Below the pieces are notes generated by a model, which saw only the letters and a program-made list of their open reading frames with translations, ran no database searches and was not told the DNA's origin. DNA of 64,000 nt from Afipia sp. GAS231 (GTDB lineage: Bacteria; Pseudomonadota; Alphaproteobacteria; Rhizobiales; Xanthobacteraceae), in NCBI RefSeq assembly GCF_900103365.1, contig NZ_LT629703.1, positions 6,186,501 through 6,250,500 on the forward strand, written 5' to 3'. This document shows, in pieces, positions 1-64,000 of this stretch. Numbering within the stretch: position 1 is the stretch's first letter; the number at the start of each line of letters is the position of its first letter. The position numbers and the translations under genes are program-made.

Positions 1-273
1 ATCGAACGCGCGATTGCGGCCGGCGACGCGGCGCAGATCGGCAACGAACCGCTCAACCTGTTCTGGTTCGCCCACCACACCGTGTTGATGGCTGCGCTGA
101 CGCGGCTTCCGGCGGTGCCCTGTCTTTCCTACGGCAATGCCGCCGACGTCGAGCGTCAGCTTTGCCAATTCATCCTTCGCGGCATCGGGCTTAACGAGGC
201 CGCAATTGTTTCCCATCTGGACTGCGAGCTGTCGCCGAATTCGGGACAATCGGTAACTGCAGAAAGTGCATGA
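1..273 (+). CDS. TetR-family regulator, C-terminal fragment
   Basis: The reading frame is open from the first base and stops at a TGA at 271-273, so the N-terminus lies outside the window. The visible 90 residues contain an amphipathic helical stretch (NLFWFAHHTVLMAALTRLP) and a short helix ending in a polar tail. This resembles the C-terminal ligand-binding end of TetR/AcrR regulators, which are often found directly upstream of RND efflux genes. No DNA-binding domain is visible here, so the family call rests mainly on context. The stop codon lies 1 nt before the ATG of the efflux adaptor gene, so the two are probably co-transcribed and the regulator would control the pump. Confidence 0.5.
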   Translation: MERAIAAGDAAQIGNEPLNLFWFAHHTVLMAALTRLPAVPCLSYGNAADVERQLCQFILRGIGLNEAAIVSHLDCELSPNSGQSVTAESA

Positions 274-274
274 C

Positions 275-1483
275 ATGAATATCGTGACTGAACCGAAACT
301 GTCGGGTAAGCCAATCAGCGAGGTGCGCAAGCGTCCGGTCCGGATGGTGCGCTGGTTCATCATCGTCGGGCTGGCGCTGGCGATCCTTGTCGGCGGCCTC
401 GTCTGGTTCAACTATTTCCGCGGCAAGATGATCGCGCAGTTCTTCGCCACCATGAAGCCGCCGCCGGCGAGCGTGAACATTGCGACTGCAGCGACCGAGG
501 TGATTCCAAATCTCTTGACCGCGGTCGGCGATCTCGCGGCCGTGCATCAGGTCAACGTCACCTCCGACGTCAATGGCCGTATCACCGACATCATGTTCAC
601 CCCCGGCTCCAGCGTGAAGGCGGGTACGCCGCTGCTGCAACTGTTCGATGGCCCCGACCAGGGCGATCTCGCGAACTTCAAGGCGCAGGCGACAGTGGCA
701 CAGCTCTCGCTCGATCGCGCCAAGCAACTGGCCTCGCGCCAGTTCGGGCCGCAGGCGACGGTTGATACGGCGCAGGCCGCGTTCGACCAGGCCAATGCCG
801 GCATCGCCAAGACCGAAGCCATCATTTCGCAGAAGCTGGTGCGGGCGCCGTTCGACGGCGAGCTCGGCGTGCGCAAGGTCGAGGTCGGACAATATCTGAC
901 GGCGGGGACCCAGATCGTCTCGTTGACCGATCTGTCCGTGCTCTATGCCAACTTCACCGTGACCGAAAAGGACTCCGCCGCGCTCAAGGTCGATCAGGTC
1001 GTCCGCATCGCGGTCGATGCCTATCCGGGCCGCCGCTTCGAGGGCAAGATCACGACGATCGAGCCGCAGATCGCCACCGATACGCGCAACATCCGCGTGC
1101 AAGCGACGATCGCCAATCCGGACCGCATCCTCAAGCCCGGCATGTTCGCGACCACCACGGTGGTGCTGCCGGACAAGCCGGCGGTCGTCACCGTTCCCGA
1201 AACCTCGGTCGACTACACGCTCTATGGTGACTCCGTCTACTTGATCACCGAGAAGAAGGAAGACGACGGCAAGGGCAACCCGGAAGGCAAGACCAGCCTG
1301 ACGGCGGTGCGTACCTTCGTGAAGGCCGGCAACCGTATCAACGGTCGTGCTGAAATCCTCACAGGATTGAAGCCGGGAGACCGCGTCGTCGCCGTCGGCC
1401 AGCTCAAGTTGCAGTCCGGCGCGGCGGTTGCGATCTCGACCGACCCGACGCCGCCGATTCCGGCGACACCGCCGCGTTACTAG
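275..1483 (+). CDS. RND efflux periplasmic adaptor (membrane fusion protein)
   Basis: This is the periplasmic adaptor of a tripartite multidrug efflux pump of the AcrA/MexE type (402 aa). A single N-terminal membrane segment (about residues 26-47) is followed by a lipoyl/barrel-sandwich domain with a helical hairpin (about 80-190; VRAPFDGELGVRKVEVGQYL is a typical HlyD-type motif). A beta-barrel domain and a membrane-proximal domain follow. The ATG at 275 has an AGAAAG ribosome site 8 nt upstream and is preferred over an in-frame GTG at 266 that would overlap the preceding regulator. The pump gene follows after 109 nt. No outer-membrane channel gene is adjacent, so a TolC-like partner encoded elsewhere is probably used. 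Confidence 0.9.
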   Translation: MNIVTEPKLSGKPISEVRKRPVRMVRWFIIVGLALAILVGGLVWFNYFRGKMIAQFFATMKPPPASVNIATAATEVIPNLLTAVGDLAAVHQVNVTSDVNGRITDIMFTPGSSVKAGTPLLQLFDGPDQGDLANFKAQATVAQLSLDRAKQLASRQFGPQATVDTAQAAFDQANAGIAKTEAIISQKLVRAPFDGELGVRKVEVGQYLTAGTQIVSLTDLSVLYANFTVTEKDSAALKVDQVVRIAVDAYPGRRFEGKITTIEPQIATDTRNIRVQATIANPDRILKPGMFATTTVVLPDKPAVVTVPETSVDYTLYGDSVYLITEKKEDDGKGNPEGKTSLTAVRTFVKAGNRINGRAEILTGLKPGDRVVAVGQLKLQSGAAVAISTDPTPPIPATPPRY

Positions 1484-1592
1484 GATTGCGCGCTACTTGA
1501 AGGCCCTCACGGGCCGCATGCAGATGAAAAGCGGGCAGCGGTTTCCTGCGGGAGACCGCGCCCAATTGCCGAACTTACCGGGATAAATCGCG

Positions 1593-4500
1593 ATGGCTAT
1601 AACCGATATCTTCATCAAACGCCCGGTTCTCTCGGTCGTGGTCAGCCTGCTGATCCTCCTGATCGGTCTGCGGGCAGCGGCCGTGCTGCCGATCCGGCAA
1701 TATCCGAAACTGTCGAACACGGTGGTCAACGTCACGACCGTGTATCCCGGCGCGTCCGCGGATCTGATCCAGGGCTTCATCACCACGCCGATCGAGCAGG
1801 CGGTGGCATCGGCCGAAGGCGTCGACTACATCACGTCGTCGTCGGTGCTCGGCACCAGCACGATCCAGGTCTACGTCAAGCTGAATTTCGATCCGAACCA
1901 GGCGTTGACCGAAGTTCTCGCCAAGGTGAACTCGGTCAAATATCTGATCCCGAAGGAATCCAACGACCCGATCGTGACCAAGACAACGGGCCAGACCACG
2001 GCCGTGATGTATCTCGGCTTCTCCAGCGAGGAATTATCCGGTTCAGCAATCTCGGATTACCTGACGCGCGTCGTGCAGCCCGTGCTGTCGACGGTGGACG
2101 GCGTTGCCTCCGCCGACATTCTCGGCGGCCAGACGTTCGCGATGCGACTGTGGCTCGATCCGGTCAAGATGGCCGGCCGCGGCGTGTCGCCGAATGACGT
2201 CCAGGCCGCTATCATCGCCAACAACTTCCAGGCCGCCGCTGGACAGGCCAAGGGCTATCTCATCGTCTCCAACATTTCGACCAACACCGACCTGCGCAAC
2301 ATCGACCAGTTCAAGAAGATGATCGTCAAGTCGAAGGACGGCGGTTTCGTTCGCGTAGAGGACATCGCCGAGGTCGAACTTGCCGCGCAAAGCTCGGACG
2401 CCAGCGTTGCCTTTAATGGCGAGCACGCGATCTTCATCGGTGTGCAGGCGACCCCGCAAGGCAACCCGCTGACCCTGGTCAAGGGCGTGCGCGCGCTATT
2501 CCCGGAGCTCGAGCGCAACCTGCCGCCGTCGATGAAGATGAAGGTGGCCTACGATTCCACCAAGTTCATTCAATCGTCGATCGACGAGGTGGAGAAGACG
2601 CTCGGCGAAGCCGTGCTGATCGTGGTCGTGGTGATCTTCCTGTTCCTGGCCTCGTTCCGCTCGGTCATTATTCCCGTGGTCACGATTCCGTTGTCGCTGA
2701 TCGGCGTCTGCAGCCTCATGCTGGTGATGGGCTTCAGCTTCAATCTGCTGACGCTGCTGGCGATGGTGCTGGCGATCGGCCTCGTGGTCGACGACGCCAT
2801 CGTGGTGGTGGAGAACATTCATCGCCATCTGGAAGAGGGTAAATCGCCGGTGCAGGCGTCGCTGCAAGGCGCGCGCGAAATCGTTGGTCCCGTCATCTCG
2901 ATGACGATCACGCTGGCGGCCGTTTATGCGCCGATCGGCTTCCTTGGTGGGCTGACTGGATCGCTGTTCCGCGAATTCGCCTTTACGCTCGCCGGCTCGG
3001 TGATCGTGTCCGGCGTGATCGCGCTGACGCTGTCGCCGATGATGTGCTCGGTCTTCCTCACCAACGCGGAAGAGGGACGGTTCGCCAAACTGGTCAACAG
3101 GGTGTTCGGCGCGATGACGCACTGGTACGGCCGCCAGCTCGACCGTTCGCTCGATTACCGTCCGATCACCGGATTGTTCGCAGTGGCCATTATCGGGCTC
3201 GTCGGCTTCTTGTGGATGCATACGCCTGCCGAACTGGCTCCCGAAGAAGACCAAGGTATCGTATTCGCGGTGACCAAGGCGCCGAAATACGCCAACATCG
3301 ACTATGTCGACTTCTACGGCGAGAAGCTCGACAAGATGTTCGCCAAATTCCCGGAAACGGACCTGCGCTTCGTGCTGAACGGCATCAACGGCCCGCAGGG
3401 CGGTATCGCCGGCATGCTGCTGAAGCCGTGGGACGAGCGTACGCGCTCGTCGATCAAGCTGAAGCCGCTGGTGCAGGCGGAGCTCTCCAAGATCGAAGGC
3501 GTCCAGGCGTTCGCGTTCAACCTGCCGGCACTGCCGGGCGGCCCGGGGGGCCTGCCGGTGCAGATGGTGATCAACTCGACCGTCGGTTTCCAGGCCGTCT
3601 ACGAACAGATGAACAAGCTGAAGGCGGCCGCGCGCAAGAGCGGCATGTTCATCGTCTCCGACAGCGACCTCGATTTCAACCAACCGACGGTGAAGGTCAA
3701 AATTGACCGTTCGAAAGCCAGCGACCTCGGCATCAACATGCAGCAGGTCGCCGGTACGCTGCAGACGCTGCTGGGCGGCAACTACACCAACCGGTTCAAT
3801 CTCGAGGGACGTTCCTACCAGGTGATCCCGCAGGTGCCGCGCGGCATGCGGCTGTCGGCGGAAGCGCTCGGCGGTTATTACGTCCCGACCAACACCGGGA
3901 ACCTGGTGCCGCTGTCGACCATCGTCTCGATCGAGACCACCACCGAGCCGAATTCGCTGACGCACTACAACCAGCTCAACTCCGCGACCTTCTCGGCGGT
4001 GCCGATGCCCGGTGTGACCGTCGGCCAGGCGGTTGCCTTCCTCGAAGGCGAGGCGAAAAACCTGCCGGCGGGCTTCAGCCACGATTACCTGGCCGACTCC
4101 CGGCAGTATGTGCAGGAAGGCAATCAGCTCGTGATCACGCTCGGCTTCGCGGTCATCATCATTTTCCTGGTGCTGGCGGCGCAGTTCGAAAGCCTGCGCG
4201 ACCCGCTGGTGATCATGGTCAGCGTTCCCATGGCGATGGTCGGCGCGCTGATCCCGCTGTTCTTCGGTCTCGCGACGATGAACATCTACACCCAGGTAGG
4301 CCTGCTGACGCTGGTCGGCCTGATCAGCAAGCACGGCATCCTGATGGTCGAATTCGCCAATGAGCTGCAGCTCAACGAAGGACTCGACCGGCGCTCGGCC
4401 ATTGAAATGGCGGCCCGTATCCGGCTTCGGCCGATCCTGATGACGACGGCGGCGATGGTGACCGGTCTGCTGCCGCTCTTGACCGCCTCCGGCGCGGGCG

Positions 4501-4688
4501 CTGCGAGCCGGTTCTCGATCGGTCTCGTCGTCGTAGCCGGTATGTCGATCGGCACGCTGTTCACGCTGTTCGTGCTGCCCGCGGTCTATGTCGCGATCGC
4601 CACCGATCACCGCGCCAATGCGGACTCCGACCGCACCCGGGAGATCGCGGACTTCGATCTCGGCCGCGGGGTGCTCAAGCCGACCTGA
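1593..4688 (+). CDS. RND efflux pump, inner-membrane transporter (HAE1 family)
   Basis: This 1031-residue protein has the normal length for AcrB/MexF-type proton-driven drug exporters. The N-terminal membrane segment (VLSVVVSLLILLIGLRA) and two large periplasmic loops separated by membrane bundles are evident. The proton-relay acidic pair of TM4 is present as Asp400-Asp401 in GLVVDDAIVVVENIHRH, and the TM10 lysine is Lys913 in SKHGILMVEF. These correspond to Asp407/Asp408 and Lys940 of AcrB. The gene lies 109 nt behind the adaptor gene and is followed by a strong intrinsic terminator. Substrates cannot be read from sequence; the family exports hydrophobic drugs, bile salts or plant phenolics. 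Confidence 0.93.
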   Translation: MAITDIFIKRPVLSVVVSLLILLIGLRAAAVLPIRQYPKLSNTVVNVTTVYPGASADLIQGFITTPIEQAVASAEGVDYITSSSVLGTSTIQVYVKLNFDPNQALTEVLAKVNSVKYLIPKESNDPIVTKTTGQTTAVMYLGFSSEELSGSAISDYLTRVVQPVLSTVDGVASADILGGQTFAMRLWLDPVKMAGRGVSPNDVQAAIIANNFQAAAGQAKGYLIVSNISTNTDLRNIDQFKKMIVKSKDGGFVRVEDIAEVELAAQSSDASVAFNGEHAIFIGVQATPQGNPLTLVKGVRALFPELERNLPPSMKMKVAYDSTKFIQSSIDEVEKTLGEAVLIVVVVIFLFLASFRSVIIPVVTIPLSLIGVCSLMLVMGFSFNLLTLLAMVLAIGLVVDDAIVVVENIHRHLEEGKSPVQASLQGAREIVGPVISMTITLAAVYAPIGFLGGLTGSLFREFAFTLAGSVIVSGVIALTLSPMMCSVFLTNAEEGRFAKLVNRVFGAMTHWYGRQLDRSLDYRPITGLFAVAIIGLVGFLWMHTPAELAPEEDQGIVFAVTKAPKYANIDYVDFYGEKLDKMFAKFPETDLRFVLNGINGPQGGIAGMLLKPWDERTRSSIKLKPLVQAELSKIEGVQAFAFNLPALPGGPGGLPVQMVINSTVGFQAVYEQMNKLKAAARKSGMFIVSDSDLDFNQPTVKVKIDRSKASDLGINMQQVAGTLQTLLGGNYTNRFNLEGRSYQVIPQVPRGMRLSAEALGGYYVPTNTGNLVPLSTIVSIETTTEPNSLTHYNQLNSATFSAVPMPGVTVGQAVAFLEGEAKNLPAGFSHDYLADSRQYVQEGNQLVITLGFAVIIIFLVLAAQFESLRDPLVIMVSVPMAMVGALIPLFFGLATMNIYTQVGLLTLVGLISKHGILMVEFANELQLNEGLDRRSAIEMAARIRLRPILMTTAAMVTGLLPLLTASGAGAASRFSIGLVVVAGMSIGTLFTLFVLPAVYVAIATDHRANADSDRTREIADFDLGRGVLKPT

Positions 4689-4716
4689 GGTTGGTCTGAG
4701 GTCAAGGATCAAGTCA

Positions 4717-4752
4717 GGCGGTAACGGCAAAAGCCGTTGCCGCCTTTTCCTT
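4717..4752 (+). terminator. Rho-independent terminator of the efflux operon
   Basis: A 12-bp stem (GGCGGTAACGGC pairing with GCCGTTGCCGCC, with one U-G wobble) closes an AAAA loop and is followed by TTTTCCTT. It lies 28 nt after the pump stop codon, in the right place to end the efflux transcript. Confidence 0.85.
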
Positions 4753-4794
4753 GTCGTATGCTAGCCTGTGTCCAACAAGAAACAGGGAGCAGAC

Positions 4795-5538
4795 ATGACC
4801 AGTGACTTCGCCGCCGGCAATTACAGCTTCATTCCAGGCGTCTTCCAGTATTCGGCAGGTGCCGCAGCCAATCCCGGATATGAAGTCGAGCGCGTACGTT
4901 TCGACAAATGGCTGCCGCTGGCGGAAGGCTTTGCGCGGATCGCGCAATATATTCAGGCTGTGGGGCGGCCGCTGACTTCGTTCTGCGCCTGCGAACTTCG
5001 CTCGCCGGCGGCGTTCACCGACGAGGGGTTCCGGAATTTCAATCTGCACTACGTCAAGACGCTGGCCGAATGGGGTGTCTACGACGGCAAGACCAATCCG
5101 GTGGCGCGCAGCAATGTCTGTCCCGAGATCGATCCGCCGACGGAGCCGTCGTTCTACGCATTCTCGTTCACGCGGCCGAGCCAGAGCGCCTCGCCGAGCT
5201 TCGTGATCGCAGGCAGCGGCGAGTCACAGGATGGAGCCGCGAGTTACGCGGAACGTACGGTCCGCTACCGGGATATCAGCCCCGACGGCATCAAGGAAAA
5301 AGTCCGTTATGTCGTTGACGTCATGGAAAAGCGCATGGCTGCGTTTGGGCATGGCTGGAAGGACGCCACGGCGGCGCAGACCTACACGATCAGGGACTTT
5401 TATCCGGTCTTTGCCGACGCGCTGGTGAGCCGTGGCGCCGCGCGCGCTGGCCTGACCTGGCATTTCGCCCGGCCGCCGGTGATCGATCTCGAATACGAGA
5501 TGGATTGCCGGAGGGTGATGCGGGAAGTGGTGATCTAG
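4795..5538 (+). CDS. Rid/CnbZ-like protein of uncertain function
   Basis: The protein is 247 residues from the ATG at 4795, which has a GGGAG ribosome site 8 nt upstream. An upstream in-frame start at 4768 lacks such a site. It has no signal peptide or membrane segment. The stretch with Leu-x-x-Trp-Gly followed by TNPVARSNVCPEI (about residues 80-110) resembles the nucleotide-free binding core seen in Rid (YjgF/YER057c)-type deaminases. From memory, proteins of this overall type are annotated as 2-amino-5-chloromuconate deaminase CnbZ-like, but I cannot confirm that. It is a single gene between the efflux terminator and an oppositely oriented ABC operon, so context gives no substrate. Confidence 0.5.
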   Translation: MTSDFAAGNYSFIPGVFQYSAGAAANPGYEVERVRFDKWLPLAEGFARIAQYIQAVGRPLTSFCACELRSPAAFTDEGFRNFNLHYVKTLAEWGVYDGKTNPVARSNVCPEIDPPTEPSFYAFSFTRPSQSASPSFVIAGSGESQDGAASYAERTVRYRDISPDGIKEKVRYVVDVMEKRMAAFGHGWKDATAAQTYTIRDFYPVFADALVSRGAARAGLTWHFARPPVIDLEYEMDCRRVMREVVI

Positions 5539-5557
5539 GAGTTCGACTGACCATTCT

Positions 5558-5641
5558 CGTCATTGCGAGGAGCAAAGCGACGAAGCAATCCATCTTTCGT
5601 CGAGTGGGAAGATGGATTGCTTCGCTTCGCTCGCAATGACG
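5558..5641. repeat. Dispersed palindromic repeat, family A, copy 1
   Basis: An approximately 84-bp imperfect inverted repeat starts CGTCATTGCGAGGAGC and ends GCTCGCAATGACG, with inner arms around GCAATCCATC / GATGGATTGC. It sits between two convergent genes. Five more copies occur at 41004, 44517, 46016, 47412 and 51674. Confidence 0.9.
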
Positions 5642-5652
5642 GCAACTAGCTC

Positions 5653-6540
5653 TCACCGCTCCCTCGGATCGAGTGCGTCTCGTAAACCGTCGCCGACCAG
5701 GTTGAACGACAGCACCACCAGAAAAATTGCCAGTCCCGGCCAGATCGCCATCCAGGGCGCGTTGGTCAGGAAGCGCTGGGCGGAATTCAGCATGCTGCCC
5801 CAGGACGGTGCCGGCGGCTGCTGGCCGAGGCCAAGGAAGGAAAGCGCCGCTTCGGCGATGATGGCGGCCGCGATCGACAGCGTCGCCTGCACCAACAGCG
5901 CCGGCATGATGTTCGGCAGGATGTGAAACAGCGCGATACGCCAGCGCGGATTGCCCATGGCGCGTGCGGCCTCGACATAATCCTCGACCTTGACGCTCAT
6001 CACCTGTCCGCGCGTCAGCCGCACGAAGATCGGCGTCGCCGAGATGCCGATCGCGATCATGGCATTGCCGAGGCTGGGCCCAAGAAACGCTGCCAGCGCA
6101 ATGGCGAGGATCAGGAACGGACAGGCCAGCATCGCATCCGTCATGCGGCTGATCAGGGCGTCGATGAAGCCGCCGCGATAGCCCGACAGCAGACCCAGCG
6201 GCACGCCGATGCCGAGCGCGATCCCGACCGAGATCGCGCCTGCCATCAGCGAAGCCCGCGCGCCATAGACGACGCGGCTGAGAATGTCGCGGCCGAGTTC
6301 GTCGGTCCCGAACCAGTGCAGCGCCGAGGGTGGCTTGCGCACCAGCGACCAACTGGTCGCGATCGGGTCATAGGGCAGGAGCAGCGGCGCAAACAACGCC
6401 AGCAGCGCGAACGTCGCGATCACGACGAGGCCCACCACCGCGCCCTTGCGCTGGAGCAGACGGCGCAGCGCCCGGCGCGACGGGCTTTCCAGTTCGTCGG
6501 AGACGACGGCCGGGATGGCGGTGAGCGCTGCGTCAGTCAT
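5653..6540 (-). CDS. ABC peptide-type importer permease (DppC-like)
   Basis: Inner-membrane permease of a dipeptide/oligopeptide-type (PepT family) ABC importer, 295 residues. It has an N-terminal OppC-type membrane segment (about 30-50; VVGLVVIATFALLALFAPLL) and then a large loop containing HWFGTDELGRDILSRVVYG, a hallmark of OppC/DppC proteins. A binding-protein-dependent permease domain follows. The EAA-type loop EAARAMGNPRWRI contacts the ATPase. It lies 4 nt downstream of the partner permease in an operon that runs DUF1028-ATPase-ATPase-binding protein-permease-permease on the minus strand. Confidence 0.9.
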   Translation of the reverse strand: MTDAALTAIPAVVSDELESPSRRALRRLLQRKGAVVGLVVIATFALLALFAPLLLPYDPIATSWSLVRKPPSALHWFGTDELGRDILSRVVYGARASLMAGAISVGIALGIGVPLGLLSGYRGGFIDALISRMTDAMLACPFLILAIALAAFLGPSLGNAMIAIGISATPIFVRLTRGQVMSVKVEDYVEAARAMGNPRWRIALFHILPNIMPALLVQATLSIAAAIIAEAALSFLGLGQQPPAPSWGSMLNSAQRFLTNAPWMAIWPGLAIFLVVLSFNLVGDGLRDALDPRER

Positions 6541-6544
6541 GGCG

Positions 6545-7486
6545 CTACGCCCTCAGCCGGGGATTGACGAGGATATAGGCGATATCGGCAATCAGGTTAA
6601 GCGTGATGTAGATCGTTGCCGTCGTCAGCACGACGCCTTGCACGACGGCATAATCGCGGTTGAACACGGCGTCGACGATCAGCTTGCCGAAGCCGGGAAT
6701 CGAGAAAATCTGTTCGGTCAGCACCGCGCCCGACAGTAGCGTGCCGAGTTCGAGTGCACCGAGCGTAATCACCGGCGTCAGCGCGTTGCGCATGGCGTGC
6801 TTGAGGATCACCGAGCGTTCGGAAAGCCCCTTGGCGCGGGCAGTACGGACGTAATCGCTCTCCAGCACCTGCAGCATGGCGCTGCGGGTATGGCGCATCA
6901 GCACCGCGGCGATCGCGTTGCCGAGCACGAAGGCGGGCATGATGGTGGAGGCAAGGCTGGCACGCCAGTTCTCGGTGAGCGGCACATAGCCCGACGCCGG
7001 CAACCAGCCGAGTTCGATCGAGAACAGGAAGATCAGCATGATGCCTAGCCAAAAGTTCGGCGTCGAGATGCCCCACAGCGCGAATAGGTTGGCGCCGTAG
7101 TCCCATGCGGTGCCCTTCTTGACCGCCGAGACGATGCCGGCGGGAATGCCGATCAGGAACGCGATCACGATCGCCATCGAGGCCAGTTGCATCGTCACCG
7201 GAAGCTTTTGCGCGATCAGCGCGCGTACCGGCATCTTGTTGCGCAGCGATTCGCCGAAATCGCCCGCCAGCACGCCCTTGACCCAGTAGACGTATTGGAC
7301 CGGGATCGGCTGATCGAGTTTGTATTGCTGGCGAATTTGCGCGATCACGGCGGGATCGCGTTCCTCGCCGGCCATCACCAGCGCAGGGTCGCCCGGCAAC
7401 AGGTGCTGCAGCGAGAAGATCAGCAGCGAGACGAAAAACAGCGTCGGAACCAGCTGCACGACGCGGCGGGCGAGGAAATTCAGCAT
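6545..7486 (-). CDS. ABC peptide-type importer permease (DppB/GsiC-like)
   Basis: First permease of the same importer, 313 residues. The start MLNFLARRVVQLVPTLFFVS is the usual N-terminal membrane segment of DppB/OppB/GsiC. The mid-region AIAAVLMRHTRSAMLQVLES and the cytoplasmic ATPase-contact loop YVRTARAKGLSERSVILKHA are family hallmarks. It ends 4 nt before the DppC-like gene and follows the binding-protein gene across a 145-bp gap that holds a palindromic repeat. Confidence 0.9.
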   Translation of the reverse strand: MLNFLARRVVQLVPTLFFVSLLIFSLQHLLPGDPALVMAGEERDPAVIAQIRQQYKLDQPIPVQYVYWVKGVLAGDFGESLRNKMPVRALIAQKLPVTMQLASMAIVIAFLIGIPAGIVSAVKKGTAWDYGANLFALWGISTPNFWLGIMLIFLFSIELGWLPASGYVPLTENWRASLASTIMPAFVLGNAIAAVLMRHTRSAMLQVLESDYVRTARAKGLSERSVILKHAMRNALTPVITLGALELGTLLSGAVLTEQIFSIPGFGKLIVDAVFNRDYAVVQGVVLTTATIYITLNLIADIAYILVNPRLRA

Positions 7487-7495
7487 GGCGCTATC

Positions 7496-7613
7496 CGTGT
7501 CCCGGGCGCAGCGCAGCGTGCAACGGTGCGCTGCTGAACCGGGATCCAGTCTGTCGGCATGGGTCCCGGCTCTGCGGTGCAGCGCTTAGGCGCCGCACCG
7601 CGTCCGGGACACG
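7496..7613. repeat. Palindromic intergenic repeat
   Basis: A large imperfect inverted repeat with outer arms CGTGTCCCGG and CCGGGACACG fills the gap between the binding-protein and permease genes of the ABC operon. Inner segments are also self-complementary (GCGCAGCGCAGCG, and GCAGCGCTTAGGCGCCGC). In mRNA it would fold into a long hairpin and could separate binding-protein from permease expression. Confidence 0.75.
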
Positions 7614-7631
7614 GGTGTGGGTGCCTGTCTC

Positions 7632-9158
7632 TCACTTCAACTTCAGCCCGATGACGCGCACCAGCCCGTCCGGCATCTGGGTGTAGCCTTCGAGCCTGGT
7701 GGTGTGCGCAATCAGCACGTTGCGGTGATAGAGATAGATGATCGGTTCGTCCTCGATGATCTGTTTGGTCATCTTTTCATAGATGGCCTTGCGTGCGGTG
7801 GGATCGCTGACCAGCCGTGCATCGTCGAGCGCCTTGTCGACGTCGGGATTGGAGTAGGCGCTGTAGTTCTGCGGCGCCGTGCTCTTGTGGAAGATGTAGG
7901 AATTGCCGTCGGGATCGATGCGGCCGCTCCAGTCGAGCAGCAGGGCCTGATAGGAGCCGGCTTCCGCCTCCTTCAGGGCGGTGGCGAATTCGGTGACCCT
8001 GATCTTGAGATCGAAGCCGGCTTCCGCGGCCATCGACTGGATCACCTGGGCCACGGCTTCCCGCTCGGTCTCCTTCGGGATCATGAAGTCGACGCTGATG
8101 CGGCCGGTGATTCCGGCTTCTTTCAAGAGCTCCTTGGCCTTGGCGAGATCGCGCGGGCGGACCGGATATCCCTTCTGGTAATACGGATGTTGCGGATTGA
8201 CCCATTGGTTGCCGGGCGTGAATTCGCCGTTGTAGACGACCTGGTTGATCGCCTCGCGGTCGATCGACAGATCGAGCGCCTGGCGCACCTTGGCGGACTG
8301 GCTGAGCGGCCCTTTGGTTTTTTCATTGCCGATATTGATGTCGATGCCCTGATAGCCGAGCCAGAGCGCGCTGGAGAGCTTGAGGCGCGGATCGGCGCGG
8401 ACGTCCTTGATATCGGTTGCGAGCAAGCGCTCCATCAGATCGAGCCCGCCGGACTTGAGGTTCGCCAGCCGCACCGTGGAGTCGACGATCGGCAGATAGA
8501 TGATGCGGTCGATGAAGACGTTGTCCTTGTTCCAGTAGTCCGCAAACTTCTCGACCACGATGCGGTCCTGCTGCACGCGTTCGACGAACTTGTAGGGACC
8601 TGCACAAACCGGGTGAAGTCCGAATTTGTCGCCGGCTTCCTTTGCGGCCTTCGGCGACACCATCATGCCCGAGCGGTCGGTCAATTGCGCGATCAGCGGC
8701 GAATAGGGCATCTTGAGCACGAGCTTGATCGTCAAGGGATCGACGACCTCGACGTGATCGAGCGCGGACAGCTCAGGCTTGCGGAACGAGGCCGGGAAGG
8801 TCAGGTGCCGCTCCAGCGAAAACTTCGCGGCCTCGGCATCGAACGGCTCGCCGTCGTGGAATTTGACGCCCGGCCGCAGCTTGATCGTCACTTCCTTGCC
8901 GTCGGCAGAGGTCTCCTGCGACAGCGCGAGCTGCGGCACGATATTCAGCTTGGCGTCGATATCGAACAGCTTGTCGCAAATCGAGGCGAATACAATGCGG
9001 CCGACATAGGAACGCGCCAGCGTCGGATCGAGCACGTCAGGATCTTCGGCGAGCCCGATCCGCAGCGTCGACTGTGCCTGAACGCTCGCCCCGAACGACA
9101 GCAGCAGCGCCGCCGCGGTGACTGCCAAACGCAGGATTTTCATTGTCGTCATCCCCAT
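7632..9158 (-). CDS. ABC peptide-type importer, periplasmic binding protein (SBP_bac_5)
   Basis: Extracytoplasmic solute-binding protein of the DppA/OppA/GsiB family, up to 508 residues. A signal peptide is evident (MKILRLAVTAAALLLSFGAS, then VQAQS). Family motifs include LRPGVKFHDGEPFDAEAAKFSLER near the N-terminal third. Three in-frame ATGs occur (9158, 9152 and 9143), and the last is the natural start of the signal peptide. Genomic linkage to gamma-glutamyltransferase suggests a gamma-glutamyl peptide or glutathione ligand, as for GsiB, but that is inferred from context only. Confidence 0.9.
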   Translation of the reverse strand: MGMTTMKILRLAVTAAALLLSFGASVQAQSTLRIGLAEDPDVLDPTLARSYVGRIVFASICDKLFDIDAKLNIVPQLALSQETSADGKEVTIKLRPGVKFHDGEPFDAEAAKFSLERHLTFPASFRKPELSALDHVEVVDPLTIKLVLKMPYSPLIAQLTDRSGMMVSPKAAKEAGDKFGLHPVCAGPYKFVERVQQDRIVVEKFADYWNKDNVFIDRIIYLPIVDSTVRLANLKSGGLDLMERLLATDIKDVRADPRLKLSSALWLGYQGIDINIGNEKTKGPLSQSAKVRQALDLSIDREAINQVVYNGEFTPGNQWVNPQHPYYQKGYPVRPRDLAKAKELLKEAGITGRISVDFMIPKETEREAVAQVIQSMAAEAGFDLKIRVTEFATALKEAEAGSYQALLLDWSGRIDPDGNSYIFHKSTAPQNYSAYSNPDVDKALDDARLVSDPTARKAIYEKMTKQIIEDEPIIYLYHRNVLIAHTTRLEGYTQMPDGLVRVIGLKLK

Positions 9159-9166
9159 CTCTACGA

Positions 9167-10272
9167 TTACGCCACAGCCGCCGGTGTTCCTGATTGATCA
9201 ACCCCGGCCGGGGCCAGGCCTTCCGCGCCGCCGCTGAAGGCGGCGACCAATTTTTCCAGTGTCGGGGAAAAGCCGCCGTCTGAAGGCACGATGTTGTCGG
9301 GCGGCGGCAGTTCCGCCGTGCGGTGACAGGCGGTGGCATGCCCGGTGGCGTCGGCCAGCAACTCAGGCACCTCGGTGCGGCAGCGCGCGATGGCGTAGGG
9401 GCAGCGGGTATGAAAGCGGCAGCCCGTGGGTGGATTGAGCGCGCTCGGCATCTCGCCCTCCAGCACGATGCGGCTGCGTTTGGCCTGCGGCCTCGGCACT
9501 GGAATGGCCGACAACAGCGCGCGGCTATAGGGATGCGTTGGCGCGGCGAACAGCGCCTGCGCATCCGCCGTCTCGACGATGGTTCCGAGATTCATCACCG
9601 CGACGCGGTCGGCGATGTGTTTCACCACGGCGAGATCGTGGCTGACGAAGATATAGGCAAGGCCAAGCCGGTCCTGCAAATCGCGCAGCAAATTGAGGAT
9701 TTGCGAGCGGATCGAGACGTCCAGCGCCGACACCGGCTCGTCGCAGATGATCAGTTTCGGTTCCACCGCCAGTGCCCGGGCGATGGCGATACGCTGGCGT
9801 TGGCCGCCGGAAAATTCATGCGGATAACGGCGCGCGAATCGTGGCTCCAGGCCGACCAGCCGCAACAGTTCCTCGACCCGTTCGCGCCGGCGCGAGGACG
9901 GCACCAGATCGTGCAGCGCCAGCGGCTCGGTCAGGATCTGGCTGACCGTCATGCGCGGGTTAAGCGAGGCATAGGGATCCTGAAAAATGATCTGCGCATC
10001 GCGCCGGAAGGCGCGCAGCGCGTTGGCGTCCAGCGCGCCGAGGTCGCGGCCCTCGAAGCGAACAGTTCCCGCGTCCGCCTCGATCAGCCGCAGCACCAGC
10101 CGGCTCACGGTAGACTTGCCGCAGCCGGATTCGCCAACCAGCGCCAGCGTCTTGCCGGCCTCGACGGTGAAGCTGACGCCGTCGACCGCCCTGACGTGAG
10201 CGGTGGGACGGCCGAACACTGAACGCGCGGCGACGAAATGCTTGACCAGGCCTTCGACTTCCAGAAGCGCGG

Positions 10273-10276
<4 letters not shown>
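9167..10276 (-). CDS. ABC peptide-type importer ATPase (DppF/OppF-like)
   Basis: Second cytoplasmic ATPase of the importer, 369 residues from the ATG at 10276. That start overlaps the stop of the preceding ATPase by 4 nt (ATGA); a much longer frame upstream is an artefact. The Walker A motif is GESGCGKS, the signature is SGGQRQR, and Walker B is [12 protein letters not shown]. The C-terminal oligopeptide/dipeptide domain has the cysteine-containing [10 protein letters not shown] motif, followed by an unusually long tail after about residue 320. Confidence 0.92.
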
Positions 10277-11258
<982 letters not shown>

Positions 11259-11262
<4 letters not shown>

Positions 11263-11969
11263 GCCTTGCCTGCCGTGGCCGCTTGAACGCCGGCATCAAT
11301 CGTTGCGCGGTCGGTGATCCCGGCCGGGTTCTTGCGCGTCGGCAGGAACGGGCGGAAATGCACCCAGCGTTCGCGGCTCACTTGTTCGAGCCGTTCGAGT
11401 TCGGCCAGCGGATCGGTGTGGTCGTCGACGCGCAAGTCGAGATCGGACCATTCCTCCTCGCCGTGGATCAACAGCGCCGCCGACTGCTTGCCGCGCTTGT
11501 CGCCGCCGGCGGCTTCGCCGGCCTTCAAAGCTGCTATCAGACGCTGCGCAAAGGGAAGGTGAGCATTGGCGACGAGCGCTTTCGCGGTGTCGTCGAGCAC
11601 CGCCGCGCCCGCCAGCATGTTGCCGGCGATGGAGAAGCCGTCGCCCTGAACATGGCCGCACCAGTCGACGCACTCATTGCCGGAGAAAGCCGCGATGCGT
11701 CCCTTGGCGTCCATGACATGCAGTTGCCGACTCTCGCGGCCGCTGTCGGCTGCGATCAGCGTATCGATCACCGCGCGCGGTTCGCGCCCCTCGCGCAACA
11801 GCGTGATGCCATCGATACCGTAATAGGGATTGACCAGCGCCTGCGTGGCGACGCCGCCGATGCCGGCCGCGATATGCGGGACGCGGGCGCCGACCGCGAA
11901 AAATTTCGTCGCAACCGCGATACCGAACTGGCCGGTTTGGGAATCGCGGGCGATGATCGACCAGGTCAT
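11259..11969 (-). CDS. DUF1028 protein, Ntn-hydrolase-like
   Basis: The protein is 236 residues from the ATG at 11969. It begins MTWSIIARD, and the DUF1028 family adopts an Ntn-hydrolase fold. Removal of Met would expose Thr2 as a possible N-terminal nucleophile, which supports this start over a longer frame. Conserved blocks are GIAVATKFFAVGARVPH, TQALVNPYYG, and GDGFSIAGNML. The gene sits between gamma-glutamyltransferase (upstream) and peptide-importer ATPases (downstream, 4-nt overlap). A peptide- or amide-hydrolysing role in the same pathway is therefore plausible. The family's reaction is not established. Confidence 0.8.
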
Positions 11970-12003
11970 GTTTGGCAAACCATCTTCAAGCCGCCTCTGC
12001 CCG

Positions 12004-13809
12004 TTATCGTCCCGCCGCGTAGCCTTGCATGCCCCTGGGATTGGCGGCGGCGCGGCGGCGGCGGCCAATCTTGGAGGCGGCGGTGAGGCGGCCTTCCGAC
12101 CAGTCGGGGCCGACCTCGACGACGTGGCCGCGGCCCTTCAGGGTATCGATGGTCGGCTTCGGTACGCGGTTCTCGACCACGAGCACACCGGGGCGCGAGG
12201 TGCGCGGCCAGAACGAGATCGGGAAATGTTCGGAGTGCCAGGCCGGTGCGTCGATCGCCTCCTGCAGGTTCAGCTTGGCATGGACGTGGCGCAGGAAGAA
12301 CTGCGTGGTCCATTGGTCCTGCTGATCGCCGCCGGGCGAGCCCCAGGCCATGTAGGGTTCGCCGTCGCGGGTGCACATCGTCGGCGAGAGCGTGGTGCGC
12401 GGACGCTTGCCGGGCGCCAGCGCCGCCGGGTGATCCTCCTCCAGCCAGAACATCTGGGCGCGGCTGCCAAGGCAGAAGCCGAGTTCCGGAATAACCGGCG
12501 AGGATTGCAGCCAGCCACCGGACGGCGTCGCCGAGATCATGTTGCCGGCCTGGTCGATGATGTCGAAATGCACGGTGTCGCCGCGCACTTCGCCGAAGCG
12601 GCCGACGGTCGGCTCGCCCGCGCCCATGGCGCCGACCGCCTCGCGGTGACCTTCGGCGCGGCGCATCTTGACGATCGAACCGAAGCCCTCGACCGAGCCG
12701 GGCACGAAGTCGAGCGAGGCTTTATCCCGCGAGATCAGCTTGCGGCGTTCGTCGTTATAGGCGTCCGACAGCAAGGTCGCGATCGGAATGTCGGTGAATT
12801 TTGGATCGCCGTAGAACTTCTCGCGATCGGCGAAAGCGAGTTTGGCGGCTTCGATCTGCAGATGGATAAACTCAGGTCCAGCGGGATCGAGCCCGTCGAG
12901 CTCAAATCCCTTCAACAGCGCGAGCTGCTGCAGCATCACCGGCCCCTGGCTCCAGACGCCGGGCTTGCAGACGGTATAGCGGCCATAGTCGTAGGTGAGG
13001 GGCGCTTCGACCGTCGGCTCCCAGCGGGCCATGTCGTCGGCCGAGAGCACGCCTTTGTGCGGCGAGCCGCTGACATCCATGACTTCTTGGGTGCGGCAGA
13101 ACTTGTCGATCGCTTCGGCGACGAAGCCGTGCGACCAGGATTTGCGCGCGCGCTCGATCTGCGCGACGCGGTCGGAGCCGGCGCTCTCGGCTTCCTTCAG
13201 GATCCGCGCGTAGGTTTCCGCAAGCTGCTTGTTCGTGAACAGCGTGCCGGGCTTCGGCACCTCGCCGTTCGGCAGATACACCGCGGCCGAGGTCGGCCAA
13301 TGCTTCTTGAATAGTTTCTCGACGATCTGGATCGTCGCCGCGGCGCGCTCGACCAGCGGGTAGCCGTTGGCGGCGTAGGCGATCGCGGGCTCCAGCACGT
13401 CACGCAAGCGCATGGTGCCGTAATCGCGCAGCAGCAGCATCCAGGATTCGAACGTGCCGGGGACGCAGGCGGCCAGCAGACCGGTGCCGGGCACCATCTC
13501 CAGCCCCTCGCTCTTGTAATGCGCGATGGTCGCCTTCGCCGGCGCCGGGCCCTGGCCGCAGATCACTTCGGTGCGGCCGCGTTTGGTATCATGCACAATG
13601 ATCGGAACGTCGCCGCCGGGGCCGTTGAGATGCGGCTCGACCACCTGCAGGGTAAAGGCGGTGGCGACACCGGCGTCGAAGGCGTTGCCGCCCTTTTCCA
13701 GGATACCCATGCCGACCGCGGTGGCGATCCAGTGGGTCGAGGTGACCACGCCGAACGTGCCTTCGATTTCCGGCCGGGTTGTGAACGGATCGGGATTGAT
13801 GTTGCCCAT
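12004..13809 (-). CDS. ggt: Gamma-glutamyltransferase family protein
   Basis: Gamma-glutamyltransferase/acylase family, 601 residues from the ATG at 13809. N-terminal block VVTSTHWIATAVGMGILEKG and the conserved GGNAFDAGVA lead to the autoprocessing site. The catalytic Thr is Thr412 in GDTVHFDIID, where the family usually has TTH; the second Thr is Val here. SATPSGGW follows, matching the region that binds the gamma-glutamyl group. No signal peptide is visible, so unlike Escherichia coli GGT this enzyme is probably cytosolic and would act on imported gamma-glutamyl compounds. It is first in the run that continues into DUF1028 and the importer genes. A cephalosporin-acylase-like activity is an alternative. 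Confidence 0.88.
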   Translation of the reverse strand: MGNINPDPFTTRPEIEGTFGVVTSTHWIATAVGMGILEKGGNAFDAGVATAFTLQVVEPHLNGPGGDVPIIVHDTKRGRTEVICGQGPAPAKATIAHYKSEGLEMVPGTGLLAACVPGTFESWMLLLRDYGTMRLRDVLEPAIAYAANGYPLVERAAATIQIVEKLFKKHWPTSAAVYLPNGEVPKPGTLFTNKQLAETYARILKEAESAGSDRVAQIERARKSWSHGFVAEAIDKFCRTQEVMDVSGSPHKGVLSADDMARWEPTVEAPLTYDYGRYTVCKPGVWSQGPVMLQQLALLKGFELDGLDPAGPEFIHLQIEAAKLAFADREKFYGDPKFTDIPIATLLSDAYNDERRKLISRDKASLDFVPGSVEGFGSIVKMRRAEGHREAVGAMGAGEPTVGRFGEVRGDTVHFDIIDQAGNMISATPSGGWLQSSPVIPELGFCLGSRAQMFWLEEDHPAALAPGKRPRTTLSPTMCTRDGEPYMAWGSPGGDQQDQWTTQFFLRHVHAKLNLQEAIDAPAWHSEHFPISFWPRTSRPGVLVVENRVPKPTIDTLKGRGHVVEVGPDWSEGRLTAASKIGRRRRAAANPRGMQGYAAGR

Positions 13810-13923
13810 GGGAGTCCAATTTTGCGCTGGTATTCGGTGCGGCCGCACTTGAACACAGCCGGCGCTGGATGCCAACCGGTGGTATGCCACGCATTGCTCC
13901 CATCCCCGTGATCATGCCAAGGA

Positions 13924-14946
13924 TCACGCTTGGACGGGTCGCGCGCGTTGGCGGCTGAAGCCTTCGCTGTAAATGTGCTCCGTTGAGGCGCGCCGGTCGA
14001 TGAAAGCCAGTTTGGCGTCGATGATCATCGCGGGCGACCCGCACAAATAGATAGCATGTTCCGAAAGGTCGTCAAAATCAGCGGTAACGGCGTGCTGCAC
14101 GTGACCCCTGCGCCCCTCCCAGGCTGCATCGGCGCGGGACAGCACCGGCACGAAATTGAACTCGAATAACCGGCTGCCCCACCTCCGGATATCGTCGAGC
14201 AGAAACAGGTCGGCGGCCGTGCGCCCGCCCCAGTACAGGCTGACCGGCGGACAATCCGGATGATCCATCAGCGATTCCAGGATAGCCTTGATCGGCGCGA
14301 TCCCCGTGCCGGTGGCAACCATCAACAGCGGCCGGTCGTCCTCGGCACGGAGGTGAAAAACGCCAAGCGGCAGGTCTACCTCCAGCCTGTCGCCGGGCTG
14401 CATGCGTTGCAGCATGCCTTGGGTGAAGGACCCACCCTCGATCTGCCGGATCTGAAAATCGACCCGATTGTCGCGCGGGATGGACGCCATCGAAAAGCTG
14501 CGCGTGGTCCCGTCAGGCAACACGACGTTCATGTATTGCCCCGGCCGGTAGTCCAGGAAAGCGGCTGCCGGGACTTCCAGCGCCAGATGCGTGACCAGGG
14601 CGCTGACGGGTCGAACGTCCCTGACCACGGCGTGGTGGCGCGCCGCCGGCGGCATCTCGGTCAGGCCGCGCGCCGGTTCGATGACCAGATCGCCGGCAGG
14701 CATCGCCTGACAGGCGAGGGCGTAGCCCCGGCTCTCCTCGTCCGGTGTCAGCGCCAGCGGGAACTCGGCATAGGTGACCGAACCTTCAACCAGCCTGATG
14801 CGGCAGGTGCCGCAGCCGCCTAGTTGGCAGTCGTGTGGCAGGTCGACGTTGGCACGAAGCGCCGCGGCGAGGATGGTTTCGTCCGGCGTCACCTCGAACG
14901 CCTGCTCTGTCTCCGCTACCTGCACCCGATAGACCATGCGGTCCAT
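13924..14946 (-). CDS. 2Fe-2S/FAD oxidoreductase, oxygenase reductase component
   Basis: Electron-transfer reductase of the BenC/phenol hydroxylase P5 type, 340 residues. The N-terminal plant-type ferredoxin domain has ligands Cys40, Cys45, Cys48 and Cys79 (C-x4-C-x2-C-x30-C). Next comes an FAD-binding barrel with RSFSMAS, then a nicotinamide-binding domain with GTGIAPIKAI and a terminal CGSPAM motif. It would pass electrons from NAD(P)H to an oxygenase or a ferredoxin. The ATG at 14946 overlaps the GlcG-like stop by 4 nt. The gene has no oxygenase partner on its own strand, but an HDO diiron protein and two ferredoxins are encoded divergently about 4 kb away. Confidence 0.88.
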   Translation of the reverse strand: MDRMVYRVQVAETEQAFEVTPDETILAAALRANVDLPHDCQLGGCGTCRIRLVEGSVTYAEFPLALTPDEESRGYALACQAMPAGDLVIEPARGLTEMPPAARHHAVVRDVRPVSALVTHLALEVPAAAFLDYRPGQYMNVVLPDGTTRSFSMASIPRDNRVDFQIRQIEGGSFTQGMLQRMQPGDRLEVDLPLGVFHLRAEDDRPLLMVATGTGIAPIKAILESLMDHPDCPPVSLYWGGRTAADLFLLDDIRRWGSRLFEFNFVPVLSRADAAWEGRRGHVQHAVTADFDDLSEHAIYLCGSPAMIIDAKLAFIDRRASTEHIYSEGFSRQRARPVQA

Positions 14947-15425
14947 CACATCTTGATGTCGGCCAGGACCAGCACCCGATGGTTCTTCGGTGCCAGCAAT
15001 TCCTGCAAGGCCTGAAGCGCTGCTAGGCCGCAGGCGGTATCCTGCTCGCCATTGCCGCCACTGAGGCCTATGCCGCCGACGACTTCGTCGTCCACCACGA
15101 TCGGAAAGCCGCCGACGAAAACGGCGAACCTGCCCTCGAAGCTCCACTGGATGCCGAACGCCTCGTTACCGGGAAGCGCGGGCCCGTTCGGCGGCTGATT
15201 GAACAGATGGGTCGAACGCTTGTGACCGGCCGCCGTGAAGGCCTTGTTCCAGGCGATCTGCGGACCCGTCACCCTGGCGCGATCCATCCGCTCCAACGCC
15301 AGCGGATAGCCGCCTTCATCGGCGACGCAGACCGTTTCCAGCACGCCGATCTCCCTGGATTTGCGGATCGCCGCGGCAACCATGTGGCGCGCCTCCTCGA
15401 GTTCCAGCTTGAATGAAGCTCTCAT
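14946..15425 (-). CDS. GlcG/HbpS-like heme-binding family protein
   Basis: A 159-residue protein of the GlcG/HbpS (PF03928) family. Family features are LEEARHMVAAAIRKSREIGV at the N-terminus, the central DRARVTGPQIAWNKAFTA region, and the glycine-rich GGFPIVVDDEVVGGIGLSGG. Members are small cytosolic or exported proteins commonly found in catabolic operons. Some bind heme or cobalamin, but their exact role is often unknown. It is translationally coupled (4-nt overlap) to the reductase. No signal peptide is seen. Confidence 0.82.
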   Translation of the reverse strand: MRASFKLELEEARHMVAAAIRKSREIGVLETVCVADEGGYPLALERMDRARVTGPQIAWNKAFTAAGHKRSTHLFNQPPNGPALPGNEAFGIQWSFEGRFAVFVGGFPIVVDDEVVGGIGLSGGNGEQDTACGLAALQALQELLAPKNHRVLVLADIKM

Positions 15426-15485
15426 GTGATTGTCCCAAGTGTACGAATTGCAGGAGTTGACGGATGATTCAGGACAGTCGTCGGA

Positions 15486-16988
15486 TCAGCATCCGCGATA
15501 GACCGTCTTGATCTGGGTGTAGAACTCCAGGCCGGCGCGACCCGACTCGCGAAATGTCGACGTGCTGGAGCGCTTGAGCCCGCCGAACGGCGCATTGATC
15601 AGATTGCCGGTCGTGGTGCGGTTGATCTTGACGGTTCCCGCTTCGATGTCGTTCGCGAAGTCGTGGATGTAACGCTGATTGCGCGTCGCGATCGCAGCCG
15701 ACAGGCCGTACTCGGTATCGTTGGCCTTTGCGATCGCATCCGCGTAGCTTGTCACCTCGATGAGGGCGATGACCGGCCCGAATATCTCCTCGCGCGCGAT
15801 CCGCATGTCCTGCGTGACATCGGTAAAGATCGCGGGCGACACGTAATAGCCGCGGTCGTAGGCCGGGCCGCTCAGGCGTTCGCCGCCGCACAGCAACGTT
15901 GCCTCACGCTTGCCGATTTCGACGTAACGCAGCACGGTCTCCAGTTGCCGCGCCGTAGCCAGCGGTCCGATATCGTTTCCGGCAACGAGGCCGCTCCCGA
16001 CCTTTAGCGCTTTCACTTTGGTCACGAGTTTTTCGGTGAACGCCGCCTTGACCTGTTGCATGACAAGCACGCGGCTGGTCCCGGTGCAGGCCTGTCCGCT
16101 CAGCGACAGGCCGCCCTTGATGGTCAGGTCCACGGCCTTGTCGAGATCCGCATCCTCCATCACGATCAGCGGGTTCTTGCCGCCGAGCTCCATCTGGGTT
16201 CGTGTGGTGAAGCCGACCGAGCGATGAATCTGTTCTCCGGCCAAGGTAGATCCCGTGAAGGAAATAGCGCGCACCACCGCCGGCACGCAGATCGCCGGAC
16301 CGACATCGGCGGCGCTCCCGGTGACGAAATTGAGCACGCCCTTGGGAATTCCCGCGGCGACGAAGGCTTCCGTGAGGCGGTAGCCGCTCAGCGGCGCGTC
16401 GGACGACGGCTTGAATACCACGGTGTTGCCGGCGATCAGCGCCGGCCCAATTTTTCGCGCCGGTATCGATACCGGAAAGTTCCACGGCGTGATGACCGAC
16501 ACCACACCCAGCGGCTCGCGCTGCGTATAGACGATCATGTCGGCATCGTCGTTGGGAAAGGTCTCGCCTGCGAACGACTGGCCTTCTACGGCATAGAAAC
16601 GCAGCGTTTGCGCCGAGCGCAGGATCTCGTCCTTGCTCAGGTTGAGCGCCTTGCCTTGCTCCCGCGTCAACTCCTCTGCGAATCGATCAACATGCGTCTC
16701 CAGATAGCTGGCGGCACCATTAAGAATCTTCGCTCGCGCGGTGATCGGGGTCTTTTTCCAGCTCGCGCAGGCAGCGGCCGCTGCGTGCACGGCCATTTCG
16801 GCATCTGCCGCCGAAGAAGCGGGAAATTGGCCGACGATGTCGGACGTATCGGCGGGATTGACGTCGTCGAAATACTCGCCTGTCCGGCCCGCCACCCATT
16901 GGCCATCGATATAGTTTTTGAATTTTTCGATTCCGTCGCGCGCCGGTGCGTCGCGCGTCACCGATACTGCAGCGTCATTCATGATCAT
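15486..16988 (-). CDS. NAD(P)-dependent aldehyde dehydrogenase
   Basis: Aldehyde dehydrogenase superfamily, 500 residues, normal length. The cofactor site ITPWNFPV (Asn170), the catalytic Glu267 in MELGGKNP and the nucleophile Cys301 in SGQACTGTSR are all present, so the enzyme should be active. The fold contains the usual FTGSTLAGEQI nucleotide-binding segment. It begins 9 nt after the transporter stop and precedes the GlcG-like gene by 60 nt, so it belongs to the leftward unit of the HDO cluster. It would oxidise an aldehyde formed in that pathway; the substrate is unknown. Two ATGs (16988 and 16982) are possible starts. Confidence 0.92.
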   Translation of the reverse strand: MIMNDAAVSVTRDAPARDGIEKFKNYIDGQWVAGRTGEYFDDVNPADTSDIVGQFPASSAADAEMAVHAAAAACASWKKTPITARAKILNGAASYLETHVDRFAEELTREQGKALNLSKDEILRSAQTLRFYAVEGQSFAGETFPNDDADMIVYTQREPLGVVSVITPWNFPVSIPARKIGPALIAGNTVVFKPSSDAPLSGYRLTEAFVAAGIPKGVLNFVTGSAADVGPAICVPAVVRAISFTGSTLAGEQIHRSVGFTTRTQMELGGKNPLIVMEDADLDKAVDLTIKGGLSLSGQACTGTSRVLVMQQVKAAFTEKLVTKVKALKVGSGLVAGNDIGPLATARQLETVLRYVEIGKREATLLCGGERLSGPAYDRGYYVSPAIFTDVTQDMRIAREEIFGPVIALIEVTSYADAIAKANDTEYGLSAAIATRNQRYIHDFANDIEAGTVKINRTTTGNLINAPFGGLKRSSTSTFRESGRAGLEFYTQIKTVYRGC

Positions 16989-16997
16989 TGCCTTTCG

Positions 16998-18536
16998 CTA
17001 GCTCCACAACATCACGGCGCACAACGTCGATACGCCAAGTCCGACCAACACCGGCACCAGCACCGCATTCACGATCTGGAACACCGGCACGCGCGCGAAC
17101 CCGGCGACCGCAATCAGTGACGACCACGCGATCAGCGTGCCGCCGCCGGTCCACACCGCTCCCATTTGGCCCACCGCGGCCAGCGTCGCCGGGTCCAGCC
17201 CGGCGCCCGGCGCCAGCGCACCGGACAGCGAGCCGGTCAGCGGCAGGCCGGCAAAGCCGGAGCCGTCGATCCCCGTGATCATTCCAACCACCAGGACGCC
17301 GAAAGCCACCAGGAAGTGGTTGTTGGGAATCCAGCCCTGCGCGCTCTGAATCAGCTCGAACAGAAGACTCGGGGCCTGCGCGGACGGCACGTTGAGAATC
17401 GAAGCCGCAAGATCGCCGCCGGCGCCGAGGAAGAAGAAGCCCGCTATCGGCAGCACCGACCCCATGGCGCGAAAAGCAAAAACGAAACCCTCGGTGACAT
17501 GGTCGGCGCTGGTGTCCATCGCCTTGCGCAGCCCGTCGGTGGCGAACGCCGCGCACACCATCAGCAAGGCTGCGACGCCGCCAACCAGCGCGGCGGCTTC
17601 GCCACCTTTCAGGTCGTGACCGTAGCCCAGCTTGGACATCATCATCAGCACGATGACACAAAGGAAGGCCAGCGGCGTCGCGATGGCAAAGAACTTCGAC
17701 CATCCGATCCGCTTTCGGCCGATCATCGACAGCTCCTTGGAAACCTGCGCATCGCTGACCAGCGGCTCCTGGCTGGTGCCGCGCGCGATCTCGGCCTTGT
17801 CGAAGGTTCCCTCGGCCTCGATCCGGGCCAGGTCGCCGTTGCTCGATTGCGCCTGCCATCGATCGAGCAGGGAATTGCTGGGCGGCACGATTGACTTGCG
17901 GATCGAGATATAGGCCAGCAACAGGGCGATGGAACCGGTGATCAGCGACAGCACCAGAGCCCGATCGGCCACCATTGCCACATTCACCGCTGCGCCCGCA
18001 GCCTTCGCACTGATGCCGGGTGCCACGCCGATCACGTAATCGGACGACAGCGCCATGCCCTGACCGGCAATGGCGATCGCCATCGCGCCGGCAAGCGGCG
18101 GCAGGCCGGCGGCGATCGCGGCCGGCAGCAGCACCGCCGACACCAGCGGCACCGCGGGTGTCGGCCAGAAGAACAGGGAAATCACATAGGTGATCGCAGC
18201 GAGAACAAAATAGGCAGCATGACCGTTTTTCATGACCGCGCGAAATGGTTCGACCATCCGGATGTCCGAACGCAGCACCTTCAGGGCATTCAACAGCGCC
18301 GTCATCAGCGCGATCACGAGGAAGATATTGAAGAGCTCCTTTGCTGCCGTGAAGCTCGCATTGAAGACGCTGCCGACAGCGGTCACCGGGCTGTGCGACC
18401 AGGCCAGCGTCACGAGAAGGGTCGCGACAATGGACGGCACGACGACATTGGCGCGCAAAATCATGGTCACGACGATGATGGCGACCCCGGCGAGATAGAC
18501 CCAGTGCGCCGCGCCGATGGTTATGTGACTTGTCAT
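16998..18536 (-). CDS. Multi-pass membrane transporter, likely organic-acid uptake
   Basis: A 512-residue integral membrane protein with about 11-13 hydrophobic segments, beginning HWVYLAGVAIIVVTMIL. It resembles the ion-transporter superfamily (GntP/CitMHS/short-chain fatty acid type) in length and spacing, but I do not recognise a specific subfamily. A large hydrophilic loop around residues 240-310 (RIEAEGTFDKAEIARGTSQE) divides two membrane halves. The ATG at 18536 is preceded by a GGGGGAG that lies very close (2 nt). It is first in the leftward operon, followed by aldehyde dehydrogenase, which fits import of the pathway's substrate. Function is inferred from context. Confidence 0.7.
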   Translation of the reverse strand: MTSHITIGAAHWVYLAGVAIIVVTMILRANVVVPSIVATLLVTLAWSHSPVTAVGSVFNASFTAAKELFNIFLVIALMTALLNALKVLRSDIRMVEPFRAVMKNGHAAYFVLAAITYVISLFFWPTPAVPLVSAVLLPAAIAAGLPPLAGAMAIAIAGQGMALSSDYVIGVAPGISAKAAGAAVNVAMVADRALVLSLITGSIALLLAYISIRKSIVPPSNSLLDRWQAQSSNGDLARIEAEGTFDKAEIARGTSQEPLVSDAQVSKELSMIGRKRIGWSKFFAIATPLAFLCVIVLMMMSKLGYGHDLKGGEAAALVGGVAALLMVCAAFATDGLRKAMDTSADHVTEGFVFAFRAMGSVLPIAGFFFLGAGGDLAASILNVPSAQAPSLLFELIQSAQGWIPNNHFLVAFGVLVVGMITGIDGSGFAGLPLTGSLSGALAPGAGLDPATLAAVGQMGAVWTGGGTLIAWSSLIAVAGFARVPVFQIVNAVLVPVLVGLGVSTLCAVMLWS

Positions 18537-18594
18537 GGCTCCCCCAGTGACCGGCAAAAAGCGGATTACCGCGATATCGCTTCAGTGGTGCGCA

Positions 18595-18612
18595 GAATTG
18601 TATACTGTATTC
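18595..18612 (-). promoter_or_regulatory. Probable operator and -10 region of the leftward transporter operon
   Basis: The segment GAATTGTATACTGTATTC has matching ends (GAAT...ATTC) and a GTATAC core. Read on the minus strand it contains CAGTATACAATTC, including a good -10 hexamer TACAAT at 18602-18597, about 60 nt before the transporter start. No convincing -35 is visible, which would suit an activated or tightly repressed promoter. The same GTATACAAT occurs in the divergent promoter at 18807-18818. Confidence 0.55.
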
Positions 18613-18790
18613 CAAAATGCAATAGAAAATTCCAATCTGACGTCCGGACGGCGTGGCCAAGCTCTCGGCCCATGACACTCGCGCGGTTATCCACAGTGTG
18701 AACAATAGCGGCATTTACTGGGAATTTCAGCCAGATTTTCCGTGCCGGGGCGTTACTGCACAGGGAAAGGGGCAGACGGCGTCCGCTGCC

Positions 18791-18818
18791 TTGACTTGCA
18801 TTCTTAATTGTATACAAT
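18791..18818 (+). promoter_or_regulatory. Promoter of the HDO operon with overlapping GntR-type operator
   Basis: A sigma-70-like promoter is visible: TTGACT at 18791-18796, a 16-nt spacer, and TACAAT at 18813-18818. The -10 is embedded in a perfect 12-bp palindrome, ATTGTATACAAT (18807-18818). GntR/FCD-family operators often have this form. A regulator bound here would block RNA polymerase. The nearest candidate is the FCD regulator encoded at 20901. The rest of the 356-bp divergent gap (18537-18892) shows no further gene. Confidence 0.7.
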
Positions 18819-18892
18819 ATCCAACAATGGACCTTGCAACTGAACGTGGCGCAGCAGCCAATTCGCCATAAAGGCACAAAGGGAGAGCGAAG

Positions 18893-19663
18893 ATGCCCGA
18901 ATTGATGAACCATGTGGAATTCCGCACCGCCCTCGAGAATGCGATCAAGGGCAAAAGCGCCAACAAGGCGCCCTTCAGCATCGCCTGGGCCAGCGGAAAA
19001 CTCAGCCGCGCCCATCTCGCGCGGTGGGCCGAGAACCACTTCCACTACGTCGGACCGTTCGCGGACTACCTTGCCTATATCTACGCGCGGATGCCGGACC
19101 GTTACACGGAAGCAAAGGATTTTCTGCTCGCCAATATGTACGAGGAGGAGATCGGCGGCGACCGCCATACCGACCTGCTGATTCGCTTTGCCGAAGCCTG
19201 CGGCACCACACGCGAGCGGGTGACCGATCCCGACAACATGACCGCCACGACGCGCGGTCTGCAGAGCTGGTGCTATTCCGTTGCCATGCGTGAGGATCCG
19301 ATCGTCGCGGTCGCCGGCCTGGTCGTCGGGCTGGAGTCGCAGGTGCCGTCGATCTATCGCAAGCAAACCCCGACGCTGCGCGAAAAGTACAAGTTCAGCG
19401 ACGAGGAGGTCGAGTTCTTCGATCTCCACATCGTGTCCGACGAAATTCATGGCGAGCGCGGCTACCAGATCGTTCTCGAACATGCCAACACCGTCGAGCT
19501 GCAGCAGAGATGCCTGAAGATCTGCGAAGTCGGCGCGCAGATGCGGTTGCTCTACACCACGGCGCTGTATTGGGACTATGTCGCGCAGGAGGTGCCGATG
19601 AGCGAACTCGAGTCCGTCGAACCCAAGGTTCCGCAGGACGAGCGCCGATTGCTGCAGGCGTAA
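18893..19663 (+). CDS. Heme-oxygenase-like diiron (HDO) oxygenase candidate
   Basis: A 256-residue all-helical protein of the TenA/PqqC/heme-oxygenase-like fold. It carries the six-ligand pattern of HDO diiron enzymes such as CADD and UndA: Glu85-x6-His92, Glu148, and His179-x3-Asp183-x2-His186. The spacing nearly equals CADD (Glu81, His88, Glu142, His174, Asp178, His181, as recalled). Such enzymes activate O2 at a diiron or related centre for N-oxygenation, oxidative cleavage or decarboxylation. Automated naming as TenA or a regulator would be misleading. The ATG at 18893 has a GGGAGAG ribosome site. It leads an operon with two ferredoxins and a small unknown protein, and a reductase is encoded divergently, so it probably turns over repeatedly with supplied electrons. 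Substrate unknown. Confidence 0.8.
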   Translation: MPELMNHVEFRTALENAIKGKSANKAPFSIAWASGKLSRAHLARWAENHFHYVGPFADYLAYIYARMPDRYTEAKDFLLANMYEEEIGGDRHTDLLIRFAEACGTTRERVTDPDNMTATTRGLQSWCYSVAMREDPIVAVAGLVVGLESQVPSIYRKQTPTLREKYKFSDEEVEFFDLHIVSDEIHGERGYQIVLEHANTVELQQRCLKICEVGAQMRLLYTTALYWDYVAQEVPMSELESVEPKVPQDERRLLQA

Positions 19664-19667
19664 CCAG

Positions 19668-20042
19668 GTGCCAACCGTCATTCTTCATCGCGACGGCCAA
19701 GCCCACCAGGGCGAGATCGCCGAGAACACCAATCTGGTGGTCCGTGCCGGCATCAAGCAGTTTCCCTTCCCGCATCTGCGCTACGGATGCGGGATGGGGA
19801 AATGCGCGAAATGCGCCTGCCGCGTTCTCAAGGGGGCAGAGCAACTGCCGGAGCCGAACTGGAAGGAACGGAAGCAACTCGGCCCCCGGCTGGACGATGG
19901 CTACCGCCTGATTTGCCAGCTGTGGCTCAACCACGATGTCGAATTGGCGCAGGACAAGAACCCGATCGAGCCCTGGTCTGCAGTGTCGGCGGCGGCTGTG
20001 TCGGCCGTCGTTCCGCAAGGCGCCGGCAGCAAGGAGGAATGA
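19668..20042 (+). CDS. 2Fe-2S ferredoxin, first of two in the HDO operon
   Basis: A 124-residue plant-type ferredoxin. Cluster ligands are Cys41, Cys46, Cys49 and Cys83 (C-x4-C-x2-C...C), with an additional Cys51. The start is a GTG at 19668, only 4 nt after the HDO stop, so translation is coupled. The segment after the third cysteine (KERKQLGPRLDDGYRLICQ) closely resembles that of the second ferredoxin at 20379. It should carry electrons from the reductase to the HDO protein. The last 25 residues are an Ala/Ser/Val-rich tail of no recognised function. Confidence 0.87.
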   Translation: MPTVILHRDGQAHQGEIAENTNLVVRAGIKQFPFPHLRYGCGMGKCAKCACRVLKGAEQLPEPNWKERKQLGPRLDDGYRLICQLWLNHDVELAQDKNPIEPWSAVSAAAVSAVVPQGAGSKEE

Positions 20043-20044
20043 GC

Positions 20045-20353
20045 ATGTATGTCATCCTGACGAGCAAGCCTGGACAGTTCAGAACCGAAGCCGTCGACGG
20101 GCTGCGGCCTCTGGAGGCTTACGACTACAGGTTCTACGGGCAGATCAAGGCGCATTTTGTAATCGCGGAACTGGTTGAAGAGAGCACCAAAATCCGCGTG
20201 GTCGAGGATGACTCCGCGATCGTCAACGACGTGCCTTCAAAGTTCCTTGAAAAGTTCGAGACCACGGCGCTGGCGCTCAAGGAGCTCGAGCACCTGACGA
20301 CGTTCGGTCACATGGAAACCGAGCTGCGCAAGACGCCGCTGTCCGCAAGCTGA
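20045..20353 (+). CDS. Small protein of unknown function between two ferredoxins
   Basis: A 102-residue protein. AAGGAGG at 20031-20037 is 7 nt upstream of ATG 20045, so that start is preferred over the ATG at 20039 that overlaps the ferredoxin stop. No family is recognised. It begins YVILTSKPGQFRTE and has a central beta-rich part (HFVIAELVEESTKIRVVED), then a helical C-terminus (VPSKFLEKFETTALALKELE). There are no cysteines, no membrane segment and no signal peptide, so it is a soluble, cofactor-free partner. By position it could be a coupling or effector subunit of the oxygenase, as MmoB-type proteins are for diiron monooxygenases. That is an inference. Confidence 0.75.
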   Translation: MYVILTSKPGQFRTEAVDGLRPLEAYDYRFYGQIKAHFVIAELVEESTKIRVVEDDSAIVNDVPSKFLEKFETTALALKELEHLTTFGHMETELRKTPLSAS

Positions 20354-20378
20354 ACTGCTCCTTCCAGCCGGTCGCCAC

Positions 20379-20744
20379 ATGATTCAAGTCACATTCCTGA
20401 CCAACAGCGGCAAGGTGGCCAGCGCTCCGGCCAACAGCAACCTGCTGCGGGTTTCGCTGCGCGAGCAAGGCGGCATTCCCTTCAAGTGCGGCGGCGGGCT
20501 ATGCGGCACGTGCAAATGCAGGATCGAGGCCGGGCTTGAGCACACCGATGCGGTCAAGCCGAAGGAACGCAAGCATCTGACCGAAGACCAGCTGAAGGCG
20601 GGATACCGAATGGCGTGCCAGACATTCCTGAACGGCGACGTCAGCGTATCCTGGGTGCCATTGGCCGAACGTCGCGCGCCTGTCCCACGTACCGAGCCGG
20701 TGGCGGCGATGGCGATGCCGCCGCAGGACAAGCCGGAGCCGTAG
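20379..20744 (+). CDS. 2Fe-2S ferredoxin, second of two in the HDO operon
   Basis: A 121-residue plant-type ferredoxin with cluster ligands Cys37, Cys42, Cys45 and Cys80 and an extra Cys47, the same pattern as the first ferredoxin. Residues around KERKHLTEDQLKAGYRMACQ match the first paralogue, so the two probably arose by duplication and diverged. A proline/alanine-rich tail follows residue 100. The gene starts 25 nt after the small unknown protein and ends the visible operon before the regulator. Confidence 0.87.
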   Translation: MIQVTFLTNSGKVASAPANSNLLRVSLREQGGIPFKCGGGLCGTCKCRIEAGLEHTDAVKPKERKHLTEDQLKAGYRMACQTFLNGDVSVSWVPLAERRAPVPRTEPVAAMAMPPQDKPEP

Positions 20745-20900
20745 GGCTGGGCCGCAACGGGATGGCAAATCAACGCGACTCCGGTAGACTGGCCGCAGGC
20801 AGCCTGCCTTGGTGCAAGCACCGGGGCGATCGACATTTCAGCGCGTTGATCATCATGTTCCAGCAGGCTTGCCGTTCGGTTCTTGAGATAGGTTTACGAT

Positions 20901-21773
20901 ATGGTGCTTACCACCGGGGTCCCGAAGCGTCGGCTTGGCGAGGATCATTCCTCGCTGCATGACCGCGTCGTTACCGAGCTTCGTCAGGCGATTCTGTCCG
21001 GACGATTGAAGCCTGGCGAACGGCTGGTCGAGGGCCGGCTGGCCGACGAGCTCGGCGTATCCCGCAACCCGGTGCGCGAGGCGATTCGCGCGTTGGCGTC
21101 CGAGGGCCTGATCGAAGTCACCGCGCGACGCGGGGCGGCGGTTGCGACGATGACGGAGCACGAGGCACGCGAGACCATCGAAGTACGCGCGCTGCTGGAG
21201 GGGCACAACGCCAGACTGGCGGCACGCCGCCAAGACAAGCAGATCATCAAGCGTATTGAGGCCGTCTTGAACAAGGGCACGGCGGCCGTCACGGCCAGGC
21301 GGTTTGAGCAACTGTTCGATCTAAACCTGCAGTTTCACCGCGAACTCGCCGCGGCGGGACAGAACACGGTGCTTGGGGACATCATGCAGAAACTGCGGGA
21401 AAGAACCGCGATGCTGTTCTCGCCGATGAATCCGGCCCGGCAGGCGCGCAACTGGGACGAACACGCGGCGATATTGCGTGCCATCATCGAGGGCGACGAG
21501 CGTGCGGCCGCGACGCTGGCTTCCGAACACGTGATGCGTGCCGGCATGGACTTTCTGGTCGGGCTCCATTCGGATGGAGAGTTTCCGCTGTTCCCGTTGG
21601 CCGAAGCAGGAGGCAGCAGCCGCGAAGTGTCGCGAGCGCCTTCGCTCGCGATCGGCGCGTCGCGGCAAGAGCTGTCCGGTGGCCAGAAGCGCACCGCTGG
21701 CAGGGGGCGTCCAGCGAGCCGCAAGCCGAACTCTGCCGACAAGGCAAAGCCCGGAATACGAGGGGCATCGTGA
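20901..21773 (+). CDS. GntR-family regulator with FCD domain and AT-hook-like tail
   Basis: A 290-residue transcription factor. The N-terminal winged-helix domain (about 15-85) has VEGRLADELGVSRNPVREAI, a typical GntR recognition region. The FCD effector domain (about 90-225) has likely metal ligands Asn142, His146, His188 and His210. The C-terminal 55 residues are low-complexity and basic and contain AGRGRPASRKP, which resembles an AT-hook (core RGRP at 268-271). This is unusual for the family. It lies 156 bp after the HDO operon and probably controls it and the divergent unit through the GTATAC operators. FCD regulators often respond to organic acids. It could be autoregulated, but no matching site was seen directly upstream. 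Confidence 0.86.
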   Translation: MVLTTGVPKRRLGEDHSSLHDRVVTELRQAILSGRLKPGERLVEGRLADELGVSRNPVREAIRALASEGLIEVTARRGAAVATMTEHEARETIEVRALLEGHNARLAARRQDKQIIKRIEAVLNKGTAAVTARRFEQLFDLNLQFHRELAAAGQNTVLGDIMQKLRERTAMLFSPMNPARQARNWDEHAAILRAIIEGDERAAATLASEHVMRAGMDFLVGLHSDGEFPLFPLAEAGGSSREVSRAPSLAIGASRQELSGGQKRTAGRGRPASRKPNSADKAKPGIRGAS

Positions 21774-21832
21774 TCGCATAAAGGCTTTGCGACCTGCACA
21801 TTAGCCTGTCGGGTCCAGCGCCCGCGATTGAA

Positions 21833-22834
21833 TCACACCGGAACGGCGGCCGCGGCCGGGTTGTTGACGGCGTGGCAGGCGACGCCGTCGATCAGCGCGG
21901 GCGCCTGCCGGCGGCAGAGCTCGAACGCCAGCGGGCAGCGCGGGTTGAAGGCACATCCGGGCGGCGGATCGATCGGGTTGGGGATCTCGCCCTGGACCGG
22001 AATCCGCTGCCGGCCGGACATTGCGAGATCCGGAACCGCGCCCAGCAGCATCTTGGTGTAAGGCATCCGCGGATTGGCGAACAGTTCGCGCCCCTCCGCG
22101 ATTTCGACGATGCGGCCGAGATACATCACGCCGATCCGGGTCGCCATGTGGCGGACCACCGCGAGATTATGGCTGATGAAGAGATAGGTCAGGCCGAACT
22201 TGTCCTGCAGGTCGCGCATCAGATTGAGGATCTGGGCCTGCACCGAAACATCCAGCGCCGAGGTCGGCTCGTCGCAGACAATGAATTCGGCCTCGGATGC
22301 CAATGCCCGCGCAATCGCGATGCGCTGGCGCTGGCCGCCGGAAAATTCATGTGGAAATTTCAGGCCGTCGTCTGGATGCAGGCCGACGAGGCCCAGCAAT
22401 TCACCGACGCGGGCGGCGATGTCGCGCTCGCCCTGGATCAGGTCGAAGGCGCGGATCGGCTCGGAGACGATGGCGTCGACCCGAAAACGCGGATTGAGGC
22501 TGGCATAGGGATCCTGAAAGATCATCTGGATGCGGCGGCGCAGCCGCTGCCGCAGCTGCGCCTGCCTCGTATTGGTCATCGAGACGCCGTCGATGACGAC
22601 TTCGCCGGAACTCGGCGGCAGCAGGCCCACGACCATCCGCGCCACCGTGGTCTTGCCGGAGCCGGATTCGCCGACGAGGGCAAAGGTTTCGCCCTTCTTG
22701 ATGTCGAAGGTGACGCCGTCGACGGCTTTGAGGAATTCGAGATGGCCGCCTTCCAGCACCCGGTTGAGCCACGGTTTCGAGACGTCGAACACGCGGCGCA
22801 GGTTCTTCACGTCGACAAAGGGCGCTGCACTCAT
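21833..22834 (-). CDS. Second peptide-type ABC importer ATPase (DppF-like)
   Basis: ATPase of a second importer of the dipeptide family, 333 residues. Walker A GESGSGKT, signature SGGQRQR and Walker B FIVCDEPTSALD are intact. The C-terminal oligopeptide domain contains CAFNPRCPLAF. The start codon overlaps the stop of the partner ATPase by 4 nt (ATGA). Confidence 0.92.
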   Translation of the reverse strand: MSAAPFVDVKNLRRVFDVSKPWLNRVLEGGHLEFLKAVDGVTFDIKKGETFALVGESGSGKTTVARMVVGLLPPSSGEVVIDGVSMTNTRQAQLRQRLRRRIQMIFQDPYASLNPRFRVDAIVSEPIRAFDLIQGERDIAARVGELLGLVGLHPDDGLKFPHEFSGGQRQRIAIARALASEAEFIVCDEPTSALDVSVQAQILNLMRDLQDKFGLTYLFISHNLAVVRHMATRIGVMYLGRIVEIAEGRELFANPRMPYTKMLLGAVPDLAMSGRQRIPVQGEIPNPIDPPPGCAFNPRCPLAFELCRRQAPALIDGVACHAVNNPAAAAVPV

Positions 22835-23829
22835 GCCGCGGTCTCCTTCGCGGTCGCATGGGGCGCGGTATCGTAGAGATGGCAGGCGACCGACTGGGTG
22901 CCGTGCAGGAGCGGTTCCGGCCGATCGACGCGGCAGCGGTCGAAGGCGAACGCACAGCGCGGATTGAACGAGCAGCCGGGTGGGATTGCCGACAGCCGCG
23001 GCATCGAGCCTGGGATCTGCACCAACCGCTTGTCTTCGCCCGCGAGCGTCGGGATCGCGCCCATCAAGCCTTTGGCGTAGGGGTGCAACGGGTTCTGCAC
23101 GACATCGAGCACCGGGCCGATCTCCGCGATCCGGCCCGAATACATCACGGCGACTCGATCCGAAGTCTCGGCGATCACGCCCATGTCGTGGGTGACCAGC
23201 ATCACGGCGGTGCCGTGATCGCGGCCGAGGCGCTTGATCAGCGAAATGATCTGCGCCTGGACCGACACATCAAGCGCGGTGGTCGGCTCGTCGGCGATGA
23301 TCAGTTCCGGTTCGGCGCAGATCGCCAGCGCAATGACGACGCGCTGGCGCATGCCGCCGGAAAATTCGTGCGGGTAGGCGTCGATGCGCTTCTCCGGGGC
23401 GGGGATTCCGACCTCGGCCAACAGGTCGATGGCGCGCTTGCGCGCGGCGCTTTCCGAAAGGTTGGTGTGGGTGCGGATCGTCTCGACGATCTGGTCGCCG
23501 ATTCGGTAAAGCGGATTGAGGCTGGTCAGCGGATCCTGAAAGATCATGCCGATCCGTTTTCCGCGGATGCGGCGGATTTCTTCCGGGGGCAGATGATCGA
23601 TCCGCATGCCCGACAGATAGATCTCGCCGCCGCTGATCCGGCCCGGCGGATCGATCAGCCCGATAACGGCGAGGCCCGTGACCGATTTGCCCGCACCGGA
23701 TTCGCCGACCACGCCGAGTACTTCGCCCTTGGCGATGTCGAAGGAAACGCCATCGATCGCGCGCAAGGTCGCGCGGCGGGTGAGGAATTCCACCTGGAGA
23801 TTGCGCACGGAAAGAACAGGAGTTGTCAT
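22831..23829 (-). CDS. Second peptide-type ABC importer ATPase (DppD-like)
   Basis: ATPase with 332 residues from the ATG at 23829, which overlaps the permease stop by 4 nt. A longer frame running on upstream is a shadow of the permease. Walker A GESGAGKS, signature SGGMRQR and Walker [13 protein letters not shown] are present. The C-terminal domain has [11 protein letters not shown]. It is part of an operon reading binding protein, DppB, DppC, DppD, DppF, all on the minus strand. Confidence 0.92.
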
Positions 23830-24797
23830 CGGAGCTTTGGATTGAGCGCGTCGCGCAGCCAGTCGCCCAGCAGGTTGATGGAAAGGATCAGTCCCGCCAG
23901 CGCCACGCCGGGAAAGGCAACGATCCACCATTCGCCGGCGAACAGATAGTTGTTGCCGATCCGGATCAGGGTGCCGAGCGAGGGCATGGTGTCGGGCATC
24001 CCGGCGCCGAGGAACGACAGCGTCGCTTCGGTGATGATCGCGAGCCCGAGGTTGATGGTGGCGATCACGAGTATAGGCCCCATTGTGTTCGGCAGCACGT
24101 GCCGCAGCATGATCTTCGCCGCCGGAAGCCCGATCAATTGCGCGGCCGCGACATAGTCCTTGCTCTTCTCGACCATGACCGAGCCGCGGACCGTGCGGGC
24201 ATATTGCACCCAAAAACTCAGGCCGATCGCGAACACCAGCACCGCCAGCGTGCTCATGGCGTCGAGCCGGTTGCCGAACACGGATTTGGCGACGCCGTTG
24301 ACGAGCAGCGCGATCAGGATTGCCGGAAAAGTAAGCTGCACGTCGGCGATGCGCATGATCAGTCCGTCGACCGCGCCGCCGACATAGCCCGCGACCAACC
24401 CGAGCGTGACGCCGAGCACGCCTGCGAACAGCATGCCGAGCACGCCGACCACCAGCGAGACCCGCAAGCCGTAGAGAATGGCGGAATACACGTCGCGGCC
24501 CTGTTCGTCGGTGCCGAGCAGGAACGGCGACTGGCCGTCCGCGGTCCACAGCGGCGAGATCCGCGAATTCATCAGTTGCAACTGCGCGGGATCGAACGGG
24601 TTCTGCACCGAAAGCTGCGATGCGAACAGCGCCAGCAGGAAAAACAGGACGGTTACCGCCGCCGCCACCATCGTCATCTTGGAGCGGCGGAACGAATAGA
24701 ACATGTCGCTGTCGAGGGTGCGCTTCAGCCAGCCGGCACTGAGCCGTGCGGCTTGCGCGTTCGGCTCGGCGGGATGGGGAACTACGGCGTCGGACAT
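23826..24797 (-). CDS. Second peptide-type ABC importer permease (DppC-like)
   Basis: A 323-residue OppC/DppC-type permease. A cytoplasmic N-terminus and first helix (MVAAAVTVLFFLLALFASQL) lead into a periplasmic loop with FLLGTDEQGRDVYSAILYG, a family marker. The ATPase-contact loop is DYVAAAQLIGLPAAKIMLRH. It overlaps the DppD-like gene by 4 nt and starts 10 nt after the DppB-like stop. Confidence 0.91.
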   Translation of the reverse strand: MSDAVVPHPAEPNAQAARLSAGWLKRTLDSDMFYSFRRSKMTMVAAAVTVLFFLLALFASQLSVQNPFDPAQLQLMNSRISPLWTADGQSPFLLGTDEQGRDVYSAILYGLRVSLVVGVLGMLFAGVLGVTLGLVAGYVGGAVDGLIMRIADVQLTFPAILIALLVNGVAKSVFGNRLDAMSTLAVLVFAIGLSFWVQYARTVRGSVMVEKSKDYVAAAQLIGLPAAKIMLRHVLPNTMGPILVIATINLGLAIITEATLSFLGAGMPDTMPSLGTLIRIGNNYLFAGEWWIVAFPGVALAGLILSINLLGDWLRDALNPKLR

Positions 24798-24807
24798 GGT
24801 GATCTCG

Positions 24808-25788
24808 CTATGCCGGACGGCTGATGGTCGAGCGCAGGCGCGGATCGACGACGGTGTAGAGGATATCGACCACCAGATTGATGGTGACGTAGATCAGCGA
24901 GACCATCAGCAGGTAGGCCGCCATGATCGGAATGTCGACGTTTTGCACGGCCTGCACGAACAACAACCCCATACCGGGCCACTGGAACACGGTTTCGGTG
25001 ATAATCGCAAAAGCAATAACCGAGCCAAACTGCAGCCCGGCGACCGTGATAACGGGAACCAGCGTGTTCTTGAGCGCGTGGCCGAAATGGATGGCGCGCG
25101 TGGTCAGGCCGCGGGCGCGGGCGAAGCGGATATAGTCGGTACGAAGCACTTCGAGCATTTCCGCGCGCACCAGACGCATGATCAGGGTCATCTGGAACAG
25201 GCCGAGCGTGATCGACGGCAGGATCAGTGCCTTCAGACCGGACAGCGTGAGCAGGCCGGTACTCCACCAGCCGATCTTCACGACGTCGCCGCGGCCGAAC
25301 GAGGGCAGCCAGCCCAGCGTCACCGAGAACAGGTAGATCAGCAGGATACCGATCAGGAATGTCGGCAGCGATATTCCAATCAGCGAAACCGCCTGGAATA
25401 TTCTGGTCAGCACGGTGTCGCGCCGCAGCGCCGAGTAGACCCCCATCAGGATGCCGAACAGCATCGCGAGAAACGTGGCGCAGACCGCGAGTTCCAGCGT
25501 CGCCGGCATCCGTTCCATCAACAGGTTCGCGACCGGCTGGCGGAATTGATAGGACACCCCGAACTTGAATTGCGCGGCATTGACAACATAGCGGACGAAT
25601 TGCACGGGGACGGGATCGTCGAGGCCAAGCGACTGGCGCACCGCCGCGCGTTCCGCCGCCGAGGTGTCGATCGAGACGATCTGGCTGACCGGATCGCCGG
25701 CGAAACGGAACATCGAGAACGCGATAATTCCGACCGCAATCATGACGCCGATGGCCTGTACGGCGCGGCGAAGAGTGAAAGCGAGCAT
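24808..25788 (-). CDS. Second peptide-type ABC importer permease (DppB-like)
   Basis: A 326-residue OppB/DppB-type permease. The start MLAFTLRRAVQAIGVMIAVG and the cytoplasmic loop YIRFARARGLTTRAIHFGHA are characteristic. It follows the binding-protein gene by 101 nt. Confidence 0.91.
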   Translation of the reverse strand: MLAFTLRRAVQAIGVMIAVGIIAFSMFRFAGDPVSQIVSIDTSAAERAAVRQSLGLDDPVPVQFVRYVVNAAQFKFGVSYQFRQPVANLLMERMPATLELAVCATFLAMLFGILMGVYSALRRDTVLTRIFQAVSLIGISLPTFLIGILLIYLFSVTLGWLPSFGRGDVVKIGWWSTGLLTLSGLKALILPSITLGLFQMTLIMRLVRAEMLEVLRTDYIRFARARGLTTRAIHFGHALKNTLVPVITVAGLQFGSVIAFAIITETVFQWPGMGLLFVQAVQNVDIPIMAAYLLMVSLIYVTINLVVDILYTVVDPRLRSTISRPA

Positions 25789-25889
25789 GGTTTCCTTTCA
25801 CTTTTCTTCTGTGCGGCTGACGTCGCTGTCGCCTGGAAACGAAAAGTCCCGGAAGCTCAAAGCCGCCGGGACCCTGTGTTGAAGCCTGC

Positions 25890-27521
25890 CTATTCCTGTT
25901 TGGTGGCCCAGTACAGCAGCACCTGGTTGTCGGCGCGCTGGGTCATCTTCACCTTTTTGGATACGCCCCACGCCAGCGCCTGCTGGTGCAGGGGGATGTA
26001 GGCCCAATCCTTGTTGGCGATCTCGAAGGCTTCCTTGATCAGCAAGTCGCGCTTGCCGGTGTCGGTTTCGAGTAAAACCTTGTCGGCGATGGCGTCCATC
26101 TGCTTGTTGCAGTAGCCGCCGAGGTTGGCTTCGCCACGCGACGACTTCGGATCGTCACGGCAGCCCATGATGTCGTAAAGGACGTTCTGGGCGTCCGATG
26201 TCGCAGGCGTCCAGCCCAGCATGTAGAACGAAGTCTGGAAGCCGCCCGGCTTGAGGACCTTGGCGAAATACTGCGCTTTCGGTTGCGCCAGCAAGTTGAT
26301 CTTGACGCCGATGCGGGCCAGCATGCCGACGACCGCCTGACAGATCGCGGCGTCGTTGACGTAGCGATCGTTGGGGCAGTCCATCGTCACCTCGAAGCCG
26401 TCGGGATAGCCGGCCTCGGTCAGCAACTTCTTGGCGCCGTCGGGGTCGAGCTTCGGACGGGTGAAGTCGCCGGACAGCTTGAAAAGCTGCGGGGCGATCA
26501 TCAGCGCCGACGGGGTCGAGAGCCCGCGCATGACGCGGGTCTTGATCAACTCGATGTCAACAGCCTTGTAGAAGGCCTCGCGCACCCGGATGTCCTTGAA
26601 GGGGTTCTTGCCCTTGACGTTGGAGTACAGCAATTCGTCGCGGACCTGATCCATGCCGATGAAGATCGTGCGCAGTTCCGGTCCCTTCAGCACCTGGGCG
26701 TTCGGACTGGAATCCACCCGCGCGATATCCTGGATCGGAACCGGCTCGATGACGTCGACTTCGCCGGACAGCAGCGCCGCCACGCGGGTGGCGTCCGAGC
26801 CGATTGGCGTGAAGATGATTTCCTTGAGGTTATGTTCCGGTTTTCGCCACCAGTTCGGGTTCACCTTGAACACGGTCTTCACGCCGGGTTGATGGCTCTC
26901 GATCATGAAGGGACCGGTGCCGTTGGCGTTGAGCGATGCATAGCTCGGCGTGGTCGCGGAAGCGGGCGTCGGCGCGACGGCATTGTTATCCGTGCACCAT
27001 TTCTTGTCCATGATGTACCAGCCGTCCCACTGCGAAATCAGAATGGGATTTGGCGAGTCCAGCGTCACGTCGACGGTGTAGTCGTCGATCTTGGTGAACT
27101 TGGCGTCGGCGGGAACGTTGGTGAGAAAGTTCGATCCCTTGGCGCGCACGCGTTCCGCGGAAAACAGCACGTCGTCAGCCGTGAAGGGATCGCCGTTGTG
27201 GAACTTGACGCCCTTGCGCAGATGGAAACGCCAGCGGGTCGGCTCGGGGGTTTCCCAGCTTTCCGCCAGCGCCGGAATGATCTTGAGATCCTTGTCGCGC
27301 GCGATCAGGCCCTCATAGACATGGCCGTGATGGGCGATCGTGGTGGTTTCCTTGAGCGTGTACGGATCGAGCGACTTGAGGTCGCCCTGGTTGGCGTAAC
27401 GCAGGGTCTGGGCCGATGCCGGCAGCGCCGCCAAAGCGAAGACCGAGGCCAAGACCGCTGACGTGACCGCTGACATGACCGCTGTCCTGGCCGCTGCAAG
27501 CAAACTCTGACGTACCGACAT
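25890..27521 (-). CDS. Second peptide-type ABC importer, periplasmic binding protein
   Basis: Solute-binding protein of the SBP_bac_5 family, 543 residues from the ATG at 27521. An atypically long N-terminal signal region (MSVRQSLLAAARTAVMSAVT, then SAVLASVFALAALPASAQT) shows a run of repeated Ala/Val/Ser codons. The mature part begins LRYANQGDLKSLDPYTLKE, and RKGVKFHNGDPFTADDVLFS is a family motif. It is first in the leftward operon. Ligand unknown; the divergent FAD oxidoreductase of DadA type suggests amino acids or derived peptides. Confidence 0.9.
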   Translation of the reverse strand: MSVRQSLLAAARTAVMSAVTSAVLASVFALAALPASAQTLRYANQGDLKSLDPYTLKETTTIAHHGHVYEGLIARDKDLKIIPALAESWETPEPTRWRFHLRKGVKFHNGDPFTADDVLFSAERVRAKGSNFLTNVPADAKFTKIDDYTVDVTLDSPNPILISQWDGWYIMDKKWCTDNNAVAPTPASATTPSYASLNANGTGPFMIESHQPGVKTVFKVNPNWWRKPEHNLKEIIFTPIGSDATRVAALLSGEVDVIEPVPIQDIARVDSSPNAQVLKGPELRTIFIGMDQVRDELLYSNVKGKNPFKDIRVREAFYKAVDIELIKTRVMRGLSTPSALMIAPQLFKLSGDFTRPKLDPDGAKKLLTEAGYPDGFEVTMDCPNDRYVNDAAICQAVVGMLARIGVKINLLAQPKAQYFAKVLKPGGFQTSFYMLGWTPATSDAQNVLYDIMGCRDDPKSSRGEANLGGYCNKQMDAIADKVLLETDTGKRDLLIKEAFEIANKDWAYIPLHQQALAWGVSKKVKMTQRADNQVLLYWATKQE

Positions 27522-27727
27522 ATGTTTGAATTCCCCGCTTTGATCCGCTTTTTTCCACCAGGTTGCGGCGGATATTGCCGATCCATGTTGCCCGAGTCCA
27601 GCCGCCGCGCAAGCGCGCCGATGCCGTGACCGGTTTGCGCGGCGATGCGGCAATGACTAGCTTGCAAGAACCAGCTTGATTGTGAGGCCACGCGCGAGCG
27701 CGTGACATTGAACTTTCGGAGTGCCGG

Positions 27728-28981
27728 ATGGCGGAACTGAAGGCCGACGTTCTGGTTTTGGGCGCAGGCATGGTTGGCGTTGGTGCCGCGCTGCACCTGC
27801 AAAAAAGGGGCAGGGACGTGGTCCTGATCGACCGGCACGAGCTTGCCGGCGAAGAAACCAGTTACGGCAACGGCGGCCTGATCGAGTGTGCCTCGGTTTT
27901 TCCCTATATGTTCCCGCGGGACGCCGGCCAGATCCTGCGCTATGCGCTGCTGCGCGCACCGCAGGTGCGCTATCATTTTTCGGATTTACCGGTCTTCCTG
28001 CCGTGGCTTGTGCGCTATTTCCTCGCGTCTTCGCCGGAGCGTGCGCTGCACAGTGCGATGGCCGAACTGCCGCTGATCCAGCGCAGCCTGATCGAGCACG
28101 AGGTGCTGATCGAGGAAGCCAATGTTCCAGAGTTGTTGCGGCGGACCGGCTGGATCAAACTGTTTCGGTCCAATGCGACGCTTGCGACGGCGGTGAGTGA
28201 ACTGGAGCGCGCCCGGCAACATGGCGTCGCGGGCGAGGTTCTCGACGCTGCGGCGATTGCTGCGCGCGAGCCGCATCTGACCGGCGCGTTCGCAGGTGCC
28301 GTCCATTTTCCCGCCCCCGGATTCGTGCCGGACCCCGGCGGCCTCGCCAAGGCCTATGCGGCCTTGTTCGGCCGCAAGGGCGGGCGATATCTGGTCGGCG
28401 ATGCGCGAACGCTCGAACAATCCGGCACACGTTGGCGGCTGGCGACGCTGGAAGGCACGATCACCGCGCGCGAAGTCGTGGTCGCGATGGGACCGTGGTC
28501 CGATCAGATTTTTGCCCCGCTCGGCTATTCGATCCCGCTGGCGGTCAAGCGCGGCTATCATTTGCATCTGAAGGCGAGCGGCAATGCGGTGTTGCATCAT
28601 CCGGTGCTCGACGTCGACAACGGCTTTCTGCTGGCGCCGATGAACCGCGGCATTCGCATCACCACCGGCGCCGAGTTCGCCCGCCGCGATGCGCCGCCGA
28701 CGCCGGTCCAGGTCGAGCGGGCCCTGCCGCGGGCGCATGCGCTGTTCCCGCTGGGCGCGCCGGTCGACGCCAGGCCCTGGATGGGCGCGCGGCCCTGTTT
28801 GCCGGATATGCTGCCGGTGATCGGCAAGGCGCCCCGCCATAGCGGGCTCTGGTTCGATTTCGGCCATCAGCACCACGGCCTGACGCTCGGACCGGCGACC
28901 GGGCGCCTGCTGGCCGAAATGATGACCGGAGAGACCCCGTTTGCCGACGTCAGGCCGTTTGCGGTCGAACGCTTTGGTTGA
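27728..28981 (+). CDS. FAD-dependent oxidoreductase, D-amino acid dehydrogenase (DadA)-like
   Basis: A 417-residue DAO-family flavoprotein. The N-terminal dinucleotide site is VLGAGMVGVGAALHLQKRG, followed by VVLIDRHELAGEETSYGNGG, a pattern typical of DadA. The C-terminal FAD contact GHQHHGLTLGPATGRLLAEM is clear. It would oxidise an amine or amino acid, passing electrons to the respiratory chain. It diverges from the second ABC importer, so import and oxidation may be linked. It could also be a glycine- or sarcosine-type oxidase. Confidence 0.85.
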   Translation: MAELKADVLVLGAGMVGVGAALHLQKRGRDVVLIDRHELAGEETSYGNGGLIECASVFPYMFPRDAGQILRYALLRAPQVRYHFSDLPVFLPWLVRYFLASSPERALHSAMAELPLIQRSLIEHEVLIEEANVPELLRRTGWIKLFRSNATLATAVSELERARQHGVAGEVLDAAAIAAREPHLTGAFAGAVHFPAPGFVPDPGGLAKAYAALFGRKGGRYLVGDARTLEQSGTRWRLATLEGTITAREVVVAMGPWSDQIFAPLGYSIPLAVKRGYHLHLKASGNAVLHHPVLDVDNGFLLAPMNRGIRITTGAEFARRDAPPTPVQVERALPRAHALFPLGAPVDARPWMGARPCLPDMLPVIGKAPRHSGLWFDFGHQHHGLTLGPATGRLLAEMMTGETPFADVRPFAVERFG

Positions 28982-29079
28982 CCATATCGGACGATTGAGG
29001 GGGGCCAGAGGCAGCGGTTGTCCTTGCGCGATCAGGGCCATAGCGGTGATACTAAGGTGCGCATCAAAAGGAGCGGTCA

Positions 29080-29334
29080 ATGAAAGTTAACGTTGAAATA
29101 GATTGCACGCCGCTCGAGGCCCGGCAGTTTATCGGCCTGCCGGACGTGCAGCCGATGCAGACGGCGGTGATGGACAAGATGCAACAGCAGATGATGGCGA
29201 ACATCGAAAAGGTTTCGCCGGAATCGCTGATTCAAAGCTGGTTCACCTTCGATCCCAAGATCGCCGAGCGCTTTCAGGACATGTTCGTGACCATGGCGGG
29301 TCTCGGCGGCATGGCCAAGAAGGACAAGAAATAG
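29080..29334 (+). CDS. DUF6489-type small protein
   Basis: An 84-residue protein beginning MKVNVEIDCTPLEARQFIG. From memory this matches the DUF6489 family found in Alphaproteobacteria; no function is known. It has a methionine-rich middle (MDKMQQQMMANIEK) and a lysine-rich C-terminus, is soluble and shows no signal peptide. The stop codon TAG overlaps the GTG start of the next hydrolase, so the two are translated together. Confidence 0.75.
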   Translation: MKVNVEIDCTPLEARQFIGLPDVQPMQTAVMDKMQQQMMANIEKVSPESLIQSWFTFDPKIAERFQDMFVTMAGLGGMAKKDKK

Positions 29335-30134
29335 TGGCCGCAACCGACGGCCGCGAAGCGGCGGGAGAACAGAGGCTCCAGGCGCCGGGCCTGTTCCTGA
29401 TGCTGGCCGAGGCGCGGAGCATCTTTGAGCTGAATTCGAGCCTGCTGCTTTCGCCGCTATTGTTGCGCGCCCCGAGAGGCGACGGGCATCCGGTGCTGGC
29501 GCTGCCGGGCTTTCTCGCCAGCGACCTGTCGATGGCGCCGATGCGGCGCTATCTGAAGGAGCTCGGCTACGACACCTACGCCTGGAACATGGGCCGCAAC
29601 CTTGGCGGGGTCGCCTCCAAGCGCGGCGCGCTGCGCGACCTGCTGCAGCGAATTCACGAAACCACAGGACGCAAGGTCAGCGTCGTCGGCTGGAGTCTCG
29701 GCGGCGTCTACGCGCGCGATCTGGCGCTGCAGATGCCGGACCTGGTCCGCTCCGTGATTACGCTCGGCAGTCCGTTTACCAGCGACATCAGGGCGACCAA
29801 CGCCACGCGGCTCTATGAGGCGCTGTCGGGCGAGGGGATCGACGACAACCCGGAAATCCAGAAGGCCATTGCCGGCGACCTGCCGGTCCCGGCCACCTCA
29901 ATCTATTCCCGCACCGACGGGATCGTGAACTGGCATACCTGTCACTTGAACCCGTCGGCAACCGCCGAAAATATCGAGGTGTATCTGGCAAGCCATGTCG
30001 GGCTCGGCGTCAACCCGGCCGCCCTCTGGGCCGTGGCCGATCGTCTGGCGCAAGCCGAGGGCGAATTTAAGCAATTTGACCGATCAGGGCCGTTTGCCAT
30101 TGCATATGCGCCCCCGGAAAATGCACAATCTTGA
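29334..30134 (+). CDS. Alpha/beta hydrolase (lipase-like), paralogue 1
   Basis: A 266-residue alpha/beta-fold hydrolase. The GTG at 29334 is in frame and directly coupled to the DUF6489 stop; an internal ATG at 29400 is an alternative start. The nucleophile elbow GWSLGG follows VSVVGW, and the oxyanion region is VLALPGFLASD. The likely catalytic acid is the Asp in SRTDGIVNW, and the likely His is in SHVGLGVN. A closely similar protein is encoded at 42607, with shared GRKVS-VGWSLGG and RSVITLGSPF blocks. It probably acts on lipids or esters; the substrate is not determined. Confidence 0.82.
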   Translation: MAATDGREAAGEQRLQAPGLFLMLAEARSIFELNSSLLLSPLLLRAPRGDGHPVLALPGFLASDLSMAPMRRYLKELGYDTYAWNMGRNLGGVASKRGALRDLLQRIHETTGRKVSVVGWSLGGVYARDLALQMPDLVRSVITLGSPFTSDIRATNATRLYEALSGEGIDDNPEIQKAIAGDLPVPATSIYSRTDGIVNWHTCHLNPSATAENIEVYLASHVGLGVNPAALWAVADRLAQAEGEFKQFDRSGPFAIAYAPPENAQS

Positions 30135-30216
30135 TTAGCGCCCTGATATCAGGGACGGTCTGACAACGCCCAGAAGCGCCACCTAAGGCGCCGCGTTTAT
30201 TGTAGCGGAGGAAAAC

Positions 30217-31764
30217 ATGGCGGACGCCAGGAAACTGTCATCGATGGACGCGTCGTTTCTGTATCTGGAAACGCCGGAAATGCCGATGCATGTCGGGAGC
30301 ATGGCGATTTTCCGCCTGCCCGACAACTACAACGGCAACTTCTTCGAGGAATTCAAGGCGATGATTTCCTCGCGGCTGCACATCGCGCCGATCCTCAAGA
30401 GCCGACTGGAAAAGGCGCCGCTCGATATCGATCACCCCTCCTGGGTCGAGGACGACCAGTTCGATATCGACCGACACATTTTCCGCGGCAGCCTGCCGGC
30501 GCCGTATGACCGCGCGACGCTGGAGCGCATCGTCGGCTGGATGCATGCCAAGCTGCTCAACCGCGCCCGTCCGCTCTGGGAGTTCTATGTCTTCGAGGGC
30601 ATGAAGGACAACGAGATCGGGCTGTATTCCAAGATGCACCATGCCTGCATCGACGGCGGCGCGGGGGCCGCGCTGACGAACATGATCTACGACATCACGC
30701 CGGTGCCGCGCGAGGTCGAGAAGCCGGTTCCGCAGGCCAAGGGCGGCAACGAGGCCCGCGACATCGCGGCCAACCTGATCGATTCCTACCAGCAGCTCTG
30801 GCGCCAGCCGTTCGACGGCTCGTCCACGCCCAAGAGCATCGACCTGCCGCGCTCGGGAAAGAGCGACCTCGGCTCGATCCTGTTCGACAACGCCATGTTC
30901 CAGATCGAGAGCGCGGTTAAGTTCGCCGGCAGCATCCCGACCATGCTCAAGAGCGTGTCCGAGGTGGTCGGCAAGATCTCCGATCCGAAATCGCGCGACA
31001 GCATTGCCAGCATGGCGTCGCCCTCGACCATCCTGAACAAGACGATTTCCTCGGAACGCAGTTTTGCCGGCACCTCGATCTCGCTGTCGCGCGCCAAAGC
31101 GCTCGCCAAGCAGTCCGGCGGCAAATTGAACGACGTGGTGCTGGCGCTGTCCTCCGGCGTGGTCCGGCGCTATCTGCTGGAGCGCGGCGCGCTGCCGGCC
31201 AAGTCGTTGACCGCCGCGGTGCCGATTTCGCTGCGCGAGGAGGGCAATACCGATAGCAACAACCAGGTGTTCGGCATGATCTGCTCGATCGCCACCAACA
31301 TCGAGAATCCCAAGGAGCGGCTGGAGGCGATCATCGCGCAATCCACCAAGTCCAAGGAGATGTCGCATCCGCTGCGGGCCCTGATGCCGCAGGTGTCGAA
31401 TATTTCGATGCTGGGGGCGCCGATCCTGGTCCAGATTCTGGCGCTGCTCTACAGCCGATCGAATCTCTCCGACGTGCTGCCGCCGGCCGCCAACATCACG
31501 GTCTCCAACGTGCCGGGACCGCGGCAAACGCTGTATGCCGCCGGCGCGGAATTGCTGCATATCTTCCCGGTGTCGATCTCGACCCATGGGCTTGCACTCA
31601 ACATCACCGTGCAGAGCTACCGCGACCAGCTCGATTTCGGCTTCATCGCCGGCGCCAACATCATTCCCCATGTCCAGGTTTTGTGCGACATGCTTCCGCT
31701 CGAATTTGAAGCGCTGGAGAAGGCGTTCGCGCCGCCGCCGAACATCACCAGCGCGGCCGAATAG
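30217..31764 (+). CDS. Wax ester synthase/diacylglycerol acyltransferase (WS/DGAT)
   Basis: A bifunctional acyl-CoA:alcohol/diacylglycerol acyltransferase, 515 residues. The catalytic HHxxxDG motif is present as HHACIDG at 141-147 (His142 is the base). The N-terminus LSSMDASFLYLETPEMPMHV is family-typical, as is the C-terminal NITVSNVPGPRQTLYAAGAE. A strong GGAGG ribosome site precedes the ATG at 30217. These enzymes make storage wax esters or triacylglycerols at the membrane. The adjacent hydrolases and PHA genes fit a carbon-storage neighbourhood. Confidence 0.92.
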   Translation: MADARKLSSMDASFLYLETPEMPMHVGSMAIFRLPDNYNGNFFEEFKAMISSRLHIAPILKSRLEKAPLDIDHPSWVEDDQFDIDRHIFRGSLPAPYDRATLERIVGWMHAKLLNRARPLWEFYVFEGMKDNEIGLYSKMHHACIDGGAGAALTNMIYDITPVPREVEKPVPQAKGGNEARDIAANLIDSYQQLWRQPFDGSSTPKSIDLPRSGKSDLGSILFDNAMFQIESAVKFAGSIPTMLKSVSEVVGKISDPKSRDSIASMASPSTILNKTISSERSFAGTSISLSRAKALAKQSGGKLNDVVLALSSGVVRRYLLERGALPAKSLTAAVPISLREEGNTDSNNQVFGMICSIATNIENPKERLEAIIAQSTKSKEMSHPLRALMPQVSNISMLGAPILVQILALLYSRSNLSDVLPPAANITVSNVPGPRQTLYAAGAELLHIFPVSISTHGLALNITVQSYRDQLDFGFIAGANIIPHVQVLCDMLPLEFEALEKAFAPPPNITSAAE

Positions 31765-31773
31765 GGTTTGACG

Positions 31774-32769
31774 ATGATCGAGATGCCGCCGCTGCAATTC
31801 GCCCAGGTGAACGGGATTCGCATGGGCTATTACGAGGCGGGACCGAAGACCGACACGCCTCCGGTCGTGCTGTGCCACGGCTGGCCGGAAATGGCGTTTT
31901 CCTGGCGCCATCAGCTTAAAGCGCTGAGCGCGGCCGGCATTCGCGTGATCGCGCCGGATCAGCGCGGCTATGGCGCGACCGACCGGCCCGAGCCGGTCGA
32001 GGCCTACGACATGGAGCATCTGACCGGCGATCTTGTCGGCCTGCTCGATCATCTCAAGATCGACAAGGCAATCTTCGTCGGCCACGACTGGGGCGGGTTC
32101 ATCGTCTGGCAGATGCCGCTGCGGCACATCGACCGCGTCGCCGGCGTGGTTGGCGTCAACACCCCGCATTACGATCGATCGCCAGCCGACCCGATCGCGC
32201 TGATGCGCCGGCGCTTCGGCGACCACATGTACATCGTCCAGTTCCAGGACCCGGCGCGCGAACCGGACCGGATCTTCGGTAGCCGGGTCGAGCAGACGTT
32301 CGACGCTTTCATGCGCAAGCCGGCGCCGCGTCCCGCGGATGCGCCGGCCGAGGAGCCGATCGCCGGCGTCGGCGCATCAGCCCGGCTCAATTTGGCGTTC
32401 CCGCAGATGATCGCGAATTACGACGCCAAGCATGATCCGCGCACGCCGATCCTGACGGCGGAAGAGAAGAAGATGTTCGTCGACACCTTCACCAGAACCG
32501 GCTTCACCGGCGGCATCAACTGGTATCGCAATTTTACCCGCAACTGGGAGCGGTCGGCCGGGCTCGACCATACCGTCCGCGTGCCGTCGCTGATGATCAT
32601 GGCCGAGCTCGACGCGGTGCTGCCGCCGTCGGCTGCCGACGGCATGGAAAAGATCATTCCCGACCTGGAAAAATACCTGGTGCGGGGCAGCGGCCATTGG
32701 ACGCAGCAGGAAAAGCCGGAAGAGGTCAGCGCCAAGCTGATCGAATGGCGTAGAAAGCGGTTTGGGTGA
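31774..32769 (+). CDS. Alpha/beta hydrolase, epoxide hydrolase-like
   Basis: A 331-residue hydrolase. The oxyanion HGWPE and the nucleophile region VGHDWGG, with an Asp nucleophile instead of Ser, are the hallmarks of soluble epoxide hydrolases. The dehalogenase-like cap domain lies at about residues 140-240, and the catalytic His is in GSGHWTQQEKPEE. It could hydrolyse fatty or xenobiotic epoxides formed by the P450 encoded just downstream. The ATG at 31774 is preferred over the in-frame TTG at 31768. Confidence 0.85.
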   Translation: MIEMPPLQFAQVNGIRMGYYEAGPKTDTPPVVLCHGWPEMAFSWRHQLKALSAAGIRVIAPDQRGYGATDRPEPVEAYDMEHLTGDLVGLLDHLKIDKAIFVGHDWGGFIVWQMPLRHIDRVAGVVGVNTPHYDRSPADPIALMRRRFGDHMYIVQFQDPAREPDRIFGSRVEQTFDAFMRKPAPRPADAPAEEPIAGVGASARLNLAFPQMIANYDAKHDPRTPILTAEEKKMFVDTFTRTGFTGGINWYRNFTRNWERSAGLDHTVRVPSLMIMAELDAVLPPSAADGMEKIIPDLEKYLVRGSGHWTQQEKPEEVSAKLIEWRRKRFG

Positions 32770-32795
32770 GGCATTAGCTACTCGTCTCTCATGCG

Positions 32796-32875
32796 GTCAT
32801 TCCGGGGTGATGCGAAGCATCGAACCCGGAATCTCGAGATTCCGGGTCTGGTCCTTCGGACCATCTCGGAATGAC
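32796..32875. repeat. Dispersed palindromic repeat, family B, copy 1
   Basis: An approximately 80-bp palindrome of the GTCATTCCGGGGTG...CGGAATGAC type, centred on CCGGAATCTCGAGATTCCGG. Two further copies (48593 and 57986) are in the opposite orientation. It sits between the epoxide hydrolase and the P450. Confidence 0.85.
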
Positions 32876-32913
32876 GGTACGAGTTTAGCATTTCGGCAGG
32901 AGACAACTTCGCA

Positions 32914-35900
32914 ATGGCTTCCCCCAACAAGCTCGATCCGATCCCGCATCCGCCGAAAAAGCCTGTCGTCGGCAACATGCTGTCGCTGGACTCGAACGCA
33001 CCGGTGCAGGATCTGGTGCGGCTGACCAAGGAGCTGGGGCCGATCTTCTGGCTCGACATGATGGGCGCGCCGCTCGTCATCGTCTCCGGCCACGACCTCA
33101 TCGACGAGCTCTCCGACGAAAAGCGTTTCGACAAGGCGGTGCGCGGTTCGCTGCGCCGGGTCCGCGCCGTCGGCGGCGATGGCCTGTTCACCGCCGATAC
33201 CAACGAGCCGAACTGGAGCAAGGCGCACAACATCCTGATGCAGCCGTTCGGCAACCGCGCGATGACTTCCTATCACGCAAGCATGGTCGATATCGCCGAG
33301 CAACTGGTGAAGAAGTGGGAGCGGCTCAACGGCGACGAGGAGATCGACGTCGTCCACGACATGACCGCGCTGACGCTCGATACCATCGGCCTGTGCGGCT
33401 TCGACTACCGCTTCAATTCGTTCTACCGCCGCGACTACCATCCGTTCGTGGAATCGCTGGTGCGTTCGCTCGAGACCATCATGATGACCCGCGGCCTACC
33501 GCTGGAGGGCCTGTGGCTGCAGAAGCGCCGTCGCGACCTCGCCCAGGACGTCGCCTTCATGAACAAGATGGTCGACGAGATCATCGCCGAGCGCCGCGGC
33601 AACGCCGAGGCGGCCGAGGGCAAGAAGGACATGCTCGGCGCCATGATGACTGGCGTCGACCGCGCCACCGGCGAACAGCTCGACGACATCAACATCCGCT
33701 ACCAGATCAACACCTTTCTGATCGCGGGCCACGAGACCACCAGCGGGCTATTGTCGTGCACGCTCTACGCGCTGCTGAAACATCCTGAAGTGCTCAAGAA
33801 GGCCTATGAGGAAGTCGACCGGGTGCTCGGTCCCGACGTTGACGCGCGCCCGACCTACCAGCAGGTCACGCAGCTCACCTACATCACGCAGATCCTGAAA
33901 GAGGCGCTGCGGCTGTGGCCGCCGGCGCCGGCCTATGGCATCGCGCCGCTCAAGGATGAGACCCTCGGCGGCAAATACAAGCTGCGAAAAAATACCTTCA
34001 TCACCGTGCTGGTCATGGCGCTGCACCGCGATCCCAGCGTCTGGGGACCGAACCCGGACAAGTTTGATCCGGAAAATTTCAGCAAGGAGGCCGAAGCCAA
34101 GCGGCCGATCAACGCCTGGAAGCCGTTCGGCAACGGTCAGCGCGCCTGCATCGGGCGCGGCTTTGCGATGCACGAGGCGGCGCTGGCGATCGGCATGATC
34201 CTGCAGCGATTCAAGCTGATCGATATCCATCGTTATCAGATGCATCTGAAGGAAACGCTGACGATCAAGCCAGACGGCTTCAAGATCAAGGTTCGTCCGC
34301 GTAACGACAAGGAGCGCGGTGCGTTCGCCGGTCGCGCCGCCGTCGCAGCAGCCGCCTCGAACGCCGCGGCGCCGCAGGCCCGCACACGTCCGGGTCACAA
34401 CACGCCGTTGTTGGTGCTCTATGGATCCAACCTCGGCACTGCGGAGGAGCTTGCGACGCGCGTTGCAGACCTGGCCGAGGTCAACGGTTTTGCCACCACG
34501 CTGGCGCCGCTCGACGACTATGCCGGCAAGTTGCCGGAGCAGGGCGGCGTACTGATCTTCTGTGCCTCCTACAATGGCGCAGCCCCTGATAACGCCACCC
34601 AGTTCGTCAAATGGTTGGGCGGCGACTTGCCGAAGGACGCCTTCGCCAAGGTGCGCTACGCCGTGTTCGGCTGCGGCAACAGCGACTGGGCCGCGACCTA
34701 CCAGTCGGTGCCGCGCATCATCGACGAGCAATTGTCCGCGCATGGCGCGCGCAGCGTCTATGGCCGCGGCGAGGGCGATGCCCGTAGCGATCTCGATGGT
34801 CAGTTCGAAAAATGGTTTGCGGCGCTGGGTCCGGCGGCGGCCAAGGAATTCGGCCTGGCGTCGAACATCACCCGCAGCGCCGACGATGCGCCGTTGTACG
34901 CGATCGAACCGGTGGCGCCGTCGGCGGTCAACACCATCGTTGCGGCCGGCGGCGTTTCGCCGATGAAGGTGCAGGCCAATTCCGAACTGCAGAACAAGAG
35001 CGGGGCTCATCCGTCGGATCGCTCGACCCGTCATATCGAGGTGCAGTTGCCGGCCGGCGTCGGCTACCGCGTCGGCGACCATCTCAGCGTGGTGCCGCGC
35101 AATGATCCGGCTTTGGTCGATTCCGTCGCGCGTCGCTTCGGTTTCCTCCCCGCGGACCAGATCCGCCTGCAGGTCGCCGAAGGCCGCCGCGCGCAATTGC
35201 CGGTCGGCGACGCCGTTTCGGTCGGGCGCCTGTTGACCGAGTTCGTTGAATTGCAGCAGGTGGCGACCCGCAAGCAGATCCAGATCATGTCGGAGCACAC
35301 GCGCTGCCCGATGACCAAACCCAAACTGCTGGCCTATGTCGGCGACGACGACGCATCCGCCGAGCGCTACCGCAGCGAGGTGCTGGGAAAACGCAAATCG
35401 GTATTCGACCTGCTGGAGGAATATCCGGCCTGTGAACTGCCGTTTCACGCCTATCTCGAAATGCTGTCGCTGCTGGCGCCCCGTTACTATTCGATCTCGT
35501 CCTCGCCGTCGGGCGATGGCTCGCGCTGCAGCGTCACGGTCGGTGTCGTCGAGGCGCCCGCCAGTTCCGGTCGCGGCGTTTATAAGGGAGTCTGCTCCAA
35601 CTATCTCGCCGGCCGCAGGGTTAACGACACCATCCACGCCACCATTCGCGAAACCAAGGCCGGCTTCCGCCTGCCGGATGACGCGGCCGTGCCCGTGATC
35701 ATGATCGGCCCCGGTACCGGTCTGGCGCCGTTCCGCGGTTTCCTGCAGGAGCGTGCGCATCAAAAGGCGCAAGGCGCGAAGCTGGGCCCGGCGATGCTGT
35801 TCTTCGGCTGCCGGCATCCCGAGCAGGACTATCTCTATGCGGACGAACTGAAGGGGTTTGCGGCCAGCGGCGTCACCGAACTCCACACCGCGTTCTCGCG

Positions 35901-36150
35901 CGCCGATGGCCCCAAGACTTATGTGCAGCACCTGGTCGCGGCGCAAAAGGACCGCGTCTGGAACCTGATCGAGCAGGGCGCGATCATCTATGTCTGTGGC
36001 GACGGCGGCAGGATGGAGCCGGACGTCAAGGCCGCGCTGGTCGCGATCTACCGCGAACGCTCCGGCGCCGACGCGGATGCCGGTGCGCGCTGGATCGACG
36101 AACTCGGAACTGGGAATCGCTACGTGCTGGACGTGTGGGCGGGCGGGTAG
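32914..36150 (+). CDS. Self-sufficient cytochrome P450/NADPH-P450 reductase (CYP102A-type)
   Basis: A 1078-residue fusion comparable to P450 BM3. The heme domain is about residues 1-470: I-helix AGHETT (271-276), ExxR Glu330-Arg333 and heme-thiolate Cys412 in FGNGQRACIG. An FMN (flavodoxin) domain follows from about 497 (LVLYGSNLGTAEEL), then an FAD/NADPH domain with RYYSISSSP and GPGTGLAPFRGFLQER. It should hydroxylate or epoxidise lipophilic substrates using NADPH. Compared with BM3, the Phe87 position is Val86, and the carboxylate-binding Arg47 and Tyr51 positions appear as Ala52 and Ile56, so substrates may not be typical fatty acids. Likely a homologue of CYP102A6. Confidence 0.93.
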   Translation: MASPNKLDPIPHPPKKPVVGNMLSLDSNAPVQDLVRLTKELGPIFWLDMMGAPLVIVSGHDLIDELSDEKRFDKAVRGSLRRVRAVGGDGLFTADTNEPNWSKAHNILMQPFGNRAMTSYHASMVDIAEQLVKKWERLNGDEEIDVVHDMTALTLDTIGLCGFDYRFNSFYRRDYHPFVESLVRSLETIMMTRGLPLEGLWLQKRRRDLAQDVAFMNKMVDEIIAERRGNAEAAEGKKDMLGAMMTGVDRATGEQLDDINIRYQINTFLIAGHETTSGLLSCTLYALLKHPEVLKKAYEEVDRVLGPDVDARPTYQQVTQLTYITQILKEALRLWPPAPAYGIAPLKDETLGGKYKLRKNTFITVLVMALHRDPSVWGPNPDKFDPENFSKEAEAKRPINAWKPFGNGQRACIGRGFAMHEAALAIGMILQRFKLIDIHRYQMHLKETLTIKPDGFKIKVRPRNDKERGAFAGRAAVAAAASNAAAPQARTRPGHNTPLLVLYGSNLGTAEELATRVADLAEVNGFATTLAPLDDYAGKLPEQGGVLIFCASYNGAAPDNATQFVKWLGGDLPKDAFAKVRYAVFGCGNSDWAATYQSVPRIIDEQLSAHGARSVYGRGEGDARSDLDGQFEKWFAALGPAAAKEFGLASNITRSADDAPLYAIEPVAPSAVNTIVAAGGVSPMKVQANSELQNKSGAHPSDRSTRHIEVQLPAGVGYRVGDHLSVVPRNDPALVDSVARRFGFLPADQIRLQVAEGRRAQLPVGDAVSVGRLLTEFVELQQVATRKQIQIMSEHTRCPMTKPKLLAYVGDDDASAERYRSEVLGKRKSVFDLLEEYPACELPFHAYLEMLSLLAPRYYSISSSPSGDGSRCSVTVGVVEAPASSGRGVYKGVCSNYLAGRRVNDTIHATIRETKAGFRLPDDAAVPVIMIGPGTGLAPFRGFLQERAHQKAQGAKLGPAMLFFGCRHPEQDYLYADELKGFAASGVTELHTAFSRADGPKTYVQHLVAAQKDRVWNLIEQGAIIYVCGDGGRMEPDVKAALVAIYRERSGADADAGARWIDELGTGNRYVLDVWAGG

Positions 36151-36158
36151 CCTGTCTT

Positions 36159-36252
36159 CGTAGGGTGGGCAAAGCGTAGCGTGCCCACCATTCGCGATCA
36201 CGATCTGGATAGATGGTGGGCACGGCGCAAGCGCGCCTTTGCCCACCCTACG
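36159..36252. repeat. Palindromic intergenic repeat
   Basis: An inverted repeat with outer arms CGTAGGGTGGGC and GCCCACCCTACG and inner arms GTGCCCACCAT and ATGGTGGGCAC. It lies between the P450 gene and the methyltransferase-like gene, and no ORF of its own is seen. Confidence 0.85.
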
Positions 36253-36295
36253 CACTCGTTGGCCGGGACGACGGGGGCCGTGCTAATACCCACCC

Positions 36296-36970
36296 ATGAT
36301 TCCCTGGGAAAAACTCGACACTACGCGCATTCCCGGCACCGACGGGGAGCTGCGCCTGATGCGGCGCGGCACCGAGTTCTCCATCATGCTCGGCACCAAC
36401 GAATTGATGAATAGCCGTCTGTCGGGTTCCGAAGCGGCGCTTGCAACGCTCGCGGCGAAGAAGATCGAATCAGTCAAAAATCCGCATTTGCTGATCGGCG
36501 GATTGGGCATGGGCTTTACGCTCCGTGCTGCGCTCGGTGTGCTCGGCACAAAGGCGCGCATCGTGGTGGCGGAACTGGTGCCATCAGTCGTCGCTTGGGC
36601 GCGCGGTCCGATGGCGGTGATCTTTGGCGACAGCCTGAACGATCCGCGCGTCAGCATTCGCGAGATGGATGTCACTAAAATCATTCAATCGAGCCGCACG
36701 ACATTCGATGCGATTCTTCTTGATGTCGACAACGGGCCGGAAGGCCTGACCCGGCAGGCCAATGACGGGCTCTATGACTCAAGCGGGTTGGGAGCGGCAT
36801 ACGCGGCGCTGCGGCCGGGCGGCGTACTGGCGGTTTGGTCTTCGGGACCGAACCCGGCATTCGCGAAGCGGCTTCGCGGCGCCGGTTTCGACGTCAACGA
36901 AGTCAACGTCCGCGCCACCGGCAGGGGCGGCGGGGCGCGTCACATCATCTGGATCGCGGTGAGGGCGTAA
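36296..36970 (+). CDS. Spermidine synthase-like methyltransferase-fold protein
   Basis: A 224-residue Rossmann-fold protein. SAM-type motif I is LIGGLGMGFTLRAAL and a later acidic motif is DAILLDVDNGPEG, like spermidine/spermine synthase family proteins. It lacks the usual N-terminal beta-barrel domain, so it may be a divergent aminopropyltransferase-like or methyltransferase protein. The substrate is unknown. It starts with an ATG at 36296 and is convergent with the following hydrolase. Confidence 0.7.
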   Translation: MIPWEKLDTTRIPGTDGELRLMRRGTEFSIMLGTNELMNSRLSGSEAALATLAAKKIESVKNPHLLIGGLGMGFTLRAALGVLGTKARIVVAELVPSVVAWARGPMAVIFGDSLNDPRVSIREMDVTKIIQSSRTTFDAILLDVDNGPEGLTRQANDGLYDSSGLGAAYAALRPGGVLAVWSSGPNPAFAKRLRGAGFDVNEVNVRATGRGGGARHIIWIAVRA

Positions 36971-36978
36971 GCTGGTTG

Positions 36979-37899
36979 CTACGCTGCCTTCTTCGCCGCC
37001 CCATGTGCGTGATCGGCAATCGCGCCGATGATCTGCGGCCACATCGGGATCGGCAGCGCGTGGCCCATGCCTTCGATCATCAGCAGTTTCGCGCCGGGGA
37101 TCGAGGCGGCGGTATCCTTGCCGCCTTCGGGACGCACCAGCGGATCGACGGTGCCGTGAATGACCAGCGTCAGCGCCGTCACCGAACGCAGCCGTTCCTT
37201 GCGGCTGCCGGAGGCGAGCACCGCCCGCAACTGCCGGCCGACGCCGGCCGGGTTGAGGCCGCGCTCGAAGGTGCGCGCGGCGCGCGCGGGATCGAGCGCC
37301 TCGTCTTCAGGGAACGAGCCGACCCGCAGCACTTTCCAGGTCTTGGCGAAGCGTTCGAAATATTCCTCCTTGGTGGCGGGCGGCGGCGCCATCAGCATGG
37401 CGGCGGCCTCCCGCGTCGGCGGCGGAATCTTCGGGTTACCCGTGGTCGACATGATCGAGGTCAGCGAGCGCACCCGCTGCGGAAACGAGATCGCGACTTC
37501 CTGGGCGATCATGCCGCCCATCGATGCGCCGACCAGGTGCGCCGTCTTGATGCCGAGCACATCCATCAGGCCGACGGTGTCCTTGGCCATGTCGATCAGC
37601 CGGTAGGGGGCGGCGACCGGGATTTTCAGGAACCGCAGCTTGAGCAGTTCGACCGGGCTCAGGCGCTTGCCGCCGCTCATTCTGGAAGACTTGCCGATGT
37701 CGCGGTTATCGAAACGGATGACGCGAAAGCCGCGCGCGGCGAGCTGGCGGCAGAACTCGTCGTCCCAATGGATCATCTGGGCGCCGAGCCCCATGATCAG
37801 CAGCAGCGGTTCCGCGGCCGGATCGCCGAAAATCTCGTAGCAGAGGTCGATGCCATTGGCGCGGGCGATTTGCGGCGGTTGATGGGCGAGCGCGTTCAC
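36979..37899 (-). CDS. Alpha/beta hydrolase
   Basis: A 306-residue alpha/beta hydrolase read from a GTG start at 37899. The oxyanion loop is LLLIMGLGAQMIHW, the nucleophile elbow is VGASMGG, and the catalytic His lies in MGHALPIP. It resembles the esterase or epoxide-hydrolase-like subgroup often seen next to PHA genes. The N-terminal ALAHQPPQIARANGIDLCYE shows no signal peptide. Convergent with the methyltransferase-fold gene. Substrate not determined. Confidence 0.82.
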   Translation of the reverse strand: MNALAHQPPQIARANGIDLCYEIFGDPAAEPLLLIMGLGAQMIHWDDEFCRQLAARGFRVIRFDNRDIGKSSRMSGGKRLSPVELLKLRFLKIPVAAPYRLIDMAKDTVGLMDVLGIKTAHLVGASMGGMIAQEVAISFPQRVRSLTSIMSTTGNPKIPPPTREAAAMLMAPPPATKEEYFERFAKTWKVLRVGSFPEDEALDPARAARTFERGLNPAGVGRQLRAVLASGSRKERLRSVTALTLVIHGTVDPLVRPEGGKDTAASIPGAKLLMIEGMGHALPIPMWPQIIGAIADHAHGAAKKAA

Positions 37900-38070
37900 G
37901 TGCGTTGATCCCTCGGGTGGTACCGTGATGAGGGACCTTGTATGGCACGGTTTCCCGCACTGCAGAAGGCTTTGTCATGCTCCCGGTTGACCGAACAGCC
38001 GCAACGGTGTGGTATGGCATGATAATAGTCGAGGCGTGGCAAAGCGCTCGTAGTCACATGGAGGGCGCCA

Positions 38071-38451
38071 ATGGCCGACAAGGGCAACGATCCTGCCGTG
38101 ATCTGGCAGACCATGATCGGGGAGATGGAAAAGGGGTTCAACTCCTTCGCCAATCAGGCGATGGCGTCGCCCGAGTTTTCCAGGGTGATGAATCAGGTCG
38201 GCGGCGTCTCGGCTGGCGCGCAGAAGCAGCTTGGCGAACTGATGGAGAAATATCTCCTCGCCATGAACTTGCCGAGCCGGGCCCAGATGGTCGGCATGGC
38301 CGAACGCATCCAGTCGATCGAAGGCCAGCTCAACGAGATCAAGGCGCTGCTGCAGCAGGTACACCATAATTCGCTGGCGCCCGAAGGCGGCTACGGTGCG
38401 TCCCGGCCGCCGCGCACCAAACGTCCACCGTCGGAGGGAGAGCAAAAATGA
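38071..38451 (+). CDS. Short PhaE-like subunit of a class III-type PHA synthase
   Basis: A 126-residue helical protein ending with a proline-rich tail. Its core (NLPSRAQMVGMAERIQSIEG) matches the conserved C-terminal part of PhaE, the accessory subunit of class III polyhydroxyalkanoate synthases. PhaE is usually around 350 residues, so about two thirds is absent here. It overlaps phaC by 4 nt (ATGA), strong evidence of a coupled complex. The name is inferred from that partnership. Confidence 0.75.
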   Translation: MADKGNDPAVIWQTMIGEMEKGFNSFANQAMASPEFSRVMNQVGGVSAGAQKQLGELMEKYLLAMNLPSRAQMVGMAERIQSIEGQLNEIKALLQQVHHNSLAPEGGYGASRPPRTKRPPSEGEQK

Positions 38452-39530
38452 ACGCTCCCGCAGGCCTCGATCTGGCGTCGATCCCGGAACGGATCCAGTC
38501 CGAAGTGCAGCGCGCGATCCAGCGCAGCATCAAGGGCGTCGAATATATTGCGTCGTCGGGCCCGGTGCTCGGCTCGACGCCAAAGGATATCCTGGCCGTT
38601 CGCGGCACCATGAATCTCTACCACTACCGCCCGATGGCGGACGAAATCTACCGCGTGCCGATCCTGATCGTGATGGCGACCACCAACCGCGGCTACATTC
38701 TCGACATGGTGCCCGGCCAGAGCTTCGTCGAATTTCTCTTAAAGCGCGGCTACGACGTCTATATGCTGGACTGGACCGCGCCGAAGCCCGAGGAAAAAAG
38801 TCTGGGGATGGAGGACTACGTCCTCGATTTCATTCCGGACTGCATCCGCCGCGTGCAGCAGGATTCCGGCGAGCAGGATGTCAGCGTGATCGGCTATTGC
38901 TTCGGCGGCGTGCTGTCGCTGCTGTACGGCTCGATCTTCCACGATGGGCCGATGAAGAACCTGATCTGCTTCACCACGCCGATCGATTTCCGCGAGATGA
39001 AGCTGTTCTCGAATTTCGCGGACCGGCGCTATTTCGACGTCGACAGACTGGTGGACAGCGTTGGCAACGTGCCGGGCGACATGATCATGACGTCGTTCGA
39101 CATGCTGCGACCGGCGTCGCGCGCCGCAAGCCAGGTGCATTTGTGGGAAAACATCTGGAACGACGAGTATGTCAAAGGCTACCGGATGATGGATCGCTGG
39201 GGCTCGGACACCTTGCCGCTCGCCGGCGAATACTTCCGCACCATCACCAAGGATCTGATGTGGGACAACAAGCTGTTCAACGACACCATGTCGGTCGGCG
39301 GGCGCGCCGCTGACATTTCAAAGATCAAGGTGCCGATCCTCCATGCGGTCGCCGAGCACGATCACATCGTGCCGTATGAGGCGGCCAAGCATCTGATCAC
39401 CAAGGTCGGCTCGTCCGACAAGGAAGAAGTGATGCTCAAGGGCGGTCACGTCAGCCTCGTCGCCGGGCCCAACGCCATCAAGCGGCTGTGGCCCAAACTG
39501 GACAACTGGTTAGGTAAGAGATCGACATGA
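38448..39530 (+). CDS. phaC: Poly(3-hydroxyalkanoate) synthase, class III PhaC-like
   Basis: A 360-residue synthase, the length of class III PhaC. The lipase-like box GYCFGG has nucleophile Cys151, and the catalytic Asp305 (AEHDHIVP) and His334 (GGHVS) correspond to Cys149/Asp302/His331 of Allochromatium vinosum PhaC (as recalled). It would polymerise hydroxyacyl-CoA into storage polymer with the small PhaE-like protein encoded just upstream. It is followed by a GNAT gene with a 4-nt overlap. Confidence 0.9.
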   Translation: MNAPAGLDLASIPERIQSEVQRAIQRSIKGVEYIASSGPVLGSTPKDILAVRGTMNLYHYRPMADEIYRVPILIVMATTNRGYILDMVPGQSFVEFLLKRGYDVYMLDWTAPKPEEKSLGMEDYVLDFIPDCIRRVQQDSGEQDVSVIGYCFGGVLSLLYGSIFHDGPMKNLICFTTPIDFREMKLFSNFADRRYFDVDRLVDSVGNVPGDMIMTSFDMLRPASRAASQVHLWENIWNDEYVKGYRMMDRWGSDTLPLAGEYFRTITKDLMWDNKLFNDTMSVGGRAADISKIKVPILHAVAEHDHIVPYEAAKHLITKVGSSDKEEVMLKGGHVSLVAGPNAIKRLWPKLDNWLGKRST

Positions 39531-40120
39531 GTGAAACACGTTCCTATCCGCGCCACGTCAAGACCGACGCCGGCGACATTGAATTCCGCCTGATGTCGCG
39601 CAGCGACGAAGCGGCGGTGCTGGCCTTCGCGCAGAAACTGCCGACCCATGATCTGCTGTTCCTGCCGCGCAATATCAGCCAGCCGAAGGTGTTGTCGGCC
39701 TGGGTCAACGAGATCGAGCGCGGCGCCATCACCAGTCTGCTGGCGCTGAAGGCCGGGACGGTGGTCGGCTGCGGCACGCTGGTCTGCGATCCCTATTCCT
39801 GGTCGCCCCATGTTGGGGGCTTGCGGATGGTGGTGTCGAAGGACGTCCGCGGGCAGGGCGTCGGCCGCGCTTTGTCGCAGGAGACCTTTGCCCTGGCGCT
39901 CGGCTCGGGCCTGGAAAGGCTCACCGTGCAGATGACGGTCGACCAGCAGGCGGCGATCGCGCTGTTCGAGAGCCTCGGCTTCAAGGCCGAAGCGCTGTTG
40001 CGGGATCATGTTCGGGACGTCGACGGCAAGAAGCACGACATCGTCGTGCTCGGGCACAATGTGGCGCAGGTCCGGGCCCAGATGGAAGCTTATGGGTTGC
40101 CGGGAGCGGTCCAGCACTGA
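39527..40120 (+). CDS. GNAT-family acetyltransferase
   Basis: A 197-residue GCN5-related N-acetyltransferase. The acetyl-CoA pyrophosphate loop is present as VSKDVRGQGVGRALSQET, and ALFESLGFKAEALLRDHV is the usual C-terminal element. Its start overlaps the phaC stop by 4 nt, so it is co-expressed with the synthase. Substrate unknown; it may be a protein or small-molecule acetylase. Confidence 0.88.
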   Translation: MSETRSYPRHVKTDAGDIEFRLMSRSDEAAVLAFAQKLPTHDLLFLPRNISQPKVLSAWVNEIERGAITSLLALKAGTVVGCGTLVCDPYSWSPHVGGLRMVVSKDVRGQGVGRALSQETFALALGSGLERLTVQMTVDQQAAIALFESLGFKAEALLRDHVRDVDGKKHDIVVLGHNVAQVRAQMEAYGLPGAVQH

Positions 40121-40434
40121 CCTTCGTATCTTGACGCGTTTTCTTCACGCGAACCGGGGGCCACTTCGCTCGAAAACGCTATAGTTGCCCCAATCCAAAA
40201 TCGCGAAAACAACCCCATGCACCGTAGCAGGGTTGTGCCTGGCATTAGCCTAAAGTGGAACTTTCGCCGGTTCGCTGGGCAGCCCGCCCAATAATCCATC
40301 TTATCACGGATTCGTGATATCGCGGTGCAACATTGATATTGCGCCGCACCATTAACTATGGCACAACGATCTCGCCCCGGGCCACACCGGACGGGGTGAG
40401 CCCATAGCTCAAACCTGAGGATGGAGAGACCCCC
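40121..40434 (+). other. Intergenic region upstream of the phasin gene
   Basis: This 314-bp gap contains no credible gene. At 40136-40180 is a palindromic element (GCGTTTTCTTCACGCG...CGCTCGAAAACGC). At 40324-40350 there are GGTGC...GCACC arms around TTGATA (a possible -35 at 40333-40338) and TGCGCC/GCACC segments reminiscent of PHA-regulator (PhaR) sites. The region probably holds the phasin promoter; the exact start is not resolved. Confidence 0.4.
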
Positions 40435-40911
40435 ATGACCACCGAAACCAATTCCGTGCTGAACACCGTCAAGGAAGCCTTCGCGCCCGTCACCGAGGCG
40501 TTCACCAAGCTCCAGAACCTGGAAGTTCCGGAAGCTGCCCGTGAGTTCGTGAAGAAGCAGGCCGAGACCGCCAAGGTTCGCGCCGCCGACTTCCACGCCG
40601 GTTCCGAGAAGGTGACCGCCGCGATCGAAACCGCTGCTGCCGGTTCGGTCTCCGAAGTCGCCAAGATCAGCCGCAACATCCAGCAGGCGCTCTATCAGGA
40701 CGCGGAAGCGTTCTTCGCCGGCATCGACAAGCTCGCTTCGGCCAAGTCGCTGAGCGAAGCCGCCCAGATCCAGTCGGACCTGGTCCGTGCACGTGGCGAA
40801 GTTCTCGTCTCGCGCGCCAAGGCCTCGACCGAGTATCTCGGCAAGCTCGTCGCCGACAGTGCCAAGACCGCTCAGGACAACTTCTCGAAGGTCTACACCA
40901 AGACCGCCTGA
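40435..40911 (+). CDS. Phasin (PHA granule-associated protein)
   Basis: A 158-residue mostly helical, alanine-rich amphipathic protein of the phasin_2 type, with FTKLQNLEVPEAAREFVKKQ near the N-terminus and no signal peptide. Phasins coat the polymer granule and influence its size and number. It lies 2 kb from phaC and has its own promoter region and a perfect terminator, consistent with strong expression. Confidence 0.9.
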   Translation: MTTETNSVLNTVKEAFAPVTEAFTKLQNLEVPEAAREFVKKQAETAKVRAADFHAGSEKVTAAIETAAAGSVSEVAKISRNIQQALYQDAEAFFAGIDKLASAKSLSEAAQIQSDLVRARGEVLVSRAKASTEYLGKLVADSAKTAQDNFSKVYTKTA

Positions 40912-40940
40912 TCGCGATCAGCCTGACAACTGCCGTTTTG

Positions 40941-40969
40941 GAAGGCCCGCTTAGGCGGGCCTTCTTTTT
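40941..40969 (+). terminator. Terminator of the phasin gene
   Basis: A perfect 10-bp stem, GAAGGCCCGC / GCGGGCCTTC, around a TTAG loop is followed by TTTTTG. It lies 29 nt after the phasin stop. Confidence 0.92.
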
Positions 40970-41003
40970 GTCCGGCGTCTCCATAGATCATCATTGCATC
41001 CTC

Positions 41004-41085
41004 CGTCATTGCGAGGAGCGTAGCGACGAAGCAATCCATCTTGCCACGCGGCGAAATGGATTGCTTCGCTTCGCTCGCAATGACG
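41004..41085. repeat. Dispersed palindromic repeat, family A, copy 2
   Basis: CGTCATTGCGAGGAGC...GCTCGCAATGACG arms, oriented like copy 1. It follows the phasin terminator and precedes the DUF445 gene. Confidence 0.9.
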
Positions 41086-41132
41086 ACAACTGGTAGGCTG
41101 CAGGCAGTGGCAAACTTCCCCCGAAAGCCGTC

Positions 41133-42419
41133 ATGACCGTTCCCGCCACCTTCGCGATCGACTCTCCCGGCGACGCCGCCCGCGCCGCCGAGTTGCGGCG
41201 CGTGAAGTTGCTGGCGACGCTGGTGCTGGCGGCGACGTTTGCGCTGTTCCTGGCGGCCAAGGCGTTGCAGCCGATGCATCCCGCCTTCGGCTTCGTCGCG
41301 GCGTTCTGTGAAGCCGCCACCATCGGCGGCCTCGCCGACTGGTATGCCGTCGTGGCCCTGTTTCGCAGGCCTTTGGGGCTGCCGATCCCGCACACCGCGA
41401 TCATCCAGGGTAACCAGCACCGCATCGCCGACAAGCTCGGCGAATTCATCGAACAGCATTTTCTGGAAGCGACTCCCGTCGAGGCCAAACTGCGCCAGAT
41501 CGATTTCGGTTCGTTCATTGCCGACTGGCTGCGCGACCGCAAGCGCAGCGAGGATCTGGCGCGCTTCGCCTTGCGGCTGCTGCCCGAAGCGGTCGCGGCC
41601 ACGGAAAATTCAGGCCTGATGACCTTCGTCAGCCGCCGTATCACCTCGCAACTGATGTCGATCGACCTCGCGCCGCTCGCCGCCGGAACGCTGCGCGCCT
41701 TTGTGAAGGAGGGCCGTCATCAGGGCCTGCTCGATGACATCCTGCGCGGTGTGCATGCGTCGCTGACGCAGCCCGACACCATGGCGATGATCCGCGAGAA
41801 GGTCCGCGACGAGTTGCCGACGCTGCTGAAACTCTATCGCGCCGACAGGTTTCTCGTGAACAAGATCGTGGCGTCGGCCTCAGCCTTCTTCGAGGAAGTC
41901 CGCAACGATCCTTCACACCCGTTTCGCGGCGAGTTCGATCGCATGGTGCTGACCTTCGTCGACCGCCTCGGCACTGATCCAAGCTATGCCGATCGCATCG
42001 ACGGCCTGAAGCGCGATCTTCTGGCGCGGCCGGAGCTGACCGATCTCGCGCGCCACATCTGGGCCAACGCGCGTTCGTTCTTCGAGCGCAGCGCCTCGGG
42101 CGAGACGCAGGTGCTGCAGCAGCATCTGGTGCGCATGTTCATGGCGGCCGGCGAAGCGCTGGCCGGCGACGCCGAAATGCGCGCCGAGATCAACCAGGGT
42201 CTTGTGGCCGTGCTGCGAACCGTGGTCGCCGAACAGAAGAGCGGCGTTTCCACCTTCATCTCGGATCAGGTGAAGTCCTGGGACATGGGACAACTGATCG
42301 CGCTGATCGAAATCAATATCGGCCGCGACCTGCAATACATCCGCTTCAACGGTTCGCTGATCGGCGGGCTTGCAGGGCTGGCGCTGTACACGCTCGAATA
42401 TCTGTTGCGGCTGCTGTGA
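41133..42419 (+). CDS. DUF445-family membrane protein
   Basis: A 428-residue protein of the DUF445 family. An N-terminal hydrophobic helix (KLLATLVLAATFALFLAAKA), a second near GFVAAFCEAATIGGLADWYA, a long helical middle part and a C-terminal membrane helix (LIGGLAGLALYTLEYLLRLL) make a double-anchored inner-membrane topology. The family is widespread but its role is unknown. It stands alone between palindromic repeats and a hydrolase gene. Confidence 0.85.
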   Translation: MTVPATFAIDSPGDAARAAELRRVKLLATLVLAATFALFLAAKALQPMHPAFGFVAAFCEAATIGGLADWYAVVALFRRPLGLPIPHTAIIQGNQHRIADKLGEFIEQHFLEATPVEAKLRQIDFGSFIADWLRDRKRSEDLARFALRLLPEAVAATENSGLMTFVSRRITSQLMSIDLAPLAAGTLRAFVKEGRHQGLLDDILRGVHASLTQPDTMAMIREKVRDELPTLLKLYRADRFLVNKIVASASAFFEEVRNDPSHPFRGEFDRMVLTFVDRLGTDPSYADRIDGLKRDLLARPELTDLARHIWANARSFFERSASGETQVLQQHLVRMFMAAGEALAGDAEMRAEINQGLVAVLRTVVAEQKSGVSTFISDQVKSWDMGQLIALIEINIGRDLQYIRFNGSLIGGLAGLALYTLEYLLRLL

Positions 42420-42606
42420 CTAATTCATCACGACAAGCGTCTTAAGTGTGGAGGTCCGTATTGCGTCGGCTTGCAACGGGAACTGCTGTTCCCTAGCTTT
42501 TACAAAGACTTTGTTGCAGTGCGGAACGATTCTGAAGGATTTTCGTCTTCCCATGGTCAAATAGCCGGCTGCCGAAACGCAAGGGGCCGGCGCGAGAGGA
42601 GCTAAG

Positions 42607-43377
42607 ATGACTGCGACTGCCCAGGCTTTGAGTCCTCCGTCCAGAACGCTGATGTTTCTGGAAGGGCGCGCCTTTTCCGAATTGGGCGCCTTTCTCGGCG
42701 CATTGCCGCTGCTGAGCCTTGCGCCGAAAGGCGACGGTCACCCGGTATTGGTATTGCCCGGCCTCGTGGCGTCCGACGCCTCGACGCGTCCGCTGCGCAG
42801 CTTCCTGAAGAGCCGCGGCTATGCCGTCAGCGGCTGGCGCCAGGGCCGCAATCTCGGACTGCGCCAAGGCGTGCAGAATGCGATGGTCGATCTCGTGCAG
42901 GAATTGAACGACACCCACGGCCGCAAGGTCTCGCTGGTCGGCTGGAGCCTCGGTGGTCTCTACGCGCGCCAGCTCGCCAAGATGATGCCGGATCGGGTGC
43001 GCTCCGTGATCACGCTCGGCAGCCCGTTTGCCTCCGGTCCGAAGGCGACCAACGCCTGGCGCGTCTATGAGATGGCGAGCGGCCGCCGCGCCGACGAAGA
43101 GGATGCGCGGTTCGGCGGAGCGCTGTCGGCGACCCCGCCGGTGCCGACCACCGCAATCTTCAGCCGCACCGACGGTGTTTGCGCCTGGCAGGGCTGCATG
43201 GAGCAGACCTCCGCGACCTCGGAGAGCATCGAAATCGAAAGCAGCCATTGCGGCATGGGCCATCACCCGGCCGCGGTCTATGCGGTCGCTGATCGTCTGG
43301 CGCAGGCCGAAGGCGAGTGGTCGCCGTTCGACCGCTCCGGCTGGCGCAGCCTGGTGTATCCGAACCCGCATCGCTGA
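42607..43377 (+). CDS. Alpha/beta hydrolase (lipase-like), paralogue 2
   Basis: A 256-residue alpha/beta hydrolase with nucleophile elbow GWSLGG and oxyanion segment VLVLPGLVASD. It is a close paralogue of the protein at 29334, with matching GDGHPVL, GRKVS, RSVITLGSPF and Asp-containing SRTDGV blocks. The likely His lies in SSHCGMGHHP. Its substrate is unknown. The GAGGAG ribosome site upstream is clear. Confidence 0.82.
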   Translation: MTATAQALSPPSRTLMFLEGRAFSELGAFLGALPLLSLAPKGDGHPVLVLPGLVASDASTRPLRSFLKSRGYAVSGWRQGRNLGLRQGVQNAMVDLVQELNDTHGRKVSLVGWSLGGLYARQLAKMMPDRVRSVITLGSPFASGPKATNAWRVYEMASGRRADEEDARFGGALSATPPVPTTAIFSRTDGVCAWQGCMEQTSATSESIEIESSHCGMGHHPAAVYAVADRLAQAEGEWSPFDRSGWRSLVYPNPHR

Positions 43378-43394
43378 TTGAGTTTTGGTTTGCT

Positions 43395-43580
43395 TCGCCT
43401 CTCCCGCTTGCGGGGAGCGTAGGCCGCCTTCGGCGGCCGTTCTTGAACAAGAACGCCGAAGCGGAGCTTCGGCTATCGCGCTCGAAGAGCGCGGCGGGTG
43501 GGGGCTCTCTCAACGCAGAGAATCCCGACGTGGAAGCACCCCCACCCCAACCCTTCCCCGCAAGCGGGAGAGGGAGAAGT
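43395..43580. repeat. Palindromic intergenic repeat region
   Basis: The gap before paaX carries CCTCTCCCGCTTGCGGGGAG near its left end and CCGCAAGCGGGAGAGGG near its right end, with smaller hairpins (GGCCGCCTTCGGCGGCC) between. It probably forms one large stem and carries no gene. Confidence 0.7.
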
Positions 43581-43625
43581 AAGCGCCATTGTCGCGCATC
43601 CAAAAAACGCGGTATGCGTTGACGC

Positions 43626-44489
43626 ATGGCGCAGCCGCTTGCCCGCATTATCGAACAGCTGAAGCGCGAACCGTCGCGCACCGGCTCCATTGTCATCACC
43701 GTGTTTGGTGACGCCATCGTGCCGCGCGGCGGTTCGGTCTGGCTCGGCACGCTGCTGGAATTTTTTGAGCAACTCGACATCGACGCCAGCGTGGTGCGCA
43801 CCGCGATGTCGCGGCTTGCCGCCGACGGCTGGTTCGAGCGCAACAAGGTCGGCCGCAACAGCTTTTATCGGCTGGTGCAGAGCGGCCGGCAGACCTTCGA
43901 TATCGCGACCAGACATATTTATGGCCCGCCGGCCTCCGACTGGACCGGACGGTTCGAACTGCTGCTGATCGGCAATGGCGGCGACCGCGATGTTTCGCGC
44001 GAGGCGCTGAAGAACGCCGGCTTCGGCAGCCCGCTGCCGGGCGTCTGGGTCGCGCCGTCGGGCGTGCCGGTGCCCGAGGAAGCAGCCGGCGCCATTCGTC
44101 TCGAAGTTTCCGCCGAGGACGATTCCGGACGGCGTCTGCTCAGCGAAAGCTGGCCGCTCGATCGCACCGCCGACGCCTATCAAAAATTCATGAAAACCTT
44201 CGAGCCGTTGCGCGGCTGGATCGCCCGTGGCGAGCGGCTGGCGGACGCCGATGCCTTCACCGCGCGGATCCTGCTGATCCACCATTACCGCCGGGTGGTG
44301 CTGCGCGACCCGCTATTGCCGACCGCGCTATTGCCAAAGGTCTGGCCGGGCAGGGCAGCGCGAACGCTGTGCGGCGAGATCTATCGCGCGCTGCTTCCCG
44401 CGTCCGAACAATGGCTTGACCGCCACGCCACCAACGAGAATGGGCCGTTGCCGAAGGCGGGGGCGGAACTGGCCCGGCGGTTCGGGTAG
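43626..44489 (+). CDS. paaX: PaaX-type phenylacetyl-CoA-responsive repressor
   Basis: A 287-residue PaaX family regulator, normal length. The N-terminal segment PSRTGSIVITVFGDAIVPRG and the winged-helix block VRTAMSRLAADGWFERNKVG match PaaX. The family represses paa genes until phenylacetyl-CoA binds. It is encoded just before paaA in the same orientation. Confidence 0.9.
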   Translation: MAQPLARIIEQLKREPSRTGSIVITVFGDAIVPRGGSVWLGTLLEFFEQLDIDASVVRTAMSRLAADGWFERNKVGRNSFYRLVQSGRQTFDIATRHIYGPPASDWTGRFELLLIGNGGDRDVSREALKNAGFGSPLPGVWVAPSGVPVPEEAAGAIRLEVSAEDDSGRRLLSESWPLDRTADAYQKFMKTFEPLRGWIARGERLADADAFTARILLIHHYRRVVLRDPLLPTALLPKVWPGRAARTLCGEIYRALLPASEQWLDRHATNENGPLPKAGAELARRFG

Positions 44490-44516
44490 CTCTCCCCGTC
44501 TTTTGGCTAGATCCTC

Positions 44517-44597
44517 CGTCATTGCGAGGAGCGGAGCGACGAAGCAATCCAGAGCCAGAAAGGAAGACTGGATTGCTTCGCTTCGCTCGCAATGACG
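44517..44597. repeat. Dispersed palindromic repeat, family A, copy 3
   Basis: The family A element, with the same outer CGTCATTGCGAGGAGC / GCTCGCAATGACG arms, between paaX and the paaA promoter. Confidence 0.9.
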
Positions 44598-44631
44598 GGG
44601 CAGGCGGGGCAGGCGGAACCCAGATCGCTAA

Positions 44632-44676
44632 TATGTTACAAAAATAACTTGCAAGAAGAATTTTTTGTTATATGTT
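44632..44676 (+). promoter_or_regulatory. Probable paaA promoter and PaaX operator region
   Basis: A short A/T-rich segment in otherwise GC-rich DNA holds a direct repeat TATGTT (44632 and 44671). It also has a plausible promoter TTGCAA (44649-44654), 16-nt spacer, TATGTT (44671-44676), and an imperfect TAAC/GTTA symmetry. A PaaX site is expected here, but I cannot assign its exact bases. Confidence 0.45.
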
Positions 44677-44717
44677 GATCTCCAACAAAGACAGGCAGGA
44701 ATACTGAGGAGGTCGGC

Positions 44718-45710
44718 ATGTACACGCAGGCGCTCAATTCATCCGACGGCGAAGACCGCCACATCGAGGACGCTGCGCGAGCCGCGCCATTTCAGGCGCG
44801 CATCGATGCCGACGAGCGCATCGAACCCAACGACTGGATGCCGGCCGCCTACCGCAAGACACTGACGCGGCAGATTTCCCAGCACGCCCATTCTGAAATC
44901 GTCGGCATGCTTCCCGAAGGCAACTGGATCACCCGCGCGCCGTCGCTGCGCCGCAAGGCCGCACTGCTGGCCAAGGTGCAGGACGAATGCGGCCACGGTC
45001 TCTATCTCTATGCCGCGGCCGAGACGCTCGGCACTTCGCGCGAAGAGCTGGTCGACCTGATGCTGGCGGGGAAGGCGAAATATTCCTCGATCTTTAATTA
45101 CCCGACACTGACCTGGGCCGACATCGGCGCGATCGGCTGGCTGGTCGATGGCGCGGCGATCATGAACCAGATCCCGCTGTGCCGTTGTTCCTACGGTCCC
45201 TATGCGCGCGCGATGATCCGGGTCTGCAAGGAAGAATCCTTCCACCAGCGCCAGGGCTTTGAGATCATGGTGACGCTGTGCCGCGGCAGCGAAGACCAGA
45301 AGGCGATGGCGCAGAACGCGCTCGACCGCTGGTGGTGGCCGGTGCTGATGATGTTCGGTCCGCCCGACCAGGCCAGCCAGCACAGCGACACCTCGACCAA
45401 ATGGAAGATCAAGCGCTTCTCCAATGACGAGCTGCGGCAGAAATTCGTCGACGCCACCGTGCCGCAGGCCCAGTTCCTCGGGCTGACCATTCCCGATCCC
45501 GGCATGAAGCAGAACGAAGCCGGCAACTGGGAATACAGCGCGATCGACTGGAGCGAGTTCAACGCGGTGCTGGCGGGCAACGGCCCCTGCAACCGCGATC
45601 GCCTCGCAGCAAGGCGCAAGGCGCACGAGGAAGGCGCCTGGGTGCGTGAGGCCGCCATGGCCCATGCCGAGAAACGCAGGCAGCGCTCTGCCTTGCAAGC
45701 CGCCGAGTAG
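44718..45710 (+). CDS. paaA: Phenylacetyl-CoA epoxidase catalytic subunit PaaA
   Basis: The diiron catalytic subunit of the 1,2-phenylacetyl-CoA epoxidase complex, 330 residues. The ligand regions [20 protein letters not shown] and [15 protein letters not shown], each with a Glu-x-x-His pair, are those of the family. It is followed by paaB after 10 nt. A GAGGAGG ribosome site precedes the ATG. Confidence 0.95.
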
Positions 45711-45720
45711 GGAGATCACC

Positions 45721-46008
45721 ATGGCCACGCCGAATATTCCGCTCTGGGAAGTCTTCATCCGCAGCCGCAACGGGCTGGCGCACAAGCATGTCGGCTCGCT
45801 GCACGCCACCGACACCACGCTGGCGCTGCAGGCCGCGCGCGACATCTACACCCGCCGTGGCGAGGGCCTCTCGATCTGGGTGGTGCCGTCGAACGCCATC
45901 ACGGCATCCGATCCGTCGGAGAAGGGTATGATGTTCGAACCGGCGGAATCCAAGATCTACCGGCATCCGACGTTTTACGACGTGCCGGATGAAGTCGGAC
46001 ATATGTAA
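45721..46008 (+). CDS. paaB: Phenylacetyl-CoA epoxidase subunit PaaB
   Basis: A 95-residue PaaB from the ATG at 45721, with a GGGAG ribosome site; the longer frame from 45646 overlaps paaA and is not used. It starts PNIPLWEVFIRSRNGLAHKH, typical of the family. PaaB has a structural role in the epoxidase complex. Confidence 0.94.
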   Translation: MATPNIPLWEVFIRSRNGLAHKHVGSLHATDTTLALQAARDIYTRRGEGLSIWVVPSNAITASDPSEKGMMFEPAESKIYRHPTFYDVPDEVGHM

Positions 46009-46015
46009 TGTTTTC

Positions 46016-46100
46016 CGTCATTGCGAGGAGCGAAGCGACGAAGCAATCCAGCTCTTCACGCAAAGAAAGACTGGATTGCTTCGCTCCGCTCGCAATGACG
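46016..46100. repeat. Dispersed palindromic repeat, family A, copy 4
   Basis: The family A element lies inside the operon, between paaB and paaC. In mRNA it would form a long hairpin between the two cistrons. Confidence 0.9.
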
Positions 46101-46122
46101 GTTGAGAGACAGGGTTTCTAAA

Positions 46123-46899
46123 ATGACCACCGCCTCGATCAAAGTCTCCGAAACTCCGCTGGTTCTGTACGCCCTGCGCCGCGCCGACGATGCGCTGATC
46201 CTGGGCCACCGGCTGTCGGAATGGTGCGGCCATGCGCCGATGCCGGAAGAGGACATGGCGCTGGCCAATATGGGCCTCGACCTGCTCGGGCAGGCCCGCG
46301 AACTCTATTCCTATGCGGCCAAGGTCGAAGGCAAGGGCAACGACGAGGACAAGTTCGCTTACCTGCGCGACGTCAGGCAGTACCGCAATCTGTTGCTGCT
46401 GGAACAGCCGAACGGCGATTTCGCGCGCACCATGGTGCGGCAGTTCTTCTATTCGGTGTTCGCCGATCTCTATTGGCGCGCGATGATGAAATCGAACGAT
46501 CCGACTTTTGCCGCGATCGCGGCGAAGTCGGAAAAGGAAAGCGCCTACCACGTCCGGCATTGCTCGGAATGGATCGTCCGCCTCGGCGACGGCACCGAGG
46601 AAAGCCATCGCCGCACGCAGACCGCGATCGACGATCTCTGGGCCTTCACCGGCGAGATGTTTGCCGTCGACGACAGCGAGCGCGGCCTGATCGACGCCGG
46701 CATTGCGACCGATCCCGCAGGCTTGCGCGCGCCATGGCTGAAGACGATTTCCAGTGTCGTCAGCGAGGCCACGCTGGCGCTGCCGAAAAACGACTGGATG
46801 CAACAGGGTGGTCGTAGCGGCCACCATAGCGAGCATCTCGGCCATCTCCTCAGCGAATTGCAATCGCTGCAGCGGACGTTTCCGGGGGCGACATGGTAG
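46123..46899 (+). CDS. paaC: Phenylacetyl-CoA epoxidase subunit PaaC
   Basis: A 258-residue PaaC from the ATG at 46123; a longer frame from 46102 runs into the repeat. PaaC has the ferritin-like fold but no catalytic iron and stabilises PaaA. Segments ALANMGLDLLGQARELYSYA and KSEKESAYHVRHCSEWIVRL are family typical. It overlaps paaD by a few nucleotides. Confidence 0.94.
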   Translation: MTTASIKVSETPLVLYALRRADDALILGHRLSEWCGHAPMPEEDMALANMGLDLLGQARELYSYAAKVEGKGNDEDKFAYLRDVRQYRNLLLLEQPNGDFARTMVRQFFYSVFADLYWRAMMKSNDPTFAAIAAKSEKESAYHVRHCSEWIVRLGDGTEESHRRTQTAIDDLWAFTGEMFAVDDSERGLIDAGIATDPAGLRAPWLKTISSVVSEATLALPKNDWMQQGGRSGHHSEHLGHLLSELQSLQRTFPGATW

Positions 46900-47396
46900 C
46901 CGTACTCGCCAACGACAGCGATCTGCGCCAGCGCGCCTGGGATGCTGCGGCGCAGGTGGTCGATCCCGAAATTCCCGTGCTGACCATCGCCGATCTCGGC
47001 GTGCTGCGCGATGTCGCGGTCCATGACGGCAGGGTCGAGGTCGCGATTACGCCGACCTATTCGGGCTGTCCGGCCATGAACATGATCGCGCTGGAGATCG
47101 AGCTGGCGCTGGAGCGCGCCGGCTTCGCGCGGCCGACCATCCGCACCGTGCTGTCGCCGGCCTGGACTACGGACTGGATGAGCGAAGATGGCCGCGCAAA
47201 ACTTCGGGAATACGGCATCGCGCCGCCGCAGGCATCCTCGTCGCGCCGCGCGCTGTTCGGCGAGCAGCAGGTGGCCTGTCCGCAATGCGGCTCTGCCAAT
47301 ACCGAGGTGCTGTCCGAGTTCGGCTCGACTTCCTGCAAGGCGCTGTGGCGTTGCAAGAGCTGCCGCGAACCCTTCGACTATTTCAAGTGTCACTGA
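46893..47396 (+). CDS. paaD: PaaD, Fe-S assembly factor for the epoxidase
   Basis: A 167-residue protein with an MIP18/DUF59-type domain (VVDPEIPVLTIADLGVLRDV) and a C-terminal zinc-ribbon-like motif CPQCGS...CKSC. It is predicted to help maturation of the PaaE cluster. It starts 7 nt before the paaC stop, so translation is coupled. Confidence 0.93.
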   Translation: MVAVLANDSDLRQRAWDAAAQVVDPEIPVLTIADLGVLRDVAVHDGRVEVAITPTYSGCPAMNMIALEIELALERAGFARPTIRTVLSPAWTTDWMSEDGRAKLREYGIAPPQASSSRRALFGEQQVACPQCGSANTEVLSEFGSTSCKALWRCKSCREPFDYFKCH

Positions 47397-47411
47397 GATG
47401 GTAGTTATGAT

Positions 47412-47496
47412 CGTCATTGCGAGCGAAGCGAAGCAATCCAGTCCTTCTTCGGGGTGCAAGATGGATTGCTTCGTCGCTTTGCTCCTCGCAATGACG
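47412..47496. repeat. Dispersed palindromic repeat, family A, copy 5
   Basis: A family A element in the opposite orientation (GCGAGCGAAGCGAAGC first, GCTCCTCGCAATGACG last), between paaD and paaE. Confidence 0.9.
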
Positions 47497-47510
47497 GCAG
47501 AGGGTTGACC

Positions 47511-48590
47511 ATGTCCCTCACACCGCGCTTCCACCGTCTCGCCGTCAACGACCTCCGCCGCGAAGCCGCGGACGCAGTATCGATGACGTTCGCGATTCCC
47601 CCGGAGTTGACTGACGACTACAGCTTCATGCCGGGGCAGTATCTGACGCTGCGCACCACGATGGATGGCGAGGAAGTGCGCCGCTCCTATTCGATCTGCT
47701 CAGGTCCGGACGACGGCGAACTGCGCATCGCCGTGAAAAAAGTCGATGGCGGCGCGTTTTCGAACTGGGCGGCGGATGAATTGAAATCCGGCGACCAGCT
47801 CGACGTGATGACGCCGACCGGCCGCTTCGGCATCGCGCATGCGCCGGGCCAGGCGCGGGTCTATGTCGGCTTTGCCGCAGGAAGCGGCATCACGCCGATC
47901 CTTTCGATCGCGAAGGGCGTGCTGGCGCGGGAGCCGGACAGCCGCTTCTTCCTGTTCTACGGCAACCGCTCCACCGGTGGCATGTTGTTCCGCGAGGCGC
48001 TGGAGGAATTGAAGGATCGTTTCCTGCAGCGGTTCTCGGTCTTTCATGTGATCTCGGGCGAGGAGCAGGACATCCCGATCCTGCATGGCCGGCTCGACGG
48101 CGAAAAGGTGCGGGTGCTGCTGCGCTCGCTGGTGCAAGCATCAAGCGTCGATCACGTCTTCATCTGCGGTCCCACCGGCATGAGCGAAGACATCGAGACG
48201 ACCTGCCGCGAGATCGGCATTGCCGACGAGCGCATTCACGTCGAACGTTTCGTTTCGGAATTCGGCGGCAAGCCACGCGCGAAGAAGATCGTCGAAGCCT
48301 CCGCGCGGCCGAAAGCGATGGCCACGTTGACCATCGACGGGAAACGCCGTGAAGTGCCCGTTGCCGAAGATGAGTCCATTCTCGACGCCGCCTTGCGCGC
48401 CGGCATGGATCTGCCTTTCGCCTGCAAGGGCGGCATGTGCTCGACCTGCCGCGCCAAGCTGGTCGAGGGCGAGGCGCAAATGGAGGTGAACTATTCGCTG
48501 GAGCCCTGGGAATTGAAGGCCGGTTTTATCCTGACCTGCCAGGCGCGGCCGGTGTCGGACAAGGTCGTGGTCGATTACGACCATGTGTGA
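47511..48590 (+). CDS. paaE: Phenylacetyl-CoA epoxidase reductase PaaE
   Basis: A 359-residue NADPH-dependent FAD and 2Fe-2S reductase. An FAD/NAD(P)H module (about 1-230; YSICSGP and FAAGSGITPI) is followed by a C-terminal plant-type ferredoxin domain with CKGGMCSTC and a later Cys in TCQARP. It feeds the diiron centre of PaaA. The start is the ATG at 47511; a longer frame from 47454 overlaps the repeat. Confidence 0.94.
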   Translation: MSLTPRFHRLAVNDLRREAADAVSMTFAIPPELTDDYSFMPGQYLTLRTTMDGEEVRRSYSICSGPDDGELRIAVKKVDGGAFSNWAADELKSGDQLDVMTPTGRFGIAHAPGQARVYVGFAAGSGITPILSIAKGVLAREPDSRFFLFYGNRSTGGMLFREALEELKDRFLQRFSVFHVISGEEQDIPILHGRLDGEKVRVLLRSLVQASSVDHVFICGPTGMSEDIETTCREIGIADERIHVERFVSEFGGKPRAKKIVEASARPKAMATLTIDGKRREVPVAEDESILDAALRAGMDLPFACKGGMCSTCRAKLVEGEAQMEVNYSLEPWELKAGFILTCQARPVSDKVVVDYDHV

Positions 48591-48592
48591 TC

Positions 48593-48672
48593 GTCATTCC
48601 GGGATGGTCCGAAGGACCAGACCCGGAAGTTCGAGATTCCGGGTTCGATGCTTCGCATCGCCCCGGAATGAC
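48593..48672. repeat. Dispersed palindromic repeat, family B, copy 2
   Basis: A GTCATTCCGGGATGG...CCGGAATGAC element, with core CCGGAAGTTCGAGATTCCGG, between paaE and paaI. It is within the operon and could separate downstream expression. Confidence 0.87.
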
Positions 48673-48800
48673 GGGAGCAAGAACCGGGATCGTTGACACC
48701 TCCGGTGCATCGCCCCCAGACTACCCACGAGGCCTGGTCAACAAGCCCGCGTACAGGAGAGAAACGTCGTGAATTCCCTTCGCCCAGCCGGAACACCGCT

Positions 48801-49253
48801 ATGAACGTCGCGCTTTCGCCCGACGACCTCGCGCGCGCCTGTGCCGACGCGATGTGGAAGGAAGACGACGCCAGCCAGGGCCTCGGCATGAAGATTGTCG
48901 AGATCAGACCGGGGCAGGCCGTGATGTCGATGACGGTGCTGCCGCACATGGTCAACGGCCAGCGCATCGCCCATGGCGGATTCATCTTCCTGCTGGCCGA
49001 TTCCACCTTCGCCTTTGCCTGCAACTCGCACAACCAGCGCGCGGTCGCGGCGCAGTGCGACATCACCTTCATTCGGCCGGGCAAACTCGGCGACGTGCTG
49101 GTCGCGACCGCGCGGGAAATTTCGCGCAGCGGACGCTCCGGCATCTACGACGTCCGTGTCACATCAGGCGACGTCGTGATCGCCGAATTCCGCGGCCATT
49201 CCCGCACCATCGCCGGCACCTGGTTGCCGGCCGCGGATGTCGAAACCAGATAG
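48801..49253 (+). CDS. paaI: Hot-dog thioesterase PaaI
   Basis: A 150-residue hot-dog fold acyl-CoA thioesterase of the PaaI family. The segment VNGQRIAHGGFIFLLADSTF contains the active-site Asp in its helix. The ATG at 48801 is used; a frame starting at 48693 is longer but lies in the repeat-containing gap. It is thought to hydrolyse dead-end thioesters of the pathway. Confidence 0.93.
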   Translation: MNVALSPDDLARACADAMWKEDDASQGLGMKIVEIRPGQAVMSMTVLPHMVNGQRIAHGGFIFLLADSTFAFACNSHNQRAVAAQCDITFIRPGKLGDVLVATAREISRSGRSGIYDVRVTSGDVVIAEFRGHSRTIAGTWLPAADVETR

Positions 49254-49273
49254 ATCGAGACGGGAGAAGCGTG

Positions 49274-50605
49274 ATGGCCGTACCGAACATCCGATCCAAA
49301 CCGACCGGTTACCTTCCCGAGCTGGACCAGGCCGAGCGCGCCTCGCGCGACGAGATCATGGCGTTGCAGACCAAGCGCCTCGCCTGGTCGCTGCAACATG
49401 CCTATGACAATGTCGCGCACTACAGGAAAGCGTTCGATGCCGCCGGCGTGCATCCCCGCGACTTCAGGCAATTGTCCGACCTCGCCAGGTTTCCGTTCAC
49501 GGTCAAGACCGACTTGCGCGACAATTACCCGTTCAACATGTTCGCGGTACCGCGCGAAAAGCTGGTTCGCGTCCATGCTTCATCGGGCACCACAGGCAAA
49601 CCGATCGTGGTCGGCTACACCAGGGGCGATATCGATATCTGGGCGGACGTGATGGCGCGCTCGATCCGCGCCGCCGGCGGCCGCACCGGCATGCTGATGC
49701 ACAATGCGTATGGCTACGGCCTGTTCACCGGCGGGCTCGGCGCGCATTACGGCGCCGAAAGGCTCGGGTGCACGGTGGTGCCGGTTTCCGGCGGCATGAC
49801 CGAGAGGCAGGTGCAACTGATCAACGACTTCAAGCCCGACATCATCACGGTGACGCCGAGCTACATGCTGGCGATCCTCGACGAATTCAGGAAGCAGCGG
49901 CTCGATCCCCGCAAATCGTCCTTGAAGTTCGGCATCTTCGGCGCCGAGCCCTGGACCAATGCCATGCGCGTCGAGATCGAGCACGCCTTCGACATGGAGG
50001 CGACCGATATTTACGGTCTGTCGGAAGTGATCGGCCCCGGCGTGGCGCAGGAATGCGTGGAGACCAAGGACGGCCTGCATATCTGGGAAGATCATTTCTA
50101 CCCCGAAGTGATCGACCCCGAAACGGGGAAGGTTTTGCCCGACGGCGAGAAGGGCGAACTGGTGTTCACCTCGCTGACCAAGGAAGGCTTTCCGATCATC
50201 CGATACCGCACCCGCGACCTGACGCGGCTGCTGCCGGGCACGGCGCGGCCGGGCATGCGGCGGATGGAAAAGGTGACGGGGCGTTCGGACGACATGATCA
50301 TCCTGCGCGGCGTCAACGTGTTCCCGACCCAGATCGAGGAAGCGCTGCTGGCGACCGATTGGTGCGGCGGCCATTTCATCATCGAACTGACGCGCCAGGG
50401 GCGGATGGACGAGATGACCGTGCTCGCCGAAGCCCGCCACGAGCACTGGGACGGCAGCGGGCTCACTGCCCACGCCGAAAAGGTCGCGGTCTTCATCAAG
50501 AACACCATCGGCATCAGCACGCAGATCAAGGTGGTCGCCCCGAATACGCTGGAACGTTCGCTCGGCAAGGCGAAACGGGTTTACGACAAGCGGCCGAAAG
50601 GGTAA
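49274..50605 (+). CDS. paaK: Phenylacetate-CoA ligase
   Basis: A 443-residue AMP-forming ligase, normal for PaaK. Motifs include VHASSGTTGKPIVVGYTRGD for ATP, EATDIYGLSEVIGPGVAQEC, and the C-terminal Lys region LGKAKRVYDKRP. It activates phenylacetate for PaaABCDE and starts 20 nt after paaI. The remaining pathway genes for ring opening and beta-oxidation are absent from the window. Confidence 0.94.
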   Translation: MAVPNIRSKPTGYLPELDQAERASRDEIMALQTKRLAWSLQHAYDNVAHYRKAFDAAGVHPRDFRQLSDLARFPFTVKTDLRDNYPFNMFAVPREKLVRVHASSGTTGKPIVVGYTRGDIDIWADVMARSIRAAGGRTGMLMHNAYGYGLFTGGLGAHYGAERLGCTVVPVSGGMTERQVQLINDFKPDIITVTPSYMLAILDEFRKQRLDPRKSSLKFGIFGAEPWTNAMRVEIEHAFDMEATDIYGLSEVIGPGVAQECVETKDGLHIWEDHFYPEVIDPETGKVLPDGEKGELVFTSLTKEGFPIIRYRTRDLTRLLPGTARPGMRRMEKVTGRSDDMIILRGVNVFPTQIEEALLATDWCGGHFIIELTRQGRMDEMTVLAEARHEHWDGSGLTAHAEKVAVFIKNTIGISTQIKVVAPNTLERSLGKAKRVYDKRPKG

Positions 50606-50644
50606 CCGTTCCTCCTCGCGAACAAGAGGTCGGGAAATTCCTTG

Positions 50645-51664
50645 ATGCCGGTTGCCCCAAAGCCAGATGTTCGGCCGATGACGGTCCAGGCACGCTGTGT
50701 CCGGCTCTCCGCCAAAGGCGCCGATGCAGCTTCGCTGGCGCCGGTGGTCGAGACGCACGCGTTGTCGCGGGCCGATAATGAGCTGCTGATCGAGGTCAAG
50801 GCGGCCGCCGTCAATCCGTCGGATGTGAAGGCTGCGACCGGGCTGATGCCCTATGCGGTGTTTCCCCGCACGCCCGGCCGCGACTATGCGGGTGTCGTGA
50901 TCGATGGCCCGCAGGGCTGGATCGGCCGCGAGGTGTTCGGCTCATCAGGCGATCTCGGTATCCGTCGCGACGGCACCCACGCCACGCACTTTGTTGTCGA
51001 GGCCGATGCCGTGGTGGAGAAGCCGAAGGGGCTTTCGTGGGAAGAAGCCGCCGGCATCGGCGTGCCCTTCGTCACCGCGATGGAAGGCCTACGCCGCGCC
51101 GGTATCCCGAAGAGCGGCGAGACCGTGCTGGTGATGGGCGTCAACGGCAAGGTCGGTCAGGCCGCGACGCAAATCGCGACCTGGCACGGCGCGCGCGTGA
51201 TCGGCGTCGTCCGCAGGAGCGAGCCGTATGAAGGCCACGCCAATTCGAAGGTCGAGGTGATCGACGCGTCCACCACCGATGTCGCGGCGCGCGTCCGCGA
51301 ACTCACCGGCGGCAAGGGCGCCGACATCGTGTTCAATACGGTCGGCGATCCTTATTTCGAGGCCGCGCATAAATCGCTGGCGCTGCGCGGGCGGCAGATC
51401 CTGATCGCCGCCGTCGACCGCATCGTGCAGTTCAACATTCTCGAGTTCTATCGCGGTCAGCACACCTATGTCGGCATCGACACGCTTGGTCTAACGTCGA
51501 TCGCAACCGGCGCTGTGCTCAAAGAGTTAGGCTCCGGCTTCGCCAGCGGGCATCTCAAACCGTTTCCTATCAAGCCGAACGCGATCTATCCGCTGGAGGA
51601 GGCCAAGGCGGCCTTCGTCGCGGTCGCCGGTTCGTCGCGGGATCGCGTGATTTTGAAGCCGTAA
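50645..51664 (+). CDS. Quinone oxidoreductase-like MDR family protein
   Basis: A 339-residue medium-chain dehydrogenase/reductase without the structural zinc cysteines, like QOR. The nucleotide-binding site is VLVMGVNGKVGQAATQIATW, and AAGIGVPFVTAMEGLRRAGI is family typical. It starts 39 nt after paaK and is probably the last gene of that transcript; whether it has a phenylacetate role is unknown. The in-frame ATG at 50678 is a possible shorter start. Confidence 0.85.
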   Translation: MPVAPKPDVRPMTVQARCVRLSAKGADAASLAPVVETHALSRADNELLIEVKAAAVNPSDVKAATGLMPYAVFPRTPGRDYAGVVIDGPQGWIGREVFGSSGDLGIRRDGTHATHFVVEADAVVEKPKGLSWEEAAGIGVPFVTAMEGLRRAGIPKSGETVLVMGVNGKVGQAATQIATWHGARVIGVVRRSEPYEGHANSKVEVIDASTTDVAARVRELTGGKGADIVFNTVGDPYFEAAHKSLALRGRQILIAAVDRIVQFNILEFYRGQHTYVGIDTLGLTSIATGAVLKELGSGFASGHLKPFPIKPNAIYPLEEAKAAFVAVAGSSRDRVILKP

Positions 51665-51673
51665 AGTTTCCTC

Positions 51674-51756
51674 CGTCATTGCGAGCGCAGCGAAGCAATC
51701 CATGGTTCGGCAAAACAAGTCTGGATTGCTTCGTCGCTTCGCTCCTCGCAATGACG
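51674..51756. repeat. Dispersed palindromic repeat, family A, copy 6
   Basis: Oriented like copy 5, between the quinone oxidoreductase and the YeeE/YedE gene. Confidence 0.9.
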
Positions 51757-51780
51757 GGGTTGATACTTAGGGAATAACCC

Positions 51781-52836
51781 ATGGACTCCGCTCAAATCGT
51801 GATCCTCTCCGCCCTCGTGATCGGCCTGATCTACGGTGCGGTCGGGCTGCTGTCCGGGTTCTGCATGATGTCGAGCCTGCGCGGCTGGTGGGCGGAGGGC
51901 GACGACCGGCTGGTGCGCACCTATGCGCTGGCGATCGGGGTCGCGGTCGCCGCGACACAATGGCTGGTGGCGGGCGGCTTCGTTGACATCGGCAAGTCGA
52001 TCTATCTGCAGCCGTCGTTCTCGGCGCCGCTGATGTTCTTCGGTGGGCTGTTGTTCGGCTACGGCATGGTGCTGTCGAACGGCTGCGGCTCGCGCGCGCT
52101 GGTGCTGCTCGGGCGCGGCAATCTGCGTTCCTTCGTCGTCGTGGTCGTGCTGGCGATCTTTGCCCAGATGACGCTGAAAGGTCTGATCGCGCCGGGGCGG
52201 ATCGCCATGGTCGGCGCCTCGCAGGCCACGGTAAAAGCGAATTCGATTCCGGCACTGCTGGCTGCCGCGGGTTTGAGCGAAATGACGGCGCACATGCTGA
52301 CGGGTTGGGTGATATCTTCGGCGCTGATGATCTTCGCCTTTGTGCATCCGGCGTTCCGGCGTTCGCCGGGCCAGATTGCCGCGGGCCTTGTGGTGGGCGC
52401 ACTCGTCGCGGCCGGCTGGTACGCGACCGGTTATCTCGGCGCCGACGACTTCAACCCGACGCCGGTGACCTCGCTGACCTTCATCGCGCCGATCGCGGAC
52501 GCGCTGCAATATGTCATGCTGTCGACGGGATCGACGCTGAATTTCGGCATCGTCACGGTGTTCGGTGTGTTCGCCGGCAGCTTCGTCACCGCGCTGCTGA
52601 CCGGGCGTTTTCACCTCGAAGGCTATCAATCGCCGCGCCACATGCTGCGCTCGGCCGGCGGCGCTGCGCTGATGGGCGTGGGCGGTGTGATGGCGTTTGG
52701 CTGCTCGGTCGGGCAGGGGCTGACAGGTGTTTCTACGCTGGCGCTGGCGTCGCTGGTTGCCGTCGCCGGAATCATGCTCGGCACCGCCGCCGCCCTGCGC
52801 GGCGCTCTGCGTGTGCGGCCGCTGGCAACGGCCTAG
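51781..52836 (+). CDS. YeeE/YedE-family sulfur-compound transporter
   Basis: A 351-residue membrane protein with two repeats and about 9-10 hydrophobic segments. The two signature cysteine motifs are GYGMVLSNGCGSRALVLLGR (first half) and GCSVGQGLTGVSTLAL (second half). These occur in TsuA/YeeE-type thiosulfate channels. Both halves are fused in one polypeptide. It overlaps the convergent hydrolase-OsmC gene by 4 nt at the stop codons. The exact sulfur substrate is inferred only. Confidence 0.88.
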   Translation: MDSAQIVILSALVIGLIYGAVGLLSGFCMMSSLRGWWAEGDDRLVRTYALAIGVAVAATQWLVAGGFVDIGKSIYLQPSFSAPLMFFGGLLFGYGMVLSNGCGSRALVLLGRGNLRSFVVVVVLAIFAQMTLKGLIAPGRIAMVGASQATVKANSIPALLAAAGLSEMTAHMLTGWVISSALMIFAFVHPAFRRSPGQIAAGLVVGALVAAGWYATGYLGADDFNPTPVTSLTFIAPIADALQYVMLSTGSTLNFGIVTVFGVFAGSFVTALLTGRFHLEGYQSPRHMLRSAGGAALMGVGGVMAFGCSVGQGLTGVSTLALASLVAVAGIMLGTAAALRGALRVRPLATA

Positions 52837-54053
52837 TCCGCTGCCTTGGTCAAAATCCGCACCTCCGACGTGAGCGTGCGATGCACCGGGCATTTGTCGG
52901 CGATTTCCATCAACCGCTTGCGCTGATCGGCATCGAGCGCGCCCTCGACCGAAATCACCCGGTCGATCTGATCGATCAGGCCTTCCTTGGTTTCGCATTC
53001 GGCGCAGTCTTCGGCGTGGATCTTGTTGTGCTTCAGCGTCACGGTGATGCGCTCCACCGGCAGCGATTTGCGGTCGGCATACATCCGCATCGTCATCGAG
53101 GTGCAGGCGCCGAGCGCCGACAGCAGCAGATCATAGGGACCGGGGCCGCTATCCTCGCCGCCGGCGGCGACGGGTTCGTCGGCCAGCATCTGATGCGGGC
53201 CTGATGTCACCGTCTGCTGGAATTTGCCGGCGCGGGTCTCGCGCACCACGACGTTGCGCGGCCCTTCCGCCGCCACGGCGACCGGTGCGGCGACGGGCTC
53301 GACGTAACGTTCGGCCCAGGCCGCGATGACGTCGGCGACGTAGGCGCTGTCGCGCTTCGCCGAGAGCAGATGATCCGCGCCCGACAGCGAAACAAAGCTC
53401 TTGGGGTGTTTGGCGGCCAGGAAGATGTTGGTGGCATTGTCGATGCCGACGGTGTCGTCGGTCGGCGAATGCATGACCAGCAGCGCCTTGTGCAGCTTGG
53501 CGACATCAGCCATCAGGCTATGCTCGGCGATGTCGTCGAGGAATTCGCGTTTGATGTTGAACGGCCGGCCGGCGAGCTGAACCTCGACTTCGCCCTGGGT
53601 GCGGATGTCCTCGATCTTGTCCTTGAAGAGGTGCGTGACATGGGCAGGATCGGAGGGCGCGGCGACCGTCACGACCGCTTTCGCATCCGGAATTCGGCCG
53701 GCCGCAGCCAGGATCGCAGCGCCGCCCAGGCTGTGGCCGATCAGGATCGCGGGAACGCCGCGTGTTTCGCGCAAATGATCGGCGGCGTGGACGAGATCGG
53801 CGACGTTCGACGAGAAGGTCGAGTTGGCGAAATCACCTTCGCTGGAGCCCAAGCCCGTAAAGTCGAACCGCAGCACCGCGATGCCTTTGGCCGCAAGCGC
53901 GGTCGCAATGCGTTTGGCCGCCAGCACGTCCTTGCCACAGGTGAAGCAATGCGCGAACAGCGCATAGGCCGTGACCGGCCCGTCCGGCAGGTCCAGCGCG
54001 GCGGCAAGCTGATGGCCGCCTTCTCCCGCGAATTGAAAGCGTTCCGTGGGCAC
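52833..54053 (-). CDS. Bifunctional alpha/beta hydrolase-OsmC fusion
   Basis: A 406-residue fusion. The N-terminal alpha/beta hydrolase (about 1-260) has nucleophile motif GHSLGG. The C-terminal OsmC/Ohr-type peroxidase domain (about 265-406) has its peroxidatic Cys in [15 protein letters not shown] and a second acidic Cys region [12 protein letters not shown]. It would reduce organic hydroperoxides and possibly hydrolyse esters. The start is a GTG at 54053. It is convergent with the sulfur transporter and downstream of an MHS permease. Confidence 0.9.
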
Positions 54054-54070
54054 GGGCTATCTCCTTGTCG

Positions 54071-55393
54071 TCACTCGTGACGATGCATCGCCGAGTCATG
54101 CTTGGTGTCGCGCATGGTGGAATAGATGATCAGCGACAGGCAGATCATGCCGCTGAGATAGTAGTAGAACCAGTCCTCGTGCCCGAGACTCTTGAAGTAG
54201 AGCGCGACCGCGGGCGCGGTACCGCCGAAGATCGACACGGTGATAGCATAGGGCAGGCCGACACCAAGCGCGCGGACATTGGTCGGGAACAATTCCGCCT
54301 TCACGATTGCGTTGATCGAGGTGTAACCGGCGACGAAGATCCAGGCGGCGCAGATCAGCAGGAACGCCGTGAACGGCGATTTGGTCTCCTTCAGCGTGGT
54401 CAGGATCGGCACCGTCGCCAGCGTGCCGACGACACCGAAGAAGATCAAGAGCGGCTTGCGGCCGATCCGGTCGGACAGCGCGCCGTAGAGCGGTTGCAGC
54501 AGCGTCGCGAAGATCAGCGAGCCGAAGATCACGAACGTGGTCTGGTCTTCGGTGAGGCCGACCGACAGTTTCACAAAGGTCTGCATGTAGGTCGTGAAGG
54601 TGTAGAACGCCGCGGTGCCGCCGGCGGTGAGGCCGACCACCAGCAACAGCTCACGCGGATATTTCAGCAGGCCGGCGATCGAGCCCGACGGCTTTGTCAG
54701 CTTCTTGGCTTCCTCGAACGCTTCGGTCTCGTGCAGGTTACGCCGCATCACCGCGGCGAAGATCGCAAGCGCGGCGCCGATCACGAATGGAATCCGCCAG
54801 CCCCAGGCGCGCAGCTCTTCAGGCGTCAGAAACACCTTCTGCAGCAGCAACAGCACGATGATCGCAGTGAGCTGACCGCCGATCAGGGTGACGTACTGGA
54901 AGCTCGAATAGAAGCCTCGGTGCCTGGGATCGGCGACTTCGCTGAGATAGGTGGCGCTGGCACCGTATTCGCCGCCGAGGCTGAGGCCCTCGATGATGCG
55001 TGCCAAAGCGAGAATGGCGGGCGCGGCGATGCCGATCGAGGCATAGGTCGGCGTCACCGCGATGATCAGCGAGCCGAAGCACATGCAGACCACCGACAGC
55101 GTCAGCGACAGCCGCCGGCCATGGCGGTCGGCGATGAAGCCGAACAGCCAGCCGCCGAGCGGCCGCATCAGGAAGGTCGCGGCGAACAGCACCGCCGCGT
55201 TGAGCTGCTGCACGACGGGATCGCTGTTCGGGAAGAACGCCGGCGCGAAATACAGCGCGAACGCGGTATAGGCGTAGAAATCGTACCATTCGACCAGGTT
55301 GCCGACCGAGCCGATGAAGATCGCCTTGATCCGGCGTTCGACATCGCGGATGTCGAGGTGATCGTCCGCGGGTTTGATGGCTTGATCGGTCAT
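54071..55393 (-). CDS. MFS transporter, metabolite/H+ symporter (MHS) type
   Basis: A 440-residue 12-helix transporter from the ATG at 55393. The start region SVGNLVEWYDFYAYTAFALY and the conserved loop motif GWLFGFIADRHGRRLSLTLS are hallmarks of the alpha-ketoglutarate/proline symporter branch (KgtP/ProP). It would import a small carboxylate or osmolyte. It ends 17 nt before the start of the hydrolase-OsmC gene and is probably co-transcribed with it. Confidence 0.9.
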   Translation of the reverse strand: MTDQAIKPADDHLDIRDVERRIKAIFIGSVGNLVEWYDFYAYTAFALYFAPAFFPNSDPVVQQLNAAVLFAATFLMRPLGGWLFGFIADRHGRRLSLTLSVVCMCFGSLIIAVTPTYASIGIAAPAILALARIIEGLSLGGEYGASATYLSEVADPRHRGFYSSFQYVTLIGGQLTAIIVLLLLQKVFLTPEELRAWGWRIPFVIGAALAIFAAVMRRNLHETEAFEEAKKLTKPSGSIAGLLKYPRELLLVVGLTAGGTAAFYTFTTYMQTFVKLSVGLTEDQTTFVIFGSLIFATLLQPLYGALSDRIGRKPLLIFFGVVGTLATVPILTTLKETKSPFTAFLLICAAWIFVAGYTSINAIVKAELFPTNVRALGVGLPYAITVSIFGGTAPAVALYFKSLGHEDWFYYYLSGMICLSLIIYSTMRDTKHDSAMHRHE

Positions 55394-55492
55394 GTGTTTC
55401 CTCCGCGAATGATCTGTTGTGACGTTGTATTCTCCGGGCACTCGAACCGCAATCTCGCGCGGCCAGTGTTCGCGGGTGCACAAATCCTAGAT

Positions 55493-55592
55493 CCTCATCC
55501 TGAGGAGCCGCGCAGCGGCGTCTCGAAGGATGTAGGCCCGACTGGGGCCTCATGGTTCGAGACGCGCGAAGACGCGCTCCTCACGATGAGGG
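55493..55592. repeat. Palindromic intergenic repeat
   Basis: An imperfect inverted repeat CCTCATCCTGAGGAGC...GCTCCTCACGATGAGG, with inner GCGTCTCGAA and TTCGAGACGC arms, between the MHS transporter and the amidase. No gene of its own. Confidence 0.82.
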
Positions 55593-55611
55593 ACTACTAC
55601 TGCGGCGCCCT

Positions 55612-57033
55612 CTACTTCGGTCCCCGCGGATCAATCGGCGTGGTGCCGCGAACGCCCAGAATATCTTCCAGCACCTTGGCGCCTGCGAGCAGTTGCGCCT
55701 CGCCGCGGTTCGGCGCGACCACCTGCAATCCGACCGGCAGGCCGGAGGCGGTAAACCCGCAGGGCAGCGACAAAGCGGGGCAGCATACCAGCGTGATCGC
55801 GTAGACGATGCCGAGCCATTCGACATAGTTGTCGAACTTCTTGCCGGCGCATTCGGCGACGTAGCGGTTCTCGACCGGGAACGGTGGCACGATGGTCGCG
55901 GGCGCCAGCAGCAGGTCGTATTTCTCGAAGAACTCCAGCGTGCGCGCCGTCATGGCGACGCGCTGCGCCTCGGCGCGTTCAAGCTGCTCGACCGAAAGCT
56001 TCAGGCCCTCCTCGATATTCCAGATCACCTCCGGCTTGAGCTGGTCGCGCTTGGAACGCAGCAGCGCCGCCTTGGAGAGCGCGAAATCGAACGCACGCAG
56101 CACATGGAAACATTCATGGGCCTCGCGCAGGTCGGGATGGGCTTCCTCGACGATGACCCCGGCCTCTGCAAAACGCTGCGCGGCCTTGCGGGTGATGGCG
56201 GCGACTTCCGGATCGACCGGCGTGATGCCGAGGTCCGGCGAATAGGCAATTCGTTTGGGCTTGGTGCCGGAGCGCGCGGCGGAGAGAAACGAGTTCGGCA
56301 GCCGCGGCAGCGACAGCGGATCGCCGGGATGCTCGCCGCTCATGGCGTCGAGCAGCAGCGCGAGATCCTCGACATTGCGGGCCATCGGGCCCTGGACGCC
56401 GAGATTGCGATCGATCGCGGCCACCGGCGTATGCGCCACCCGACCGATGCTCGGACGCAGGCCGACGATGCCGCAGAAGCTCGCCGGATTACGCAAGCTG
56501 CCGCCCATGTCGGAACCATGCGCCAGCCACGCGGTGCCGGTGGCGAGCGCCACCGCGGCGCCGCCTGAGGAGCCCGCCGCCGAGCGCGACGTGTCCCAGG
56601 GATTGCGGGTCGCGCCGAATACTTCGTTAAAGGTGTTGGCGCCGGCGCCGAATTCCGGCGTGTTGGATTTGGCGTAGATCACGCCGCCGTTGTTTTCGAG
56701 ATGCTCGACCAGGATGTCGGATTTGGCCGGGACGTTATCTTTGTAGATCGGCGAGCCCTGCGTCGTCAGCACGCCGGCGACCGCGGTCAGGTCCTTGATC
56801 GGCACCGGCAGGCCCGCGAGCAGGCCGCGCTCGGAGGCCGGCTTCTTCATCAGCGCCTTGGCAGCGTTGCGGGCGCGGTCGAAGCAGAGCGTCGGCAGCG
56901 CATTGACCTTGCCGTCGACTTGGGCGATGCGCTTTTCCAGCACGTCGAGCAGATCGAGCGGCGTGACTTCACCCGACCTGAGCTTGCCGACCACGGCAAC
57001 CGCTGTCTCTTTTATCAGCCCCTGATCGGCCAT
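55612..57033 (-). CDS. Amidase (amidase-signature family)
   Basis: A 473-residue amidase from the ATG at 57033; an upstream extension to 57543 overlaps the opposite gene. The Ser-cisSer-Lys triad is Lys80 (PVPIKDL), Ser155 (GSSGG) and Ser179 (DMGGSLR), with the usual 24-residue spacing. It hydrolyses an unknown amide, perhaps an indoleacetamide-like or carbamate compound. It diverges from the formamidase-like gene. Confidence 0.92.
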   Translation of the reverse strand: MADQGLIKETAVAVVGKLRSGEVTPLDLLDVLEKRIAQVDGKVNALPTLCFDRARNAAKALMKKPASERGLLAGLPVPIKDLTAVAGVLTTQGSPIYKDNVPAKSDILVEHLENNGGVIYAKSNTPEFGAGANTFNEVFGATRNPWDTSRSAAGSSGGAAVALATGTAWLAHGSDMGGSLRNPASFCGIVGLRPSIGRVAHTPVAAIDRNLGVQGPMARNVEDLALLLDAMSGEHPGDPLSLPRLPNSFLSAARSGTKPKRIAYSPDLGITPVDPEVAAITRKAAQRFAEAGVIVEEAHPDLREAHECFHVLRAFDFALSKAALLRSKRDQLKPEVIWNIEEGLKLSVEQLERAEAQRVAMTARTLEFFEKYDLLLAPATIVPPFPVENRYVAECAGKKFDNYVEWLGIVYAITLVCCPALSLPCGFTASGLPVGLQVVAPNRGEAQLLAGAKVLEDILGVRGTTPIDPRGPK

Positions 57034-57132
57034 TCGCGTTTCTCCCGCTTCGTTTCTTTCGCGTGCATGGTGCTGTAGAACATTTTCCGGCAAAGTGGAA
57101 CGCACTGAAGTTGCTGGATGGAGATAGCAGGC

Positions 57133-57978
57133 ATGACGACCCCGTTTTCGGCGCTTGACTGGCGCAGCATGAGCCAGCAGGAGCGCGATCGCGGCCTCAA
57201 CAATGGCGAACATGTCCCCGGCAGCGTCGAGATGGTGGCCGGTTGGGAACGCCGCTCCGGCGAACTGCGCCAGCGCTTTCCTGCTCATATCGACCTCCGC
57301 TACGGCCCGCGCGAACGCAACCGGATCGATTTTCTCAAAGCCGCCGACAAGGCGCCGACACTGCTGTTCATTCACGGCGGCTATTGGCAGGCGCGTGCCA
57401 AGGAAGTGTTCACGGTAGTGGCCGAGGGCCCGATGGCGCATGGCATCAATGTCGCGCTGATCGGCTACACGCTGGCGCCGGATGCGACGCTGGATGAGAT
57501 CGTCGCCGAAATCCATGCCGGCATTGATTTCTTCACCGGACAATTGCCGGCGCTCGGCGCCGCCGATCTAGGCATCGTGGTGTCCGGCTGGTCCGCCGGC
57601 GGCCATCTCACCTCGATGGCGCTGTCGCATCCGAAAGTGCGGGCAGGGATGGCGATATCAGGCATCTACGACCTCGATCCGATCCGCCATTCCTATCTGA
57701 ACGAAAAACTCAGGGCGGATGGGCCGACCGTGCACCGCAATTCGCCGATGATGCAGGCGGGCGGTCCGTCGAAGCCGCTGTCGCTGGTGGTCGGCAGCGC
57801 GGAACTGCCGCTGCTGCGCAAGCAGACTTCGGATTTTGCCGGGCATCGTGCGCGATTTGGCTTGCCGGTGACCTACGAGGAAATCCCCGGCGCCAATCAT
57901 TTCACCATCATGGATGAAATGATGTCGCCGAAGGGGAGGATCACGACGCTGATCCGGCAGTTGTTCGAGCGGACGTAG
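57133..57978 (+). CDS. Alpha/beta hydrolase, arylformamidase-like
   Basis: A 281-residue hydrolase. The oxyanion motif HGGYW and the nucleophile elbow GWSAGG match the arylformamidase/kynurenine formamidase group, and the catalytic His is in GANHFTIMDEM. ATG 57133 with a GGATGGAG ribosome site is preferred over ATG 57118. The divergent amidase suggests paired amide-cleaving steps. No tryptophan-catabolic gene is near, so a kynurenine role is unsupported. Confidence 0.82.
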   Translation: MTTPFSALDWRSMSQQERDRGLNNGEHVPGSVEMVAGWERRSGELRQRFPAHIDLRYGPRERNRIDFLKAADKAPTLLFIHGGYWQARAKEVFTVVAEGPMAHGINVALIGYTLAPDATLDEIVAEIHAGIDFFTGQLPALGAADLGIVVSGWSAGGHLTSMALSHPKVRAGMAISGIYDLDPIRHSYLNEKLRADGPTVHRNSPMMQAGGPSKPLSLVVGSAELPLLRKQTSDFAGHRARFGLPVTYEEIPGANHFTIMDEMMSPKGRITTLIRQLFERT

Positions 57979-57985
57979 CTGCTTT

Positions 57986-58065
57986 GTCATTCCGGGATGG
58001 TCCGAAGGACCAGACCCGGAATCTCGAGATTCCGGGTTCGATGCTTTGCATCGCCCCGGAATGAC
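57986..58065. repeat. Dispersed palindromic repeat, family B, copy 3
   Basis: Same orientation as the copy at 48593 and very similar in sequence; it lies between two convergent genes. Confidence 0.87.
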
Positions 58066-58073
58066 AGTAGCAG

Positions 58074-58850
58074 CTAACTCCACCCCGACGTGTGCCCGCC
58101 GTCCACCGTCACGATCACCCCCGACGTATAGCCGGAGCGGTCCGACGCCAGGAACGCCATCAGGTCGCCGATCTCGCGGGCGTGGGCGGGGCGGCCGAGC
58201 GGCATGTTCTTCTGGAATTCCTTGTAGCGGTTCTCGTCGCCAAACTGGTTCTTGGCGCGGGTCTTCAACAGCGTGACGTGGCGGTCGGTACCAACAGGGC
58301 CGGGATTGATACCGACCACGCGGATGTTGTCCGCAAGGCTCTTGCCGCCGAGCGCGCGGGTGAAGGCCATCAAGGCGGCGTTGCCGGCGCTGCCGCAGAT
58401 ATAGTTGGCGTCGAACTTTTCACCGGCCGCACCAATGTCGTTGACGATGACACCGTGGCCGCGCGCCTTCATCTGGGCGTAGATCGCGCGGGTAAGATTG
58501 ATATAGCCGAACACTTTCAGCTCCCAGGCATGCCGCCAGGTCGCCTCGTCGATCTTGTCGATCGAGCCGCCCGGAATGTCGCCGGCATTGTTGACGAGGA
58601 TATCGATGTCGGCGGCATCCTTGACGAGCTTTGCGATATCTTCGGGCTTGCGGAGGTCGACGACATGGGCTGACGCGCCGATCTGGTGAGCGGAGCGCAG
58701 GCGCTCGCACAGGGCCTTCAATTGTTCGCCGTTACGGGCGGCGAGCATGACGTCGCAGCCTTCCTCGGCAAAGGCTTCGGCGGCGGCCGCGCCAATGCCC
58801 TTGGAGGCGCCGGTGATCAGGACGCGCTTGCCGCGCAGATGCAGATCCAT
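58074..58850 (-). CDS. Short-chain dehydrogenase/reductase lacking the catalytic Lys
   Basis: A 258-residue SDR protein with a normal N-terminal cofactor site (LITGASKGIGAAAAEAF) and NNAG at about 87-90. At the catalytic region Tyr150 is kept (ANYICGSAGNAAL), but the position of Lys in Y-x3-K is Ser154, and the usual Ser upstream appears replaced by Gly/Ala. It may be a cofactor-binding protein with altered chemistry. It is convergent with the formamidase-like gene and faces the D-malate dehydrogenase gene across a 195-bp divergent gap. Confidence 0.82.
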   Translation of the reverse strand: MDLHLRGKRVLITGASKGIGAAAAEAFAEEGCDVMLAARNGEQLKALCERLRSAHQIGASAHVVDLRKPEDIAKLVKDAADIDILVNNAGDIPGGSIDKIDEATWRHAWELKVFGYINLTRAIYAQMKARGHGVIVNDIGAAGEKFDANYICGSAGNAALMAFTRALGGKSLADNIRVVGINPGPVGTDRHVTLLKTRAKNQFGDENRYKEFQKNMPLGRPAHAREIGDLMAFLASDRSGYTSGVIVTVDGGHTSGWS

Positions 58851-59045
58851 GGGAATTCTCGCTTGCTTGGGGGAACGTCGGAGGGAAAAGCCAATGAGAT
58901 TGGAAGGCTGGGAATTGGTAGGCGGTGGCAGGCATGCCGGTCAACATTGCACTGCAGCGTTGCGCCGTGGCGCGGTTTGGTCCATTGCAAGGCGATCAAA
59001 AAAGGCCGTGTTCCGGACCCGGCAGAGACGCAAGGAATCCTGAGG

Positions 59046-60119
59046 ATGAGCAAGAAAACCTATCGGATCGCGGTCATTCCCGGCGACGGCATCGGCAAGG
59101 AAGTGGTGCCGGAAGGCCTGCGCGTGCTGGAAGCGGCGGCGAAAAAGCATGGCGTCGCCGTGCATTTCGATCATTTCGACTTCGCGTCCTGGGACTATTA
59201 CGAAAAGCACGGCGAGATGATGCCGGAGGACTGGAAGGCCAAGATCGGCAAGCACGATGCGATCTATTTCGGCGCGGTCGGCTGGCCCGCGAAAATCCCC
59301 GATCACATTTCGTTGTGGGGATCGCTGATCAAGTTCCGCAGGGAGTTCGATCAGTACGTCAACCTGCGCCCGGTGCGGCTGATGCCCGGCGTGCCGTCGC
59401 CGCTTGCCAACCGCAAGCCCGGCGATATCGATTTCTGGGTGGTGCGCGAAAACACCGAGGGGGAATATTCCTCCGTCGGCGGCCGCATGTTCCCCGATAC
59501 CGACCGCGAATTCGTCACCCAGCAGACCGTGATGACGCGGATCGGCGTCGACCGCATTCTCAAGTTCGCGTTCGAACTGGCACAGTCGCGGCCGAAGCAG
59601 CACCTGACCTCGGCCACCAAGTCCAACGGCATCTCGATCACGATGCCCTATTGGGACGAGCGCGTGGAGGCGATGGCAAAGAATTTTCCCAAGGTGAAGT
59701 GGGACAAGTACCACATCGACATCCTCACCGCGAACTTCGTGCTGCACCCGGACTGGTTCGATGTCGTGGTCGGCTCCAACCTGTTCGGCGACATTCTGTC
59801 GGATCTCGGTCCGGCCTGCACCGGCACCATCGGCATCGCGCCATCCGGTAACATCAATCCGCCCGGGCTGTTTCCATCGGTGTTCGAGCCGGTGCACGGC
59901 TCGGCACCGGATATTGCGGGGCAGGGCATCGCCAACCCGATCGGCATGATCTGGTCGGGTGCGATGATGCTAGAGCATCTCGGCGAGAAGCAGGCGGCGG
60001 ATTCGATCGTCGCCGCGATCGAGCGCACGCTGGGTGAGCGCACGCTGCGGACGCGCGATCTCGGCGGCAATGCCGACACGACGGCATGCGGCAAGGCTGT
60101 CGCGGAGATGGTGGACTAG
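59046..60119 (+). CDS. Tartrate/D-malate dehydrogenase (DmlA/TDH-type)
   Basis: A 357-residue NAD-dependent beta-hydroxyacid oxidative decarboxylase of the isopropylmalate dehydrogenase family. Stretches LRPVRLMPGVPSPLANRKPG, VVRENTEGEYSSVGG, TSATKSNG and VFEPVHGSAPDIAGQGIANP closely follow Escherichia coli DmlA as I recall it. It converts D-malate or tartrate to pyruvate or an oxo-acid. The ATG at 59046 follows GAGG. Confidence 0.9.
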   Translation: MSKKTYRIAVIPGDGIGKEVVPEGLRVLEAAAKKHGVAVHFDHFDFASWDYYEKHGEMMPEDWKAKIGKHDAIYFGAVGWPAKIPDHISLWGSLIKFRREFDQYVNLRPVRLMPGVPSPLANRKPGDIDFWVVRENTEGEYSSVGGRMFPDTDREFVTQQTVMTRIGVDRILKFAFELAQSRPKQHLTSATKSNGISITMPYWDERVEAMAKNFPKVKWDKYHIDILTANFVLHPDWFDVVVGSNLFGDILSDLGPACTGTIGIAPSGNINPPGLFPSVFEPVHGSAPDIAGQGIANPIGMIWSGAMMLEHLGEKQAADSIVAAIERTLGERTLRTRDLGGNADTTACGKAVAEMVD

Positions 60120-60120
60120 C

Positions 60121-60269
60121 CTTCTTCCCTTCTCCCCTTGTGGGAGAAGGTGCCTTCGCGCAGCGAAGGCGGATGAGGGGTCTCTATCCGCGGAGACAGA
60201 CCCCTCATCCGTCTCGCTGCCGCTTCGCGTCAGCGATCCACCTTCTCCCACAAGGGGAGAAGGGAAGAA
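60121..60269. repeat. Palindromic intergenic repeat
   Basis: An approximately 149-bp element between convergent genes. The outer arms CTTCCCTTCTCCCCTTGTGG and CCACAAGGGGAGAAGGGAAG (within the element) pair, and inner arms GGATGAGGGGTCT / AGACCCCTCATCC pair. It could terminate both transcripts. Confidence 0.88.
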
Positions 60270-60282
60270 AAGCGGGACGACG

Positions 60283-61191
60283 CTACTTCGCAATCCTACG
60301 ACAATGCACCCACGCCGCGGACATCAAATTCTCGCTCGCCTCGGGCGTGCGAAACGCCGAATGCGCCGACAGCGTCACGTTCGGCAGCTTGGTCAGCGGA
60401 TGATCGGCCGGCAGCGGCTCGGTGTTGAAGACGTCGAGGCCGGCGTGGCGGAGCTGGCCGGATTTCAGCGCGTCGATCATGGCTTCCTCGTCGACGATGG
60501 CGCCGCGTGCGGTGTTGACGAGGATGGCGCCGACCTTCATCGCCTCGAAGCAGGCGCGCGACACCATTCCGCGGGTCTCGTCATTCAGCAGCAGGTGGAT
60601 CGAGATCACGTCGCTGTCAGTCAGCAATTCCTCGTACTCGACGAATTCGACCTTCGGAAATTTCTTCGGCGACCGGTTCCAGGCGATCACGCGCATGCCG
60701 CTGCCGAGCGCGATCCGCGCGACTTCGGCCGCGATGCCGCCGAAACCGATCAGGCCGAGTGTCTTGCCGGTCAACTGCATGCCGTCGTCGCGCAGCCAGT
60801 TGCCGGCGCGGTTGCCGCGGTCCATCTTCGCTAGTCCCCGCGCGGCTTCCCACATCAGCGCAATCGCGCATTCCGCCACCGCGGTGTCGCCATAGCCCTT
60901 GATCAGGTGCACGGAGATGCCGAGCTCGGCGAGCTCTTCCGGATTCATGTAGCTGCGCGCGCCGGTGCCGAGGAACACGACGTGCTTCAGCCCCTTGCAT
61001 TGCTTGGCGATCTCGGTCGGCAATGCGGTGTGATCGACGATCGCGATTTCGGCGCCGTCGAGTATTTTTGGATAGTCTTCCGGCTTGATATCGGGGTTGC
61101 GGTTGATCCGCACTTCGGGATCGCCTGCTTTGTGCAGCCGCTCGAAGATCACGGCCAGCGATTCATTGGCGTCGACAAAAACTCCACGCAC
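60283..61191 (-). CDS. D-2-hydroxyacid dehydrogenase
   Basis: A 302-residue NAD-dependent dehydrogenase. The cofactor site is GLIGFGGIAAEVARIALGSG; the catalytic Arg is in NTARGAIVDE, the Glu in LDVFNTEPLP, and the His in LSAHSAFRTPEAS. It starts with a GTG at 61191. It could reduce a glyoxylate- or hydroxypyruvate-like 2-oxoacid. It follows the amidohydrolase on the same strand by 23 nt. Confidence 0.88.
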   Translation of the reverse strand: MRGVFVDANESLAVIFERLHKAGDPEVRINRNPDIKPEDYPKILDGAEIAIVDHTALPTEIAKQCKGLKHVVFLGTGARSYMNPEELAELGISVHLIKGYGDTAVAECAIALMWEAARGLAKMDRGNRAGNWLRDDGMQLTGKTLGLIGFGGIAAEVARIALGSGMRVIAWNRSPKKFPKVEFVEYEELLTDSDVISIHLLLNDETRGMVSRACFEAMKVGAILVNTARGAIVDEEAMIDALKSGQLRHAGLDVFNTEPLPADHPLTKLPNVTLSAHSAFRTPEASENLMSAAWVHCRRIAK

Positions 61192-61214
61192 GGCACTTCC
61201 CCTTTGTTATTTTA

Positions 61215-62465
61215 TCAGGATGCGACGCCGGCCAGCGCCAGCACGGTATGCATCAACACGTTGGCGCCCGCCGCGCAATCGCCTTGCGTGGCGTCCTCGA
61301 GTTCGTTGTGGCTGATGCCGTCCTTGCAGGGCACGAACACCATCGCCGCCGGAATTTTGGTGTTGAGGTTGCAGGCATCATGGCCGGCGCCGGAGGTGAT
61401 GCGGCGATGCGAATAGCCGAGCATCGTCGCCGCACTTTCTACGGCATCCACCAGCTTGGGATCGAAATGCGTCGGCGGCTTGCGCCAGACCAGGTCGAGC
61501 TTGACGTCGACCTTGCGCCGCGCCGAGATCTCGGCGATTGCGGCGCGCAAATCCTTGTCGAGCGTGTCCATGATGGCGGCCTCAGCGCTGCGGCAGTCCA
61601 CGGTGAAGGCGATTTCGCCGGGAATGACATTGCGCGAGGGGTTGGCGATCACGGCTTCGCCGATGGTGCCGACCGCCTTCGGGCCATGCTTCTTCGCCGC
61701 GGCTTCCATCGCCAGCACGATCTCCGACAACGTCGCCAGCGCGTCGCGCCGCAGCGGCATCGGCGTCGAGCCGGCATGGCTTTCGAAGCCGGTGATCTTG
61801 CCGTCGTACCACAGCACGCCCTGGCCAGAATCGACCACGCCGATGGTCTTGTTCTCGGCTTCGAGGATCGGGCCCTGTTCGATGTGCAGTTCGACGAAGC
61901 CGGAGAACTTCTGCTTTCCGACCGGGCTTTCGCCGCGATAGCCGATACTGTCCAGCGCTTCGCCGACCGTGACGCCGTCGATATCCCTGCGCGACAGAAT
62001 ATCGTCGGTGGTGAAATCGCCGACATAGGCGGCAGAGGCCATCATCGCCGGCGCGAAGCGCGAGCCTTCCTCGTTGGTCCAGTTGCAGATGCAGATCGGC
62101 GTTTCGGTTTCGATCCCGGCATCGTTGAGGGTGCGGACCACTTCAAGCGCTGCCAAGGTGCCGAGCACGCCGTCATACTTGCCGCCGGTGGGCTGGGTAT
62201 CGAGATGGGAGCCGAGCCCGACCGGCGCCTTCGACATGTCGCGGCCGCGGCGCAGGCCGAACATCGAGCCGAGCGTGTCGACATGGACTTCGAGGCCGGC
62301 GGCCTCGCAGGCTTTGCGGAACCAGTCGCGCACCTGCTTGTCCTCGGGCCCCAGTGTAAGCCGTCGCACGCCGCCTTTCGGCGTGGCGCCGAATTTCGCG
62401 GTTTCGTGGATGGTGCCCCACAGCCGGGCTGAATCGATTTGCAGGTTGGAGGCGGTTTTTGTCAT
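61215..62465 (-). CDS. M20-family amidohydrolase (allantoate/N-carbamoyl-amino acid type)
   Basis: A 416-residue Zn-dependent hydrolase from the ATG at 62465. Metal-binding motifs are GSHLDTQPTGGKYDGVLG, NEEGSRF, VELHIEQGPILE and SGAGHDACNL, typical of allantoate amidohydrolase (AllC) and N-carbamoyl-L-amino acid hydrolase (AtzF/HyuC type). Ureide or hydantoin-derived substrates are likely. It ends 23 nt before the D-2-hydroxyacid dehydrogenase and begins 43 nt after the LysR stop. Confidence 0.9.
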   Translation of the reverse strand: MTKTASNLQIDSARLWGTIHETAKFGATPKGGVRRLTLGPEDKQVRDWFRKACEAAGLEVHVDTLGSMFGLRRGRDMSKAPVGLGSHLDTQPTGGKYDGVLGTLAALEVVRTLNDAGIETETPICICNWTNEEGSRFAPAMMASAAYVGDFTTDDILSRRDIDGVTVGEALDSIGYRGESPVGKQKFSGFVELHIEQGPILEAENKTIGVVDSGQGVLWYDGKITGFESHAGSTPMPLRRDALATLSEIVLAMEAAAKKHGPKAVGTIGEAVIANPSRNVIPGEIAFTVDCRSAEAAIMDTLDKDLRAAIAEISARRKVDVKLDLVWRKPPTHFDPKLVDAVESAATMLGYSHRRITSGAGHDACNLNTKIPAAMVFVPCKDGISHNELEDATQGDCAAGANVLMHTVLALAGVAS

Positions 62466-62508
62466 GAGGTCATTCCGGGGATCAGACGATACGCACACGC
62501 GGGTATTT

Positions 62509-63426
62509 TCAATGACGCGCCCGTCGCGGCGCGTCAACAACGGCGCTGCCCTGTGCGAGCTTGGCGGCGAGTTCGGCCACGCGTTCCACCGCGACGGTGT
62601 CGGGGGAGGCCAGCCAACTCGCCGAAAACGTCAACAGCGGCATCTGCTGGTCGGTGGTCAGCAGTTGCAGCCGGCCGTCGGCCAGCTCGTTTTCGACGAT
62701 CGCGGTCGGGATCACGGCAATGCCGAGCCCTTCGATCGCCATGTGAATGACGGTTGCGAGCGAAGCGCTGGCGTGGAGGCGCATCGGCGGCAGGTCCGGG
62801 CGGTTGAATAGCGATCGCACCAGCTCATAGGGCGGGGTCTTGCGCGGAAAGGTGATGATCGGGAATTTCGCCAGGTCGTGCACGGTCAGCTTGCGGTCGC
62901 CGAGCCCGAGCGCCGGGCTTGCCAGAAAGCCGACCGGATAATCGCACAGCACCCGGTTGCTGACGGTCGGCGCGGTCAATGGTCCGAGCAGAAATGCCAG
63001 TTCGATTTCCTGCGCCAGCAGGCGCGAGCGCAGGTTCGAGGTGATGTCGACCTCGATTTCGAGCGTGAGGTTGGGGTAGGCGTGGTTGACGCTCTTGATC
63101 AACTGCGACAGCCAGGTGTGCACGATGGTCTCGGCGACCCCGAGCCGCAGCACGCCGCGCATCGCCGAGCGGTCGCCGACCACCGCCAGCATTTCCGAGC
63201 GCAGCCCGATCAGCTTCTCGGCATAGACCATCATTTGCCGGCCGCTCGGCGTCGGCAGCACCATGCGGCGGTCGCGCTGCAGCAGCCGCACCCCCACTTC
63301 GCGTTCGAGTTGGGCGATCCGCTGCGAGATTGCCGGCTGGGTGGTGTTGAGCTTGTGGGCGGCGCCGCGGAAGCTGCCGAGGGTCACCACCCACATGAAG
63401 GTCTCAATTGCCTTGAAATCAGCCAT
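62509..63426 (-). CDS. LysR-family regulator
   Basis: A 305-residue LysR protein. The N-terminal helix-turn-helix is LGSFRGAAHKLNTTQPAISQ, and the rest is the inducer-binding domain. It is divergent from a DUF1445 gene across a 119-bp gap with a strong palindrome, and it is also upstream of the amidohydrolase. It likely controls both units. Confidence 0.92.
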   Translation of the reverse strand: MADFKAIETFMWVVTLGSFRGAAHKLNTTQPAISQRIAQLEREVGVRLLQRDRRMVLPTPSGRQMMVYAEKLIGLRSEMLAVVGDRSAMRGVLRLGVAETIVHTWLSQLIKSVNHAYPNLTLEIEVDITSNLRSRLLAQEIELAFLLGPLTAPTVSNRVLCDYPVGFLASPALGLGDRKLTVHDLAKFPIITFPRKTPPYELVRSLFNRPDLPPMRLHASASLATVIHMAIEGLGIAVIPTAIVENELADGRLQLLTTDQQMPLLTFSASWLASPDTVAVERVAELAAKLAQGSAVVDAPRRARH

Positions 63427-63444
63427 GCTTACTCTGCCTACAAG

Positions 63445-63465
63445 TCGATAAATTTGATTTATCGA
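63445..63465. promoter_or_regulatory. LysR operator palindrome
   Basis: Arms TCGATAAAT and ATTTATCGA are perfectly complementary (9 bp each) around a TTG spacer. The inner ATAAATTTGATTTAT fits the LysR consensus T-N11-A. It lies 18 bp from the LysR start and 81 bp from the hydro-lyase start. Confidence 0.85.
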
Positions 63466-63545
63466 TCTTGATTAAAAAACAAGATTAGACATTATCATAG
63501 CCATATGCGGGAGTAGATGTCGACCCAATTGGAGCTGTTGCAACG

Positions 63546-64000
63546 ATGACCAGCTTGGCGAGAACCGAACGACCCGCCGACGATGCATCCAATTTATCGC
63601 CGAGCGTTTTGGCCCGGCACGCCTGCCGCACCGGTATGGCTTCCAGCACGGCCGGCGTCGCCGACGGCTTCGTCCAGGGCAATCTCGCCATCATGCCGGA
63701 GAAGCTCGCCAGCGCGTTTCACCGGTTCTGCCAGCTCAATCCCAAACCGTGCCCGATCATCGGTATGTCCGACGTCGGCGATCCCCGCATTCCCGCCCTC
63801 GGCCTCGACCTCGACATCCGCACCGATTTGCCGCGCTACCGGGTCTGGCGCGACGGCGAGGTGGTGGAAGAACCGACCGACATCATGGCGCACTGGCGCG
63901 ATGATCTCGTCGCCTTCGTGATCGGCTGTTCGTATTCGTTCGAGGAGGCGCTGCTGGCGGACGGCCTGCCGATCCGCCACATCGAGCGCGGCACGCGGGT
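63546..64000 (+). CDS. DUF1445 putative hydro-lyase (D-glutamate cyclase-like), partial
   Basis: The frame opens with an ATG at 63546 and runs off the window, giving 151 residues. It reads [29 protein letters not shown], then [40 protein letters not shown] and [20 protein letters not shown]. These match the PF07286 family (putative hydro-lyase or D-glutamate cyclase-like). The divergent LysR regulator and the downstream amidohydrolase suggest catabolism of an amino acid derivative. Confidence 0.85.

Follow-up and report, generated by a model that had tools for sequence, protein, structure and literature searches.

A gene set common to some soil bacteria probably feeds electrons through ferredoxins to a heme-oxygenase-like dimetal protein, aided by a small orphan protein

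Results

Genes and sites at the locus

The locus lies within a stretch of 64,000 nucleotides from Afipia sp. GAS231 (contig NZ_LT629703.1), hereafter the window, and positions are counted from its first letter. Every gene named in an earlier, sequence-only reading of this DNA is present. The central gene encodes a heme-oxygenase-like dimetal protein (HDO), as defined by a 3-His/3-carboxylate ligand set, and the locus comprises the following features.

13924..14946, minus strand: BenC-type reductase with [2Fe-2S], FAD and NAD domains (three Pfam domains)
14946..15425, minus strand: GlcG/HbpS-like (DUF336) protein (PF03928, 112 bits)
15486..16988, minus strand: aldehyde dehydrogenase (ALDH); nearest model below its cut-off
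16998..18557, minus strand: transporter of 519 amino acids; start TTG at 18557, ATG at 18530
18597..18608, no strand: operator-like site ATTGTATACTGT ahead of the transporter gene; two mismatches relative to the ATTGTATACAAT site
18807..18818, no strand: operator-like palindrome ATTGTATACAAT, about 75 bases 5′ of the HDO start
18893..19663, plus strand: HDO of 256 amino acids, proposed terminal diiron oxygenase (PF14518)
19668..20042, plus strand: ferredoxin 1 (Fd1), plant-type [2Fe-2S] (Fer2, 32 bits)
20039 (or 20045)..20353, plus strand: small cysteine-free orphan protein (104 residues from 20039)
20379..20744, plus strand: ferredoxin 2 (Fd2), plant-type [2Fe-2S] (Fer2, 49 bits)
20901..21773, plus strand: GntR/FCD regulator

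For comparison, the best 80 of 298 related stretches in a genome collection were examined. Neighboring genes were counted in the 63 of these 80 loci that extend at least 8 kb on each side (full-flank loci), and all counts of loci and genomes given below come from related genomes, which are non-independent samples.

The HDO is distinct from CADD and PqqC

The protein encoded from position 18893 is an HDO, with a seven-helix heme-oxygenase fold predicted from sequence profiles. The Pfam model Haem_oxygenas_2 (PF14518) gives 125 bits against a cut-off of 28.9, compared with 41 bits for TENA_THI-4. This score difference and the retention of all six metal ligands speak indirectly against a grouping with TenA-type enzymes. 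The complete ligand set that had been read from the sequence (Glu85, His92, Glu148, His179, Asp183 and His186) is borne out, as the six-ligand motif was recovered by pattern match in 81 of 81 HDO copies from the 80 loci. None of the six residues varies across a 29-row alignment in which a sister family (43-48% identity) is represented, and they occupy the same alignment columns in four CADD-type proteins. The proposed CADD-like spacing holds for the intervals within helices (7, 4 and 3 residues), but the loops between helices differ by at least one residue. Residue C127 is also invariant in the 29-row alignment, which contains no TenA reference. The HDO forms its own clade (support 100/99) in a tree that likewise lacks a TenA reference.

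Among sequences with solved structures, two 4-aminobenzoate synthases and PqqC come closest to the HDO. CADD and NePabS share the six metal ligands with the HDO and are its closest solved relatives by sequence. However, the available text on these enzymes (PMC11965152) assigns roles to a sacrificial Tyr and an amine-donor Lys, which are present in 4/4 CADD-type proteins and absent from the HDO. The Tyr is replaced by Ser29 in 80 of 81 copies (motif match) and the Lys by Gln158 in all 81. The curated model for p-aminobenzoate synthases of the CADD/PabS type (TIGR04305) gives the HDO 95 bits where 200 are needed, and the PqqC model (TIGR02111) gives 51 where 240 are needed. A separate PqqC encoded by the same genome scores 362 bits with the latter. 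Thus, with both models below cut-off, the Tyr and Lys replaced and a clade apart from the CADD-type proteins, the HDO is neither a CADD nor a PqqC.

Two ferredoxins and a small protein accompany the HDO

The Fd1 gene begins with a GTG codon four bases past the HDO stop codon. Both ferredoxins carry a complete CX4CX2CXnC cluster motif, in 79/79 copies of Fd1 and 78/78 copies of Fd2. Fd1, the small protein and Fd2 accompany the HDO in all 63 full-flank loci, which display 17 different gene-order strings, so the expectation that two ferredoxins would be conserved beside the HDO in other genomes is confirmed. The small protein itself, proposed earlier to follow the HDO, corresponds to a genuine open reading frame. 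The window copy contains no cysteine, and the gene lies between those for Fd1 and Fd2 in each of the 78 loci holding all three.

The HDO and the small protein are found in exactly the same genomes in two genome sets, namely the same 14 of 146 and the same 61 of 299; at the thresholds used, neither was found in the remaining 132 and 238. This joint occurrence persists while the order and distance of the two genes vary, to about 8 kb in genome G582. The first set represents one genus, and such patchy presence within a genus (14/146) fits an accessory pathway. In a 73% identical relative, HDO, Fd1, the small protein and Fd2 are the only core members present within 19.9 kb. At locus L114, which belongs to the sister family, the HDO, GlcG and GntR genes are present and the ferredoxins and small protein are absent.

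Database entries for the small-protein family are named 'ferredoxin' or 'hypothetical protein'. Searches with 26 members returned no convincing Pfam family (best E value 0.052, chance level), and matches in the PDB were also at chance level (E values 0.28 and 0.56). No kinship with MmoB/DmpM was detected: the hhalign probability was 0.1% against 18 MmoB/DmpM sequences, where a control comparison of Fd1 with Fd2 gave 99.2%.

A conserved regulator and operator-like site

The regulator previously noted at the locus is confirmed by matches to FCD (86 bits) and GntR (72 bits), and a GntR match occurs near the HDO in 61/63 full-flank loci. In 55 of 80 loci, the 300 bases preceding the HDO gene contain a ATTGTATACAAT-like site with at most two mismatches, as opposed to 0.9% of 1503 control windows. 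No operator-like site is present in 4/80 loci (six mismatches). The 7.58 Mb genome contains a single copy of the pattern TTGTATACAA. However, a reversed control pattern also occurs once, and about one copy is expected by chance from an estimate based on base composition. Uniqueness in the genome is therefore uninformative, and only conservation across loci counts.

Reductase, aldehyde dehydrogenase, GlcG-like protein and transporter

The reductase reading frame starts near 14946; an open reading frame of 407 residues can be drawn from 15147, where it overlaps glcG. Its domain set equals that of the BenC/AntC reductases of Rieske dioxygenases, and BenC is the best NCBIfam model. However, the match reaches 206 bits against a cut-off of 430, and the module in the window contains no Rieske oxygenase. 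The proposed conservation of the reductase beside the HDO holds in part: it is present in 41 of the 63 full-flank loci and absent from 22, making it the least conserved member of the gene set described earlier. In 24 of the 31 loci without a reductase, searches with two reductase queries detected no stand-in. In the other seven, a phthalate-dioxygenase-reductase-like gene lies kilobases from the module and was judged unrelated.

The nearest model to the ALDH (58/63 full-flank loci, absent from five) is alpha-ketoglutaric semialdehyde dehydrogenase, at 557 bits against a cut-off of 770. The transporter gene is found in 56/63 loci, and the relative at locus L003 has 11 hydrophobic segments. Its only family match is a weak, sub-threshold one to DUF969 in 2 of 13 members. 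A 5-oxoproline-type transporter was considered, an idea that gained no further support. The GlcG-like gene is present in 62/63 loci, and residues K61, S122 and D129 of its product align with the pocket residues K57, S114 and D121 of EfgA, a DUF336 formaldehyde sensor (PMC8153426, available text). The K, S and D are thus kept, although overall similarity to EfgA is low (56 bits).

Other genes near the module vary with the host and include amidases, gamma-glutamyltransferase-like proteins, hydrolases and imine-reductase-like enzymes. Of the 80 loci, L003 alone has the gamma-glutamyltransferase and DUF1028 genes of the window next to its module, and another gamma-glutamyltransferase-like gene lies near the module in 6/80. 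Substrate hints from these extra genes point variously to a sulfonate, a gamma-glutamyl compound, a cyclic amino acid or an N-heterocycle. TauE/SafE genes (Pfam TauE, 74 bits) occur in 37/63 full-flank loci and are absent from the other 26 and from the module in the window.

Discussion

A proposed catabolic oxygenase

We propose, with a probability of roughly 0.6, that the module encodes a multicomponent, NADH-driven, substrate-induced catabolic oxygenase with the HDO as its terminal enzyme. Both the catabolic role and an aldehyde product are inferred. A small anion, perhaps a carboxylic or amino acid, would enter through the transporter, and the GntR/FCD protein bound at ATTGTATACAAT-like sites would be released by the substrate or an intermediate. 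NADH would reduce the reductase, which is local in the window and would come from elsewhere in other hosts, and electrons would pass through Fd1, Fd2 or both to the diiron HDO. As its family membership suggests, the HDO would activate O2 and oxidize the substrate. The small protein may couple ferredoxin to HDO in the manner of MmoB-type proteins in ferritin-fold monooxygenases. A released aldehyde or semialdehyde would be oxidized by the ALDH and might be bound or sensed by the GlcG-like protein, and the host-variable enzymes may prepare the substrate or finish its carbon skeleton.

The proposal is supported by the universal ligand set, the constant Fd1, small protein and Fd2 trio, the complete cysteine motifs, the co-occurrence of HDO and small protein, the reduced core of the 73% identical relative, the conserved operator-like site, the frequency of the ALDH, GlcG and transporter genes and the patchy presence within a genus. 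It is weakened by the loci that lack a reductase (22/63) or an ALDH (5/63), by the four loci with no operator-like site, and by the sister-family locus L114 with its missing ferredoxins and small protein.

The foremost alternative is that the module is biosynthetic, with the HDO serving as an N-oxygenase, desaturase or C-C lyase for a small metabolite or signal whose product the transporter exports. This we consider unlikely, even though the roughly one dozen validated HDOs in a review of the family take part in making natural products, with fatty or amino acids as their usual substrates, and MboA has its dedicated reductase within a biosynthetic cluster (PMC13185094, available text). The neighbor clusters recurring in at least four loci, as far as annotated, revealed no ATP-grasp ligase or NRPS, and the recurring genes are instead those for the ALDH, GlcG-like protein, hydrolases and GntR/FCD regulator.

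A narrower form of the catabolic proposal would have the HDO hydroxylate the carbon beside a sulfonate, yielding an aldehyde plus sulfite for export by TauE/SafE. Such C-S cleavage seems improbable: the prevalence of TauE/SafE and ALDH genes favors it, but TauE/SafE is missing from 26/63 loci and from the module in the window, and the family name leaves the substrate unfixed. Slightly less probable again is that the HDO acts alone and its ferredoxins, small protein and reductase are mere neighbors serving another oxygenase. Chemical reductants or mediators can indeed support other HDOs, according to the available text of PMC13185094. However, the HDO and small protein share the same genomes in both sets despite their varied order and distance, and no other recurring oxygenase was recognized beside the module. 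Finally, a self-sacrificing p-aminobenzoate synthase like CADD/PabS or a metal-free enzyme like PqqC is scarcely credible, for despite the nearest solved sequences, the model scores, the replaced Tyr and Lys, the separate clade and the distinct PqqC gene of the genome all argue against it. Self-sacrificing enzymes, unlike the HDO module, would not be expected to have electron-transfer partners.

Relation to known systems

Bacterial multicomponent monooxygenases such as those for methane and toluene, which have a ferritin fold, combine a reductase, a ferredoxin, a small redox-free protein and a diiron oxygenase. This component plan resembles that of the HDO module, although the fold is different and MmoB/DmpM have no detectable similarity to the small protein. 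Such monooxygenases require an effector (PMC13108848), whereas the HDOs covered by the family review are biosynthetic and said to need none. The small orphan protein is the most distinctive partner of the HDO described here, and it is most likely a dedicated component, either an effector or a docking protein coupling ferredoxin to HDO. Given that it does not resemble MmoB/DmpM, the label 'effector' rests on position and co-occurrence.

A literature search, with most subscription papers outside its scope, found no description of this cluster. The nearest precedent for the module is MboA/MboB, an HDO with one reductase and, by a recent report, the first HDO to have its own (PMC13185094). The mangotoxin acetylenase MboA is likewise encoded in a cluster with an NAD(P)H, flavin and Fe2S2 reductase, MboB. 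It differs in acting in biosynthesis on a peptide substrate, and the available text mentions no separate ferredoxins or small protein. The sequence-only claim that an HDO with a dedicated reductase and two ferredoxins would be new therefore needs modifying as regards the reductase. It is a tentative idea, to which we give slightly less than even odds, that this is the first multicomponent HDO, acting in primary catabolism. It would combine an electron chain of reductase and two ferredoxins with an effector that is obligate, free of cysteine and from an unrecognized family, and would have arrived independently at the reductase-ferredoxin-effector-oxygenase design of methane and toluene monooxygenases.

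Because the HDO and the small protein are present or absent together across genomes, deleting their genes would be a clean test. A catabolic module, if true, would extend the HDO family to nutrient use. As its HDO, two ferredoxins and small protein form a fixed core that recurs in many soil proteobacteria (298 related stretches, of which the best 80 were examined), it would supply natural partners for studying electron delivery and gating in HDOs, and would give the small-protein family its first functional frame.

Organization of the HDO module

Gene positions in the window bear out the extent of the module proposed by the sequence-only reading, which can be laid out as follows.

18893-19663, + strand, heme-oxygenase-like dimetal protein (HDO)
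19668-20042, + strand, ferredoxin 1 (Fd1)
20039 or 20045 to 20353, + strand, small protein
20379-20744, + strand, ferredoxin 2 (Fd2)
20901-21773, + strand, GntR/FCD regulator
divergent from the HDO side, - strand, transporter, aldehyde dehydrogenase (ALDH), GlcG/HbpS-like protein and BenC-type reductase

The reductase starts near 14946; a 407-residue reading frame for it was rejected as a mechanical extension across glcG. The genes that flank the module (10273-13890 and 21833-25788) read by eye as peptide ABC transporter components, together with a gamma-glutamyltransferase-like and a DUF1028-like gene, and may constitute a separate peptide-use locus. The gamma-glutamyltransferase-like and DUF1028-like genes lie beside the module elsewhere only in L003, among 80 related loci.

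A fixed core with variable peripheral genes

The genome collection contains 298 related stretches, of which the best 80 were examined, with hosts that include Bradyrhizobium, Cupriavidus, Achromobacter, Variovorax, Paraburkholderia, Devosia, Dankookia and Paracraurococcus. Both ferredoxins remain beside the HDO in other genomes: Fd1, the small protein and Fd2 are all present in each of the 63 loci whose flanks extend 8 kb or more in either direction. The other genes recur in these 63 loci less uniformly (GlcG 62, GntR 61, ALDH 58, transporter 56, reductase 41, TauE/SafE 37, ornithine-cyclodeaminase-like 28, amidase 20). Gene order falls into 17 strings, or 14 once three set apart solely by one additional GntR match are folded in, although some strings differ by nothing but an absent gene and close relatives have strings in common. 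This reshuffling of order with retention of genes speaks for a shared function.

Fd1, the small protein and Fd2 are contiguous on the same strand in all 78 loci that carry the three. In genome G756, whose HDO is 73% identical, these three genes and the HDO are the only core members found in 19.9 kb. We take the four as the functional unit; their neighbors there encode an enol-lactonase-like hydrolase, another ALDH and a GMC dehydrogenase. Four loci (L016, L017, L019 and L022) carry an ALDH ~42-44% identical in place of the usual one and a TauE/SafE-like gene, with no transporter match seen, as if peripheral genes had been swapped around a fixed core.

The HDO is distinct from CADD/PabS and PqqC

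The HDO belongs to Haem_oxygenas_2 (Pfam, 125 bits), and among solved sequences the closest to it are a pair of 4-aminobenzoate synthases, CADD being one, with PqqC next. The complete ligand set noted from sequence is upheld: E85, H92, E148, H179, D183 and H186 are invariant in a 29-sequence alignment that takes in a sister family at 43-48% identity, and the motif occurs in 81 of 81 copies from the 80 loci. R218, which both sister families keep without exception, is a candidate contact for a carboxylate on the substrate. The HDO is also the best-conserved module member (mean pairwise identity 0.89, versus 0.56 for the small protein and 0.54 for GntR). Locus L025 has HDO copies near each other, at 5912 and 10001; L158 (genome G813) has more than one nearby, and G792 has three, two of them in L159. 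A search of G813 and G792 for the small protein gave one match.

A PqqC identity was rejected because the HDO scores 51 bits where 240 are needed; the second HDO-like gene of the same genome is its PqqC. CADD/PabS enzymes, p-aminobenzoate synthases, use up their own Tyr and Lys, and Tyr41 of NePabS is likewise essential (PMC11965152). In the window HDO family the sacrificial positions hold Ser29 (motif in 80/81 copies) and Gln158 (81/81), and by offset Trp45 and His49 stand where NePabS has Tyr41 and Tyr45, whereas the four proteins passing the CADD model all carry Tyr, Lys, Tyr and Tyr at these sites. With both sacrificial residues replaced and a score of 95 bits against 200 for the CADD model, this identity was rejected as well. 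In a 31-row tree the window HDO family groups as a single clade with 100/99 support, separate from the CADD-type, PqqC-side (n = 9; both of two scanned pass the PqqC model) and sister-family rows, with long branches meeting between groups flagged and sister-family support of only 76/74.

A sister HDO in G139 (locus L114; 43.9% identical by local alignment, or 46%) carries 7 extra residues between ligands E85 and H92. GlcG-like and GntR-like genes lie beside it (7919-11650), and Fd1, Fd2 and the small protein have no matches at this locus. Judging from this one genome, the association of HDO with GlcG and GntR may predate the ferredoxin block, which would then be particular to the window's family. 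Other neighbors encode a CmcJ/NvfI-family oxidoreductase (342 bits; cut-off 80) and a protein that partly resembles Rieske alpha subunits, under all cut-offs.

The small protein

The window copy lacks cysteine, as do 62 of 78 copies, and yet several NCBI records name the protein 'ferredoxin' (others, 'hypothetical protein'). No convincing match was found to a Pfam family (26 members searched) or to a solved chain. Profile comparison revealed no likeness to Fd1, Fd2, GlcG or the MmoB/DmpM effectors of ferritin-fold monooxygenases; the positive control, Fd1 versus Fd2, gave 99.2%.

HDO and small protein occur in the identical 14 of 146 genomes of the window's genus (probably Bradyrhizobium, judging from named relatives), and in the identical 61 of 299 genomes, across 5 of 25 genera, of a second family that appears to include Caballeronia and Cupriavidus; these are related genomes rather than independent samples. 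The other 132 and 238 genomes have neither at E 1e-40 and 1e-4, in a scan whose scoring was confined to each genome's best first-look candidates. Because the small-protein profile was built from HDO-linked copies, distant unlinked relatives could escape it.

Regulation and substrate

A predicted operator-like palindrome, ATTGTATACAAT, lies ~75 bases upstream of the HDO start. Another copy, with 2 mismatches, precedes the transporter gene. Palindromes of this kind are favored by FCD regulators. In the 300 bases preceding the HDO, a site with 2 or fewer mismatches occurs in 55 of 80 loci versus 0.9% of 1503 control windows, and one with 3 or fewer in 72 of 80 versus 3.7%, for a motif derived from the window itself and loci that are not independent; 4 of the 80 lack any operator-like site in that interval.

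The presence of the ALDH and of the GlcG-like protein suggests a reactive aldehyde. The DUF336 protein EfgA is a formaldehyde sensor whose residues K57, S114 and D121 have been implicated in binding (PMC8153426). The window GlcG-like protein has K61, S122 and D129 at these positions, though the three residues are largely conserved across DUF336 homologues (same source). The nearest ALDH model, alpha-ketoglutaric semialdehyde dehydrogenase, scores under its cut-off but gives a hint of an aldehyde bearing a carboxylate. Imine-reductase-like genes near the module in some loci and an aspartate dehydrogenase in L012 hint at amino-acid nitrogen. An amide or ester is hinted at by nearby genes for amidases, gamma-glutamyltransferase-like proteins and alpha/beta-hydrolases.

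Relation to known systems

The sequence-only reading held that a multi-component catabolic oxygenase, with an HDO beside a dedicated reductase and two ferredoxins, would be new. The two separate ferredoxins still seem new, and a term search found the word 'ferredoxin' absent from the text of the HDO review. The reductase does not, since an HDO with a dedicated redox partner is already known from MboA/MboB, the mangotoxin acetylenase and its reductase, described by its authors as possibly the first characterized pair of this type (PMC13185094). The architecture of the window module is well supported, and what is proposed for its mechanism, substrate and catabolic role is inferred. The module is genuine and strongly conserved, and literature searches gave no description of it. 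The novelty seems to lie not in having a reductase, but in the probable catabolic setting, in the use of two distinct ferredoxins and in the small partner protein.
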